From contig CM075778.1 of the NCBI GenBank assembly GCA_037974665.1, positions 14,435,001 through 14,499,000 of the forward strand: DNA of 64,000 bases. Direction: 5' to 3'. The stretch comes from Ehretia macrophylla. Its lineage: Eukaryota > Streptophyta > Magnoliopsida > Boraginales > Ehretiaceae. Of this stretch, positions 1-64,000 are shown piece after piece (within the stretch, counting starts at the first letter, position 1; each line of letters begins with the position of its first letter). The notes beneath the pieces were generated by a model that ran no database searches, was not told the DNA's origin, and saw only the letters and a program-made list of their open reading frames with translations. The translations under genes were made by a program, and so were the position numbers.

Positions 1-27
1 TTACAAGATAATAAAACATGTACGACA

Positions 28-138
28 TCACGGATAAGACTCTGGAACATAGGACTCATCCACGTAAGGCACGTTTTCTACATTCTCCTCTTCAGGAGGC
101 ACGTACCCGTAATCCTGCGAAAGTACACCTGTATGCAT
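28..138 (-). CDS. LTR-encoded acidic micro-ORF, copy 1 (M1 3' LTR)
   Basis: 36 codons from an ATG at 138 to a TGA at 28-30. I do not recognise it as a known family. The peptide is acidic and rich in Pro, Tyr and Val, with core YGYVPPEEENV and a tail PYVDESYVPESYP. The same frame is kept in seven other LTR copies here. Against the M3 copies nearly all differences are third-position synonymous changes. The ATG lies 18 nt after a conserved TATATAAG and just before a CAG|G acceptor-like site, so it could be a free-standing micro-ORF or the tail of a spliced ORF. No membrane segment or signal peptide. Function unknown. Confidence 0.5.
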   Translation of the reverse strand: MHTGVLSQDYGYVPPEEENVENVPYVDESYVPESYP

Positions 139-537
139 GCAATAATAGAGAGTGGGCTTATATAAAATAAGCCCAGCGAGGATCCGATAGATCTCGAGCA
201 AGGTCTACTAAACTCCTTGGAATAATCCTTTGAGTCAGTAAACACACAATGAACATCAATAATCATTATAAATGCAACAATAGTAATAACTGTAAACACA
301 CAATAAGGATACAATACATTTGCTGATGAAGCCCCATACACCAATTCCATGCTTAACAACTCCTCCAAACTCAATGACACAATCCTGAGGTACCTTGACC
401 TAGACCCACACCCCATGGCCTCTCCGCCCATGCGAGATAGGGAGTAGCCATGATAACTGTGCCCGCAACCCAGGATGCCTCCCGAGGTGACACAACATTA
501 TCAAAGCTCACAACAATGAGACTCAACATAAATAAAC

Positions 538-770
538 CGAGAGATCAGCAACGAGGGTGCCCGATTCCCGTACTCAATAATCAATCCATAATATGGGAGA
601 TCAGTAACAAAAGTACCCGATTCCCGTAATCAATAATAATCAATCAATAATATGGGAGATCAGCAACAAAAGTGCCCGATTCCCGTACTCAATAATCAAT
701 CCATAATATGGGAGATCAGCAACAAAAGTGCCTGATTCCCGTAATCAATAATAATCAATATAACATCAAT
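538..770. repeat. Minisatellite in M1 3' LTR, about 4 units
   Basis: Roughly 50-60 bp units sharing GGGAGATCAGCAACAAAAGT followed by GCCCGATTCCCGTA and an AATAATCAATC spacer. About four units here against about twelve at the same place in the 5' LTR (4678-5335). Confidence 0.9.
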
Positions 771-1430
771 ATTTAATTAAACAACAAACAACTAAGTTAG
801 ATGAAAAAGTAGGCCATCCAACTTAACATGCATGAAACACGTAATCTAACCCTAGTCTAACCATTAACAACTCACAATGCAATCACTCAAACCACACCCA
901 ATCAATTAAGGCTCAATCTAACATTTTAAATAAAGACAACCTAAACTTCAAATAATCATATCGTACATTTTACTAATCCAAACAACTCCAAATCAGTTTC
1001 AAACACTCACCCGTTCAATCAACTACATTAGGCCCCTCGGAAACAAACCAAAACACATCCAAATCATGCCCAATAACCCTAAAACCCTAGTGTATCATGG
1101 CTAAAATTTTTGGATTTTGGCACGGACATAACAATCGAAAATTCGGCATTACAACGGTGCTACCACGTAATTATCAATCTTTTAGAAATCGACGGCAATC
1201 GATTCCGATCAACACAACTCAAAATATTCAACATTTAACAAATTAATCAACTTTAAATACCCGAAAAATAATAAATATGCTACATCCGTTCAAATCTCGT
1301 AGTATTGCATATAAATGATCCCTAGCATCATGGAGCAATAATCTAACATCAGATTAACATTCTAACGGTTCAATAATTAATTATACGCAAAAATATAAAA
1401 ATGACATTTTGAGATCTAGAATTTTTCTCT

Positions 1431-1438
1431 CACCTTTG
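1431..1438 (-). other. Conserved splice-donor-like site in M1 3' LTR
   Basis: Minus strand reads CAAAG|GTGAGAG with the junction between 1434 and 1433. The same site is present in M1 5' LTR, M2, M3 (both) and M4 (both), always upstream in transcription of the acceptor-like block near the micro-ORF. Use as a splice site is inferred. Confidence 0.45.
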
Positions 1439-1642
1439 ATCCGAAGTAAAGCTAGGAATGCGTGCAATAGGTGCCCAAAAGCGGAAACCAGCCCGGTTTG
1501 AAAAGATTCGGACTAAAACTAAGTTTTCTAAGGCAAAATTGTTTTGTAAAATAAGTTGAAAAACTCTCAAAAATGCCAAGAAACTCACGGCTGCAATGTA
1601 TGTGTTTTTGTGGTGTTTGCTTTGTTTTTAGTGTGTGTAGAG

Positions 1643-1650
1643 ATTTTATA
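1643..1650 (-). promoter_or_regulatory. Candidate LTR TATA box
   Basis: Minus strand GCATATAAAATC, about 0.55 kb into the LTR and followed by an ACAC-rich leader with no ATG before the donor site. TATA-like sequences occupy the same place in M3 and M4. Inferred from position and composition only. Confidence 0.35.
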
Positions 1651-2197
1651 TGCAAAGTCAACAAAATAGCAAAGTCAAAGTTGATATATTTAGTCTTTTA
1701 ATTATATTTTCTAGTCTTTTAATTCATTTTATTGACTATTTCTTGCTCTACTAATAAATTAACACCTAAATTAATTCTAGACAATATATTTTAGGTGACA
1801 AAGAGTTTTATATTAAAATCGTTTTACCCGAGTCGGCCTAAAACTCGATTTTCGCAAAAGTCGGTGTAAAAACCCTAATAAATTCCTAAGCCGATTTTAA
1901 AACCGTTTTCATCAAACACAGGTCTATTAAAGTCCGTGGACTAGGTCTAGAAGGGTTAAAAAGACCAGTTTCAAAATTTTAGCAGACGTGTTTCGAAAAT
2001 ACTATTCACTAAAAATCGACGATAAAATTTCTAACTCCGTTTTTTATGAAAATTTCATGAATGCACATTTAGCATGTTCTAGGAGTATTGATACTAAAAT
2101 TACCACATTCTAAGTCACATAGCACATAGACAGGTTAATTCACGCAAAACGAGATAAAGTACGCAAAACGAGATAAGATAGAAAAGTGGGGTTTCAA

Positions 2198-2212
2198 ATT
2201 CTCCCCTCCTTA
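2198..2212 (-). other. Polypurine tract of M1
   Basis: Minus strand AAGGAGGGGAGAAT directly abuts the 3' LTR, the expected plus-strand priming site. Confidence 0.8.
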
Positions 2213-2216
2213 AAAC

Positions 2217-2235
2217 AATTGCGTCCTCGCAATTC
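2217..2235 (-). other. Hairpin next to the M1 PPT
   Basis: Inverted repeat GAATTGCG-AGGA-CGCAATTG. It matches the P1 hairpin at 41232-41251. M3 has T/A in place of the G/C pair, so the stem covaries. Confidence 0.5.
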
Positions 2236-3010
2236 TGCATCGATCCATAGAAAAGCTCAGGTGCTAGCTCAAACATACGGATTGAAAGACCGAAAACCAA
2301 ATTCCGAATACCATTTGAGAACACCAAGCAAAACACTGATCAAGGTCGTCGACAAGAATCCCCAGTTAAGAAGCCTAAATAAGAATGGCGATTAAGAACA
2401 CCGACTAAGACTTTCGAATGAGAATCTCAAATAATTACTAAAGAAAATGCCTAACATAGATCCCGTAATAGAGCACCAACCAGGAATACCAAGTAAGAGC
2501 TTCAACAAGATCACCGAGCGAGAATACCAAATAATAATCTCAATATAAGAACTCCAGATAATACCGTATCAGAATTCCACGTAAGAATACCGCATAGAAA
2601 ATACCATAGATGATGTCCAAAGAAGTATGCCGAATAAGAATCTCCATACAGAAATCTCGAGAAAGAATGTCGTATAAAATCACCAAATAAGAATCCCAAT
2701 AATCAATGTATAGTCATAAAGTAGCTTGACCCCTAATCGGAATTCCATATACCCTAGCGTCACATACTACTTAGTCGCCAACTGATATGATGCACATGCT
2801 AACTTTAATCGTATAAGGCAAACTCTCTACTCACATTTTAGCACGTTGCACTCAAGGAGATATGATATTTAATTGGTTGAGAATAAGCAAGTTACCTTTC
2901 ACCACTGCTGCCGCCTTTGGCAATACCTACAAGTCCACTGCGTAGGCCAGAGCCTTAGCCTGAGCCCGCTGCTGCTGAGGTGTACTGCTTGCAGGTCTAA
3001 CCTGATAACC
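2236..3010 (-). repeat. Pol-free 3' internal region of M1 with degenerate short tandem repeats
   Basis: No coding frame. From about 2380 to 2720 the minus strand is a drifted array of roughly 17-22 bp units with core ATTCTTATT and GG spacers. The same kind of array occupies the same place in P1 (40850-41240). The remainder (2720-3010) is unassigned. Confidence 0.55.
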
Positions 3011-3472
3011 CTAGACTGCTGGCTGACCCGTAGAACCCTGATACCTGGGGCAATCCCTCGCCCGGTGTTGGTTACTGCCGCAACCTAAACACGTCCCTGC
3101 CTTTCTCCGACAGTCGGTCTCTAGATGGCCCTTACGTTTACAATAAACACACTGCAGCGTCGGAGCACTGACACTGCCTCCTAAAGAACCAGAAGCTGAA
3201 TAAGCAGTTGAACCAGACTGCTGTTGAGGTCTAACAACACTAGGCATGTATTGACCTTGAGATTGGGCCGGCCTGTACTGCGGCTGAGCCTGCAAAGCCT
3301 GATTCTGGGCAGCCTGCCCTGCCAGTAATTGTGCCTGACTAGCCACTAACTCAGCAATCCTCTCCATAGCTGCCCCCAATCGGTCATCACCCCTATCACG
3401 GCCTGGTGCTGCGTTACCCGGAGTCCCATCAATCATCTCAGGCCTACCTCTGGTTCTCGATCGACCGGCCAT
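3011..3472 (-). CDS. Truncated gag with two zinc knuckles (M1)
   Basis: 153 codons from an ATG at 3472, opening MAGRSRTRGRPE, the same N-terminus as M2, M3 and M4 gag (MTGRPRTRGRPE). A coiled-coil-like, Gln-rich segment (VASQAQLLAGQAAQNQALQA) follows, then a Ser-rich linker and two intact CCHC knuckles (CVYCKRKGHLETDC and CLGCGSNQHRARDC). The central gag domain with the EEWWRTV region of its relatives is missing, yet the frame is open to the stop just after the knuckles. It could still bind RNA but not form capsid alone, as in gag-derived non-autonomous elements. Confidence 0.8.
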   Translation of the reverse strand: MAGRSRTRGRPEMIDGTPGNAAPGRDRGDDRLGAAMERIAELVASQAQLLAGQAAQNQALQAQPQYRPAQSQGQYMPSVVRPQQQSGSTAYSASGSLGGSVSAPTLQCVYCKRKGHLETDCRRKAGTCLGCGSNQHRARDCPRYQGSTGQPAV

Positions 3473-3738
3473 TCTACTAATCAAAGAGTTAGCACAGTTA
3501 TAGCATGTAAACAGGTTATAAACAATTATTAACACCTAAACAACAAACTCATATAAAACACATAAACAAATTGATCACATAATCACATAAGCACTAAATC
3601 ACATAATCACTTAATCACTTAATCACTTAATCATTGAATCATATTAACACATATTTCACTTTTCTTTCACCTCATACATACTTGCATGCTTAGACCACTA
3701 CCCACATTCCGAGGATACCCCGACTGACAGCTAATCAA

Positions 3739-3750
3739 GCTCTGATACCA
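3739..3750 (-). other. Primer binding site of M1 (tRNA-iMet type)
   Basis: Minus strand TGGTATCAGAGC, complementary to the initiator-Met tRNA 3' end, five bases inside the 5' LTR. Confidence 0.9.
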
Positions 3751-4169
3751 CTTAATGTCATGCCCTAACTCGACCCCTCTTATAATTAGTCAGGACGCAA
3801 CGGAATTTCTGTAGTATAACGACAGTAAATAGGATACCGAGGCTCTAAACCAACCTCAATAGAACATCATACATCAACTCCACAAACTATACCACAAACA
3901 ACTCCTCAATAAAACAACACATACATCATAACCATATTATACAATAAACATTCCTTGTTATACGCCTCCGTTCCAACATAATACATGAACCTTAATATAC
4001 ATTGCCAAAATATTTTGATACCAACCTAGCAACCTAAACAAGACAAAGGAAAGACTACCAAGATAGCATCAACTAATTCATTATCTTCTCAACATCTTTT
4101 ACATTATGAACTACAAAGCATATAAAAGTCGACTAAGTTAATTTACAAGATAATAAAACATGTACGACA

Positions 4170-4280
4170 TCACGGATAAGACTCTGGAACATAGGACTCA
4201 TCCACGTAAGGCACGTTTTCTACATTCTCCTCTTCAGGAGGCACGTACCCGTAATCCTGCGAAAGTACACTTGTATGCAT
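4170..4280 (-). CDS. LTR micro-ORF, copy 2 (M1 5' LTR)
   Basis: 36 codons, identical to copy 1 except Gly-4 to Ser. That change also turns the acceptor-like ACAG|GT into ACAAGT. The core YGYVPPEE and tail PYVDESYVPESYP are intact. A conserved TATATAAG sits upstream at 4299-4306. Confidence 0.5.
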   Translation of the reverse strand: MHTSVLSQDYGYVPPEEENVENVPYVDESYVPESYP

Positions 4281-4677
4281 GCAATAATAGAGAGTGAGCT
4301 TATATAAAATAAGCCCAGCAAGGATCCGATAGATCTCGAGCAAGGTCTACTAAACTCCTTGGAATAATCCTTTGAGTCAGTAAACACACAATGAACATCA
4401 ATAATCATTATAAATGCAACAATAGTAATAACTGTAAACACACAATAAGGATACAATACATTTGCTGATGAAGCCCCATACACCAATTCCATGCTCAACA
4501 ACTCCTCCAAACTCAATGACACAATCCTGAGGTACCTTGACCTAAACCCACACCCCATGGCCTCTCCGCCCATGCGAGATAGGGAGTAGCCATGATAACT
4601 GTGCCCGCAACCCAGGATGCCTCCCGAGGTGACACAACATTATCAAAGCTCACAACAATGAGACTCAACATAAATAA

Positions 4678-5335
4678 ACCGAGAGATCAGCAACGAGGGT
4701 GCCCGATTCCCGTACTCAATAATCAATCCATAATATGGGAGATCAGCAACAAAAGTGCCCGATTCCCGTAATCAATAATATGGGAGATCAGCAACAAAAG
4801 TGCCCGATTCCCGTACTCAATAATCAATCCATAATATGGGAGATCAGCAACAAAAGTGCCCGATTCCCGTAATCAATAATAATCAATGAATAATATGGGA
4901 GATCAGCAACAAAAGTGCCCGATTCCCGTACTCAATAATCAATCCATAATATGGGAGATCAGCAACAAAAGTGCCCGATTCCCGTAATCAATAATAATCA
5001 ATCAATAATATAGGAGATCAGCAACAAAAGTGCCCGATCCCCGTACTCAATAATCAATCCATAATATGGGAGATCAGCAACAAAAGTGCCCGATTCCCGT
5101 AATCAATAATATGGGAGATCAGCAACAAAAGTGCCCGATTCCCGTACTCAATAATCAATCCATAATATGGGAGATCAGCAACAAAAGTGCCCAATTCCCG
5201 TAATCAATAATAATCAATCAATAATATGGGAGATCAGCAACAAAAGTGCCCGATTCCCGTAATCAATAATAATCAATCAATAATATGGGAGATCAGCAAC
5301 AAAAGTGCCTGATTCCCGTAATCAATAATAATCAA
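4678..5335. repeat. Expanded minisatellite in M1 5' LTR, about 12 units
   Basis: Twelve occurrences of the AGATCAGCAAC core, with alternating short (about 46 bp) and long (about 57 bp) units. The sister LTR has about four. The two LTRs are otherwise nearly identical, so the change in unit number happened after insertion or during reverse transcription. Confidence 0.9.
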
Positions 5336-6006
5336 TATAACATCAATATTTAATTAAACAACAAACAACTAAGTTAGATGAAAAAGTAGGCCATCCAACT
5401 TAACATGCATGAAACACGTAATATAACCCTAGTCTAACCATTAACAACTCACAATGCAATCACTCAAACCATAACCAATCAATTAAGGCTCAATCTAACA
5501 TTTTAAATAAAGACAACCTAAACTTCAAATAATCATATCTTACATTTTACTAATCCAAACAACTCCAAATCAGTTTCAAACACTCACCCGTTCAATCAAC
5601 TACATTAGCCCCCTCGGAAACAAACCAAAACACATCCAAATCATGCCCAATAACCCTAAAACCCTAGTGTATCATGGCTGAAATTTTTGGATTTTGGCAT
5701 GGACATCACAATCAAAAATTCGGCATTACAACGGCGCTACCACATAATTATCAATCTTTTAGAAATCGACGGCAATCGATTCCGATCAACACAACTCAAA
5801 ATATTCAACATTTAACAAATTAATCAACTTTAAATACCCGAAAAATAATAAATATGCTACATCCGTTCAAATCTCGTAGTATTGCATATAAATGATCCCT
5901 AGCATGCATGCAGCAATAATCTAACATCAGATTAACATTCTAACAGTTCAATAATTAATTATACGCAAAAACATAAAAATGACATTTTGAGATCTAGAAT
6001 TTTTCT

Positions 6007-6016
6007 CTCACCTTTG
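6007..6016 (-). other. Conserved splice-donor-like site in M1 5' LTR
   Basis: CAAAG|GTGAGAG on the minus strand, junction 6012/6011. The upstream frame is open from about 6243 through the donor but has no ATG. Confidence 0.45.
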
Positions 6017-6795
6017 ATCTGAAGTAAAGCTAGGAATGCGTGCAATAGGTGCCCAACAAGCGGAAACCAGCCCGATTTGAAAAGATTCGGACTAAAACTA
6101 AGTTTTCTAAGGCAAAATTGTTTTGTAAAATAAGTTGAAAAACTCTCAAAAATGCCAAGAAACTCACGGCTGCAATGTATGTGTTTTTGTGGTGTTTGCT
6201 TTGTTTTTAGTGTGTGTAGAGATTTTATATGCAAAGTCAACAAAATAGCAAAGTCAAAGTTGATATATTTAGTCTTTTAATTATATTTTCTAGTCTTTTA
6301 ATTCATTTTATTGACTATTTCTTGCTCAACCAATAAATTAACACCTAAATTAATTCTAGACAATATATTTTAGGTGACAAAGAGTTTTATATTAAAATAG
6401 TTTTACCCGAGTCGGCCTAAAACTCGATTTTCGCAAAAGTCGGTGTAAAAACCCTAATAAATTCCTAAGCCGATTTTAAAACCGTTTTCATCAAACATAG
6501 GTCTATTAAAGTCCGTGGACTAGGTCTAGAAGGGTTAAAAAGATCAGTTTCAAAATTTTAGCGGACGTGTTTCGAAAATACTATTCACTAAAAATTGACA
6601 ATAAAATTTCTGACTCCGTTTTTTATGAAAATTTCATGAATGCACATTTAGCATGTTCTAGGAGTATTGATACTAAAATTACCACATTCTAAGTCACATA
6701 GCACATAGACAGGTTAATTCACGCAAAACGAGATAAAGTACGCAAAACGAAATAAGATAGAAAAGTGGGGTTTCACATGAATAGCCAAAAAAAAT

Positions 6796-7335
6796 TCATT
6801 CATCAAATTTACTAAGGTGGTCTCTAGTGTTTAAAATAAAGCATTTATAACCAAACATTTTAAAATAAGCACTATTAGGTGTTCTACTATTCCAAAGTTC
6901 ATATAAGGTCTTCCTAAGGATTGGTCTAATTAAAGCTCTATTTAACACATGACAAGTCATATTGATGGCTTCACCCCAAAAATATATAGGCAAGTTATGT
7001 TCTTTAAACATGGTTCTTGTCATTTCTTATATTTTTCAATTCTTCCTTTCTACAACCCCATTTTGTTGAGGAGTTCTAGGAGCCAAAAAATTATGCTCAA
7101 TGCCATGTTCATCATGAAAGTTCATGAAAGGTGAATTTGCATATTCCGTGTCATTATCACTACGAATGCAAATTATAAAATAGTCTTTCTCATTTTGCAC
7201 TTCTCTACACAATTTGACAAATTCATTGAAGCCATTATTTTTGTAGGAGAGGAACATGACCTATGTATACCTAGTGAAATCATCTACTACAACAAATACA
7301 TATTGATCGCTACTCGGTCGGTCTATAAAAAGCTT
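6796..7335 (-). pseudogene. Ty1/copia integrase core remnant
   Basis: Two frames from one integrase. 7036-7330 encodes VVVDDFTRYT, a stop where Trp is expected, then the D-N-D-T-E-Y region and PRTPQQNGVVERKN, the copia catalytic-Glu motif. 6796-7023 carries the C-terminal part of the core (YFWGEAINMTCHVLNRA). A nonsense codon (about 7262) and a frameshift (about 7030) make it a pseudogene. It is cut at 6778 by M1. The rest of the copia element is not visible next to it. Confidence 0.85.
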
Positions 7336-8368
7336 GTAAAATAACCAAGTTTTAATAACCCGCAAGTACACAGATCAGTGTAGTGTAGTGTGCTTTGAGT
7401 ACGGGGTCAAATCCACAGGGAAGCTACTAAGTTATTCAGTGAAGAAGTGTGTGTGAAAGTGATTAAGTGAGTGTTTTAAAAAGTAAAGGAAAAAGTGGGT
7501 TGTTTGATAAAATACAAGAAAGAAATGTAACTAGTCTAGAGTTAGGATTACAAATTCGGGACGGTAGTATTAAAGCTCGGATTAGTACTAAGGAAAATGA
7601 TCTAGCTCGTAAATAGGATTCTCTAGTTCGATGTTGGGATTAGGCTACAAGCTGTTAATCCTATCAATTATCTAAGTCTAGTTAATTACCGGTTTAACCT
7701 CGATTATAGGTGTTGTTTTATTAATTACCAATTTAACCTCGATTATAGGTGTCGTTCTATCTTCGAGTCCGTTATATAGCCGAAGTATAGATCTGTCCTT
7801 GTAATCACAAGTGACCAGGGTAACAACTAAAAATGAAAATTAATAAACCCGAAAGTAGAAATCATGATACAACCTATAATTTCTAGGAAGGTGCGGTACA
7901 ACTAGTACTTTCACTATATATATGATGCGTAAGCATATCTATCACTACATTAACTACAAGTATAATGAAATGACAAGTAATCTGAAATAACATCAAGCCA
8001 TATATAACATTAAATTAAATCAGTCTAGATTTAAGACCGATAAATCAAAAGACCATTAATGCATAATCATCAACACGAATTACACGAGCATTATAACAGT
8101 AATTACGACATTCAAATATAAAAGAGATTAAAGAGATTCTTCCCTATAAATGAAGTCGATATTGAGTCCGAGATCGGGTTCCTAAGCACAACTACAAGAC
8201 TTCTCCCTTTTTTTCCGATCAATAATTTGGGCATTACCTCATCCGTATTTTACCCAACTACTAGACTATTTGCAAAAACATAATTAAAACTACCTAGTTT
8301 TATACCTAAAAACAATTAAAAACTATTTTTAAATTTAAATTCTATATATTTCCGCCGGGGGTTGGGGG
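7336..8368 (-). repeat. Noncoding repeat-like stretch, possibly leader/R-U5 of copia-type LTR Y'
   Basis: No gene. On the minus strand it lies downstream of the TATA at 8369-8376. Its far end (7345-7425) carries a CCCTGTGGATTTGACCCCG...TACTTGCGGG pattern that I associate with retroelement leaders or LTR ends, a weak recollection. A 39-bp unit (TTAATTACC..TTTAACCTCGATT) is duplicated in tandem at 7682-7720 and 7721-7759. Confidence 0.35.
7682..7759. repeat. 39-bp tandem duplication
   Basis: Two adjacent copies that differ at a few positions (GG/AA, T/C). Confidence 0.85.
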
Positions 8369-8376
8369 TATTTATA
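8369..8376 (-). promoter_or_regulatory. Candidate TATA box of LTR Y'
   Basis: Minus strand GCCTATAAATACCCCC. It mirrors the TATAAATA of LTR Y at 17543-17550. Confidence 0.5.
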
Positions 8377-8579
8377 GGCAAGAAATCAAAGGCACGCTTG
8401 AGAGCTTTTTTGTTGCTCTGGTGGATTTGCGCCATGTGGCCTTCGCGAAAGTGGTGGAATATTCCATGTAGGGCGCTTGAGTTCCTAGGAAGGCGCGCTC
8501 GAGAACGTGTTTGCTCTACCAATCAAAACATTTTTGGCGGTCCACATGGATCAATCAAGAGCCGTGGAAGATTTCGGTG

Positions 8580-8786
8580 AGGGCATTTAAGAGGCATAAA
8601 CAACTTGGCTATTGAAAAGACCAAAATGCCCCTACTAACCCCGTGGCACATTTAGGCTTTCAACCTTGACTTATTCTACTAAAAAAACATGGCTGCACTC
8701 CAAGTTGAATATTATTGTTCACAAAAGCTCATCATTCTACGTACGACCTTTGTCTTCAACATACTAAGTAGAATGACCAAAATATC
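8580..8786 (-). repeat. Copia-type LTR Y', inner part (before S1)
   Basis: Reverse complement of about 16945-17150. It continues at 11307 across solo LTR S1. Similarity to Y ends near 8580. Confidence 0.75.
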
Positions 8787-11306
8787 TGTGACACCCGAGA
8801 TTTCTCATCACATTTATATACGTAACTGTTGCATATTATTCTTGAGCATTTCTATGTGCATTTCTTTTTCTTGCTTATTTTCTTTATTAGTGGCTACTAT
8901 TCACAAGAAATTCAATTGTCTAAAGTGCTTGGTTTAATATTTTTCCTAAATAATATGGCTTATACAAGGAATCGAGAACTTGTAGTTTTGAGCTTTGGAG
9001 GCTGGGAACATGCGTTAGGAAAATGATTCGAACTTCGTTGAATAGTGAAATACTAGAGATCTAACATAGTATTTAGTAGTCTTTTAATTTGAGTTTTAAC
9101 TTAGTTTGACTAAGTTCTTGCTAGTCTTTAAGTTAAAATTCTAGCACATACTTATACATATACTCATTAACACCTCACATACAAAACAAATGCTCATAAA
9201 ACAATTCAATTAATCCCCATTTTGCCCCCTTACCCGACGGCTCCAAGAAGAATGAGAAGGGAGATTTTAGCTTTCAATCTTTGTGGTTTGGCCTCTTGCA
9301 AGCATCCTACAACTAATTCCAAGATTTCCTAAGCTCCTACAAGCCTTCTAAACCTTGTTCAAGTGAGGGAGTTTGCATTTAATCCATGTTAAAGTTTTGT
9401 CAACTTTTGAGATTTTGGTGATTTGTTGTTTATAGCTATTGATATGTATATATATTGTGATATACATGCTTAATATGATCTATAGACCATGTTTGAGTAG
9501 CTTGTTAACAAATTCCATAAAAAGAAAGCTTGAATTGTGTGAAAGAGACAATGAATAGTGACAAATTTTAAGGTTTTGTTATAACTTGTTAATTAGAGTG
9601 AATTGATACCTCCTTTAGGTGCTCTAGACATTATGGAAGCTAGTTAAAAGCTCACATGTAGTTAAATTTCTCGAAATTGAGTTAAAATACAATTTAGCTA
9701 ACTTTTTAAAAAGGGGTTTTTCATTAAATGTAATCTGGGCACATTTGGACATTATATTAGGTATCCATGGGGCATGGAAGCACTTTTGGTGCTTTTGTTG
9801 CATTAAATTGGGGTTTGAATAGGGTAGTTGTAGTTAAAACCTACTCGGGGCCTTCCCGAACTTTTGTCTCCAAAGTGGGTTTTCAGGGCTTAGATAGGTG
9901 TCTTTTGGCATCCTTAGGAATATAGTATAATTGGTTTATAGATTTGGGGCCTTCAATTTCATATAGAAGAAGAATTGTATAGTTATCAAAATGAAAAATG
10001 TGAGAAATGGATACCTTTGTGCTTGTATAAGCTTGTAGATGTTTTGTTATGTGTTTATTTGCATGTCTAAGGTATAACCAAACTAGTTGAAGAGTTTGTA
10101 GAAAAGTATGTTATTGTCTCTTTTGTGTTTATATCGTTATTTCGTGTTTAATGGCTTATATGGTATTTAACTATGAGGTCAGCCTACTTTGTCATCCTTC
10201 TTTTGTGATATTTGTTGATCTTGGCTCCCATGATCTTGACTCGAGGTTGCGTAAGCTTTTCAAACATGGTAGCATCGAGAAAATTCAGGCAGCATCGGGC
10301 TGTCAGTCTTCCTCGACTACCATGGTTCCTATTCCCTTTCTCGCTAAGGCATACTCCACTACCCTAGAGGCGTGGTTCACCTCGTTGGGGCATACAGACC
10401 TGCCTCAGGAGATATGGGTCGTAGGATCAGGTTACATCCGGAGTATCCTATTTGGAGGAATAAGGGATTTACCGGCACTTGCTTGAAGATCGTGGCTCGT
10501 GGTTCGAGATTGAAGACAATAAGATGAACCTTATCCTTTTTATATGTGTTTAGTTAATTGTTCCTTTAGTTTGCTTATTTGTGTTATTAAGGTTGCTATC
10601 TTTGTTGCATCTCATGAAAACACTCCTTGGTATGCTGCATCACCTCCCTCGCTGGGCAACTTTATTGCTCACTTCTCATTTAACATGTTTTAGGAGAAGT
10701 TGAGGTGAATCCCCAGCTTGTAGCGGTAGAGGAAGGAGATGAAGTTCAAGTTGAGCAACTTCCTTGATTACCAATGTGTGAGGTTGAATGTTCTGTGTGG
10801 ACTATATGAAGATGTTATTGTTGTTTCACTTTTGTGACCTTTAAGGTCTTGTATATAGTTGTGTTAAATTTGTAAACTTGTAAATTAACTTGTAGTCTTG
10901 AATATTGTTGGAGTAGTTGGCATGTAATAGTTAACAGTAGATTTTAATGCTTTTGTTTGCATGCTTCGTTATTAAGGTATGTTAAATGGAGAACTTAATA
11001 CATAAGTATAACTTATAATTATAATTAGACTGTTAAGACAAGTTAGTTATGTTTTGAAGATGATATAAACATGTCTTGCATGCTTGTATGATATACTTTT
11101 GTTGAGTTCCAAGGCTCGGATGGCCTTGAGGACTTTGTTGTTTGTGTTGATGTTGAAGGATGGGCTCATATGAGATGGTTGGTTGTAGGTTTATAGTAAT
11201 ATGTGATGTTTATAGGTATCAGTTAGTTCGCGGTTCAGAGGAGACTTTGTCCATATAACGGGTCCGGACTTGACCTATAACGTGGGGTTGGATTTGAGGC
11301 GCTACA
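8787..11306 (+). repeat. Solo LTR S1 (chromoviral type, 2520 bp)
   Basis: TGTGACACCC...GCGCTACA, flanked by the exact 5-bp duplication ATATC (8782-8786 and 11307-11311). Removing it restores a sequence matching the other Y arm (GACCAAAATA..CCTCCAT). No internal region, PBS or PPT, so it is a product of LTR-LTR recombination. It has a weakened donor (CAA|GTGAGG, 9362/9363), the conserved GGCAGCATCGGGCT module (about 10290) and an acceptor-like TTTTAG|G (10693/10694). Confidence 0.9.
10693..10767 (+). other. Short acidic ORF tail after the acceptor-like site (S1)
   Basis: 24 codons with no in-frame ATG nearby, beginning GEVEVNPQLV and ending EQLP, stop TGA. It aligns in frame with S2 (50525-50602) with a two-codon indel and mostly third-base or conservative changes, and has the same place and charge as the minus-family micro-ORF. 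It may be a terminal exon; start unknown. Confidence 0.35.
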
Positions 11307-12110
11307 ATATCCCTCCATGTAACACTCACAATCAAGAATGACCAAAATTGTACTATCTCTTTCTTGATTGCATCTTTTCCTTGAGATATCTAACTCTTTT
11401 AAGTAACCATCCTTCGGATATAAAACATTCGATCTAGGGAGTGACCCTCAAGCCAAATATTCGATATACTACTAGAGTAGATCATTGAGCTCAGATTAGG
11501 ATGATATACCCGATAATCACAAGGGAATGATTAACCTATCTCACGATGGCATGGATTCTATATTGCATCTGCACGTCCCAACTAGTCACACCCATATGCC
11601 AAACATATGAAGTTGTTGACCTACAGTTGAGGTCTCACCCATGGTGCATTAAAGCACATGAATCTGATTTCATCAGTTCATCCACTTAGTAGTATGAAGT
11701 ATGTTTTGATCTCTATCTTTGATAGTACCTATTGAGATATCATACCTCTTAGGTCCGTTCAATGTGTGACACACACACTAATAAGCCTTAGTCCAAAAAC
11801 CTACTAATGACCAGGGTAGGTCACCCATCACTGGAGACTATCTCACTAAAACCTAGACCTTGATGAAATGCCCAACTCCACCAATCAATTATGAACTGAA
11901 TCTAGAACCAAGTGTCTATGACTTAGACCTCTGTGCTCAAATACTGTGTACCTAAGCCATACATTTGTAGTTCAAGGACATCTATACGAGCAATTACACA
12001 TAAATATGACAAAGAGAATATAAATGCTTGTATTAATACTAACAATCACAAACATGTATCCAATGTAACTGAAATATCACATGCCAGTAAGCGTTTGGGC
12101 ATACTAATCC
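11307..12110 (-). repeat. Copia-type LTR Y', outer part (after S1)
   Basis: Reverse complement of 13553-14108 plus 16676-16945. Its outer end (GGGCATACTAATCC) corresponds to the Y start TGTTGGGAATAGTATGCCC but lacks the last five bases, cut at 12110 by another LTR scrap. The downstream half of Y' in the minus sense is at 8580-8786. Confidence 0.78.
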
Positions 12111-12472
12111 TGTCACGCCTTAACCCGACCCCGCTTGGAACCAAGTTCGCACGTGACTACACTAACTCATAACATTACCTATACTACTACTACATTTAAC
12201 AATTAATAGAGATTATACAAAACAACTTGGAGTCATATCATTACACATGATGCGTAATAGTTACAATTGTTTGCAAAATGAATCACCATCGAATAACCAA
12301 GCTTTCTATGTTACAACAAAAGACTATGATTTAACACTTAATGCATGTGCAAAGTGAGTCTTTCTATTGCAAAATGAACTACACAGTCTACATAAAACAA
12401 CATGTTCAACATCCACAGCAGGACAAAAATAGCAATCACTTTCATTCTTCTTGTGGTGCGATCTCGGCCTCA
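12111..12472 (-). repeat. LTR end fragment, minus orientation
   Basis: Starts TGTCACGCC-TTAACCCGACCCC, the same terminus as the chromoviral LTRs here (minus sense ...GCGTGACA). The body does not match another LTR in the window clearly and it ends where a copia tail begins. A truncated solo LTR of a different family is most likely. Confidence 0.45.
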
Positions 12473-12520
12473 TTTGATAATGTAGCTGACCCACTTACCA
12501 AAGCTACAAGTCAGTCATAG
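12473..12520 (+). pseudogene. Ty1/copia RNase H C-terminal tail
   Basis: 16 codons including the stop, containing NVADPLTK, the diagnostic end of copia RNase H. Followed after 70 bp by a PPT and an LTR start. Everything upstream is missing. Confidence 0.8.
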
Positions 12521-12590
12521 TTGGATCATCATCTTGAGAAGACGAGTATAAGATATCAGTATATGATGCGTTAAATGTATATCATTAATG

Positions 12591-12602
12591 CAAGTGGGAG
12601 AT
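12591..12602 (+). other. Copia polypurine tract
   Basis: CAAGTGGGAGAT directly before TGTTAGAG, the classic copia PPT/3' LTR junction. Confidence 0.85.
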
Positions 12603-13547
12603 TGTTAGAGACATGCCCTAACGCTATAATTAGATGACTTATATTTGGGCATTTTGATGTGTACTTATTTCATGTGTATATATGACATGTTTAATCATTC
12701 ATATTCTCCTTCTTTCCCGTATGAATGAGTCCCTCGTATTTCCGTTAAAGAGATGTATTCTCAAGGAGTTAAAAATATGTGAGCATGTTTCTTTGGCATG
12801 AGAAATACTTAAAATGTTCATAGCCCTTAGATTATTTGAAAGCTATCACATCGGTTTGTTACCTCTGATTAACATGAGATATTAATGATAAAGGATGGTG
12901 AGTCACATACCATACAAGCATGAGATGCTAATAATAAACGTGTGGGTAAGCATTAGTGGAATAATCATTGAACGTGACATGAATAACATTCACATGGCAT
13001 GGATTAATGATTTGTTATTCGTTGCGATAGTGCATGTGACACTTAAGATAACATGGTTGTCATATGTATTGGAGTTTACTACTTACCTTTGAATAATACT
13101 TCTTCCGACCATGGGAAAGTTACATTTACTCATAGTATTATTCAATTAATATAGAGTGTGATAAGTACTCATCATGATAGAATCCATTACCTCAGTTTTG
13201 AGATGATGTCCTATGTGATTCAATTAGATTTGGTAAATGAGAAAATCCTTGGCCAATGTGTGATTGATGGAAATGTGTTCTTCCATGGTTGTCATTTCTC
13301 ATTTTACCACATTGAATTTATGCATAGAATTGAGCTTATGAACTTAATTGAATCATGGTTCTTACTCAATCAGGACATACTAATGGAAGGATTGAATTGC
13401 ACAGTAATCAAAGGATATTTACTTGGAGAAATAGACTCTTGTTGCACTTCATGAATGATCTTATTATGCCTCATTCTACAAATGATGGTAGAGTTCCATT
13501 TTGTGATGCTTATACAATACATTTGTTCACTTCTTGGCGACGCATCA
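12603..13547 (+). repeat. Copia 3' LTR X
   Basis: Begins TGTTAGAGACATGCCC after the PPT and ends ...CGCATCA, where LTR Y begins at once. No coding content. The second boundary is inferred from the abutting TG of Y. Confidence 0.6.
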
Positions 13548-14108
13548 TGTTGGGAATAGTATGCCCAAAAGATCACTAGAACGTGACACTTCAGTAGATG
13601 AATACATATTGTAATTGTTTATGATTAATGGTTACATTCATATATATTCTCTCACTCTTATTTATGTGTAATTGTGATGTATAGAGGCCCTTGATCCATA
13701 GTGGATGACTAAGGTACACAGTGTCTAAGCACAGAAGGTCTAAGTCATAGACACTTTGGTTCTAGAATTATTTCATAACCGATTGGTAGAATTGGACGCT
13801 TCATCGAGGTTTAAGTTATAGTGAGTTAATCTCCTGTGAATGGTGACCTGCCTTGGTCATTGGTAGGTTTTCGAACTAAGCCTCACTAGTATGTGCGTCA
13901 CATATTGAACGGACCACTTAATATGATCTTTCCAAGAAGTACTATCAAAGATAGAGATCAATATATAACTTATGTTACTAAGTGATCAATTTTCTTAATC
14001 TTGAGCATATGTGGATAAACTGACGAAATCAGGTTCATGTGCTTTGATGCACTATGGGTGAGACCTCAGTTGTGGGTCAATAGCTCTGTGTGTTGGGCAT
14101 ATGGGTTT
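13548..14108 (+). repeat. Copia-type LTR Y, first part (before S3)
   Basis: Begins TGTTGGGAATAGTATGCCC. It is the inverted counterpart of 11590-12110. Confidence 0.78.
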
Positions 14109-16675
14109 TGTGAGACCTGGTTCCAAATTCACATGCACTAATATTATACTACGTGTAATTACCTATATTTTAGTGTTTCATATATTTTAATTGTGTGTTA
14201 TGTGAAAAAGAAATAAATTATAACTTAAAGTTAGAATCATAGAAATTAAGAAAAATAATTTTCGGGGTAACTTTGCAAATATTAAAAAACTTTGGGGTCA
14301 AAGTGCAATTACCTAAACATTTACTTGGACACCAAATAAACCACTTAGAACTAGGCTTAATCTTTGCTGAATTGCACTTGGGACCCCACGGCTACAAGAA
14401 GAAAAGAAAAGAGGAAATTGTGCAAAGCTAGCAAACACTTGGGGTCATAGTGCAATTAGCTAACAAACTTGTCTTGGCTATTAAGAAAACTAAGTAAACA
14501 AAACAAATCATCTTCTACCAAACCCCTTAAACCCGTAAGCTCCAAGAGAGAAAGAGAGAGCTATTGTGAGCAAAAATTGTAAGAAGTTGGTGAAGAACAA
14601 GGCTTATGGAGGAAGATTGGAAGCCAAACAAGAGTTCTACTTTGCATTTTCAAGGTTATCTTGCTTCAATACTCGAATTCAAGGTGAGAGGTTATTTTAA
14701 AATCATGTTTTTGAAGTTATAATGGCATGATTGTGGTTTATATAGCTTATTTGATGTTAAATCTTGCAAGATTATGGTTAACTTGAGCTATTTTCATGTT
14801 ATTCAAAGTTAGCTATCATTTAGTGTTTAATTGTTTTTTTGAGGTTAAAGCTTGATGAAGTAGGTATATATATTGTGTATTGAAGATGCTTAGATGAGTT
14901 CTTGAAAGAAATAATGCTTGAAGTTAGTGTTTGAAGTAGTAAATTAGCAAGAAGCTGAAATTGAGCAGTGGATAGATTTTTGCACCCGACTTTCAGAGCT
15001 ATTTTTGACATAGTAAATGAACTCAAAACTGAATGAAAATTTTACAGTAGTTCGATGAATCTGTTTAGAGAAAACTTTGTTTTTGGAGCAGAAGGTAATT
15101 CAATCGTTTTAACCCTCTGACGAAGCCATTTTTGAAACATAGTAGAAAATGTGGTAATCTGGACAGCTAGGAGTAGTTGCACAAAAATGATCATAACTTA
15201 TTGATTTTAGCTTGGAATTGAGTCCTGTTTGATCCTAGAACTATCTACACTCGAATAGGTTCGTTCTAGTATAAAAATCAGAATATTTGGAGGTCATTAG
15301 TATAGGCAATTGAATTGATAAATTTAAGCTTCTGCCAGGAAAATTGGAAAATGTCTCAATTAAATGGTTATTTGATATTGTTAATCGGTGTTGCCAAATG
15401 GTGAAATTGTTAGTCCTTGCTAATGTATATTGTTGCTAAGTGATTTCTAATCTTGTGGAATTCCTAGTTGAGCCATTAATGTGAACCTTGTTAAGCAATT
15501 ACTTATTTATTCGGCCGATATGTTATAAATTTGTTAATGTATGACGAAGTTATCCATGTTATCAAATTGTTTGGTACTTGATATCTGAAATGAACTGGAC
15601 TTGATGCTGGAAATGATACTTGATATGAAACTTGATAAGGTACTTGAAAGAGACATGTTAATTATCCCCTATGTGGGCACTGTTATCCCTATGAGGGTAG
15701 TGTATAATCTACTGTTATACTGGAAAGGTTGCAACCTTCTTTTGACATGGTTTTGTCATGAAACTCCGGGCGGGGTCGGGCTTGCAAGTCTAGCATGGCT
15801 ACCATGGTCTGGGTCGGGCTTGCAGGTCTAGCATGGCTACCATGGTCGATATTCCTTCTCTCGCTTGGGCCCTAGTTCTTTGGAGAGACGGGTCGTAAGA
15901 TTTGGGGTACATTCGGAGTACTTTCTTATTTGCGTGTTTGGGGGAAAGATATTGATAGATGATTCGAGACTGGCCATCTCTAACAAATGCTCGTGCAACC
16001 GTATCATTTTTACTTTGTGGTTACCTACTCTAGCTTGGGCCCTAGATCCTCGAAGAGTAGGATTGATTGCTCTTTATTGTTCCACATATTATTTAAATGC
16101 TCATTATTATGTAAAGTACATGACTTGCTTGTAAACTTATGTGCATGACATTCACAAGTTTTCAAACGGATTTTTTTTAAAAAAATGGTTTGCGAAAACC
16201 CTTCCCAGATTTTCCCCTCGTTGAGCTTAAGTTGTTAAAGCTAACACCATTTTTCCACCATTACAAGTTGCTCAAGGTAGAAGCTTAGAAGTAGACCAGT
16301 GCTAGTGGATTGTGTATTTGATGGTTGTGTGTAAGGGAAAATATGTTCGTGACTTTAATCATTAGTGATGAAGTTTGTAAAATATAAACTATTTAATTAA
16401 TGTGATAGTTAGATTTTGTAATTAGGCCCTTTTGGATTCAATGGACTAATGTAATTGCAAATTTGTAAATTCGGGATTTAGTATTTAGGAAGTAATTATT
16501 TAATAGCCTTGATGTTTTGAATTGTGGATAATAGTGCTCGGGCTGTTGTAATTGTACCTTAGCGGACTTCAAAGGAGTAATCTTATTAAGCCCGTAGCAT
16601 CATGATCCCAGGAATGTTTGTGGTTTCACTATGGTATTAAAGACTATATTAGTGAAGGAAAATGGGGTCATGACA
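14109..16675 (+). repeat. Solo LTR S3 (chromoviral type, 2567 bp)
   Basis: TGTGAGACC...GTCATGACA with exact TSD GGTTT (14104-14108 and 16676-16680). Excision restores GGCATATGGGTTTGACTAG, matching the other arm at about 11590. It has a donor-like CAAG|GTGAGAG (14683/14684), a GA-rich leader before it, the module near 15765-15845 and a degraded acceptor (CCATTACAAG, 16258-16267). Its start resembles the P1 LTR. Confidence 0.9.
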
Positions 16676-17542
16676 GGTTTGACTAGTTGGAATGCGTGTA
16701 TGTAATATAGAATCTATGTCGTCACGTGATGGAATAATCGATCCCTTTTGATTATCCAGTAGATCATCCTAATCTGAGCTCAGTGGTGTATTCTAGGAGT
16801 ATGTTGGATATTTGGCTTATGGGTCATTCCCCAAATCAAGTGTTACTTATCCAGTGGATGGTTACTTAAAGGATTTAGATGTCTTAAGGAGAAGATGCAA
16901 TCAAGGAAGAAATAGTACATGAAAAGTCTTTCTAGACTATGAGTGTTATATGGAGGGGTATTTTGGTCATTTAACTTAGTAGGTCGAAGACAAAGGTCAT
17001 ACGTAGTATGGCAAGCTTCTGCATACAACAGTAAACATCTTGGACTGCAGCTATGACATTTTAGTGGAATAAGTCAGGTTGAAAAGCCTAAATGAGCTAT
17101 GGGGTTAGCAGGGGCATTTTGGTCTTTTCAGTTGCCAAGTTGTTTATGTCTTTTGGACCCACTTCTAGCGTATTTCCTTTTGGATGTGTGTTATAGTTTC
17201 CTTGATGCTTATTGTATTTTAGAGTTGCTAATTAAAGTATCCAATTACAACTTAGTATCCAAATTTGGAGTATTTCCTATTTGTAATTAGTTGTAGATAA
17301 TGTAGAGACTAGCAATTAATTAATTAGCAAAATAATACATGAAATAAGCCACTTGGGCCAATGTAGGCGCCTAGCCCACCAAGGCTAGTCCACACGTGTG
17401 ATTGAGAGTTTTTGGAAGAGTTGGTAGTTTTATTTGATATGCTATTGGGCTAGCTAAGTCAAAAGGTGCATTGGATTGGCTCATGGGCTAAGAATCAAAA
17501 TCCTAGTTCTTCAAGGATTAACTACCAAGGCTACTCCACATC

Positions 17543-17550
17543 TATAAATA
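17543..17550 (+). promoter_or_regulatory. Candidate TATA box of LTR Y
   Basis: CTATAAATAGAGC, followed by a pyrimidine-rich leader. Confidence 0.55.
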
Positions 17551-17612
17551 GAGCTCATTCTCCACCTCAACATACATACCTCTTATGCGAGAAAAGAATA
17601 AGAAAATAGCTT

Positions 17613-17629
17613 TCTCTCTCTCTCTCTCT
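17613..17629. repeat. CT microsatellite
   Basis: (CT)n run in the leader of LTR Y. Confidence 0.9.
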
Positions 17630-17937
17630 AGTCTACACGTGTAGAAGTAGGAGAAATAACAAGAGGAAGAATCCCACAATTCTTCATCATCCAAGAGAAT
17701 GAAGAAGGTCATATAAGAGAAGATCAAAAGTTTCTTCAAGGCTTCGAGGCATGTAGATCTTCAAGTTGCAAGGAAGTGATCAAGTTTTTTGTTTTTTGTT
17801 AAGATTCTTAAGCTAACAGATCCAGGTAACAAAACTATCTCTTGCTAGAATTTATTCTTAATAAATTGTTTATATACATGTTCTTAGAGTTCTTGTAATA
17901 TTTCATCTTAGAACTTGTGATTTGATCCTAGATTAGC

Positions 17938-18831
17938 ATGCTATCATGTATTCCACTGCATTTATATGTTTTAAAATTTGTAAATACCATAGTATATCTA
18001 GGTAGTATGCACCTCCACGTCAATCTTCCTTATATGATGATGGAGCACATGTTGTGTATCACTGAACAGGCACATGGTTTATCTTATGCTATGCCTCTCA
18101 CAATTTTTTTTGAACATTTTCATGTGCCCCTTGAAAGAAAAGTGAAACCATTTCACTAGATGTGGATTTTTGACCATACTGTTATGAAACGGATGCAGTT
18201 ATTTATTTATCAAGGTCATGTTTTGAAAATAGATGAATTTAATGCTTTACCGGAAGTCGCTTAGAACGAAATTCTTGACAAATGCTTAGTCGGGAAAGGT
18301 AAGAAAAAGCACACTTCTGAAGCACCATTGATGGCTAAAAATGAGGTTGAACAAGGTTATGATAATATGGAGGCCGATCCAGAAGAACGGGATATACAAA
18401 TTGTTATAGCTCAGTCTAGGGAAAGTACAAGGTTTGTAGAAGAAAGAAGACATGGGCTTGGTTCTAGCTCTGGGGTTCCTCAGTCAGAATCTCTACATGC
18501 TCCCATGACTAATTTAGATCATCTTATGGCCCGCTTTGATCTCATTGAAAAGAAACAAGACGATTGGGGCAAGATGCATCAGCAACGAATCAATGCTTGG
18601 GGGAAGTCCTTGAGAAAGTAAATCAACACTTTGAGCAAAATTGTACAAATAGATGTTGGTGTCGTTCGTACCCAAGTCCAAAATGTGAATACATGGGCTA
18701 ATAGTTATACTTCTTGGATTATAGAGAATGGCAATGTTCCTCCCATGGCGCCACCTGATACAATTCCACCTCAACCTGACTATGATGATTATACAGATAA
18801 GCTTGATAATGAGGAGGAAATAGAGGAATAA
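17938..18831 (+). pseudogene. C-terminal part of a retroelement-associated plant ORF
   Basis: Three consecutive frames from one reading region, broken by stops near 18158, 18262 and 18619. The first holds LSYAMPLTIFFEHFHVPLE, resembling the LPYGM..T.IFEHF.VPL motif of ORFs annotated in plants as putative plant transposon protein (from memory, PF20167). The rest is a Lys/Glu-rich linker, a coiled-coil-like stretch (DLIEKKQDDWGKMHQQRIN) and an acidic end (YDDYTDKLDNEEEIEE). It sits between a copia-type promoter region and a copia 3' LTR. Confidence 0.5.
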
Positions 18832-19304
18832 TTTGTAAAAACTCTTCTAAGTTTTTTCTTCATTTTTTTTTTTGCTACTTCTTATTCTAACAAAACTTTC
18901 AGTCCTATTTTCATTGCATCACTTTAACTATGACCTTGCTACCATTTACCTTATGCTACTTTAAATTTTCCCTTTGCTTATGTTTTGCACAAATTGGTTG
19001 TGGCATTTTATAGTTCTATATGTTGCTTTATTTGGCACTACGTATAGATAAGTGTGATTCTACTTGAGATTGATAATGGTTTTATATGTTACTAATGAAG
19101 TGATAGTAATGATGATATTGAGATTTGTGGTCATCTACTTGTGTATTTTAATGATGCCAAACGGGGAGAAGATGCATGATGATCTATACATTTGTTGATG
19201 AGTATAAAATCACATTTAAAGTAATGCATATAGTAAGGGGGAGTTTACTTTAAAAGGGATGCGTACTTTGTTTAAGATTTTGTCATCATCAAATAAGAGA
19301 AGAT
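18832..19304 (+). other. 3' untranslated region and degenerate PPT of the SIRE-like element
   Basis: No ORF. GATGCCAAACGGGGAGAAG (19153) and TAAGGGGGAG (19233) are purine boxes typical of the SIRE/Maximus copia 3' end. The PPT proper (AAATAAGAGAAGAT) abuts the LTR. Confidence 0.55.
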
Positions 19305-20650
19305 TGTTAGCCTAAAAGGGCTTCATCCAGAATTTTGATGATAACTCAATCTTAAATAAATGTTTGATTATTGACTAATCTTATTACTTCATGAGATATT
19401 TGTAAGAGAAGAATGTCAAAGGTGGTTTATACAAACAAAGTAGGAATCATTCATATGCACCAAGGAAGATCTTGAAGAGGCAACCTTGAACATCTCACTA
19501 ATGAAGGCTAAAGAATGAAGAGGGAGTCACAAGGAATCAAAAGTAGCGACATAAGGGGTACCAGCTATTTATTTGTCAAATGACTTTGAGATGCTCAATA
19601 AAGCTCAAGAAAAGGTTTCTTGAAAACCCTTTATGAAAATGCCTTCAAAGCCGTTTCTAAATTGATTTTCAAAATATGTTCAATGAGTTAAAATGCTTTG
19701 CAAATTGATCTTTACATGTATAGTCTTTGAAAATATGATTTTAGACTTGGTTTTCCACTTGTCCTATTGCAATGAGACATGTCAGATGAAATTAACGAGA
19801 TAAAAGCATCAACCGGTAACTCAATCGACTTGACCGAAGAAACAGGACAAAGTCGGATGAATCAAGTCGATCGAATGACTTGACCAACTTCACTCAGTCG
19901 ACTCTTCCAGTGAATGCATAGACAAGTCAAACAAGTCAAGTTGCATGAATGACTCAACCGGCTGCTCGTCCAAGTTTCAAAATAGACCCATTACCTAGCC
20001 ATTAAAAAAAGGCCCTATTTATATCTAAACTTATTCATTGCAACAAATCACCTCTTTCAATTACAAGCAATTGCTCTATAGCTTTCATATCATCTAAAAC
20101 ACATTGCTTGAACATTTATTGAGCTTTAAATTGAAAATCATTGAGCATTCAAGAGAGCTTTGAATCGTATCCATTCACTCTTAAAGAGAGATCATTGTAC
20201 TCAATATTTATTACATTCTTGGTGTAAGATAAACACTTTAGATCTATAGCTTTGAGAGATTCATTGTATAGGGAGTGTTTGAAATCTTCTTTGTGGATTC
20301 AAAGAAGTGAAGAGGCTTATATTACTCTTGTGGAGTCAAGAGGTCTTGTATTGTTGGTTTGTGCGTCACCAACTTATGAAGAAGTACTACTAGTGGAGCT
20401 AGTGGAAATCCTAAGGGGAAGAGACCTTAGGTGGTGGATTAGATTAGCGAACCACCCTAAAATTGACAACTTTATCTATTTCCTCTTCCCTCCTTACTCT
20501 TTATTTTATTGCATATCGTGTGTTTGATAAATTGTTTCAAATAATTCATTAGTTGCAATCATATCCGAAAAAGTAATAATATTGCTACTATATCCTAATC
20601 CACCCCGTTCTTAGAATAATTTGGCCTTATAGTTGGATTATAGGTTAGAG
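19305..20650 (+). repeat. SIRE/Maximus-like copia 3' LTR (interrupted at 20650)
   Basis: Starts TGTTAGCCTAAAAGGGC, has AGTCGACT-rich U3 sequence (19800-19970), a TATA candidate TATTTATA (20016-20023) and an R-U5-like GGTGGTGGATTAGATTAGCG (20431). Composition and order fit this copia lineage. It is cut by LTR S4, and its end is not in the window. Confidence 0.6.
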
Positions 20651-21260
20651 TGTGACACCCAAGCTCGGGAATATATTTATTTTATTTATTTGCATATATT
20701 TGTTTGCATTAAATTTGCTTGTTTCTTGATATATGAATTGAAGTGTGTTTGCATTGCATCTAGAGCAAGTGGAATTAATGTTAATAGAAGTAGAATACAT
20801 AGACAATAATATGTAGATGCATTTTGTGGGCTTTAGTGGACCATAAGAAGATTTAATTGCTTTTGCGCCTAAGTGATCATAGTAACACATAATTAAAAGC
20901 CTATTATAGCCCAACTAGCAAAATATAATATAAAAATTAAGGAAAGATCTAGATAATTCAAGAGAGGGAGTCATGTGAGGGAGAGAAAAAAGAAAGAAAG
21001 AAGAAAAAAATTAGGGCTAGAGAATAAAAGAGGAAAAGAGGAAAAATAAGGAAGAAAAGTGGGAGATCAAGCCTTGCTATAGCTATTTTCATGCAATTCC
21101 TCAACTGTTAGGTGAAGGGTTCATGATTACGTGCATTTTTATTTGATAAAATGTTAGTAGTAAGCTTGTTGTGATGTAGTTAGTTGATGATTGTAGTTAT
21201 AAGAGCATGCAAAGGATTTTATAGTATATAAACCTTAAAGTACTAGCCTTATATTGCTTT
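20651..21260 (+). repeat. LTR S4, 5' fragment (chromoviral type)
   Basis: Begins TGTGACACCCAAGCTCGGG. A purine-rich leader (20970-21060) precedes a donor-like TTAG|GTGAAGGG (21111/21112), the same layout as the other plus LTRs. It breaks at the P1 start; its remainder is expected beyond 64000. Confidence 0.65.
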
Positions 21261-21275
21261 TGTGAGACCCCACAT
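21261..21275 (+). repeat. Probable first 15 bp of the P1 5' LTR
   Basis: TGTGAGACCCCACAT matches the start of the P1 3' LTR. The last five bases (CACAT) are the left TSD of M2. Confidence 0.4.
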
Positions 21276-23703
21276 TGTCACGCCCCAACTCGACCCCACC
21301 TACAATCAGTCAGGACGTAACGGAATTTCGACAGTATAACAAAAGTAATTAAGACACCGAGGCTCTAAACCAACCTCTCAGAACATCACACAACCAAACT
21401 CCACAACCATTCAATAATCAACTCCTCAATTAAGTTAACAACATACAACATAACCATATCATACAATAATCATTCTTAGTTATACGCCTCTGTTCCAACA
21501 TAATACCTTAACTTTAATATACAAAGCAAAATAGATTGAACCAACCTAGCAACCTAATCATAACAAAAGTAAGACTACTAAGTTAGCATCATTTAGTTCA
21601 TTATCTTTACTACAACTTATACAACATAAACTACAAAGTAATTAAAAGACAACTAGTTTAATATACGAAATAATAGAGTATACAACATCTCAAGCATCAA
21701 GGACAAGACTCTGGCACATAGCACTCGTCCACATACGGCACATTATCCTCTTCTGGAGGCACGTACCCGTAATCTTGCTCAAAGACACATGTAAGCATGC
21801 AATAATAGAGAGTGAGCTTTATATAAAACAAGCTCAGTGAGGATCCGATAGATCTCTAACAGTATTTACTATACTCCTTGGAAATGATCCTTTGAGCAGT
21901 AAACACACAATAAAACATCAATAACAATATAAACATATAACTATAATGACCAATCAATAAAGGATACTCTAGTTGGTGTAGCTCCAAACGCCATCACGAT
22001 CTCAACCGTTCTTCTTATAACTCCCCATTACTCACGCACCTAAGGTACCTAACTAGCCCCTCCCTCCATGACACCTCCGTTATGCGAGCTGAGGGTAGCC
22101 TCTGGTAGTCATGTCGTTATAACCCGACAGCCCGACGCTGCCCGAGAGGTAGCACACACATACCAAGACTCAGCAATAATAATAAAAATCACATCACAGG
22201 AGGACAACCTTTTCCGTTGACTATCTCCCGGTTCATCAATAATCAATCAATAATCATATTTTCATCAATATAACATCAAGTAATCAATTAAAACAACAAA
22301 CAACTAAGTTAGATGACAAAGTAGGCCATCCAACTTAACATGTGTTAAACACGTAATCTAACCCTAGTCTAACCATTAACAACTCACAATTCAATCACTC
22401 AAACACCACCCAATCATCTAAAGGCATAACTCAATATTTTAAAGAAAGACAACCTAAACTTCAAATAATCATATCTTACATTCTGCTAATCCAAACAACT
22501 CCAAATCAGTTTCTATCACTCACCTATTCGAACAACTACATTAGCCCTCTCGGAAACCAACCAAAACACATCAAAATCAAGCCCAACAACCCTAAAACCT
22601 CAATGCACCTAGACTGAAATTTCTGGATTTTCACACAAACATCGTAATCAAAAATTCGGCATTATAATAGTGGTACCACGTAATTAACAAACTTTTAGAA
22701 ATCGACGGCAATCGATTCTAACCATTACAACTCAAAATATTCAACAATTTGCCAAACTATCAACTTTAAATACCCAAAAATAAAAATTTATACTACAACG
22801 GTTCAAATCTTATAAGAATACATATAATCGAACCTTAGCATGCAGTGAGCAATAATATAACTTCAAATTAACATTCTAACGGTTCAATATTCAATTATAT
22901 GCAAAAACATAAAAAATGACTTTTGAGATCTAGAATTTTTCTCTCACCTTTGATGTGTTTTGAAGCTACAAAGATGCTCAATGGATGCTCAAGAGGTGGA
23001 ATCAAGCTTTGGTTGATGGAAATTGGCCTTTAATTGTAACTTCTAATGAAAATTTGCCTTTGAAAACTTGAAGAAAACCTTGGGTTTTCTCTCTAATGGC
23101 TCTCGGCCATGTAGGTGTAAAATGAGTGTGTTTTTGTGTTGTGCAAGTGTGTGTTGATGCATATTAAGTAAAGGTCAACAATTTAAAAGAAAGTCAATTA
23201 GTTTTATTTAGTCTTTTAATTCTATTTTTAATCTTTTAATTCTTTTCTTGACTATTTCTTGCTCAACTATTAAATTGACAACTAAATTAATTCTAGACAA
23301 TATATTTTAGGTGACAAATAGTGTTACATTAAAATAGTTTCACCCGAGTCGGCTTAACTCGTTTTCTTGCAAAAGAAAGTGTAAAAACCTTTAAAATTCC
23401 AAAACCGATTCCAAATACATTTTAATCAAACATTAATACCCGAGGACTAGGTTTTAAAATGTTTAAAACACCCCTGTAAAAATTTTAGCGGACAGGTGTT
23501 CAAAAATACTATTTACCAAAACCGATGATAAAATTTCTAATTCTGTTTTTTATGAAAATTTCATGAATGCACACTTAGCATGTATTAGGAGTATTAATCA
23601 CATATTTAGCACATTCTAAGTCATATAGCACATAAATAGGTCAATTCACACAAAATGAAGTAAAACACGCAAATCGGGATAAAACAAAATATGGGGTCTC
23701 ACA
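21276..23703 (-). repeat. 3' LTR of M2 (2428 bp)
   Basis: TGTCACGCC...GTCTCACA in plus sense. Carries the micro-ORF (21697-21798), conserved TATATAAA (21818-21825), the GGCAGCGTCGGGCT module (about 22100-22155) and a donor-like site (22948/22947). Confidence 0.92.
21697..21798 (-). CDS. LTR micro-ORF, copy in M2 3' LTR
   Basis: 33 codons, core YGYVPPEEDNV then PYVDECYVPESCP. Compared with M1/M3 it lacks three codons (an in-frame 9-nt indel after NV). Against M4 left LTR it has three synonymous changes and one replacement (Cys/Ser) over the last 25 codons. The acceptor-like CAG is CAT here. Confidence 0.5.
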   Translation of the reverse strand: MLTCVFEQDYGYVPPEEDNVPYVDECYVPESCP

Positions 23704-23729
23704 TTCTCCCCCCCCCCTCCCCCCTTAAA
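23704..23729 (-). other. Polypurine tract of M2
   Basis: A long G-rich run on the minus strand (plus strand C-tract broken by one T) abutting the LTR, longer than in M3 or M4. Confidence 0.85.
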
Positions 23730-23750
23730 GAAATTTTGTCCCCGAAATTC
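23730..23750 (-). other. Hairpin next to the M2 PPT
   Basis: GAATTTCG-GGGA-CAAAATTTC, the same position as in M1, M3, M4, P1 and P2; one pair is mismatched. Confidence 0.4.
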
Positions 23751-23782
23751 TTACTTGCTGAACGGAAAAGATCTGGGTATTA

Positions 23783-24964
23783 CTACTGCATCTGATCTCG
23801 CCTATCCCAAGTAGCCTCTTCAATACCGTGATGCTTCCACAACACCTTAACCATCGGAATCTTCTTCGACCTCAACTCTTGTTCCATCTGATCAAGAATA
23901 TGAATCGGTCGCTCGTTATAAGTCAGATTCTCACGAAGCTGTAACGGCTCTGGCTTGAGAATATGATAAGGATCCGGATTATACTTCCGCAAATTGAACA
24001 CGTGAAATACATCGTGGACATTAGAAAAATTCTCTGGTAAAGCCAACCGATATGCTAACTTACCAACTCTGCCAGTAATCTCAAACGGCCCTACAAACCT
24101 TGGACTCAGCTTACCACATTTACCATAACGAGCAAACCCCTTACGAGGAGACAATTTCAAGAAAACCCGATCTCCGACTGTAAACTCCAAATCCCAACGA
24201 CGCTTATCAGCATAACTCTTGAATCTACTCTGCACCGTAAGCATTCTCTGCCTGATCAACTGAACATTCTCAATATTCTCTAGAAGCTCTGGCATAATAG
24301 TCAGATCAATAGTCTTCATCTCCCCTACTTCATCCCAATACAAAGATGAACGATACTTATGGCCGTAAAGAGCTGCAAAATGTGCCATCCCAATAGTAGC
24401 TTGATAACTATTGTTATTGGCAAACTCGGCAAGTGGTAGATGTTTTTCCCAGTTCTTCCCGAAGTCCAGAAGACAAGCCCTGAGCATATCTTCCAGAATC
24501 TGAATAGTCCTCTCAGACTGACCGTCAGTCTGCGGATGATACGCTGCATTGAAATTAAGCTGAGTACCCAAAGTCTTATGAAGTTTCTCCCACAAGCGAG
24601 AAGTAAATCGAGGATCTCGATTCGAGACAATACTAGATGGAATCCCGTGAAGTCTAACAATCTGATCTAAATAAAGATCCGTCAACTTTGTAACTTGATC
24701 TCCCATCCGCATCGAAATAAAATGAGTCGTCTTCGTCAAACGATCCACGACAACCCAAACTGCATCATTACCTCTCGATGTTCTAGGCAAACCAGTAATG
24801 AAGTCCATCACAATATGCTCCCATTTCCACTGTGGTATAGCCAACGGCTGAAGCAAACCTGCAGGTCGTTGATGTTCAGCTTTCACTCGCTGACAAGTCA
24901 AACATCTAGATACAAACTGAGCAACTTCCCTCTTCATGTTATTCCACCAATAATGTTGCTTCAA
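23783..24964 (-). pseudogene. M2 integrase with chromodomain-like tail
   Basis: 393-codon open stretch. The zinc-binding end keeps the second CxxC (CLTCQRVKAEHQ); the His part is in the broken upstream frame. The core has DFITGLPR (first Asp) and YHPQTDGQSE (Glu), but the middle motif reads SNRDPRF where M3 and M4 have SDRDPRF/SDRDPQF, so the second catalytic Asp is Asn. A GPY/F-like FVGPFEITGRVGKLAYRL follows, then the chromodomain-like VKVLWKHHGIEEATW. It ends at QMQ. Intact frame, probably inactive enzyme. Confidence 0.88.
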
Positions 24965-25249
24965 ATCCCATTACATCTTGTTTCCACCAGGATAAATAGT
25001 ATACTTAGAATTATGAGCCTCCTCCAGAATACCTCGCCTCAAACTCGGTTCATCAGGAACACAAACCCTGTTCCGAAACCAAAGAATACCATCCTTGTGC
25101 ACTTTGAAGTCAGTCTGATCATCCGTGATCTAATCCTTGATCTTCTGAAGTTTAACATCAAGCTGTTGAGCTTCTCTGATCTGAGACAGCAATAAAGGCT
25201 GAATACGGAGATGTGAACACATCACCCTAACTTGAGTCAACTCCGGTCT

Positions 25250-25714
25250 TCAATAAGTGAATTCTTCAAGAACCTCCCACTTCTTGACAGCCAAACAAAA
25301 AATACTCGCCTTACGGCTAAAAGCATCTGCTACAACATTTTCCTTCCCAGGCAGATAACTGATAGAACAATTATAATCTCCAAGAAGTTCCATCCACCTC
25401 CATTGACGCATATTCAACTCCTTCTGTGAGAATAAATACTTAAGACTCTTATGATCAGTGAAAATCTCGAACTTACTATCCCACAGATAATGACGCCACT
25501 TTGTCAGTGAGAAAACAACAACTGCCAACTCAAAATCATGAGTCGGATAATTCACCTCATATGGTTTCAACTTCCTAGAAGCATAGGCAATAACCCGACC
25601 ATTCTGCATAAGTACACATCCCAAGCCCTCCTTGGATGCATCACTGTAGATAAACATATTATCGGTCCCATCTGGTAGAGCAAGTACTGGAGCGGTAGTC
25701 AATCTCTTTTTCAA
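25250..25714 (-). pseudogene. M2 RNase H segment
   Basis: 154 codons: [18 protein letters not shown] (first catalytic Asp region), [25 protein letters not shown] and ADAFSRK, the usual Ty3/gypsy RNase H signatures. Broken from RT by a stop near 25718 and from integrase by stops between 24965 and 25249. Confidence 0.85.
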
Positions 25715-26008
25715 CTCCTAAAACCCACTCTCACATTTCTCATCCCAAACAAAACTAGTCTGTTTCTGAGTTAACTTAGAAAGTGGCCCGACAATCTTAG
25801 AAAAGTCCTTGACAAACCTACAATAGTAACCCGCCAAGCCAAGAAAGCCAAGAACTTTCGAAACATTCTCTGGCCATTTCTAACACATTACCGCTTCAAT
25901 CTTAGTGGGATCTACAGAAATACCACTCTCTGTGATAATATGACCAAGAAAATATATGCATTGTAGCCAAAATTCACATTTACTGAACTTTGCAAACAAC
26001 TGATGCTC

Positions 26009-26507
26009 CTACAGCTTCTGTAAGACAAGCCGTAGATGTTGTTCGTGCTCCGATTCAGACTTAGAATAAACCAAGATATCATCAATAAAGATCACCATGA
26101 ACTGGTCCAAGTACGGCTGAAAAACCCGATGCATAAGATCTATAAATGCTGCCGGTGCATTAGTTAATCCAAAGGGTATAACTACAAACTCATAATGCCA
26201 GTACCGAGTCCTGAAGGCAGACTTTGGAACATCCTCCGTGAGAATCCGAAGCTGATAATACCCCTGCCTCAAGTCAAACTTAGAGTAGACTTTGGCTCCC
26301 TGGCTCGTCAATCAATGGTAAAGGATATTTATTCTTGATGGTCACTTGATTCAAACCACGATAGTCAATGCATAATCTCAAGGTACCATATTTTTTCTTC
26401 ACAAATAAAATAGGAGCTCCCCAAGGTGAAGAACTCTGTTGAATGAAACCCTTCTCTATTAACTCCTGCAACTGAGTCTTCAGCTCCTTCAACTGAGCTG
26501 GTGCCAT
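26009..26507 (-). pseudogene. M2 reverse transcriptase, N-terminal and palm
   Basis: Two overlapping frames (26280-26507 and 26009-26311) make one [40 protein letters not shown] and FIDDILVYS with both catalytic Asp present. About 21 bp encoding the FDQLQ region are missing at 26300, causing the shift. The thumb and connection continue with stops over 25730-26008. Confidence 0.88.
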
Positions 26508-26645
26508 CCGGTACGCTGATTTAGAGATAGGTTAAGTACCGGGAATAAGATTGATCACAAACTCCACATCTCTTTCTGGCGGTAACCCTGGCAACTCCTC
26601 GGGAAATACATTGGGATATTCCCAAATAATAGGTACTTCCTTCAG

Positions 26646-27341
26646 CTATAGCTTATCAGATGGTTTATTGATCAAATAAGCTAGATAACCCGAACACCTC
26701 TTACTCACCAACTTAACGGCTTTAGTTGCTGAGATAACAAAACTCGTCTTAGCACCCCGGTTCCCTACTACCTCAACTACTGGCTGATCTGGCAAACGAA
26801 ACTGTACTATCTTTGTTCTACAGTTCAACTGGGCATCATACTTAGAAAGTCAATCCATACCCAAGATAACATCATACCCCCGGATAGGTAATAAGATAAG
26901 GTCCGAAGGAAAATTATACCCCTTAACATGTATTTTACAATCCTTACATACTAAGCCAGTCACATACTTATCAGTCAAAGAGGTACTAATCTCAACTACA
27001 TAAGGCAATCTTTCAGGTTGCACATTAACAAGTTGCACACAAGCAGGAGTAATGAAAGAATGCGTTGCACCAGAATCAATCAACACTTTAACAAGTTGAT
27101 CAAGTATAAGGAAGTTACCTTCCACAACTGCAGTCTCCTCAAGCATCTCCTCCAAGTTAACTGCGTAGGCCCGAGCCTGAACCCGCTGCTGCTGAGGTGC
27201 ACCACTAGTAGGTCGACCTTGATAACCTTGGGTCGCTGCTCGACTCTCAGTCCTCAGATATCTAGGGCAATCCCTCACCCTATGTTGATTGCTGCCGCAA
27301 CCCAAACACATCCATGTATTCACCCTGCAGTCGGCGTCCAC
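26646..27341 (-). pseudogene. M2 gag zinc knuckle and aspartic protease
   Basis: 26850-27341 carries the second CCHC knuckle (CLGCGSNQHRVRDC), the first being broken by a stop near 27348, then the protease motif LIDSGATHSFI with the Asp-Ser-Gly triad intact, and ILGMD. 26646-26828 continues the protease-RT linker. Stops at 26646 and around 26849 break the frame. Confidence 0.85.
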
Positions 27342-27806
27342 ATGGCCCTAGCGCTTGCAGTAAGTATACTACGGTGATGATGTACTGACACTGCCCCTAG
27401 AAGAACAAAAAGCTGAAGAAGCAGCTGTACCAGCCTGTTGCTGATGTCTCACAACACTAGGCCTATATTGACCCTAAGACTGGGTTGGCCTAAACTAGGA
27501 CTGAACCTGATAGGACCCCTGCTGAAACTATGGCCGGTAATAATTCTGCTGACTCTGCGGTCTGAAAGAACCCTACTGTACTGCAGGCCTATAACCATCC
27601 TGTTGTACCGAAGGTCTATACATGCCTGGCTGACCCTGCAGCTGAAAGGGCCTCTTGCTAGGCTAACTATACACAATATGTTCCCCCTTTCTCTTCTCTA
27701 ACCTAGAAGCTGCATCAAAGGCCTCAGTAAATATATCATACTGATTCACGGCCATCACATCCTAAATCTCGGGCCTCAAACCCAACACAAACCTACGAGT
27801 CTTGCG

Positions 27807-28417
27807 CTACTCGTCAACCACAAACTCCGGTGTATACGGGGACAACCTAGTAAAAGTAGCCTCATACTGTGCCACTGAAGCATCTCCCTGAACTATGGAC
27901 AGAAACTCGGCCTTTCCCGTGCAATCCTCGGGACATACTTCACCCGGAAAGCTCTCAAAAAGGTATCCCAGACATACGGAATACCCTGGGTCTCCCAACT
28001 AGATTTTACCGTGCGCCACCACTCCTCTGCCTCATCATCAAATAAATAAATGGCAAAAGTGACCTTTCTTTCATCAGTATAATCCATAGGGTCAAATATT
28101 TTCTCCACTTTACTAATCCATGCCTCAGTTTTCCGATCATTTGGTTCACCATGAAACCTCGGTGGATAGTACCCCAAGAACTCCTTCTGTGTACCACGCC
28201 CGTGGTATCCACCCTGTACATTCAGTAGCTATGCCTGCAAAGTCTGAGCTTGGGCAGCTTGCCCTGCTAGCAACTGGGCCTGACCGGCCATAACCTTAGC
28301 TATCCTATCCATAGCTGTACCGAAATGATTATTATCCCTTTCTCGGCCCAGTGCCGCATTACCCGGAATCTTATCAATTGCTTCGGGCCTACCTCTCATT
28401 CTCGGTCTACCAGTCAT
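27807..28417 (-). pseudogene. M2 gag, N-terminus and core
   Basis: Start ATG at 28417 (MTGRPRMRGRPE) in a 63-codon stretch to a stop at 28229. The core follows (28177 down) with FDDEAEEWWRTV, YVWDTFLRAFRVKYVPR and, after a frameshift near 27915, LVQ-type QGDASVAQYEATFTRLS, the retrotransposon gag domain pattern. Gag C-terminal Gln/Tyr-rich linker to about 27380 is riddled with stops. Confidence 0.87.
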
Positions 28418-28691
28418 TCTACTAAACAAAGAGTTAGTATAGGTTATAGCATGTAAACAGGGTATAGACAATTATTAGCAACTAAACAACAATTCACATA
28501 AACACATCAATCACTTAAGTATCAATCACAAAAACAAATTGATCACATAATCACATAAGCACTAAATCACATAATCACTTAATCATTTAATCATATTAAC
28601 ACATAGTTCACTTTTCTTTCATTTCATACATACTTTCATGCTAAGACCATTACCCACATTCCGAGAATACCCCGGCTGACAGCTAACATGT

Positions 28692-28703
28692 GCTCTGATA
28701 CTA
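28692..28703 (-). other. Primer binding site of M2, one mismatch
   Basis: Minus strand TAGTATCAGAGC, TGGTATCAGAGC in the other minus elements. Confidence 0.8.
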
Positions 28704-28709
28704 CTTAAA

Positions 28710-30176
28710 TGTCAATCCCCAACTCGACCCCACCTACAATCAATTAGGACGCAATGGAATTTCGCCAGTATAACGACAGTAATTAAGACACCGAGGCTCT
28801 AAACCAACCTCTCAGAACATCACACAACCAAACTCCACAACCATTCAACAATCAACTCCTCAATTAAGTTAACAACATACAACATAACCATATCATACAA
28901 TAATCATTCTTAGTTATACGCCTCCGTTCCAACATAATACCTTAACTTTAATATACAAAGCAAAATAGATTGAACCAACCTAGCAACCTAATCATAACAA
29001 AAGTAAGACTACTAAGTTAGCATCATTTAGTTCATTATCTTTACTACAACTTATACATCATAAACTACAAAGTAATTAAAAGACAACTAGTTTAATATAC
29101 GAAATAATAGAGTATACAACATCTCAAGCATCAAGGACAAGACTCTGGCACATAGGACTCGTTTACATATGGCACATTATCCTCTTCTGGAGGCACGTAC
29201 CCGTAATCTTGCTCAAAGACACATGTAAGCATGCAATAATAGAGAGTGAGCTTATATAAAACAAGCTCAGTGAGGATCCGATAGATCTCTAACAGTATTT
29301 ACTATACTCCTTGGAAATGATCCTTTGAGCAGTAAACACACAATAAAACATTAATAACAATATAAACATATAACTATAATGACCAATCAATAAAGGATAC
29401 TCTAGTTAGAGTAGCTCCAAACGCCATCACGATCTCAACCGTTCTTCTTATAACTCCCCATTACTCACGCACCTGAGGTACCTCACTAGCCCCTCCTTCC
29501 ATGACACCTCCGTCATGCGAGCTGGGGGTAGCCTCTAGTAGTCATGCCGTTATCAACCCGACAACCCGATGCTGCCCGAGAGGTGGCACACACATACCAA
29601 GACTCAGCAATAATAATAAACATCACATCACATGAGGACAACCTTTTCCATTGACTATCTCCCGGTTCATCAATTATCAATCAATAATCATATTTTCATC
29701 AATATAACTTCAAGTAATCAATTAAAACAACAAACAACTAAGTTAGATGACAAAGTAGGCCATCCAACTTAACATGCGTTAAACACATAATCTAACCCTA
29801 GTCTAACCATTAACAACTCACAATTCAATCACTCAAATACCACCCAATCATCTAAAGGCATAACTCAACATTTTAAAGAAAGACAACCTAAACTTCAAAT
29901 AATCATATCTTGCATTCTACTAATCCAAACAACTCCAAATCAGTTTCTATCACTCACCCATTCGAACAACTACATTAGTCCTCTCGGAAACCAACCAAAA
30001 CACATCAAAATCAAGCCCAATAACCCTAAAACCTCAATGTACCTAGGCTGAAATTTCTGAATTTTCACACAAACATCGCAATTAAAAATTCGGCATTATA
30101 ACAGCGCTACCATGTAATTAACAAACTTTTAAAAATCGACGGCAATCGATTCCAACCATTACAACACAAAATATCA
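28710..30176 (-). repeat. 5' LTR of M2, truncated
   Basis: Aligns to the 3' LTR until about 30176 (ACACAAAATAT), where unrelated sequence starts. About 0.96 kb including the donor and core promoter candidate is gone. It keeps the micro-ORF (29131-29232). Confidence 0.88.
29131..29232 (-). CDS. LTR micro-ORF, copy in M2 5' LTR
   Basis: 33 codons, core YGYVPPEEDNV, tail PYVNESYVPESCP (one Asp to Asn). TATATAAG upstream at 29251-29258. Confidence 0.48.
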   Translation of the reverse strand: MLTCVFEQDYGYVPPEEDNVPYVNESYVPESCP

Positions 30177-30523
30177 CCAAGGCTTGGAATTAGAATAGAA
30201 GAGAAGATCAATCGTGACTTCCCTTTCATAGCAGCGGATTTCTTCTTCCATTGGTGTGGAGCTCTCAGCTAAGGCAAGCATGGAGGAGTGGTGTCCACTC
30301 ATTGTAGCCATCGTGTGGTGAGCATCATTGTAGTGTTAAGTTTTGACACCAACAGTTTAAGGTAATAAATCGTCTACAAAATCTTAAACTGCGTTTTATA
30401 CATGTATGCCTGCTTGTTTATACGTATTTGCTTGGTTATCAGTTCTTGATTGCTTCCACTACACTAGATTAAGTTTTTGATGACTAAATCACTAGTAATC
30501 TAGGCTATAGAATCCTGGATAAT
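30177..30523 (+). other. Unassigned sequence between the M2 break and P1 gag
   Basis: No ORF and no match elsewhere in the window. It could be P1 internal sequence or a scrap left by the deletion that removed the P1 5' LTR. Confidence 0.3.
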
Positions 30524-30676
30524 AACCAACATGATGAAGGTACTCGGAGTCAAGGCCAGAATCAAGAAGGACTAGTTGCTGATAGACCACAACTGAGTGC
30601 TACAGCTACAATCACCCAGTCAGCTCATGGTTCGTTTGGAGGTGCAGCCATTTCTCAGAATGTTGTATGTACTTAT
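30524..30676 (+). pseudogene. P1 gag C-terminal part, before M3
   Basis: 51 codons in frame (NQHDEGTRSQGQ...AAISQNVV) running into CTY, the start of a CCHC knuckle; M3 interrupts after codon Tyr. With the second TSD copy removed the frame continues at 40383. Confidence 0.8.
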
Positions 30677-33015
30677 TGTCACGCCGTAACTCGACCCCAC
30701 CTACGATCAGTCAGGAAGCAACGTAATTTCAGCAGTATAACGACAGTAAATAGGATACCGATGCTCTAAACCAACCTCAATAGACATCATACATCAACTC
30801 CACAAACCATACAACAAACAACTCCTCAATAAAATAACAACATACATCATAACCATATTTACAATAAACATTCCTCGTTATACGCCTCCATTCCAATATA
30901 ATACATGAACCTTTAATATACATTACCAAGAACATATTGAGCCAATCTAGCAACCTAACCATAAACAAAAGAAAGGCTACTAAGACAGCATCAACTAATT
31001 CATTAACTTTTCAACATCTTATACATATAAACTACAAAACATATAAAAATCTACTAATTTAATTTACAAGATAGGAAAACAGTACAACATCAAGGATAAG
31101 TCTCCGGAACATAAGACTCATCCACATAAGGCACATTTTCCACATTCTCCTCTTCAGGAGGCACGTACCCATAATCCTGCGAAAGTACACCTGTAGGCAT
31201 GCAATAATAAAGAGTGAGCTTAGCAAGGATCCGATAGATCTCTACAGTATACACTATGCTCCTTGAATTTAATCCTTTGAGTAAGTAAACACACAATAAC
31301 ATCAATAATACTATCGTCACATAATCTATAATGACCATTCAATAAGGATACACTAGTTGGTGTAGCTCCAATCACCATCACGATCATAACAGCCTTCTTA
31401 TGACTCCCATAAACTCACGCACCCGAGGTACCCCAATAACCTCTCCCTCCATGACACCTCCGTCATGCGAGCTGGAGGCAGTCTCTGGTAGTCATGCCGT
31501 TATCAACCCGACAGCCCGATGCTGCCTGAGAGGTGGCACACACATACCAAAGACTCAACAATAATAATAAACATCAATCATTCACAGGAGGACAGTCTAG
31601 CAGAACTGCCTACCTCCCGACATCAATCATCAATCAATAATCATCAATCATCATCAATAATCATATTATCATCATCAATAATCATATTATCATCATAATA
31701 ACATCAATTAATCAATTTAACAACAAATAACTAAGTTAGATGACAAAGGAGGCCATCCAACTGAACATGCATTAAACACACAATCAAACCCTAGTTTACC
31801 CATCAACAACTCACAATTTAATCACTCAAACCACACCCGATCAACTAAGGCTCAAATCAATAATTTAAAGAAAGATAACCTAAACTTCAAATAATCATAT
31901 CTTACAATCTACTAATCCAAACAACCCCAAATCAGTTTCAAACACTCACCCATTCGATCAACTACATTATCCCTCTCGGAAACCAACCAAGACACCTCAA
32001 AATCAAGCCCAACAACCCTAAAACCTCAAGGCACCTAGGCTGAAATTTCTGGATTTTTACCCAAACATCGTAATCGAAAATTCGGCATTATAACGGCGTT
32101 ATCACATAATTAACAAACTTTTAGAAATCGACGGCAATCGATTCCAACCACAACAACTCAAAATAATCCTCAAAAAGCCATTCTATCAACTTTAAATACC
32201 CGAAAATAAATAATTTAATGAGTTTTGAGATCCAGAATTTTTCTCTCACCTTTGATGCGATAAAAGCCTAGGAATGCGTGCAATGCGTTCCCAACAAACG
32301 GAATCCAACTCGGCACAAATTTCTACGGACAAAAACTAGGTTTTTCTTTGAAAAATTGCTTTGAAAACCTTGAAAACTCTTTTCTCTTTTCTCTCTTCTT
32401 CCTCTCGGCAATGTGTGTGTAAATAAAGGTGTTTTTGTGCTTTGCTTGTGTGTGTTGGTGATATATGCATGAAAGTCAACATTTAATGAAAGTCAAAGTT
32501 GATTTAACTTAGTATTTTTAGTGTTTTCTTGACTTTAAATGCATTTTATTGATCACCAAAGTTCAAAACAATTATTCAACACCCAAGATAGCTCAAGTGG
32601 GTTATTTTTAGGTGACAAGAAGTTTTACAATCGAACAATTTCACCCGAGTCGACTTAAAACTCGATTTTCGCAAAAGTCGGTGTAAAAACCCTAATAAAT
32701 TCTTAAGCCGATTTTAAAATTGTTTTAATCAAACACAGGTCTATTAAAGTCCGTGGACTAGGTCTAGAAGGGTTAAAAAGACCAGTTTCAAAATTTTAGC
32801 GGACGTGTTAAGAAAATTCTATTCACTGAAAATCGACGATAAAATTTCTGACTCCGCTTTTTATGAAAATCTCATAAATGCACATTTAGCATGTTCTAGG
32901 AGTATTGATACTAAAATTACCACATTCTAAGTCACATAACACATAGACAGGTTAATTCATGCAAAACGAGATAAAGCATGCAAAACGAGATAAGATAGAA
33001 AAGTGGAGTTTCACA
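30677..33015 (-). repeat. 3' LTR of M3 (2339 bp)
   Basis: Pairs with 38016-40377. A short deletion near 31220 removes the conserved TATATAAG present in the partner. Donor-like site 32250/32249. Confidence 0.94.
31090..31200 (-). CDS. LTR micro-ORF, copy in M3 3' LTR
   Basis: 36 codons, core YGYVPPEEENV, tail PYVDESYVPETYP. Against M1 it shows seven synonymous third-base changes and one replacement (Ser/Thr) over the last 28 codons. The deletion upstream leaves the frame open further, to an ATG at 31338 (82 codons), a secondary effect in this copy only. Confidence 0.52.
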   Translation of the reverse strand: MPTGVLSQDYGYVPPEEENVENVPYVDESYVPETYP

Positions 33016-33029
33016 TTCTTCCCCCCTTA
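33016..33029 (-). other. Polypurine tract of M3
   Basis: Minus strand TAAGGGGGGAAGAA abutting the LTR. Confidence 0.88.
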
Positions 33030-33031
33030 AA

Positions 33032-33052
33032 GAAATTTCGCCCTCGAAATTC
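33032..33052 (-). other. Hairpin next to the M3 PPT
   Basis: GAATTTCG-AGGG-CGAAATTTC, overlapping the pol 3' end. Confidence 0.5.
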
Positions 33053-34896
33053 TTACTTGATGTACTGAACAAATCTGGGTACTGCTTCTGCATCTGATCC
33101 CGTATCTCCCAAGTAGCTTCTTCGATACCGTGATGCTTCCACAACACCTTAACCATCGGAATCTTCTTCGACCTCAACTCTCGTTCCATCTGATCAAGAA
33201 TACGAATCAGACGCTCGTCATAAGTCAGATTCTCACGAAGCTGTAACGGCTCTGGCTCAAGAATATGAGAAGGATCCGGATTATATTTTCGCAAATTTGA
33301 CACGTGAAATACATCGTGGACATTAGAGAAGTTCTCCGGTAAAACCAACCGATATGCCAACTTACCAACCCTGCCGGTAATCTGAAACGGCCCAACAAAT
33401 CTCGGACTTAGCTTTCCACCTTTACCATAATGAGCAAACCCCTTACAAGGAGACAATCTCAAGAAAACCCTATCTCCAACTGCAAACTCCAAGTCCCGAC
33501 GACGCTTATCAGCATAACTCTTGAATCTACTCTGCACCGTAAGCATTCTCTGCCTGATCAACTGAACATTCTCAATCTTCTCAAGAAGCTCTGGTATGAT
33601 AGTTGGATCAATAGTCTTCATCTTCCCTACCTTGTCCCAATATAAAGGTGAATAGCACTTACGACCGTAAAGAGCTGCGAAAGGTGTCATCCTAATAGTA
33701 GCTTGATAACTATTGTTATAGGCAAACTCGGCAAGTGGTAGATGTTTCTCCCAGTTCTTCCCAAAATCCAGAACACAAGCCCTAAGCATATCTTCCAGAA
33801 TCTGAATAGTCCACTCAGACTGACCGTCGGTCTGTGGATGATACGCGGTACTGAAGTTCAACTGAGTACCCAAGGTCTCTTGAAGTTTCTCCCACAAACG
33901 AGAAGTAAATCGAGGATCTCGATCTGAGACAATACTAGATGGAATCCCGTAAAGTCTAACAACCTGATCTAAATAAAGATTCGTCAACTTGGTAACCTTA
34001 TCTCCTATCCTCATCGAAATAAAATGAGCTGTCATCGTCAAACGATCCACGACAACCCAAACTGCATCGTTACCCCTCGGTGTTCTAGGCAAACCAGTGA
34101 TGAAGTCCATCGTAATATGCTCCCATTTCCATTCTGGTATAGCCAACGGCTGAAGCAAACCTACAGGTCGTTGATGCTCAGCTTTCACCCTCTGACAAGT
34201 CAAACATCTAGATACAAATTGAGCAACCTCCCTCTTCATATTATTCCACCAATAATGTTGCTTCAAATCCCGATACATCTTGGTTCTACCAGGATAAATA
34301 GTGTACTTAGAATTATGAGCTTCTTCCAGAATACCTCGCCTCAAGTCCGGTTCATCGGGAACACAAACCCTGTTCTGAAACCGAAGAATACCATCCTCAT
34401 GCAGTTTAAAGTCAGACTGATCATCTGTGATCTGATCCTTGATCTTCTGAAGTTTAACATCCAGCTGCTGAGCTTCTCTGATCTGAGACAGCAATAAAGG
34501 TTGAATACGGAGATGTGAACACATCACCCCAACTTGAGTTAACTCCGGTCTCCAATAAGCGAATTCCTCAAGAATTTCCCATTTCTTGACAGCCAAACAA
34601 GCAACACTCGTCTTCCGGCTGAGAGCATCTACTACAACATTTGCCTTGCCAGGCAGATAATTGATAGAACAATTATAATCTCCAAGAAGCTCCATTTACC
34701 TCCGCTGGCGCATATTCAACTCCTTCTGTGAGAACAAGTACTTCAGATTCTTATGATCAGTGAAAATCTCGAACTTACTGCCCCACAGATAATGACGCCA
34801 CTTCTTCAGTGCGAAGACAACTGCTGCCAACTTAAGATCATGAGTCGGATAATTTACCTCATAAGGCTTCAACTTCCTGGAAGCAAAGGCAATAAC

Positions 34897-35718
34897 TCAG
34901 CCATCTTGTATAAGAACACATCCCAAGCCCTCCTTGGATGCATCGCTGTAAATAACCATATTATCAGTCCCCTCTGGTAGAGCAAGTATTGGAGCACTAG
35001 TCAACCTCTTTTTCAACTCTTGAAACCCACTCTCACACTTCTCATCCCAAGCAAAGATAGTCTGCTTCTGAGTTAACTTAGAAAGTGGCCCAGCAATCTT
35101 CGAGAAGTCCTTTACAAACCTACGGTAATAACCCGCCAAGCCAAGAAAGCTACGGACCTCAGAAATATTCTCTGGCCCTTTCCAAGACATCACCGATTCA
35201 ATCTTAGTGGGATCTACAGAAATACCACTCTGTGTGATAACATGGCCAAGAAAAGATATGTGTTGCAGCCAAAATTCACATTTGCTAAACTTGGCAAACA
35301 ACTGATGCTCCTGCAGCTTCTGTAAGACAAGCCGTAGATGTTGCTCGTGCTCCGATTCAGATTTAGAATAGACCAAGATATCATCAATAAAGATTACCAC
35401 GAACTGGTCTAAATACGGCTGAAAAACCCGATGCATAAGGTCCATGAATGCTGCTGGTGCATTAGTTAATCCAAAGGGCATAACAACAAACTCATAATGC
35501 CCATACCGAGTCCTGAAGGCAGACTTTGGAACATCCTCCGTACGAATCCAAAGCTGATAATACCCCTGCCTCAAATCAAATTTAGAATAGACTTTGGCTT
35601 CCTGAAGTTGATCGAACAACTCGTCAATCAGTGGCAAAGGATATTTGTTCTTGATGGTCACCTGATTCAAACCACAGTAATCAATACACAACCTCAAGGT
35701 ACCATCCTTCTTCTTCAC
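34897..35718 (-). pseudogene. M3 reverse transcriptase and RNase H start
   Basis: 273 codons: [45 protein letters not shown] (catalytic pair present), the thumb and connection ([22 protein letters not shown]), then [13 protein letters not shown]. Ends at a stop after QDG; RNase H continues in the same frame to the stop at 34696. Confidence 0.92.
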
Positions 35719-36769
35719 AAATAAAACAGGAGCTCCCCAAGGTGAAAAACTCTACTGAATGAATCCTTCTCCAATAACTCCTGCAACTGAGTCTTCAACT
35801 CCTTCAACTCAGCTGGTGCCATCCGGTACGCTGATTTAGAAATAGGTTGAGTACCAGGAATAAGATTGATCACAAACTCCACATCTCTCTTTGGCGATAA
35901 CCCTGGCAACTTCTCGGGAAATACATTGGGATATTCCCGAATAATAGGGACTTCCTCAAGGTGCAACTTATCAGATGGCTTGTTGATCAAATAAGCTAGA
36001 TAACCCGAACACCCCTTACTCACCAACTTAACAGCTTTAGTTGCTGAGATAACAAAGCTCGTCTTTGCACCCCGGTTCCCTACTACCTCAATTACTGGTT
36101 GATTTGGCAAACGAAACTGTACTACCTTGGTCCTACAGTTCAACTGGGCATCATACTTAGAAAGCCAATCCATACCCAAGATAACATCATACCCCCGGAT
36201 AGGAAATAAGTAAGGTCCGAAGGAAAATTATGCCCCTTAACATGTATTATACAATCCTTACATACTACGACAGTCACATACTTATCAGTCAAAGAGGTAC
36301 TAATCTCAACCACATAAGGCAATCTTTCAGGTTGCAAATTAACACATTGCACACACGCAGGAGTAATGAAAGAATGTGTAGCACTAGAATCAATCAACAC
36401 TTTAACAAGTTGATCAAGTATAAGGAAGTTACCTTCCATAACTGCAGTCTCCTCAGGCATCTCCTTTAAGTCAACTGCATAGGCCTGAGCCTGAACCCGC
36501 TGCTGCTGAGGTGCACTGGCCGCAGGTCGGCCCTGATAACCCTGAGTCGTTGTCCGACCCTCAGTCCTCGAATACCTAGGGCAATCCCTCGCCCGGTGCT
36601 GATTATTGTCGCAACCTAAACACATCCCTGCTTTCACCCTGCAATCGGCCTCTACATTCCCCATGCGCTTGCAGTGTGTACACTGCGGTGATGATGCACT
36701 AACAATGCCCCTGGATGAACCAGAAGCTGAAGGAACAGCTGAACCAGTCTGTTGCTGAGGCCTTACCAA
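35715..36769 (-). pseudogene. M3 zinc knuckles, protease and linker
   Basis: 36140-36769 has two knuckles: the first is CTHCKRMGNVEADC with Asn in place of His, the second CLGCDNNQHRARDC is intact. The protease motif is [11 protein letters not shown], Gly of the Asp-Ser-Gly triad replaced by Ser. A 1-bp loss near 36210 shifts to 35715-36179 ([15 protein letters not shown] through the RT linker), and a second shift near 35760 enters RT. Confidence 0.87.
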
Positions 36770-36913
36770 ACCGGGCCTATACTGACCCTGAGACTGGGCT
36801 GGCCTGAACTGGGACTGAACCTGATATGACCCCTGCTGAAACTGAGGCCGATAATAACTCTGCTGCCCCTGTGGCCTGAAAGAACCCTACTGTGCTGGTG
36901 GCCGGTACACAAC

Positions 36914-37737
36914 CTACTGTACTGGAGGCCTATACATACTCTGCTGATAGTGCGGCTGATACGGCCTCTTACTGGGCTGACTAGAAACAAGCTGATCCCC
37001 CTTCCTCTTCTCTAGTCTAGAAGCTGCCTCAAAGGCCTCAGTGAATACATCATACCGATTCAGAGCCATCACATCCTGAATCTCGGGCCTCAACCCTAAC
37101 ATGAATCTACGAGTCCTCCGCTCCTCATCAGCCACATACTCCGGTGCATAATGGGACAATCGAGTAAAGGTGGCCTCATACTGTGCCACTGAAGCATCTC
37201 CCTGCACTAAGGCTAGAAACTCTGCCTTTCTCCGTTCCCTCACAATCCTCGGGACATACTTTGCCCGAAAAGCCAACAGAAAGGCACCCCAAACATACGG
37301 AATACCCTGAGTCGCCCAGCTAGTCCTTACCGTGCGCCACCACTCTTCTGCCTCATCATCTAACAAGTACACGGCAAAAGAGACTTTCTGCTCATCGGTA
37401 TAGTCAAAAGGATCATAAATCTTCTCCAACTTGCTAATCCATGCCTCAGCCTTCCTATCATCCGGCTCCCCCTAAAATCTCGGTGGATGATACCCTAAGA
37501 ACTCTTTCAGGGTACCACACCCGTGGTTTCCACCCTGCACATTCAACAATTGAGCCTGCCAAGCCTGAGTCTGGGCAGCCTACCCTGCTATCAACTGAGC
37601 TTGACCAGCCACTAACTCAGCAATCCTCTCCATAGCTGCCCCCAAACGGTCTCACCCCTATCACGGCCCGGTGCCGCAATACCAGGAGTCTCATCAGTCA
37701 TCTCAGGCCTACCTCTGGTTCTCGGTCTGCCCGTCAT
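36914..37737 (-). pseudogene. M3 gag
   Basis: ATG at 37737 (MTGRPRTRGRPEMTD); a 1-bp deletion near 37650 breaks the N-terminal part. From 37429 a 171-codon frame carries the gag core: DDEAEEWWRTV, FLLAFRAKYVPR, LALVQGDASVAQYEATFTRLS and RFMLGLRPEIQD. The Gln/Tyr-rich linker to the knuckles is broken near 36889. Confidence 0.9.
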
Positions 37738-37997
37738 TCTACTTATCAAAGAGTTAGCACAGGTTATAGCACGTAAATAGGTTATGAACAACTATTAGCA
37801 CATAAATAACAAAGTCATATAAAACACATAAACAAATTGATCACATAATCACAAAAGTACTAAATCACATAATCACTTAATCACCTAATCATTTAATCAT
37901 ATTAATACATAGATCACTTTTCTTTCTTTTCATACACACTTTCATGCTAAGACCATTACCCACATTCCGAAAATACCCCGGTTGACAACTAACATAC

Positions 37998-38009
37998 GCT
38001 CTGATACCA
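37998..38009 (-). other. Primer binding site of M3
   Basis: Minus strand TGGTATCAGAGC, six bases from the LTR edge. Confidence 0.92.
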
Positions 38010-38015
38010 CTTAAA

Positions 38016-40377
38016 TGTCACGCCCCAACTCGACCCCACCTACGATCAGTCAGGACGCAACGAAATTTCGGCAGTATAACGACAGTAAATAAGATACCGA
38101 GGCTCTAAACCAACTTCAATAGACATCATACATCAACTCCACAAACCATACAACAAACAACTCCTCAATAAAATAACAACATACATCATAACCATATTAT
38201 ACAATAAACATTCATTGTTATACGCCTCCATTCCAACATAATACATGAACCTTTAATATACATTACCAAGAACATATTAAGTCAATCTAGCAACCTAATC
38301 ATAAACAAAAGAAAGGCTACTAAGACAGCATCAACTAATTCATTAACTTTTCAACATCTTATACATATAAACTACAAAGCATATAAAAATCTACTAATTT
38401 AATTTACAAGATAGGAAAACAGTACAACATCAAGGATAAGTCTCCGGAACATAAGACTTATCCACATTAGGCACATTTTCCACATTCTCCTCTTCAGGAG
38501 GCACGTACCCGTAATCCTGCGAAAGTACACCTATAGGCATGCAATAATAGAGAGTGAGCTTATATAAAATAAGCCCAGCGAGGATCCGATAGATCTCTAC
38601 AGTATTCACTATGCTCCTTGGATTTAATCATTTGAGTAAGTAAACACACAATAACATCAATAATACTATCGTCACATAATCTATAATGACCATTCAATAA
38701 GGATACACTAGTTGGTATAGCTCCAATCACCATCATGATCATAACAGCATTCTTGTGACTCCCATAAACTCACGCACCCGAGGTACCCCAATAACCTCTC
38801 CCTCCATGACACCTCCATGCGAGCTGGAGGCAGTCTCTGGTAGTCATGCCGTTATCAACCCGACAGTCCGATGCTGCCCGAGAGATGGCACACACATACC
38901 AAAGACTCAACAATAATAATAAACATCAATCATTCACAGGAGGACAGTCTAGCAGAACTGCCTACCTCCCGACATCAATCATCAATCAATAATCATCAAT
39001 CATCATCAATAATCATATTATCATCATCAATAATCATATTATCATCATAATAACATCAATTAATCAATTTAACAACAAATAACTAAGTTAGATGACAAAG
39101 TAGGCCATCCAACCGAACATGCATTAAACACACAATCAAACCTTAGTTTACCCATTAACAACTCACAATTCAATCACTCAAATCACACCCGATCAACTAA
39201 GGCTCAATTCAATAATTTAAAGAAAGATAACCTAAACTTCAACCAATCATATCTTACATTCTACTAATCCAAACAACCCCAAATCAGTTTCAAACACTCA
39301 TCCATTCGATCAACTACATTAGCCCTCTCGGAAACCAACCAAGACACCTCAAAATCAAGCCCAACAACCCTAAAACCTCAAGGCACCTAGGCTGAAATTT
39401 TTGAATTTTCACCCAAACATCATAATCGAAAATTCAGTATTATAACGGAGTTACCACGTAATTAACAAACTTTTAGAAATCGACGGCAATCGATTCCAAC
39501 CACAACAACTCAAAATAATCCTCAAAAAGCCATTCTATCAACTTTAAATACCCAAAAATAAATAATTTAATGAGTTTTGAGATCCAGAATTTTTCTCTCA
39601 CCTTTGATGCGATAAAAGCCTAGGAATGCGTGCAATGCGTGCCCAACAAGCGGAATCCAACTCGGCACAAAGTTCTACGGACAAAAACTAGGTTTTTCTT
39701 TAAAAAATTACTTTGAAAACCTTGAAAACTCTTTTCTCTTTTCTCTCTTCTTCCTCTCGGCAATGTGTGTGCAAATGAAGGTGTTTTTGTGCTTTGCTTG
39801 TGTGTGTTAGTGATATATGCATGAAAGTCAACATTTAAAGAAAGTCAAAGTTGATTTAACTTAGTATTTTTAGTGTTTTCTTGACTTTAAATGCATTTTA
39901 TTGATCACCAAAGCTCAAAACAATTATTCAACACCCAAGATAGCTCAAGTGGGTTATTTTTAGGTGACAAGAAGTTTTACAATTGAACAATTTCACCCGA
40001 GTCGGCTTAAAACTCGATTTTCGCAAAAGTCGGTGTAAAAACCCTAATAAATTCTTAAGTCGATTTTAAAACCGTTTTAATCAAACACAGGTCTATTAAA
40101 GTCCGTGGACTAGGTCTAGAAGGGTTAAAAAGATCAGTTTCAAAATTTTAGCGGACATGTTTCGAAAATACTATTCACTAAAAATCGACGATAAAATTTC
40201 TGACTCCGTTTTTTATGAAAATTTCATGAATGCACATTTAGCATGTTCTAGGAGTATTGATACTAAAATTACCACATTCTAAGTCACATAGCACATAGAC
40301 AGGTTAATTCACGCAAAACGAGATAAAGCACGTAAAACGAGATAAGATAGAAAAGTGGGGTTTCACACTTATTGTAA
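38016..40377 (-). repeat. 5' LTR of M3 (2362 bp)
   Basis: TGTCACGCC...TTTCACA. Contains TATATAAG (38559-38566), the module (about 38830-38885), an ATC-rich low-complexity tract (38970-39060) and a donor-like site (39602/39601). Confidence 0.95.
38430..38540 (-). CDS. LTR micro-ORF, copy in M3 5' LTR
   Basis: 36 codons, core YGYVPPEEENV intact, tail PNVDKSYVPETYP with two replacements (Tyr to Asn, Glu to Lys) relative to its sister LTR, so these arose after insertion. Confidence 0.48.
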   Translation of the reverse strand: MPIGVLSQDYGYVPPEEENVENVPNVDKSYVPETYP

Positions 40378-40382
40378 CAAGA

Positions 40383-40600
40383 AAGGGCACACTGAAGCCC
40401 AATGTTAGAAGAAGTCTGGCAGGTGCTTAACATGTGGGAATGATCAACACCTATACAAGGAATATCCTAAATGGCAGAGGAAACGTGCCCAGATTGCAGG
40501 CAGCAGCCATGGTTGAAGGTAAACTATATTTATAAACTTAGAAGTTAAAGTATTGATTGACCTCGGTGTTATCTATCCTTTTATTATATCTTCTTGAGTG
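40383..40600 (+). pseudogene. P1 gag zinc knuckles and protease scrap, after M3
   Basis: Continues the frame from 30676: CNKKGHTEAQC completes a CCHC knuckle, followed by a stop. The second knuckle is CLTCGNDQHLYKEY with the last Cys lost. VLIDLGVIYPF near 40550 is a decayed protease motif (Asp-Ser-Gly read as Asp-Leu-Gly). No RT follows. Confidence 0.78.
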
Positions 40601-41255
40601 CAATGTGTTGGTATACAAGTATGAAGTTGTTTTACCTAATTGAAGTCCATATGTGCATGATGCTAAGTTGGTGATTCAGTAGAATGTGAAGTTGAGACGT
40701 GAGAAATTCTGATTCAGGATTAAGAGTTGTTGATGCCTCGTTTTACTATATGTTAAGATTGTGCAATTATGGAGGTATGGATTGGCTTGTGAAGCATCTT
40801 GTGGTATTCATGTTGATCGGGATATAGAAATGTCACTCTACCACGAGGTGCAGACTAATGGGATTCTTATTTGGTACTATTATTTGGGGGTCACTAATTG
40901 GGGATTCTTATTCGATGGTTGGCATTTTTATTCGGAACCTTTATTTGGCCTCCTTTCTTGGGATTTCTTATGTGGTATTTTCTAGGAATTCTTATTGAGC
41001 TTTCTTATGGGAACTCTTATTTGATAGCCGGACTTTGGTATTCGACACCCCTATCTGGAATTCTTATTTGAGGATTATTCATTAGTATTCTTCCTTGGTG
41101 ATCAGTGGAACTCGTATAAGCAGTGATACATTCGTGGTTGCCTGGCTATTTTCACAGAACCAGATTCTTATGCGTTTGGTTGGGATTCCTGGGTTGCTTT
41201 CAGTATTCGAGTTGTTTTGAGAATGAAGAAGGAATTGCGAGGGCGCAATTCTGTT
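40601..41255 (+). repeat. Pol-free 3' internal region of P1 with degenerate ATTCTTATT array
   Basis: No ORF of note. 40850-41240 is a drifted tandem array with core ATTCTTATTTGG spaced about 17-22 bp, like M1 at 2380-2720. A hairpin GAATTGCG-AGGG-CGCAATTC at 41232-41251 precedes the PPT. Confidence 0.6.
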
Positions 41256-41268
41256 AAGTAGGGGAGGA
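41256..41268 (+). other. Polypurine tract of P1
   Basis: AAGTAGGGGAGGA directly before TGTGAGACCCC. Confidence 0.82.
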
Positions 41269-42276
41269 TGTGAGACCCCGCACAAAGCTCATATGCATTT
41301 TATAACATGTAATACATTTTTGTATTGCTTAATACGCATTTACATCAATTAATGTGTGTTATTCTTTTACATGCACTTACATCGTTTTACGTGCATTTTG
41401 ATATTTTAGACATCATAGGGAATTAATTTAACACTATTGGGCTAAGACTAGTAACTAATTAATTGAATCATAACTAGAATGGCAAACTAGTAGATAGGCT
41501 TTTAGTTGGAGGACATACTAGTTATTAGACCTAAAATAAATATCCTACCTAACTTAAATCTAACAAAAATATATACAACACACCCCACACACACACAAAA
41601 ATGCTGCACACACTCACACACACACATCTGCATGATCTAAAGAGAAAGAGAGAAAGAAGAGAGAAAATAGGAAGAAAGGAAGAAGAAGAATAAGAAGAAG
41701 AAAGAAGATTTCAAGCCAAACTCAAGCTCTATTTGCATCTTCTAGCTAGGTTCAAGGTCTTCTTGCTTCTTGTAGCTTTCAAATCCAAGATTGAGGTGAG
41801 GGATTCTATCAAAATCTATTGTTAAAACTTATCCATGGTTGTATGGTGTATATGTGATGATTAATCTTGCTTATGTGTTCATATAGGAGTTCAATGTGAA
41901 GATTAGGTGCATTTGTGTGTAGTAGAACTAGGATTTTTCCTAGCTTGTGTGGATGAATTTGAGGAGTTATATGATGAGTTTAATGTGTTTTTGGGTGTGT
42001 TAGAAAGGTTATGACTTGTATACAAGGTTTGAGAGCAAGATCCTAGCATTTGAGAACATAGTTGGAAAAGTTGGTGTTCTTGGTTTTCTTGGTGTTCTTG
42101 AGCAAATGTGGATGTTTTAATGATGTTTATAGCACACTAAGCTGTGGTTTTAAAGTTGTGAAGTAGTGAAGTTTGGTGTTTGGTGATATGGCTAAGTGTT
42201 GGGTTCAACTAGCATAGCAAAAGAAGCAAGAAAATGAAAATTTGGAGCAGCAGGATCCGGTCGACAGGATCCAAGT
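41269..42276 (+). repeat. P1 3' LTR, first part
   Basis: TGTGAGACCCCGC..., CA-rich and GA-rich leader (41575-41715), donor-like TGAG|GTGAGGG (41795/41796). Interrupted by P2 at 42277 in a GGATCCGGTCGACAGGATCC stretch. Confidence 0.8.
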
Positions 42277-42348
42277 TGTGAAGCCCGACCCCAAATAGCT
42301 TGTTTTACCTCGATTAGTGTGCTTAATCTCAATTAGTGTGTCACGTGT
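42277..42348 (+). repeat. P2 5' LTR, first 72 bp
   Basis: TGTGAAGCCCGACCCC..., matching the P2 3' LTR start. Ends at the M4 TSD CGTGT. Confidence 0.85.
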
Positions 42349-44033
42349 TGTAACGCCCAAACTCGACCCCTCCTATGATCAGTCAGGACGCAATAGAATT
42401 TCGACAGTATAACGATAGTAACTTGGATACCGAGGCTTTAAACCAACCTCTTCGTAACTCATACAACCAACTCCACAACAATTCAACAATAAAACAACAC
42501 AACCACCATATACAATAAACATTCTTTTACCATTGCATCCATAGGTTATACGCCTCCGTTCCAAGATCATACATTTACTATATAACATACATTTCCAAAA
42601 TAGATTATAACCAATCTAGTAGCCTAACCATATTCCAAAACAAGACCACTAAACTAGCAACATTTAATCAATTATCTTTACAACATCTTATACATCATAA
42701 ACTTCTAAGTAAATACAAATCAACTAGTTTTAATATACAAGATAACAAAATAGTACAACATCAGATATCAAGGACAAGACTCTGGCACATAGGACTCATC
42801 CACATATGGCACATTATCCTCTTCTGGAGGCACGTACCCATAATCTGGATTGGTAACACCTGTATGCATGCAATAATTGAGAGTGAGCTTATATAAAACA
42901 AGCCCAACAACCCTAAAACCTCAATGCACCTAGGCTGAAATTTTTGGAATTTCACCTTGATATCACAATCAAAATTTCGGTATTACAACACTACTACCAC
43001 ATATTTAACAAACTTTACAAGTTAACAACAATCGATTCCAACCACCACAACTCCAATTATTCAACAAATAGACAACAACTCAATTTTAATACCCGAAAAA
43101 TAAAAATTCATGCTACAACTGTTCAAAACTGATATAAACACATATAATCAATCCTTAGCATATACTGAGCAATAATATAATATCAATTTAACATTTCAAT
43201 GGCTAAAAAATTCGATTATATGAATTAACATAAAAATGGAATTTTGAGATCTAGAATTTTTCTCTCACCTTTGATGTGTTATGAAGCTAGAAAGATGTGC
43301 AATGGATGCCCAACAAGTAGAATCAAGCTTTGGATGACAAGATTTGGCTTTGAATTGTAACTTTTAATGAAAAATTACCTTGAAAACTTGAAGAAAAATC
43401 GTTCATTTTCTCCTATGGTGCTCTCGGCCTTGTGTGTGTGTGTCAATTTGTTTTGTGAGCTTTTAATGTGTGTTGGTGACATATATACAAAGGTCAAAAA
43501 AAATAAAAGAAAGTCAAAGTTGACACTTAGTTTATTTTTAGTATTTCTAGTCTTTTAATTCTATTTTTGACTATTTCTTGCTCAAAACATTAAATTGACA
43601 CTTAGACTATTTCTAGATAATTGATTTTAGGTGACAAAGAGTTTTACACGCAAACATTTTCACCCGACTCGGTTAAAAACTCGATTTTCGCAAAAGAAAG
43701 TGTAAAAACCTTCAAAATTCCAAAGTCGATTTAAAATCCATTTTAATCAAACACGTGTCTATTAATATCCGAGGACTAGGTTTTGAAACACTTAAAACAC
43801 CCGTGTAAAAATTTTAGCGGACGTGCGTCCAAAATACTATTCACAAAAACCGTCAATAAAATTTCTGATTCTGTTTTTTATGAAAATTTCATGAATGCAC
43901 ACATAGCATGTAATAGGAATATAAATCACATATTTAGTGCATTCTAATTTATATAACACATAAACATGTCATATCATGCAAATCGAGGCAAAGACACGCA
44001 AATCGAGATAAAGACGAAAACTGAGGTTTCACA
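42349..44033 (-). repeat. 3' LTR of M4 (1685 bp, central block missing)
   Basis: Homologous to the M2 LTR at both ends, but jumps from the micro-ORF/TATA block (42900) straight to the ACCCTAAAACCTCAATGCACC block, so the about 0.75 kb with the module is absent. Both M4 LTRs share this. Donor-like site 43269/43268. Confidence 0.92.
42768..42869 (-). CDS. LTR micro-ORF, copy in M4 3' LTR
   Basis: 33 codons, core YGYVPPEEDNV, tail PYVDESYVPESCP; the segment before the core is VTNP rather than VLSQ. TATATAAG at 42888-42895. Confidence 0.52.
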   Translation of the reverse strand: MHTGVTNPDYGYVPPEEDNVPYVDESYVPESCP

Positions 44034-44049
44034 TTCTCCCCCCCTTAAA
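44034..44049 (-). other. Polypurine tract of M4
   Basis: Minus strand TTTAAGGGGGGGAGAA next to the LTR. A hairpin (44050-44070, GAATTTC..GAAATTTC) follows. Confidence 0.88.
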
Positions 44050-44102
44050 GAAATTTCGTCCTTGAAATTCTTACTTGCTGTACAAAAAAGATCTGGATAT
44101 TG

Positions 44103-45362
44103 CTACTGCATCTGATCTCTCTTCTCCCAAGTAGCCTCCTCAATCCTGTGATGCTTCCACAATACATTGACCATCAGAATCTTCTTCAATCTCAGTTCCC
44201 GTTCCATCTGATCAAGAGTACGAATCGGCCGGTCATCATAAGTCATATTCTCACGAAGCTGTAACGGCTCTGGCTTTAGAATATGAGAAGGATCCGGATT
44301 ATACTTTCGCAAATTAGACACGTGAAAGACATCGTGGACATTAGAGAAGTGCTCCGGTAAAGCCAACCGATATGCTAACTTGCTAACCCTTCCGATAATC
44401 TCAAACGGCCTTGCAAACCTTGGACTCAATTTACCATATTTACCATAACGAGTAAACCCCTTTCGAGGAGAAAATTTCAAGAAAACCCGATCCTCGACTG
44501 CAAACTCTAAATCCTGACAACGCTTATCAGCATAACTCTTGAATCTACTTTACGCTGTAAGCATTCTCTGTCTGATCAACTGTACATTCTCAATCCTCTC
44601 TAGAAACTCTGGCATGATAGTCAGATCAATAGTCTTCATCTCCCCTACTTCATCCCAATACAAAGGTGAACGGCAGTTACGGCCGTAGAGAGCTGCAAAA
44701 GGTCTCATCCCAATAGTAGCTTGATAACTATTGTTATAGGCAAACTCAGCAAGTGGTAGATGTTTCTCCCAGTTCTTCTCGAAGTCCAGAACACAAACCC
44801 TGAGCATATCCTCCAGAATTTGAATACTTCTCTCCGACTAACCATCGGTCTATGGATGATACGATGTGCTAAATTTTAACTAAGTACCCAAAATCTCCTG
44901 AAGTTTCTCCCACAAACGAGAAGTAAACTGAGGATCTCGATCTGAGACAATACTAGATGGAATCCTATGAAGTTTAACAATCTGATCCACATAAAGATCC
45001 ACCAACTTTGCAACCTCATCTCCTAATCTCATCGGAATAAAATGAGCTATCTTCGTCAAACGGTCTACAACAATCCAAACTGCGTCATTACCTCTCGGCA
45101 TTCTAGGCAAACTAGAGACAAAGTCCATCGTAATATGTTCCCATTTCCACTCTGGTATTACTAATGGCTAAAGTAACCCTGCAGGTCGTTGATGTTTGGC
45201 CTTCACTCGCTGACAAGTCAAACATTTGGAAACCAACTGAGCAACTTCCCTTTTCATGTTATTCCACCAATAATGTTGCTTCAAATACCGATACATCTTG
45301 TTTCCACCGGGATGAATGGTGTACTTAGAATTATGAGCCTCCTCCAGAATACCTTGCCTCAA
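44103..45362 (-). pseudogene. M4 integrase with chromodomain-like tail
   Basis: Four frames in order: 45168-45362 zinc-binding (HNSKYTIHPGG with both His, CLTCQRVKAKHQ), 44880-45128 core (DFVSSLPR, SDRDPQFTS), 44550-44807 the rest of the core with the Glu motif region broken by stops at 44840-44880, and 44103-44480 GPY/F-like and chromodomain-like (VNVLWKHHRIEEATWE). Several nonsense codons. Confidence 0.87.
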
Positions 45363-45568
45363 ACCGGTTCATCGGGAACACAAACCCTGTTCTGAAATCG
45401 AAGGATACCATCTTCATGTAATTTGAAGTCAGACTGATCATCTGTGATCTTATCCCTAATCTTCTGAAGTTTTGCATCAAGTTGTTAAGCTTCTCTGATC
45501 TGAGACAACAATAAAGGTTGAATACGGAGATGTGAACACATCACCCCAACCTGAGTCAATTTCGGTCT

Positions 45569-46066
45569 CTAATAACTGAATTCCTCAAGAACCTCCCACT
45601 TTTTGACAGCCAAATAAGAAACACTCACCTTACGGCTAAGAGTGTCTACCACAACATTTGTCTTCCCAAGCAGATAACTGATAGAACAATTATAATCTCC
45701 GAGAAGTTCTATCCACCTCCGTTGACGCATATTCAACTCCTTCTGTGAGAACAAATACTTCAGACTCTTATGATCAGTGAAAATCTTGAACTTATTGCCT
45801 CACAAATAATGATGCCACTTTTTCAGTGCGAATACAACTGCTGCTAACTCAAGATCATAAGTCGGATAGTTCACCTCATACGGCTTCAACTTTCTGGAAG
45901 CATAAGCGATAACCCGACCATTCTGCATAAGTACACAACCCAAGCCCTCCTTGGATGCATCACTGTAGATAATCATATTATCGGTCCACTCTGGTAGAGC
46001 AAGTATTGGAGCGGTAGTCAATCTCTTTTTCAACTCCTGAAACCCACTCTCACATTTCTCATCCAA
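45569..46066 (-). pseudogene. M4 RNase H
   Basis: [33 protein letters not shown] (45800-46066) and CSISYLLGKTNVVVDTLSRK (45569-45754), split by a stop near 45799. Confidence 0.85.
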
Positions 46067-46348
46067 AATAAAGCTGGTCTATTTCTGAGTTAACTTAGAA
46101 AGTGGCCCTGCAATCTTAGAAAAATCCTTGACAAACCTACGGTAAAAACCTGCCAAGCCAAGAAAGCTACGAACCTCCGAAACATTCTCCGGCCTTTTCC
46201 AAGACATCACTACTTCAATCTTAGTGGGATCTACTAAAATACCGCTCTATGTAATAACATGGCCAAGAAAAGATATACGTTGCAGCCAAAATTCACACTT
46301 ACTGAACTTCGCAAACAACTGATGCTCCTGCAGTTTCTGTAAGACAAA

Positions 46349-47458
46349 CTATAGATGTTGCTCGTGCTCCGATTCAGACTTAGAATAAACTAAGATATCA
46401 TCAATAAAGATTACCACGAACTGGTCCAAGTACGGCTGAAAAACCCAATGCATAAGGTCCATAAATGTTGCCGGTGTATTAGTTAGTCCAAAGGGCATAA
46501 CTACAAATTCATAATGCCCATACCGAGTCTTGAAGGTAGACTTCGGAACATCCTCCATACGAATCCAAAGCTAATAATACCCCTGCCTCAAGTCAAATTT
46601 AGAGTAGACTTTGGCTCCCTGAAGTTGATCAAACAACTCATCAATCAGTGGTAAAGGATACTTATTCTTGATGGTCACCTGATTCAAACCACGATAGTTG
46701 ATACAGAATCTCAAGGTACCATCATTCTTCTTCACAAATAAAACAGGTGCTCCCCATGGTGACAAACTCTGCTGAATGAAACCCTTCTCTAATAACTCCT
46801 GCAATTGTGTTTTCAGCTCCTTAAGTTCAGTTGGTGTCATCCGGTACGCTAATTTAGAAATAGGTTGAGTACCAGGAATAAGATTAATCACAAACTCAAC
46901 ATCCCTCTCTGGCGGTAACCCTGGCAAATCCTTGGGAAATACATTGGGATATTCCCGAATAATAGGAACTTCCTCCAGCTTCATCTTATCAGGTAGTTTG
47001 TTGATCAAATAAGCTAGATAACCCAAATACCCCTTACTCACCAGCTTAACAGCTTTAGTTGATGAGATAATAAAACTCGTCTTAGCATCCCGGTTCCCCG
47101 CTACCTCAACCACTGGCTGATCTGGCAAACGAAACTGTACTACCTTTATTCTACAGTTAAGCTGAGCATCATACTTAGAAAGCCAGTCCATATCTAAGAT
47201 AACATCATACCCCCAGATAGGAAATAAAATAAGGTCCGAAGGAAAATCCTGACCCTTAACATGTACTTTACAGTCTTTACAAACTAAGCCAGTCACATAC
47301 TTATCAGTTAAAGAAGTACTAATATCAACCACATAAGGCAATCTTTTGGGTTGCATGTTAACACGTTGCACACAAGTAGGCGTAATGAAAGAATGCGTAG
47401 CACTAGAATCAATCAACACTTTAACAAGTTGATTGAGTATAAGGAAGTTACCTTCCAC
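46349..47458 (-). pseudogene. M4 protease and reverse transcriptase
   Basis: 46571-47458 (295 codons) starts in the gag-protease linker, has [11 protein letters not shown] (Gly of the triad changed to Ser), then [13 protein letters not shown] and FDLRQGYY of RT. A stop at 46571 separates 46349-46558 with [12 protein letters not shown] and FIDDILVYS. Thumb/connection to 46067 carries further stops. Confidence 0.88.
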
Positions 47459-48068
47459 AACTACCGTATCCTCAAGTGCCTCCTCTAAATCAACTGTGTA
47501 GGCCCGAGCCTAAACCCGCTGCTACTGAGGTGCACCACCAGTAGGTCGGCCCTGATAACCCTGGGTCGCTGCCCGACCCTCAGTCCTCTGAAATCTAGGG
47601 CAATCCCTCACCTTATGCTGATTGTTGCCGCAACCCAAACACGTTCCTGCCTTCGCCCTACAGTCGGCCTCCACATAACCCTGACATTTGCAGTAAATAC
47701 ACTACGGTGACGAAGCACTAATACTGCCCTTCGAAGACCCCGAAGCTGAATAAGTGACTGTGCCAGCCTGCTGCTAGGGTCTCGCAACACTAGGCCTATA
47801 TTGACCCTGAGACTGGATCGGCCTGTACTGTGACTAAGCTTGATAAGACCCCTGCTGAAACTGAGGCCGATAGTAACCCTGCTGACCATGCGGTCTGAAA
47901 GAACCCTACTGCACCGAAGGCCTATAACCACCCTGTTGTACTGAAGGTCTATACATACCCTGCTGGTCCTGTGGCTGAAATGGCCTCTTGCTAGGCTGAC
48001 TAGGTCAAATTTGTTCCCCTTTCATCTTTTCCAGTCTGGATGCCGCATCAAAAGCCTCAGAAAATATA
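47459..48068 (-). pseudogene. M4 gag C-terminal linker and zinc-knuckle region, decayed
   Basis: No open frame for gag over this stretch: the Gln/Tyr-rich repeats and the knuckle region (around 47590-47700) are read only across stops and shifts. Identified by alignment to M3 and by CLGC/QH..RDC-like residues. Confidence 0.6.
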
Positions 48069-48509
48069 TCATACTGATTCAGGGCCATTGCATCCTGAAT
48101 CTCTGACCTCAAACCCAACATAAACCTCCGGGTCCTCATCTGCTACAAACTCCGGTGCATACCAGGACAATCTAGTAAAAGTGGCCTCATACTGAGCCAC
48201 TGTAGCATCCCCCTGAACTAAAGACAAGAATTCCATCTCTCTCCACTCCCGTGCAATCCTCGAGACGTACTTCACCTGAAACACTCTAAGAAAGGTATCC
48301 CAAACATACGAAGTACCTCTTGCCTCCCAACCGACTCTCATTGTGCACCACCACTCATCTGCTTCATCATCAAATAAATAAACTGCATAACTGACTTTCC
48401 TCTCATCCGTATAGTCTAGAGGATCGAATATCTTCTCTATCTGATCAATCCAAGCTTCCGCCTTCCTATTCTCTAGCTCTCCCTGGAATCTCGGCGGGTA
48501 ATAACCCAA
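48069..48509 (-). pseudogene. M4 gag core
   Basis: PRFQGELENRKAEAW, FDDEADEWWCTM, FLRVFQVKYVSR, SLVQGDATVAQYEATFTRLS, the gag domain as in M2 and M3. A deletion of the ERR/RRxRRF hinge near 48135 shifts the end. Its N-terminus lies beyond S2 at 51122-51255. Confidence 0.87.
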
Positions 48510-48620
48510 GAATTCCTTCAGCGTACCACGGCCGTGGTAACCACCTTAAATGTTTAACAACTGAGTCTGTAATGCCTGTGCTTGGGCCGCCTGTCCTGCT
48601 AATAACTGTGACTACCCTAC

Positions 48621-51121
48621 TGTGACGCCCGAGATTGTTGCCATACATTCACTTACTGTTGCATTCATTAGTTGCGCATTTCTTCTATACTTTATTTACT
48701 ATCTTCTTTAAGTTACTATTCCTTCCATTTTCAACTGCCTAATATTAATGAATTAGTATTTTTATTAAATCATATTAATTATAATAGGAATGAGAAAAAT
48801 GTGCATTTGAGCTAGGATCGATAGGAGCCTTCGTTTAGAAAATGGTTTAGTAAACTAGTGAATAGTATTACATAGCTTAACTTAGTGTTTTATTTAGTTA
48901 GCACCTAATTGCACCCTAGGCTCATTTTTAAGCTATCTATACTCATTTTAATAACCCACTTAAGCACCTAACATGAACCCCCATTAATATAACTCTCACA
49001 ACACACACTTAAACTCATAACTAGCAAAGAAAAAAAAATAAAAGTTGAAAAGTTCTTGTAGCAGGGCCGAGAGCCTCTTGCAGCTATAAGGATGAAATTT
49101 TGATCTTCAACTCTTCAATCCAAGCCTCTCCAATCCTAGAGCAAGTAATTTAGGGTGTGTGCAAGCCTTGTAGGTGTTCCTACGCGCTTTAGGTGAGGGA
49201 TTTCATGACTCTTTTTGCATATTTAAAATGTTACATATTTCTTGAATTGTGAGAAATGCTATCAAATGCTATTGCAAAGCTTATCTATGCTATTATACAT
49301 TGTATATAAGTGCTAGAGAACACATTTAAGCCATTAGTTCACATTTTAAACGGTTGGAATCGTTACTTTAATTTTATGAGGTGAATAGTGATGGGATTTT
49401 ATGGTTTTGTGTAATTGTGCGTATTAGCTTGATTCATTGCTTCTAATAGATGTCTTAGGTGCTAATGAAAGTATTCCAATAGCCCCATACCCTCGAATTT
49501 CTCTAAACTTGCATAAAATGTGAAATAACCGACTTTTAAAAAGGGATTTCGGGGTTAATGCTAATCCGGGTAGAATTGAACTTCACATTTGGTATTCTTA
49601 GACTACCTAGGTGCTATAGAAGCTTTGCTAACCCTCATTTGGATCCCAGTTTAGGTATATGTAGTTCAAAGCCATAAGAGGAAAATTGGGGCTTTTGGGG
49701 TAATTGTGAGTATTTGAATATGTTTGAGGGTTTTAAGGGTGCCTTAAGGGCTAATTAGGAGAATGGTATAGCTTTCCCCATGAATTCGAAACATTAACTT
49801 TGATTTGAAAGGAAAATGGCTTAGGTTTAAAGGGGGATAATGGAGAATAAATGATTTTCGTTTCTATAACCTTGTAAGTGTGTATTGAGTGTTTAATTAC
49901 AATTATAAGATGTTTATGAGCTTTTAGTATTGGTTTATTGGAAAAATGTGCAACTTTTCCCTTTATACTCTTTTAATTAGTTTTGTACTATTGCTTATCA
50001 TATGAACTGTCTCGAGGGCAACCTCTTTTGTTGACCCTCCTAAGTGTTACTGTTCTTCATTGATTATCTTATTGTCAAGTGTTAACGTGCATTGCATAGT
50101 GGTTGTGCAACTATAGTGTCAGGGGCGGACGTGTTGAATATCGGCTGGGCGGCAGAGGGCTTGTTAGAGGATATTCAAACTCTGTACCATATTCCCTCAT
50201 TCACCTGGTCCGGAGATTGCCAGGGGATGTTGGATTGTAGGATTATCGGGGTACATCCGGAGTACACCAATTGAGGTGATTGGGAATTTGCTGGCACAGT
50301 GATCGTGGTTCGTGGATCGTGAATGAAGATCAAGTGAAGATTGGAGTGTTGGGGTTAAGTGTAATGTATCATTTTTAATGTGCGGTTACTTAATCTTTTG
50401 TCATTCTTGAATAGTTTTAATTGTTGTTAATGTTTAACTGTATTACTTGTTGCATTGCACTTCCCGGGAGACTTTATCCCTCACTGGGCAACAGTGGTTG
50501 CTCATACCTCAATATCATGTTTCAGGAAGTGTTGAGGGTGATCCCTAGCTAGTTGAGGTGGTAGTAGAAGAGGAAGAAGTGCAGGCAGAGCCTTTGCCCT
50601 AGTAGCTGTGTGATTGTTGTATGAGGTGGATGTGCTTTCTTGTTGCTATGTGGCACATTTGTTATTCTATATTATGATCTATTTTGTGGCCTAAGGGATA
50701 TGTATATGCTTTGTAGTTGCAAGTTGAAAAATAATTGGTTGTAGTGATAGAGTTGGGAAAACCATGGCTTGTAATAACTTATGTTCTACTTCTAACTACT
50801 TGCATGCTTGGGTGTGTATGTTATGATTTATGCTTGGTTTCAACTTCTAAGAATATTTCAATGTTATCATGGAGTGGCATGATAAACGATTTTGTAAAGA
50901 AGTTAAGTTGAATGCATGTTTGTGTGAATTTGAACTACTATATGCCTCAAGGCTCGAACAGCCTTGAACTTTTGAACTTTAGTTATAAAAGTTTGACTTA
51001 TTGTGTTGTGGCTTAATTGAGTGTCTACATGTTGTCAGAATGTCCATGGTACAAAGGAGACTCTGTCCATTTGACGAGTCCAGACTTAACCTTTAGCGTG
51101 GTGTTGGGTCGAGGCATTACA
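48621..51121 (+). repeat. Solo LTR S2 inserted in M4 gag (2501 bp)
   Basis: TGTGACGCCCGAG...GAGGCATTACA, exact TSD CCTAC (48616-48620, 51122-51126). It resembles S1 at both ends and in layout: donor TTTAG|GTGAGGG (49192/49193), GTACATCCGGAGTAC (50251-50265), acceptor TTTCAG|G (50525/50526). Confidence 0.93.
50525..50602 (+). other. Short acidic ORF tail after the acceptor (S2)
   Basis: Frame homologous to S1 10693-10767, ending VEEEEVQAEPLP; codon 8 is TAG where S1 has CAG, so this copy is broken. Confidence 0.35.
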
Positions 51122-51255
51122 CCTACCCTAATCTCTGTCATCCTATCCATGGCAGCAGCTATACGGTCATCACCCCTATCTCGGCTCGGTGCCACATTAT
51201 CCGGTACCTCGTCAACTACCTCAGGCCTACCTCTGGTTCTTGGTCTACCAGTCAT
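51122..51255 (-). pseudogene. M4 gag N-terminus, cut by S2
   Basis: ATG at 51255: MTGRPRTRGRPEVVDEVPDN then RDRGDDRIAAAMDRMTEI. S2 interrupts after about 44 codons; the rest resumes at 48620. Confidence 0.87.
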
Positions 51256-51532
51256 TCTACTAATCAAAGAGTTTGCACAAGTTATAGCACATAGACAGGA
51301 TATAGACAATTATTAGCACATAAGCAACAAACTCACATAAAGCACATAAATCACTTAAGTATCAATCACATAAACAAATTGATCACATAATCACATAATC
51401 AATAAATCACGTAATCATTTAATCACTTAATCATATTAACACATATTTCACTTTTCTTTCACTTCATACATACTTTCATGCTAAGACCATTACCCACATT
51501 CCAAGAATACCCTGGCTGACAACTAAACATAA

Positions 51533-51544
51533 GCTCTGATACCA
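51533..51544 (-). other. Primer binding site of M4
   Basis: Minus strand TGGTATCAGAGC, five bases from the LTR edge. Confidence 0.92.
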
Positions 51545-51549
51545 CTTAA

Positions 51550-53236
51550 TGTAATGCCCCAACTCGACCCATCCTATGATCAGTCAGGACGCAACGAAAT
51601 TTCGGCAGTATAACGATAGTAACTTGGATATCGAGGCTCTAAACCAACCTCTTCGCAACTCATACAACTAACTCCACAACAATTCAACAATTAAACAACA
51701 CAACCACCATATACAATAAACATTCTTTTACCATTGCATCCATAGGTTATATGCCTCCGTTCCAACATCATACATTTACTATATAATATACATTTCCAAA
51801 ATAGATTATAACCAATCTAGTAGTCTAATCATATTCCAAAACAAGACCACTAACCTAGCAACATTTAATCCATTATCTTTACAACATCTTATACATCATA
51901 AACTTCTAAGTAAATACAAACCAACTAGTTTTAATATACAACATAACAAAAGAGTACAACATCAGATATCAAGGACAAGACTCTGGCACATAGGACTAGT
52001 CCACATATGGCACATTATCCTCTTTTGGAGGCACGTACCCGTAATCTGGATTGGTAATACCTGTATGCATGCAATAATTGAGAGTAAGTTTATATAAAAC
52101 AAGCCCAACAGCCTTAAAACCTCAATGCACCTAGGCTGAAATTTTTGGACTTTCACCTCGACATCACAATCAAAATTTCGGCATTACAACATTACTAACA
52201 CATATTTAAAAAAATTTTACAAGCTAATAGGAATCGATTCCAACCACCACAACTCCAATTATTCAACAAATAGCCAACAACTCAATTTTAATACCTGAAA
52301 AATAAAAATTCATGCTACAACGGTTCAAAACTGATATAAACACATATAATCCATCCTTAGCATCTACTGAGCAATAATATAACATCAATTTAACATTTCA
52401 ACGGCTAAAAATTCGATTATATGAATTAACATAAAAATGGCATTTTGAGATCTAGAATTTTTCTCTCACCTTTGATGTGTTATGAAGCTAGAAAGATGTG
52501 CAATGGATGCCCAACAAGTAGAATCATGCTTTGGATGACAAGATTTGGCTTTGAATTGCAACTCTTAAGGAAAAATTACCTTGAAAACTTGAAGAAAAAT
52601 CCTTCCTTTACTCCTATGGTGCTCTCGGCCTTGTGTGTGTGTGTGTGAGTGTGTTTTGTGAGCTTTTAATGTGTGTTGGTGACATATATGCAAAGGTCAA
52701 ACAAAATAAAAGAAAGTCAAAGTTGACACTTAGTTTATTTTTAGTATTTCTAGTCTTTTAATTCTATTTTGACTATTTCTTGCTCAAAACATTAAATTGA
52801 CACTTAGACTATTTCTAGATAATTTATTTTAGGTGACAAAGAGTTTGACACGCAAACATTTTCACTCGACTCGGTTAAAAACTCGATTTTCGCAAAAAAA
52901 AAGTGTAAAAACCTTTAAAATTTCAAAGTCGATTTAAAATTCGTTTCAATCAAACATGGGTCTATTAATATCTGAGGACTAGGTTTTGAAACACTTAAAA
53001 CACCCGTGTAAAAATTTTAGCGGACGTGCGTCCAAAATACTATTCACAAAAACTGTCGATAAAATTTCTGATTTCGTTTTTTATGAAAATTTTATGAATG
53101 CATACATAGCATGTAATAGGAATATAAATCACATATTTAGCACATTCTAATTCATATAACACATAAATAGGTCATATCACGCAAATCGAGGCAAAGACAA
53201 GCAAATCGAGATAAAGACGAAAACTGAGGTTTCATA
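51550..53236 (-). repeat. 5' LTR of M4 (1687 bp, central block missing)
   Basis: TGTAATGCC...TTTCATA, one transition from the canonical TTTCACA end. Donor-like site 52470/52469. Confidence 0.92.
51969..52070 (-). pseudogene. LTR micro-ORF, broken copy in M4 5' LTR
   Basis: Same frame as 42768-42869 but GAG to TAG inside PYVDES truncates it, and PPEE reads PPKE. Confidence 0.5.
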
Positions 53237-53241
53237 CGTGT

Positions 53242-56200
53242 ACTTACCCTGAGATACGTATCTTAACCCTGAATACGTCTATTTCCTCAACCAACATGCA
53301 CTGACCTCAATTTACGTGCCTTAAACCTAGATTTACATGACTGACCTTGGGTTACGTGCACTCTTATTAGAATATATGCATATGTCTCAAAGTACGAGCC
53401 TTAACCTAGATTTAAGTACCATACCTTGATTTACATTTATTGCATTGAATTACGTGCCTTATATTGGTTTACATGCATTACCTAGGGTTACGTGAATTTG
53501 CATTGGAATTAGTGTATTTACCTCGTAGTACATGCTTTACCTCGTAGTACGTGCTATAAACTTCAGAATGCGTGCCTGCACGCTAATCTAGAAAGATTCC
53601 TGCACAAAGCACTAAGCAATAGAATATTCCTACACAATCTACTAACTATTAAAATAATACTAAACTAATCCTACATCTTCCACTAATATTATTTTAATCC
53701 TAATTAAAATTCACAACAAGGGAAAAACCCTATCATCTTCTAATACCTTCCCAATATAATATACCTAATCACCTTTTACTACAAAATACACTAACACCTA
53801 AATATTATATTTTAAACCCACTACAAGAAAAAACATCACAAACCTCTAAATATTCCCTATAAACTAATCTATCACTAAACACTAGAACTCAAAAATATAT
53901 GTAATAATACATACACATATGCCCTACACGGCCAACAAGGAGAATCCATACACCCACACACAGAAAATTATATTCTATACACACACAAAACACAAGACAT
54001 TCAAATTTTCCTCACAAAGTATACGAATGCATAAAAATACACCTACACACTACCCAAACCCCTTCCTTTTTCAAACCCCTCCTTTTTTCGGCCAACACAC
54101 CCCACATACTATCAAAATTCAAATTATACTCAAAAACAACAAATTAAGCTCCCTAGGCCGAACACACAAACACACACACACACACTAAAACTTCCATATT
54201 TCACTATATTCTCTCTCTATTTCGGCCTAAGCTACCTCACATGCCTACACAACTCAACAAAACATAAAACTTGAAGAATTAGGGGAAGACCAAACGTCCT
54301 TGGGAAGAAGGAGAATTTCATTTCAAGAGGGTTTCAAGCTTCATTTTGGCATTTCTTGCATTTTAGCTAAGCCTTCAAAGAGGTGAGGGTTCAAAACTAT
54401 TTTCAAAGTTTTATTTCAAAGCTCATAGCATATTTTGTGCATGTATGGCCGAATGTGTGGACTTTTGTAGAGGAAATATTGTTTTGATGTATTTTAGACC
54501 TTTGCATGTACGTAGTTGTAAGAACTTTGAGGATAGGTTGTTATAATACTCTTGGGTGTGTGAAATGTGTGATTCTTGAGGTTAAATGTTGATGTGGTGG
54601 TATAAAATGAGTTAAGCTTGTATATAAGCTTGTATACAAGCATATGCATGCAAGATTCGTGCTTATTCCAAGGTCTTGGTTGAGTTCTATGGTGGTTTTA
54701 ATGTGTGTAGTAGGCTGGCCGAATTTTCTAAGGCATGTAGTCATGTGTTTGATGATGATTTTAAGGCTAAATGCTAGTTAATCTTGGAGATAACAATGTA
54801 TATGAAGCCTATTATTGATTATATGCTTGTAGAGGTTGTTTTCATAGCTTGCATGTGGTTCCAATGTGAGTTTTTTTTTTGAGATGTTTCAAGGCTGTCT
54901 GTAAATTGTTAAATGTATACAAAAGTGTTTTAAGTGTATTTCCTAGATGAAAGTTAGTAAATCTTGCTTCTAGACTCAAATATGATGTTATACTTGATGA
55001 CTAAACCTCTTAGGTGCTTATTTCATGCTTTAGATAGACTTTGATGGAGGTTTTATTGGGGATTATGTGGCTGCCTGAAAATGTTTGAACGCTTAAAAGA
55101 ATATTTCATGTTGATTTTAGGGTCGAATATAGTTGAATCATGGTGGTAGACACGTATATGACGTCCTTTGATGATTTCGTGTTCATATCGGCGGATTTCA
55201 TGGGTTGCATGTGGTTTTAATGATGATATTTGCAATGTTTCAAGGCTGTCCAATAATTGTTAGATGCGTATGATGATGATTTAAGTGCTCCTTGTAGCTA
55301 ATAGTTGATGAATCTTGTACCCGAGCATGAACCAAAAACCCTAAATGCAAACTAGGCCTTGTAAGTGTTAAATCATGCTTTACATAACTTATAATTGAGG
55401 TTTTAATTGAAGCTGAGGACTGCCCGGAAAAGCTATTATAGCCTCATGCATGAATTATATTGATTATGGGGTCATACGTTAACTATTCGTGCACCCGATC
55501 TTGTATATGATGTTATAACACATTTGTATGCTTCTTATGCATTCGTTATATTGTTAAAATGTATTCTATGGTTTATATTGTATATGATTATGTGGCTGCC
55601 CATAAATGTATAAATGCTTTTAAATTGGTACATGAAGTGATTATATGTTCTAACGATGTCTTATATGCCAACATGTCAATATGTGATCATATACATGTAT
55701 AGAGGCTACCTACTTTGTTGACCTCCTATTGTGAAATGTTAATTGGCATAAATGTGCATTGTATACAAGGTTGCAACCTTTCTTTTGGCATGGTAGCCAG
55801 GCGGCATCAGGCTTGCTGGTGCTTCCGTGACTACCATGGTCCAATTCTCTCTCTCGCTTGAAACTTTGTTACCCTCGGAGAGTTGGGTCGTAGGTTTGGT
55901 GTACAATCCAGAGTACACCCATGCGGGAGTGATAAGGAATATGATATTCAAGGCCGACCACTTCATGCGAATGTGAATGCGAAAGTGAAAGCGAATGCGA
56001 AAGCGTAATATATCCTTTGAAATGATATGGTAAATATGTTCATTTATATTTATGCTATGTTATGAACTTACTTGTTTTACATGACATGTTTCCAAAGGAG
56101 TTTTCACAAGTTAACCGGAAAAGAATTTCAAAGGTCCCGTTACTTGTTTCACCCTCGCTGAATTCATAAGGACTCACCCTCTTTATGTCATTACAGGTGA

Positions 56201-56893
56201 AGTAGAATTGGAACAGAAGCTTGAAGAGAATGTGCTAGTTGATAAACCTTTGGAATGACTATGTGCATTGTGTGCTTTTCATGAACATGGATGTTGTTAG
56301 GGATATTGCGTTTAATTGAAGACTGTTTATTTTGTTGTTGTAAATGACCCCTGTTGTAATTTGGGGTCTAATTTTGGCTTGTACTAACTATAAATCGAAC
56401 GAACTCTTTTATTTCGGTCGTTTGCTTTCATCATTATGAATAGTAGTTATCATTAGGTGTTTAAACCAATTGGTGAAGAATCAACTAAGTTAGCCCTACC
56501 TATACTCATTAAGGTACTCATTTGTAAGCTAAATGATAATAGGTACTTGCATAAATAGGAATTTGACAAATAAATGGGATGTAGTTATCGTGATAGGCTT
56601 ATTAATCCAAATAGAACTTTCAAGATAAACTAGCGGGGATATCAATTGATGATGAAACAAGAGTTTTAGTTGTAAGCAAATTAAAGATTCAAAATTTTGA
56701 GTTGTTCTTGAAAATAGGTCAAATCAAAGATCCTTAATACAGTCGTTATACTGTCGGTTTTCTGAAGAACTTTTGGAGTTCTAGGCTAATGAATAAGCAT
56801 TAATTATAGGTAAATGGTTAAAGTCGTAAAATAATGATAATGATTTAGGTCATACCCTAGTCTAGCCTCTATAGGTTGGGTTGGGGCGTGACA
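53242..56893 (+). repeat. P2 5' LTR, main part
   Basis: Pairs with 59375-62997. CA-rich leader (53915-54186), donor AGAG|GTGAGGG (54382/54383), module near 55797-55840, GTAC box 55901-55916, acceptor TTACAG|G (56196/56197). A tract of GCGAA(A/T)GC-type short repeats follows at 55965-56008. Confidence 0.9.
56196..56258 (+). other. Short acidic ORF tail after the acceptor (P2 5' LTR)
   Basis: 20 codons: GEVELEQKLEENVLVDKPLE then TGA; no in-frame ATG just upstream. The 3' LTR copy at 62301-62363 has an internal TAG. Confidence 0.35.
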
Positions 56894-56903
56894 CCTATTA
56901 GAA

Positions 56904-56915
56904 TGGCATCAGAGC
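56904..56915 (+). other. Primer binding site of P2, one mismatch
   Basis: TGGCATCAGAGC, ten bases inside the 5' LTR; T to C relative to the iMet-type site. Confidence 0.78.
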
Positions 56916-59289
56916 GTAGTTCGCATAAGTCGTGTTCGGCTATCGGCCAGTGGGTAAAAACCCTAAGGTAGTTGTGTCGTACTTGTTTATATATGTCAAT
57001 ATGTGCTAACATGATTTAGTTGTTTTGTGCTTTGAATATCATATGACTATGTGAAATATATGTGTTATATGTCATGCACACTAACCACTTACACTTTCAT
57101 GCCCTTAATACATGCATGCTTTTATACTCATTCCCTGGTACATATGCATGTTATATAACCATGACTGAGTATTTATACATATAAATAGTTAGGTTTAGAT
57201 CTTACAAGGATGTGAATTTATGGAGGAAGAGGGAAAAGGCTTGGTTGAAGAGTTCTTGCATCTTCACAGGTACTCAGTGAATGATATGTAATATTGATTA
57301 TATGCAGGAGTGTTTAGCATAAGTGTAAATGTTGAGGTAAAGTTATCATCTTATCTTCGAAATACCCATACCTATGATTAAGTTAACAATTTTATGGCTA
57401 TGAAATTGCTTGAACCCGTTAACCATTCTTATAATTGTAGTTCAAGTATAAAGGTTAAGGTCATACAACTTTCCTTGGATATAAGTGTATACTATTTGAT
57501 ATGTGGAGTAGTATATATATTCTCATGTTCTCATTGTGGAAGTTTGACTTAGAAGTTGCTTTTGAATTCATTTATCACATCTTAAAAATTCGCTTGATAG
57601 ACTATCTAAGAAGTTAGCAACATACCCGTATGATTGAATCCTTACTCGATTAGAATTAAGTATCGATGATCCTAATATGGTGTATACTATTGAGTTTCAA
57701 GTTCACTAAATTAAATGGTAAGATTGTGACCTAGCAATTAGAAGATGAATTGTAGAAGTTGATGATAGTTACCTTTAATGGTTAGACTATTAAGACATGG
57801 ATAATGTATTTGTGACTTAACGACGAATCTTGAGATATTTAAGCAGCTCTGGAGACTGAGTTTGACAAGTTTGGTGATCCCTAGTATAACAAGGTATAGG
57901 GATGTTAGAATTAAGATATTCACGTAGTTAGAACTTTGAGATCAGAAGACTACCCTTGAAATGCTAGGTTGAATGAAAAGATAAAATGTTGAATTATGTA
58001 TTAGATGGCTAGCTGTTACTAAAGGTTCTACGTCGGATAATGGTGATAATAGGAATTATGTTTATAGTTAGTTCTAAACACTTTGAATCGAGTATGTGAT
58101 TATGCAAAGGAGGTCATTTTGTACACTCGTTGTTCAGACACCATGTAGAGGTTGATAAGAAGTATATATCCCTAAGTGATGCCGATGCACCTAGTGAATA
58201 AACCATGGAACCAAGACGAAGGCATCAAGTTGTGAAAGATGGAAATGCTGGGATACTATTAGTAAGCCTAGATAGCTAGTAATGATTATTCACGGTAAAC
58301 CCTAGGATCTAAGGTTGATGAGTCTTGATACTCTTAGCTAGTTGAACACGTAAATGATAAGAGTAAGAATTCGTGTGGCTAAGATAGAGATGAATTAGGG
58401 TTATGACGACTTAAGATGATGACTACATTAACATGGTGAATATTACTAAGATCCGATACTTAGGAAATAAATTGTGGATCACAAGCTAATAAAATTTACC
58501 TATCGAGTTATTAGTTTACCCATGCAATTTTGATGGAAATTTGTTGGTGGTACTTAATAAACCCTAGAGTTTGAGTTTAATGAATCTCAACGGTCTTTCT
58601 TCTTGATTACGAGCGTGAAGGTTAACGAAGTTGGGAAAGAATGTTAGTGAATAGGAGCATGTAACCAGGAGACTAGTCACTAGAAGATTTGCTAATCTAA
58701 TGTACCTATGAGATAAGAAGGCCTATGATACTATCAATAGATGACGACTTGAGATGTATTGAGTTCTTCCTGAATATAGGGTCATATTGTGGAAATGATC
58801 CATAACATGTATGTATATGTCCTATGTGATAACAATTTTGAAGTTGGTTGATATGATATATAAATCAGATATAAACTTATCACCTTGAAATTAGTGTATG
58901 TCACCATAGCATCATGGTATTGTTGTGATATTCCTTTTGAGGTATAAATGGGAAATGTAGATTGGCACGACATAAATCATGATTTTTAAGTTATAGTTAT
59001 ATTGTTAGAATACTGGTGCAGCTTCGATTACTTATGCTTGGAGATTCTAACCTTAGTTAATGAACTCAACTTTAAGATCAATTGATGGGAATAGAGTCGT
59101 TCAAAGGAATGAACTATAAATGTAGGGGTCACACCGAATTAAACGATTGGAGAAAGCTAGGAAGTGAATTGTTTATGGTAAGAGAGATCACAGAGCAAGG
59201 GACGACTTGAAGTGGAAAAAATAACAAAGGTCGAAATCCATCTAAATGACCTCAATAGGAAAGAATGAATTTAAGGACGAAATTCTTTT
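56916..59289 (+). other. P2 internal region, no gag-pol
   Basis: No long ORF on either strand, no knuckle, protease or Ty3/gypsy RT motif. Contains an RT-like scrap of a different type (58690-58860), and a hairpin GAATTT-AAGGAC-GAAATTC at 59267-59285 before the PPT. Confidence 0.6.
58705..58860 (+). pseudogene. Possible non-gypsy reverse transcriptase scrap
   Basis: Plus-strand frame reads DKKAYDTINR, stop, RLEMY, stop, VLPEYRVILWK. KAYDTINR..L fits the RT motif seen in LINE-like and group-II-like RTs (KAYD.(V/I)NR..L), not the gypsy RT. Two stops within 25 codons. Assigned on one motif only. Confidence 0.3.
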
Positions 59290-59302
59290 AAGGAGGGGAG
59301 GA
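59290..59302 (+). other. Polypurine tract of P2
   Basis: AAGGAGGGGAGGA before TGTGAAGCCC. Confidence 0.85.
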
Positions 59303-62300
59303 TGTGAAGCCCAACCCCGAATAGTTATTTTTCTCGATTAGTATGCCCTAATCTCGATTAGTGTGTCACATGTACTTACCTTGAGATACGTATCTTAACC
59401 CTGAATACGTGCATTTCTTCGTCCAACATGTACTTATATCAATTTACATGCCCTAAACCTAGATTTACATGACCGACCTTGGGTTACGTGCACTCTTATT
59501 AGAATATATGTATGTCTCGAAGTATGAGCCTTAACCTAGATTTAAGTACCATACCTTGATTTACGTGCATTGCATTGAATTACATGCCTTATATTAGTTT
59601 ACGTGCATTACCTAGGGTTGCGTGAATTTGTATTGGAATCCATGCATTCACCTCGTAGTACGTGCCCTAAACTTCAAAATGCATGCCTGCACGTTAATCT
59701 AAAAAGATTCCTGCACAAAGAACTAAGCAATAGAATATTTCTACACCATCTACTAACTATTAAAATAATACTAAACTAATTCTACATCTTCCACTGACAT
59801 TATTTTAATCCTAATTCAAATTTACTACAAGGCAAAAACCCTATCATCTTCTAATACCTTTTCAATATAATATACCTAATCACCTTTTACTATAAAATAC
59901 ACTAACACCTAAATATTATATTTTAAACCCACTACAAGACAAATCCTCACAAACCTCTAAACATTCCCTATAAACTAATCTATCACTAAACACTAAAACT
60001 CAAAAATATATGTAATAACATATACACATATGCCCAACACGGCCAACAAGGAGAATCCACAGACCCACACACACAAAATTATATTCTATACACACACAAA
60101 ACACAAGACATTCAAATTTTCCTCACAAAGCACAAGAATGCATAAAAATACACATACACACTACCCAAACCCCTCCCTTTTTCGGCCAACACACCCCACA
60201 CACAATCAAAATTCAAATTACACTAAAAAACAACAAAAATTAGTCTTCTAAGCTCCCTAGGCCGAACACACATACATAAACACACTAAAACTTCTATTTT
60301 TCTCTCTATTCTCTCTCTATTTCGGCCTAAGGTACCACACATGCCTAGACCACTCAACAAAACATAAAACTTGAAGAATTATGGGAAGACCAAACGGCCT
60401 TGGGAGGAAGGAGAATTGCATTTCAAGAGGGTTTCAAGCTTCATTTTGGCATTTCTTGCATTTTAGCTAAGTCTTCAAAGAGGTGAGGGTTCAAAACTAT
60501 TTTCAAAGTTTTATTTCAAAAATCATAGCATATTTTGCGTATGTATGGCCGAATGTGTGGAGTTTGGTAGAGGAAATGTTGTTTTGATGCATTTTAGACC
60601 TTTGCATGTATGTTGTATGTAGTTGTAAGAACTTTGAGGATAGGTTGTTATAATACTCATGGCCATGTGAAATGTGTGTGATTCTTGAGGTTAAATGTTA
60701 ATGTGGTGGTATAAAATGAGTTAAACTTGTATATAATCTTGTATATAAGGACATGCATGCAAGATTCGTGCTTATTTCAAGGTTTTGATTGAGTTCTATG
60801 GTGCTTTTAGTGTGTGTAGTAGGCTGGCCGAATTTTCTAAGGCATGTAGTCATGTGTTTTATGATGATTTTAAGGCTAAATGCTAGTTAATCTTGGAGAG
60901 AACAATGTATATGAAGCCTATTATTGATTACATACTTGTAGAGGTTGTTTTCATAGCTTGCATGTAGTTCCAATATGAGTTTTTTTTCAGATGTTTCAAG
61001 GCTGTCCGTATATTGTTAAATGTATACAAAAGTGTTTTAAGTGTATTTCATGGATGAAAGTTAGTAAATCTTGCTTCTAGACTCGAATATGATGTTATAC
61101 TTGATGACTAAACCTCTTAGGTGCTTATTTCATGCTTTAGATAGACTTTGATGGAGGTTTTATTGGGGATTATGTGGCTGCCCGAAAATGTTTGATTGCT
61201 TAAAAGAATGTTTCATGTTGATTTTAGGGTCAAATATAGTTGAATCATGGTGGTAGACACATATATGATGTCCTTTGATGATTTCGTGTTCATATCGGTG
61301 GATTTCATGGCTTGCATGTGGTTTTAATGATGATATTTGCAATGTTTCAAGGCTGTCCAATAATTGTTAGATGCGTATGATGATAATTTAAGTGCTCCTT
61401 GTAGTTAATAGTTGATGAATCTTGCACCCGAGCATGAACCAAAAACCCTAAATGCAAACTAGATCTTGTAAGTGTTAAATCATGCTTTACATAACTTAAT
61501 TGAGGTTTTAATTGAAGTTGAGGACTGCCCAGAAAAGCTATTATAGCCTCATGCATGAATTATATCGATTATGGGGTCATACATTAACTATTCGTGCACC
61601 CGATCTTACATATGATGTTATAACACATTTGTATGCTTCTTAAGCATTCATTATATTGTTAAAATGTATTCTATGGCTTATATTGTATATGATTGCGTGG
61701 CTGCCCATAAATGTATAAATGCTTTTAAATTGGTATATGAAGTGATTATAGGTTCTAACGATGCCTTATATGCCAACTTGTCAATATGTAATCATATACA
61801 TGTATGGAGGCTACCTACTTTGTTGACCTCCTATTGTGAAATGTTAATTGGCATAAATGTGCATTGTATACAAGGTTGCAATCTTTCTTTTGGCATGGTA
61901 GTCGGGCAGCATCGGGCTTGCCGGTGCTCCCATGACTACCATGGTCCAATTCCCTCTCTCGCTTGGAACTTTGTTACCCTCGGAGAGTTGGGTCATAGGT
62001 TTGGTGTACAATCCGGAGTACACCCATGCGGGAGTGATAAAGAATATGATATTTAAGGCCGGCCACTACATGCGAATGCGAAAGCGAAAGTGAAAGCATA
62101 TGCGAAAACGTAATGTATTCTTTGAAATGATGTGGTAAATGTGTTCATTTATATTTATGCTATGTTATGAACTTACTTGTTTTACATGACATGTTTCCAA
62201 AGGAGTTTTTACAAGTTAACCGAAAAAGAAATTCAAAGGTCTCATTACTTGTTTCACCCCCGCTGAGTTCATAAGGACTCACCCTCTTTATGTCATTACA

Positions 62301-62997
62301 GGTGAAGCAGAATTGGAATAGAAGCCTGAAGAGAATGTGCTAGTTGATGAACCTTTGGATTGACTATGTGCATTGCGTGCTTTTCGTGAACATGGATGTT
62401 GTTAGGGATATTACGTTTAATTGAAGACTGTTCATTTTGTTGTAGTAAATGACCCCTGTTGTAATTTAGGGTCTAATTTTGGCTTGTACTAACTATAAAC
62501 CGGACGAACTCTTTTATTTCGGTCGTTTGCTTTCATCATTATGAATAGTAGTTATCATTAGGTGTTAAACAAATAGGTGAAGAATCAACTAAGTTAGCCC
62601 TACCTATACTCATTAAGGTACTCATTTGTAAGCTAAATGATAATAGGTACTTGCATAAATAGGAATTTGACAAATAAATGGGATGTAGTTATCGTGATAG
62701 GCTTATTAATCCAAATAGAACTTTCAAGATAAACTAACGGGTATATCGATTGATGATAAAACAAGAGTTTTAGTTGTAAGAAAATTAAAGATTCGAAATT
62801 TTGAGGTGTTCTAGAAAATAGGTCAAACCAAAAATCCTAAATACAGTCGTTATGATGCCGGTTTTTCGAAGAACTTTTGGAGTTCTAGGCTAACGAATAA
62901 GCATTAATTATAGGCAAATGGTTAAAGTCGTAAAATAACGATAATAAGTTTTGTCATACCCTAGTCTAGCCTCTATAGGTTGGGTTGAAGCGTGACA
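59303..62997 (+). repeat. P2 3' LTR (3695 bp)
   Basis: TGTGAAGCCCAACCCC...GCGTGACA. Donor 60482/60483, module 61904-61945, GTAC box 62006-62021, acceptor 62301/62302. Confidence 0.92.
62301..62363 (+). other. Short acidic ORF tail, broken copy (P2 3' LTR)
   Basis: GEAELE, stop, then KPEENVLVDEPLD: same frame as 56196-56258 with CAG to TAG. Confidence 0.33.
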
Positions 62998-64000
62998 CCA
63001 GTCTAGTTGACCGGATGCCCACTGCCCCTCATCCAAACGAGTGGATCCGGATGAGCTTCTCGACCAGATGGTTATTAGCTTTGCGCAATGTTTTTCCAGA
63101 GACCATATCTCGGTCAATTCAACTCCGAATTGAGTTCCATTTGATTCTTGAACTATCTACTTTTGATAAAATTTAATTCTAAAGCAAAATTGGATTAGTT
63201 AGAGTTTGGGAAAGTAAGGAACTTAACTATTTAATTTAGGCTAATGCATAAGCATTGGAGTTGCTTCATAGTTTCGCTTGTGTTTGCATTTTGTTGCCAT
63301 TTTGAGTAATCTATTGATGACTTTTCACTATCTTATGATACTTGGTAATACTTGAGGCACTATAAATTCTATATATGCAAGATTATTATGTGTTTGCTTC
63401 ATATGCTATTGATTAATCATTTATTACCACAAGAGGTTTACATGCGTACTTGCTATATCTTTGATATTACTGTTGTGACGGAAGTAACCTACTTTGTTGC
63501 TATCCTAGTTCCTCTTTCACTTGGTGTCTTTCCTTGGAAAGTATTATATATATACCTACGACCACTATGGACCTATTCATTACCTTTAAGGTGAGCTATC
63601 CGGAACCCTCGGTTATTGATGGAGTTGAAGTCGGGTTTTCTTTGAGGACTTGATCCTCGGTTGTAATGTCGGGTTAACATTATTTGATTTGAGGCAGAAG
63701 CCATCTTCATCAGTAATCACAGATATTACAATATCCTTTTACAATGAGTATATCATGCTCATGTTCTTGATTCTTATTATATATTCAAGTTTGCAAGTTG
63801 TTTATCCTATGTGCATAGCATATTTTATCAAACCGTTTACGAAATGATAAAACGATTCCGAAAACTCCCTTCCCATTTGTCTCTCACTGAGCTAGTTGTA
63901 GCTCACCCTTTTCTCTACCATTATAGGTTGTTCGGGGCTAGCGCTTGTGAGCATTTGCTCATTTTGGTTAACATTTTGTTGTAATAGAATGAGCTAGACA
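62998..64000 (+). repeat. P1 3' LTR, second part (runs off window)
   Basis: Continues the LTR after P2. It ends its intron-like part at ATTATAG|GTTG (63926/63927), preceded by CTCACTGAGC and GCTCACCC blocks as in the other LTRs. The end lies beyond the window. Confidence 0.65.

Follow-up and report, generated by a model that had tools for sequence, protein, structure and literature searches.

In plants, long terminal repeats (LTRs) are generally regarded as gene-free regulatory DNA. The locus described here raises the question of whether an LTR can also carry a peptide-coding sequence under selection, and, if so, from which RNA such a peptide might be read. The window—the whole stretch of 64,000 nucleotides from contig CM075778.1 of Ehretia macrophylla that was analysed—contains four related LTR types, M1 to M4, each of which features the same short ORF on the minus strand. 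This micro-ORF occurs in eight copies, designated left (L) and right (R) within each type, and specifies an acidic peptide of 33–36 residues with repeats of YV(P/D)xE. The ORF itself, its position, and its coding-type substitution pattern are direct observations.

The micro-ORF and the elements that carry it

The micro-ORF lies in the sense strand of the element, with its stop 413–421 nt upstream of the LTR 3′ end. It consists of 36 codons in M1 and M3 and of 33 codons in M2 and M4, and is intact in seven of the eight copies (Table 1). All eight copies retain the ATG, the stop, and an interval of 24 nt between ATG and codon 9; the sole between-type indel is one of 9 nt. The original prediction had given the coordinates of eight copies in two length classes exactly 9 nt apart, with a common in-frame ATG and stop, the core YGYVPPEE(E/D)NV, and a shared tail PYVDESYVPES(Y/C)P. 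The coordinates, the minus strand, the length difference, the ATG and stop, the core in the form DYGYVPPEE, and the tail are borne out, and the copy at 51969 carries a premature TAG. Two other origins of the frame were tried and rejected. The plus frame is open, too, but the changes land on the first codon positions of that frame, which is not what an antisense gene would give. A C-terminal pol tail entering the 3′ LTR is ruled out by the M3 pol frame, which ends approximately 1.7 kb before the ORF.

Table 1. Positions of the micro-ORF copies and of associated features in the window
Feature	Position	Strand	Remarks
Micro-ORF, M1 left copy	28..138	-	36 codons + stop, intact
Micro-ORF, M1 right copy (5′ LTR of the element)	4170..4280	-	intact
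Micro-ORF, M2 left copy	21697..21798	-	33 codons + stop, intact
Micro-ORF, M2 right copy	29131..29232	-	intact
Micro-ORF, M3 left copy (3′ LTR)	31090..31200	-	intact; TATA box gone through private deletion
Micro-ORF, M3 right copy (5′ LTR)	38430..38540	-	intact
Micro-ORF, M4 left copy (3′ LTR)	42768..42869	-	intact
Micro-ORF, M4 right copy (5′ LTR)	51969..52070	-	broken: TAG at alignment codon 28
TATA box TATATAA within imperfect palindrome TGGGCTT..AAGCTCA	38555..38577	-	begins 26 nt before ATG
M3 leader, micro-ORF ATG to A of gag ATG (804 nt)	37737..38540	-	39 AUGs after +33; PBS-like TGGTATCAGAGC at +532
Predicted RNA hairpin over last codons (M3 right copy)	38434..38463	-	similar in M3 left; weaker in M1, M2, M4
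M3 3′ LTR	30677..33015	-	with 38016–40367 flanked by target-site duplication CTTAT
M3 5′ LTR	38016..40367	-	partner of 30677–33015
M4 3′ LTR	42349..44031	-	with 51550–53234 flanked by target-site duplication CGTGT
M4 5′ LTR	51550..53234	-	partner of 42349–44031
M3 integrase frame	32932..34695	-	H2C2, SH3_Tf2-1; rve below cut-off; weak Chromo match (E 0.0021)
M3 reverse transcriptase frame	34897..35751	-	RVT_1, RT_RNaseH_2

The carriers of the micro-ORF are minus-strand Ty3/gypsy elements, belonging to the plant chromoviruses as judged by protease, reverse transcriptase (RT), RNase H, and integrase together with an SH3-like C-terminus. In five interior frames of M2, M3, and M4, the domains RVP_2, RVT_1, RT_RNaseH_2, Integrase_H2C2, and SH3_Tf2-1 score above the Pfam cut-off and rve scores below it. 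The Chromo match in the M3 integrase tail, with 18.4 bits, stays under the cut-off of 25.1, and none is found in the M2 tail. Further features of plant chromovirus LTRs are present: an LTR pair with TG..CA ends, a 5-bp target duplication—read by eye for both M3 and M4—and a primer site. The latter, TGGTATCAGAGC, which we take to be a Met-tRNA primer site, follows the LTR in M1, M3, and M4 and bears one mismatch in M2. The M3 integrase frame extends approximately 84 nt into the 3′ LTR (32932–33015). The RT of the element shows at most 76% identity among the 120 matches listed of 7997 scored proteins, and many of the named ones are from plants.

In M1 (2200–3755), only approximately 1.5 kb separates the LTRs, and the gag frame passes from the N-terminus straight to zinc-knuckle-like motifs; the element looks non-autonomous, yet both of its micro-ORFs are intact. 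The right M1 LTR contains overlapping direct repeats with units of approximately 115 nt (4670–5336), to which a single stretch of the left LTR aligns at several positions. The right M2 LTR (28710–30174) matches its partner only up to 30174, just before the start of the M3 element; it may have been cut by the M3 insertion or before it. The M4 LTRs lack, at 42895, approximately 740 bp just upstream of the TATA box relative to M2 (21836–22574). An unrelated M4 U3 was ruled out, as the sequence abutting the TATA box is 74–80% identical to the more distal U3 of M1, M2, and M3: by this comparison, the M4 U3 is homologous but shortened. The M2 stretch is bounded by the similar motifs TGGGCTTG.TTT and TGAGCTTGTTTT, which points to short repeats as the endpoints of a deletion. 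Apart from these elements, the window features a pair of 3.6-kb direct repeats (53236–56895 and 59368–62999) of 92% identity, in which only one ORF of at least 90 aa starting with ATG, GTG, or TTG occurs over the whole stretch (130 aa); they are probably LTRs of another family.

Substitution pattern of the micro-ORF

Changes fixed between the types, which precede insertion, were kept apart from differences within LTR pairs, which follow it. In codons 8–37, the fixed changes number 1, 2, and 12 at codon positions one, two, and three, respectively, with 30 sites each. Third positions change at the flank rate (12 of 30, with 9.8 expected). First and second positions together carry 3 changes at 60 sites versus 19.5 expected from the flank—approximately one sixth of the flank rate—and versus 13.4 expected from the lower leader rate, corresponding to Poisson probabilities of 4.9e-6 and 7.9e-4. 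The reference rates are those of the following LTR sequence (+112 to +520; 133 of 409 sites) and of the leader, available in single copies (+545 to +800; 57 of 256 sites). The 13 type-level changes in codons 9–36 comprise 10 synonymous changes and 3 replacements, with an expected synonymous fraction of 0.24 under the flank spectrum (P = 8e-5) and of 0.32 with CpG ×5 (P = 1.2e-3). A codon model of the eight copies yields, for codons 9–36, an internal-branch and, hence, pre-insertion dN/dS of 0.07 (likelihood ratio test against 1, p = 1.6e-5); for codons 2–36, the internal value is 0.26 (p = 0.0012).

Since the windows used for these tests were picked after seeing the data, every 84-nt window in every frame was scanned from +1 to +800. 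The top-scoring window is the micro-ORF in its own frame, and its score is attained by 74 of 5000 block shuffles. In a wider scan, the next independent windows fall in gag—in frame, allowing for a 1-nt deletion in M3R—and are a built-in positive control. A yardstick is provided by the pol frames of M2, M3, and M4: in these single copies, post-insertion noise included, 15–24% of third positions and 4–15% of first and second positions differ, which is the same kind of codon periodicity as in the micro-ORF. The signature of purifying selection put forward in the original prediction is supported, among the eight copies in the window, by the internal dN/dS and the comparison with the flank as well as by the all-frame scan and the persistence of the pattern at sites unpaired in a predicted RNA fold.

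Several finer points of that prediction need qualification. Between M1L and M3L, the last 28 codons do differ by seven synonymous changes and one replacement. The three synonymous changes and one replacement ascribed to M2 versus M4 exist as well, at codons 10, 24, and 27 and at codon 29, but each is polymorphic within one LTR pair and does not separate the types. As no fixed difference separates M2 from M4 in codons 9–37, this pair is to be read as conserved, not as synonymous, and the signature rests mainly on M1, M3, and the internal branches. Replacements had been considered private to single LTRs and, hence, later than insertion. Some are private, also in copies not named before (G4S at 4170 and C29 at 21697), but those at codons 2, 4, 6, 7, 8, 21, 34, and 35 are type-level changes. 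Relaxation after insertion is a trend only, with a terminal-branch dN/dS of 0.32 (p = 0.08 against 1 and p = 0.10 against the internal branches); differences within LTR pairs, 5 synonymous and 9 replacement or stop, form a neutral-looking mix whose contrast to the internal changes is not significant.

The constraint does not cover the entire frame. Codons 2–7 differ between types almost exclusively by replacements, with codon 5 as the sole synonymous site, so that constraint begins at approximately codon 8 or 9. Divergence in codons 1–7 is 25–42% in five of the six type comparisons and 5% for M1 versus M3. The non-coding stretch between the TATA box and the ATG is as conserved as the ORF, with a divergence of 0–6%. 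The surrounding LTR had been said to drift freely, which agrees with the between-type indels of the flank, mostly out of frame, but not with this stretch.

Coding constraint on the micro-ORF is thus rated likely for the four LTR types of this one window, on the basis of their sequences. The rival view that the first 111 nt are conserved for a non-coding reason, of which two RNA hairpins are the strongest candidate and a downstream promoter element and an invariant splice donor are others, and that the third-position bias is a by-product is unlikely, although it has evidence of its own. The RNAalifold consensus of the eight copies features two hairpins with 21 pairs; all five type-level changes at paired columns keep the pairing, one pair being changed on both sides from U-A to C-G; the hairpin of M3 is stable, with z values of −4.6 and −4.2; and the stretch from TATA box to ATG is conserved without coding. 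However, the structure was derived from the same sequences that test it, and, in M2R and M4R, the folding of the hairpin does not surpass that of shuffled sequences. RNA structure may be an added layer and would be no substitute for coding, because the 42 columns of codons 9–36 that are left unpaired show an equally strong periodicity (7 of 14 third positions versus 1 of 28 others, p = 8e-4), because paired columns are not significantly more constrained than unpaired ones (5 of 42 versus 8 of 42 changed, p = 0.27), and because shuffles match the covariation: 41 of 500 reach both its score and the percentage of paired cells, 266 of 500 the number of double-change pairs, and 460 of 500 the pair types. 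It is very improbable that a single short stretch, singled out by eye, has few first- and second-position changes among four related LTR types by chance. This view can draw on the small number of type-level changes, on the scan-wide shuffle rate, and on M2 and M4, which differ by 18.5% over the rest of R/U5 versus no fixed difference in codons 9–37 and, under chance, may share the stretch through recombination. It is opposed by the likelihood ratio test of dN/dS and by the identity of the top scan window, which is the own frame of an ORF kept in four types with its ATG, its stop, and a 9-nt indel.

Predicted RNA start and possible modes of expression

In seven of the eight copies, the 300 nt upstream contain a single TATAWAW, a TATATAA whose first base lies 26 nt (27 nt in M2L) ahead of the A of the ATG; M3L has lost it. 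The motif is taken as the core promoter because it is the only TATAWAW at a place common to all four types; in M3R and M4R, it is the sole one in the whole LTR, and the M1R, M2L, and M4L LTRs carry further ones at other places. In the palindrome around it, TGRGCTT..AAGCYCA (38555–38577 and equivalents), the varying position is complementary in M1L (G-C) and in M2 (A-T). Plant TATA boxes lie at about −29 to −36 in barley, at approximately −30 in Arabidopsis, and at −34 in maize, sorghum, rice, and wheat (PMC10762323). Combined with the TATA–ATG spacing of 26–27 nt, these values place the predicted cap 3–10 nt 3′ of the A of the ATG and, hence, inside the ORF, which makes ordinary initiation at the micro-ORF ATG doubtful: the ATG would be included only with an unusually close RNA start, and then without a leader. 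A CA whose A is that of the ATG is present in all seven TATA-bearing copies, at −26 or −27, and a second CA, within the ORF at −34 or −35, in six of these seven. The ATG is preceded by T at −3 and followed by C at +4 in all eight copies, a poor AUG context by the common rule. Gag starts at +804 to +816 from the micro-ORF ATG, with 35–39 AUGs between +33 and gag.

The explanation favored here, tentatively, takes the micro-ORF for a genuine, extremely short coding region at the U3/R border, kept by purifying selection during the active life of the elements, with a leaky first uORF as its most likely role. It would be the 5′-most reading frame of the element RNA, adjoining the TATA box, and ribosomes entering at the cap would sometimes initiate at its poor-context AUG and produce the acidic, repeat-bearing peptide. 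Its synthesis may delay or sort ribosomes before the AUG-crowded leader of approximately 810 nt, which would be a cis effect on Gag output; alternatively, a small trans-acting peptide may be released. The transcription start, translation, and every functional step in this scheme are predicted, and translation of the LTR peptide is only putative because the ATG lies approximately at the predicted RNA start.

Next after the leaky first uORF ranks an accessory microprotein encoded by the 3′ LTR or reached by splicing, a doubtful reading in which the peptide comes mainly from other RNAs: a spliced subgenomic RNA or one that starts earlier in U3, with a normal leader. Retroviral accessory genes overlap the 3′ LTR, and the complete ORF including its ATG should lie within the genomic RNA there, so that this reading would account both for the coding constraint and for an ATG that is left out when the cap has its usual spacing from the TATA box. 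A candidate acceptor AG occurs just after the TATA box (TATATAAG; TATATAAAG in M2L) in six of the seven box-bearing copies, M4R being the exception. However, the first codons contain no clear common acceptor: the ACAG of M1L, M3L, and M4 is missing from M2, the AGs before codon 9 are shifted by one base between M1/M3 and M2/M4, and the candidate AG next to the presumed TATA box belongs to the box itself. Less probable still is that splicing yields a gag mRNA with the first 11 codons as its 5′ exon and that the remaining micro-ORF is coded by the unspliced RNA. A donor-like GGGTACGT is found at +33 from the ATG on the minus strand in all eight copies (e.g., 38508). This donor, GG/GTACGT (codons 11–13), is invariant in the eight copies and has the best provisional score of all donors in each of the four leaders under a plant donor matrix; if spliced to the AG immediately preceding the gag ATG, it would yield M..DYG-(R)-MTGRPRTRGRPE in frame and remove the 35–39 intervening AUGs. 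The acceptor before gag ranks 3rd of 43, 3rd of 38, 5th of 35, and 2nd of 38 AGs in the four leaders, and all four joins are in frame. Yet the matrix-based splice scores are provisional, an in-frame match has a chance of one in three, and the constraint, absent from codons 2–7, lies mostly downstream of the donor, where this reading leaves it unexplained past codon 11.

Relatives, known systems and meaning

Searches for relatives returned none. A degenerate DNA pattern matched 37 viral contigs, none of which continues like the micro-ORF past the searched core; the pattern spanning TATA box to ATG has no match in viral contigs and the core pattern none in genome contigs. Alignment searches with the peptide gave no relative in viral or genome contigs, searches of a protein set that includes plant proteins gave no candidate, and the RT search of the viral contigs gave no match. 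The absence of the micro-ORF says little, because the DNA collections are viral or prokaryotic by description and frames this short are seldom predicted. In Pfam, one of the four peptides has a single match, below the cut-off; PDB matches of the peptides are weak, with a best E of 0.25; and Rfam at gathering score gives no match in the window. An LTR-encoded micro-ORF of plant elements was not found described in the titles and abstract openings among the literature matches listed.

Among known systems, the 5′aORFs of plant Tekay chromoviruses are similar in being an extra conserved frame upstream of gag (PMC11728184). The sunflower Tekay 5′aORF comprises 400 aa (search minimum 300), is proline-rich, and carries a predicted nuclear localisation signal (PMC11728184). 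The micro-ORF differs from these frames in size, composition, and place, having 33–36 acidic residues and lying within the LTR itself, and is not the large separate ORF upstream of gag that defines them. A closer likeness in selection is seen with the conserved peptide uORFs (CPuORFs) of plants, which are short first leader frames conserved in peptide sequence and not just in presence (PMC5902531). Here, too, a short frame ahead of the main ORF shows selection of the coding type. Unlike CPuORFs, the micro-ORF lies outside a host gene, has its AUG at the predicted cap, and is a putative uORF. With the pararetrovirus shunt leader, it shares a first short ORF and a long AUG-rich leader in the RNA of a reverse-transcribing element (PMC5902531). 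A shunt hairpin of this kind was looked for and rejected: no long hairpin is common to the four leaders, the outer domains differ between predicted folds, and the leader fold, compared with shuffles for M3R only, has a z of −2.5. In the pararetrovirus shunt, a long stable hairpin of the leader follows within a few nt of the sORF stop; the known shunt sORFs are, to our knowledge, mostly shorter and not selected for peptide sequence. MMTV sag and lentiviral nef are, like the micro-ORF, protein-coding sequence in an LTR, but these much longer genes lie in the U3 region of retroviruses of animals.

A wider and rather unlikely picture would be that of an LTR retrotransposon family that encodes a selected acidic micropeptide across the U3/R border, so that new insertions and solo LTRs carry both promoter and peptide start, and in which the element may switch between the peptide, from unspliced RNA, and an N-terminally extended Gag, from RNA spliced at the donor within the ORF. 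If the selected peptide is real, each element would carry it twice, and it would also be retained in solo LTRs; annotation would miss it, since it is shorter than the usual ORF cut-offs. Promoter and coding constraint would be coupled in the same bases, and the micro-ORF would open a way to study how chromoviruses translate Gag from an RNA whose leader contains at least 35 AUGs.
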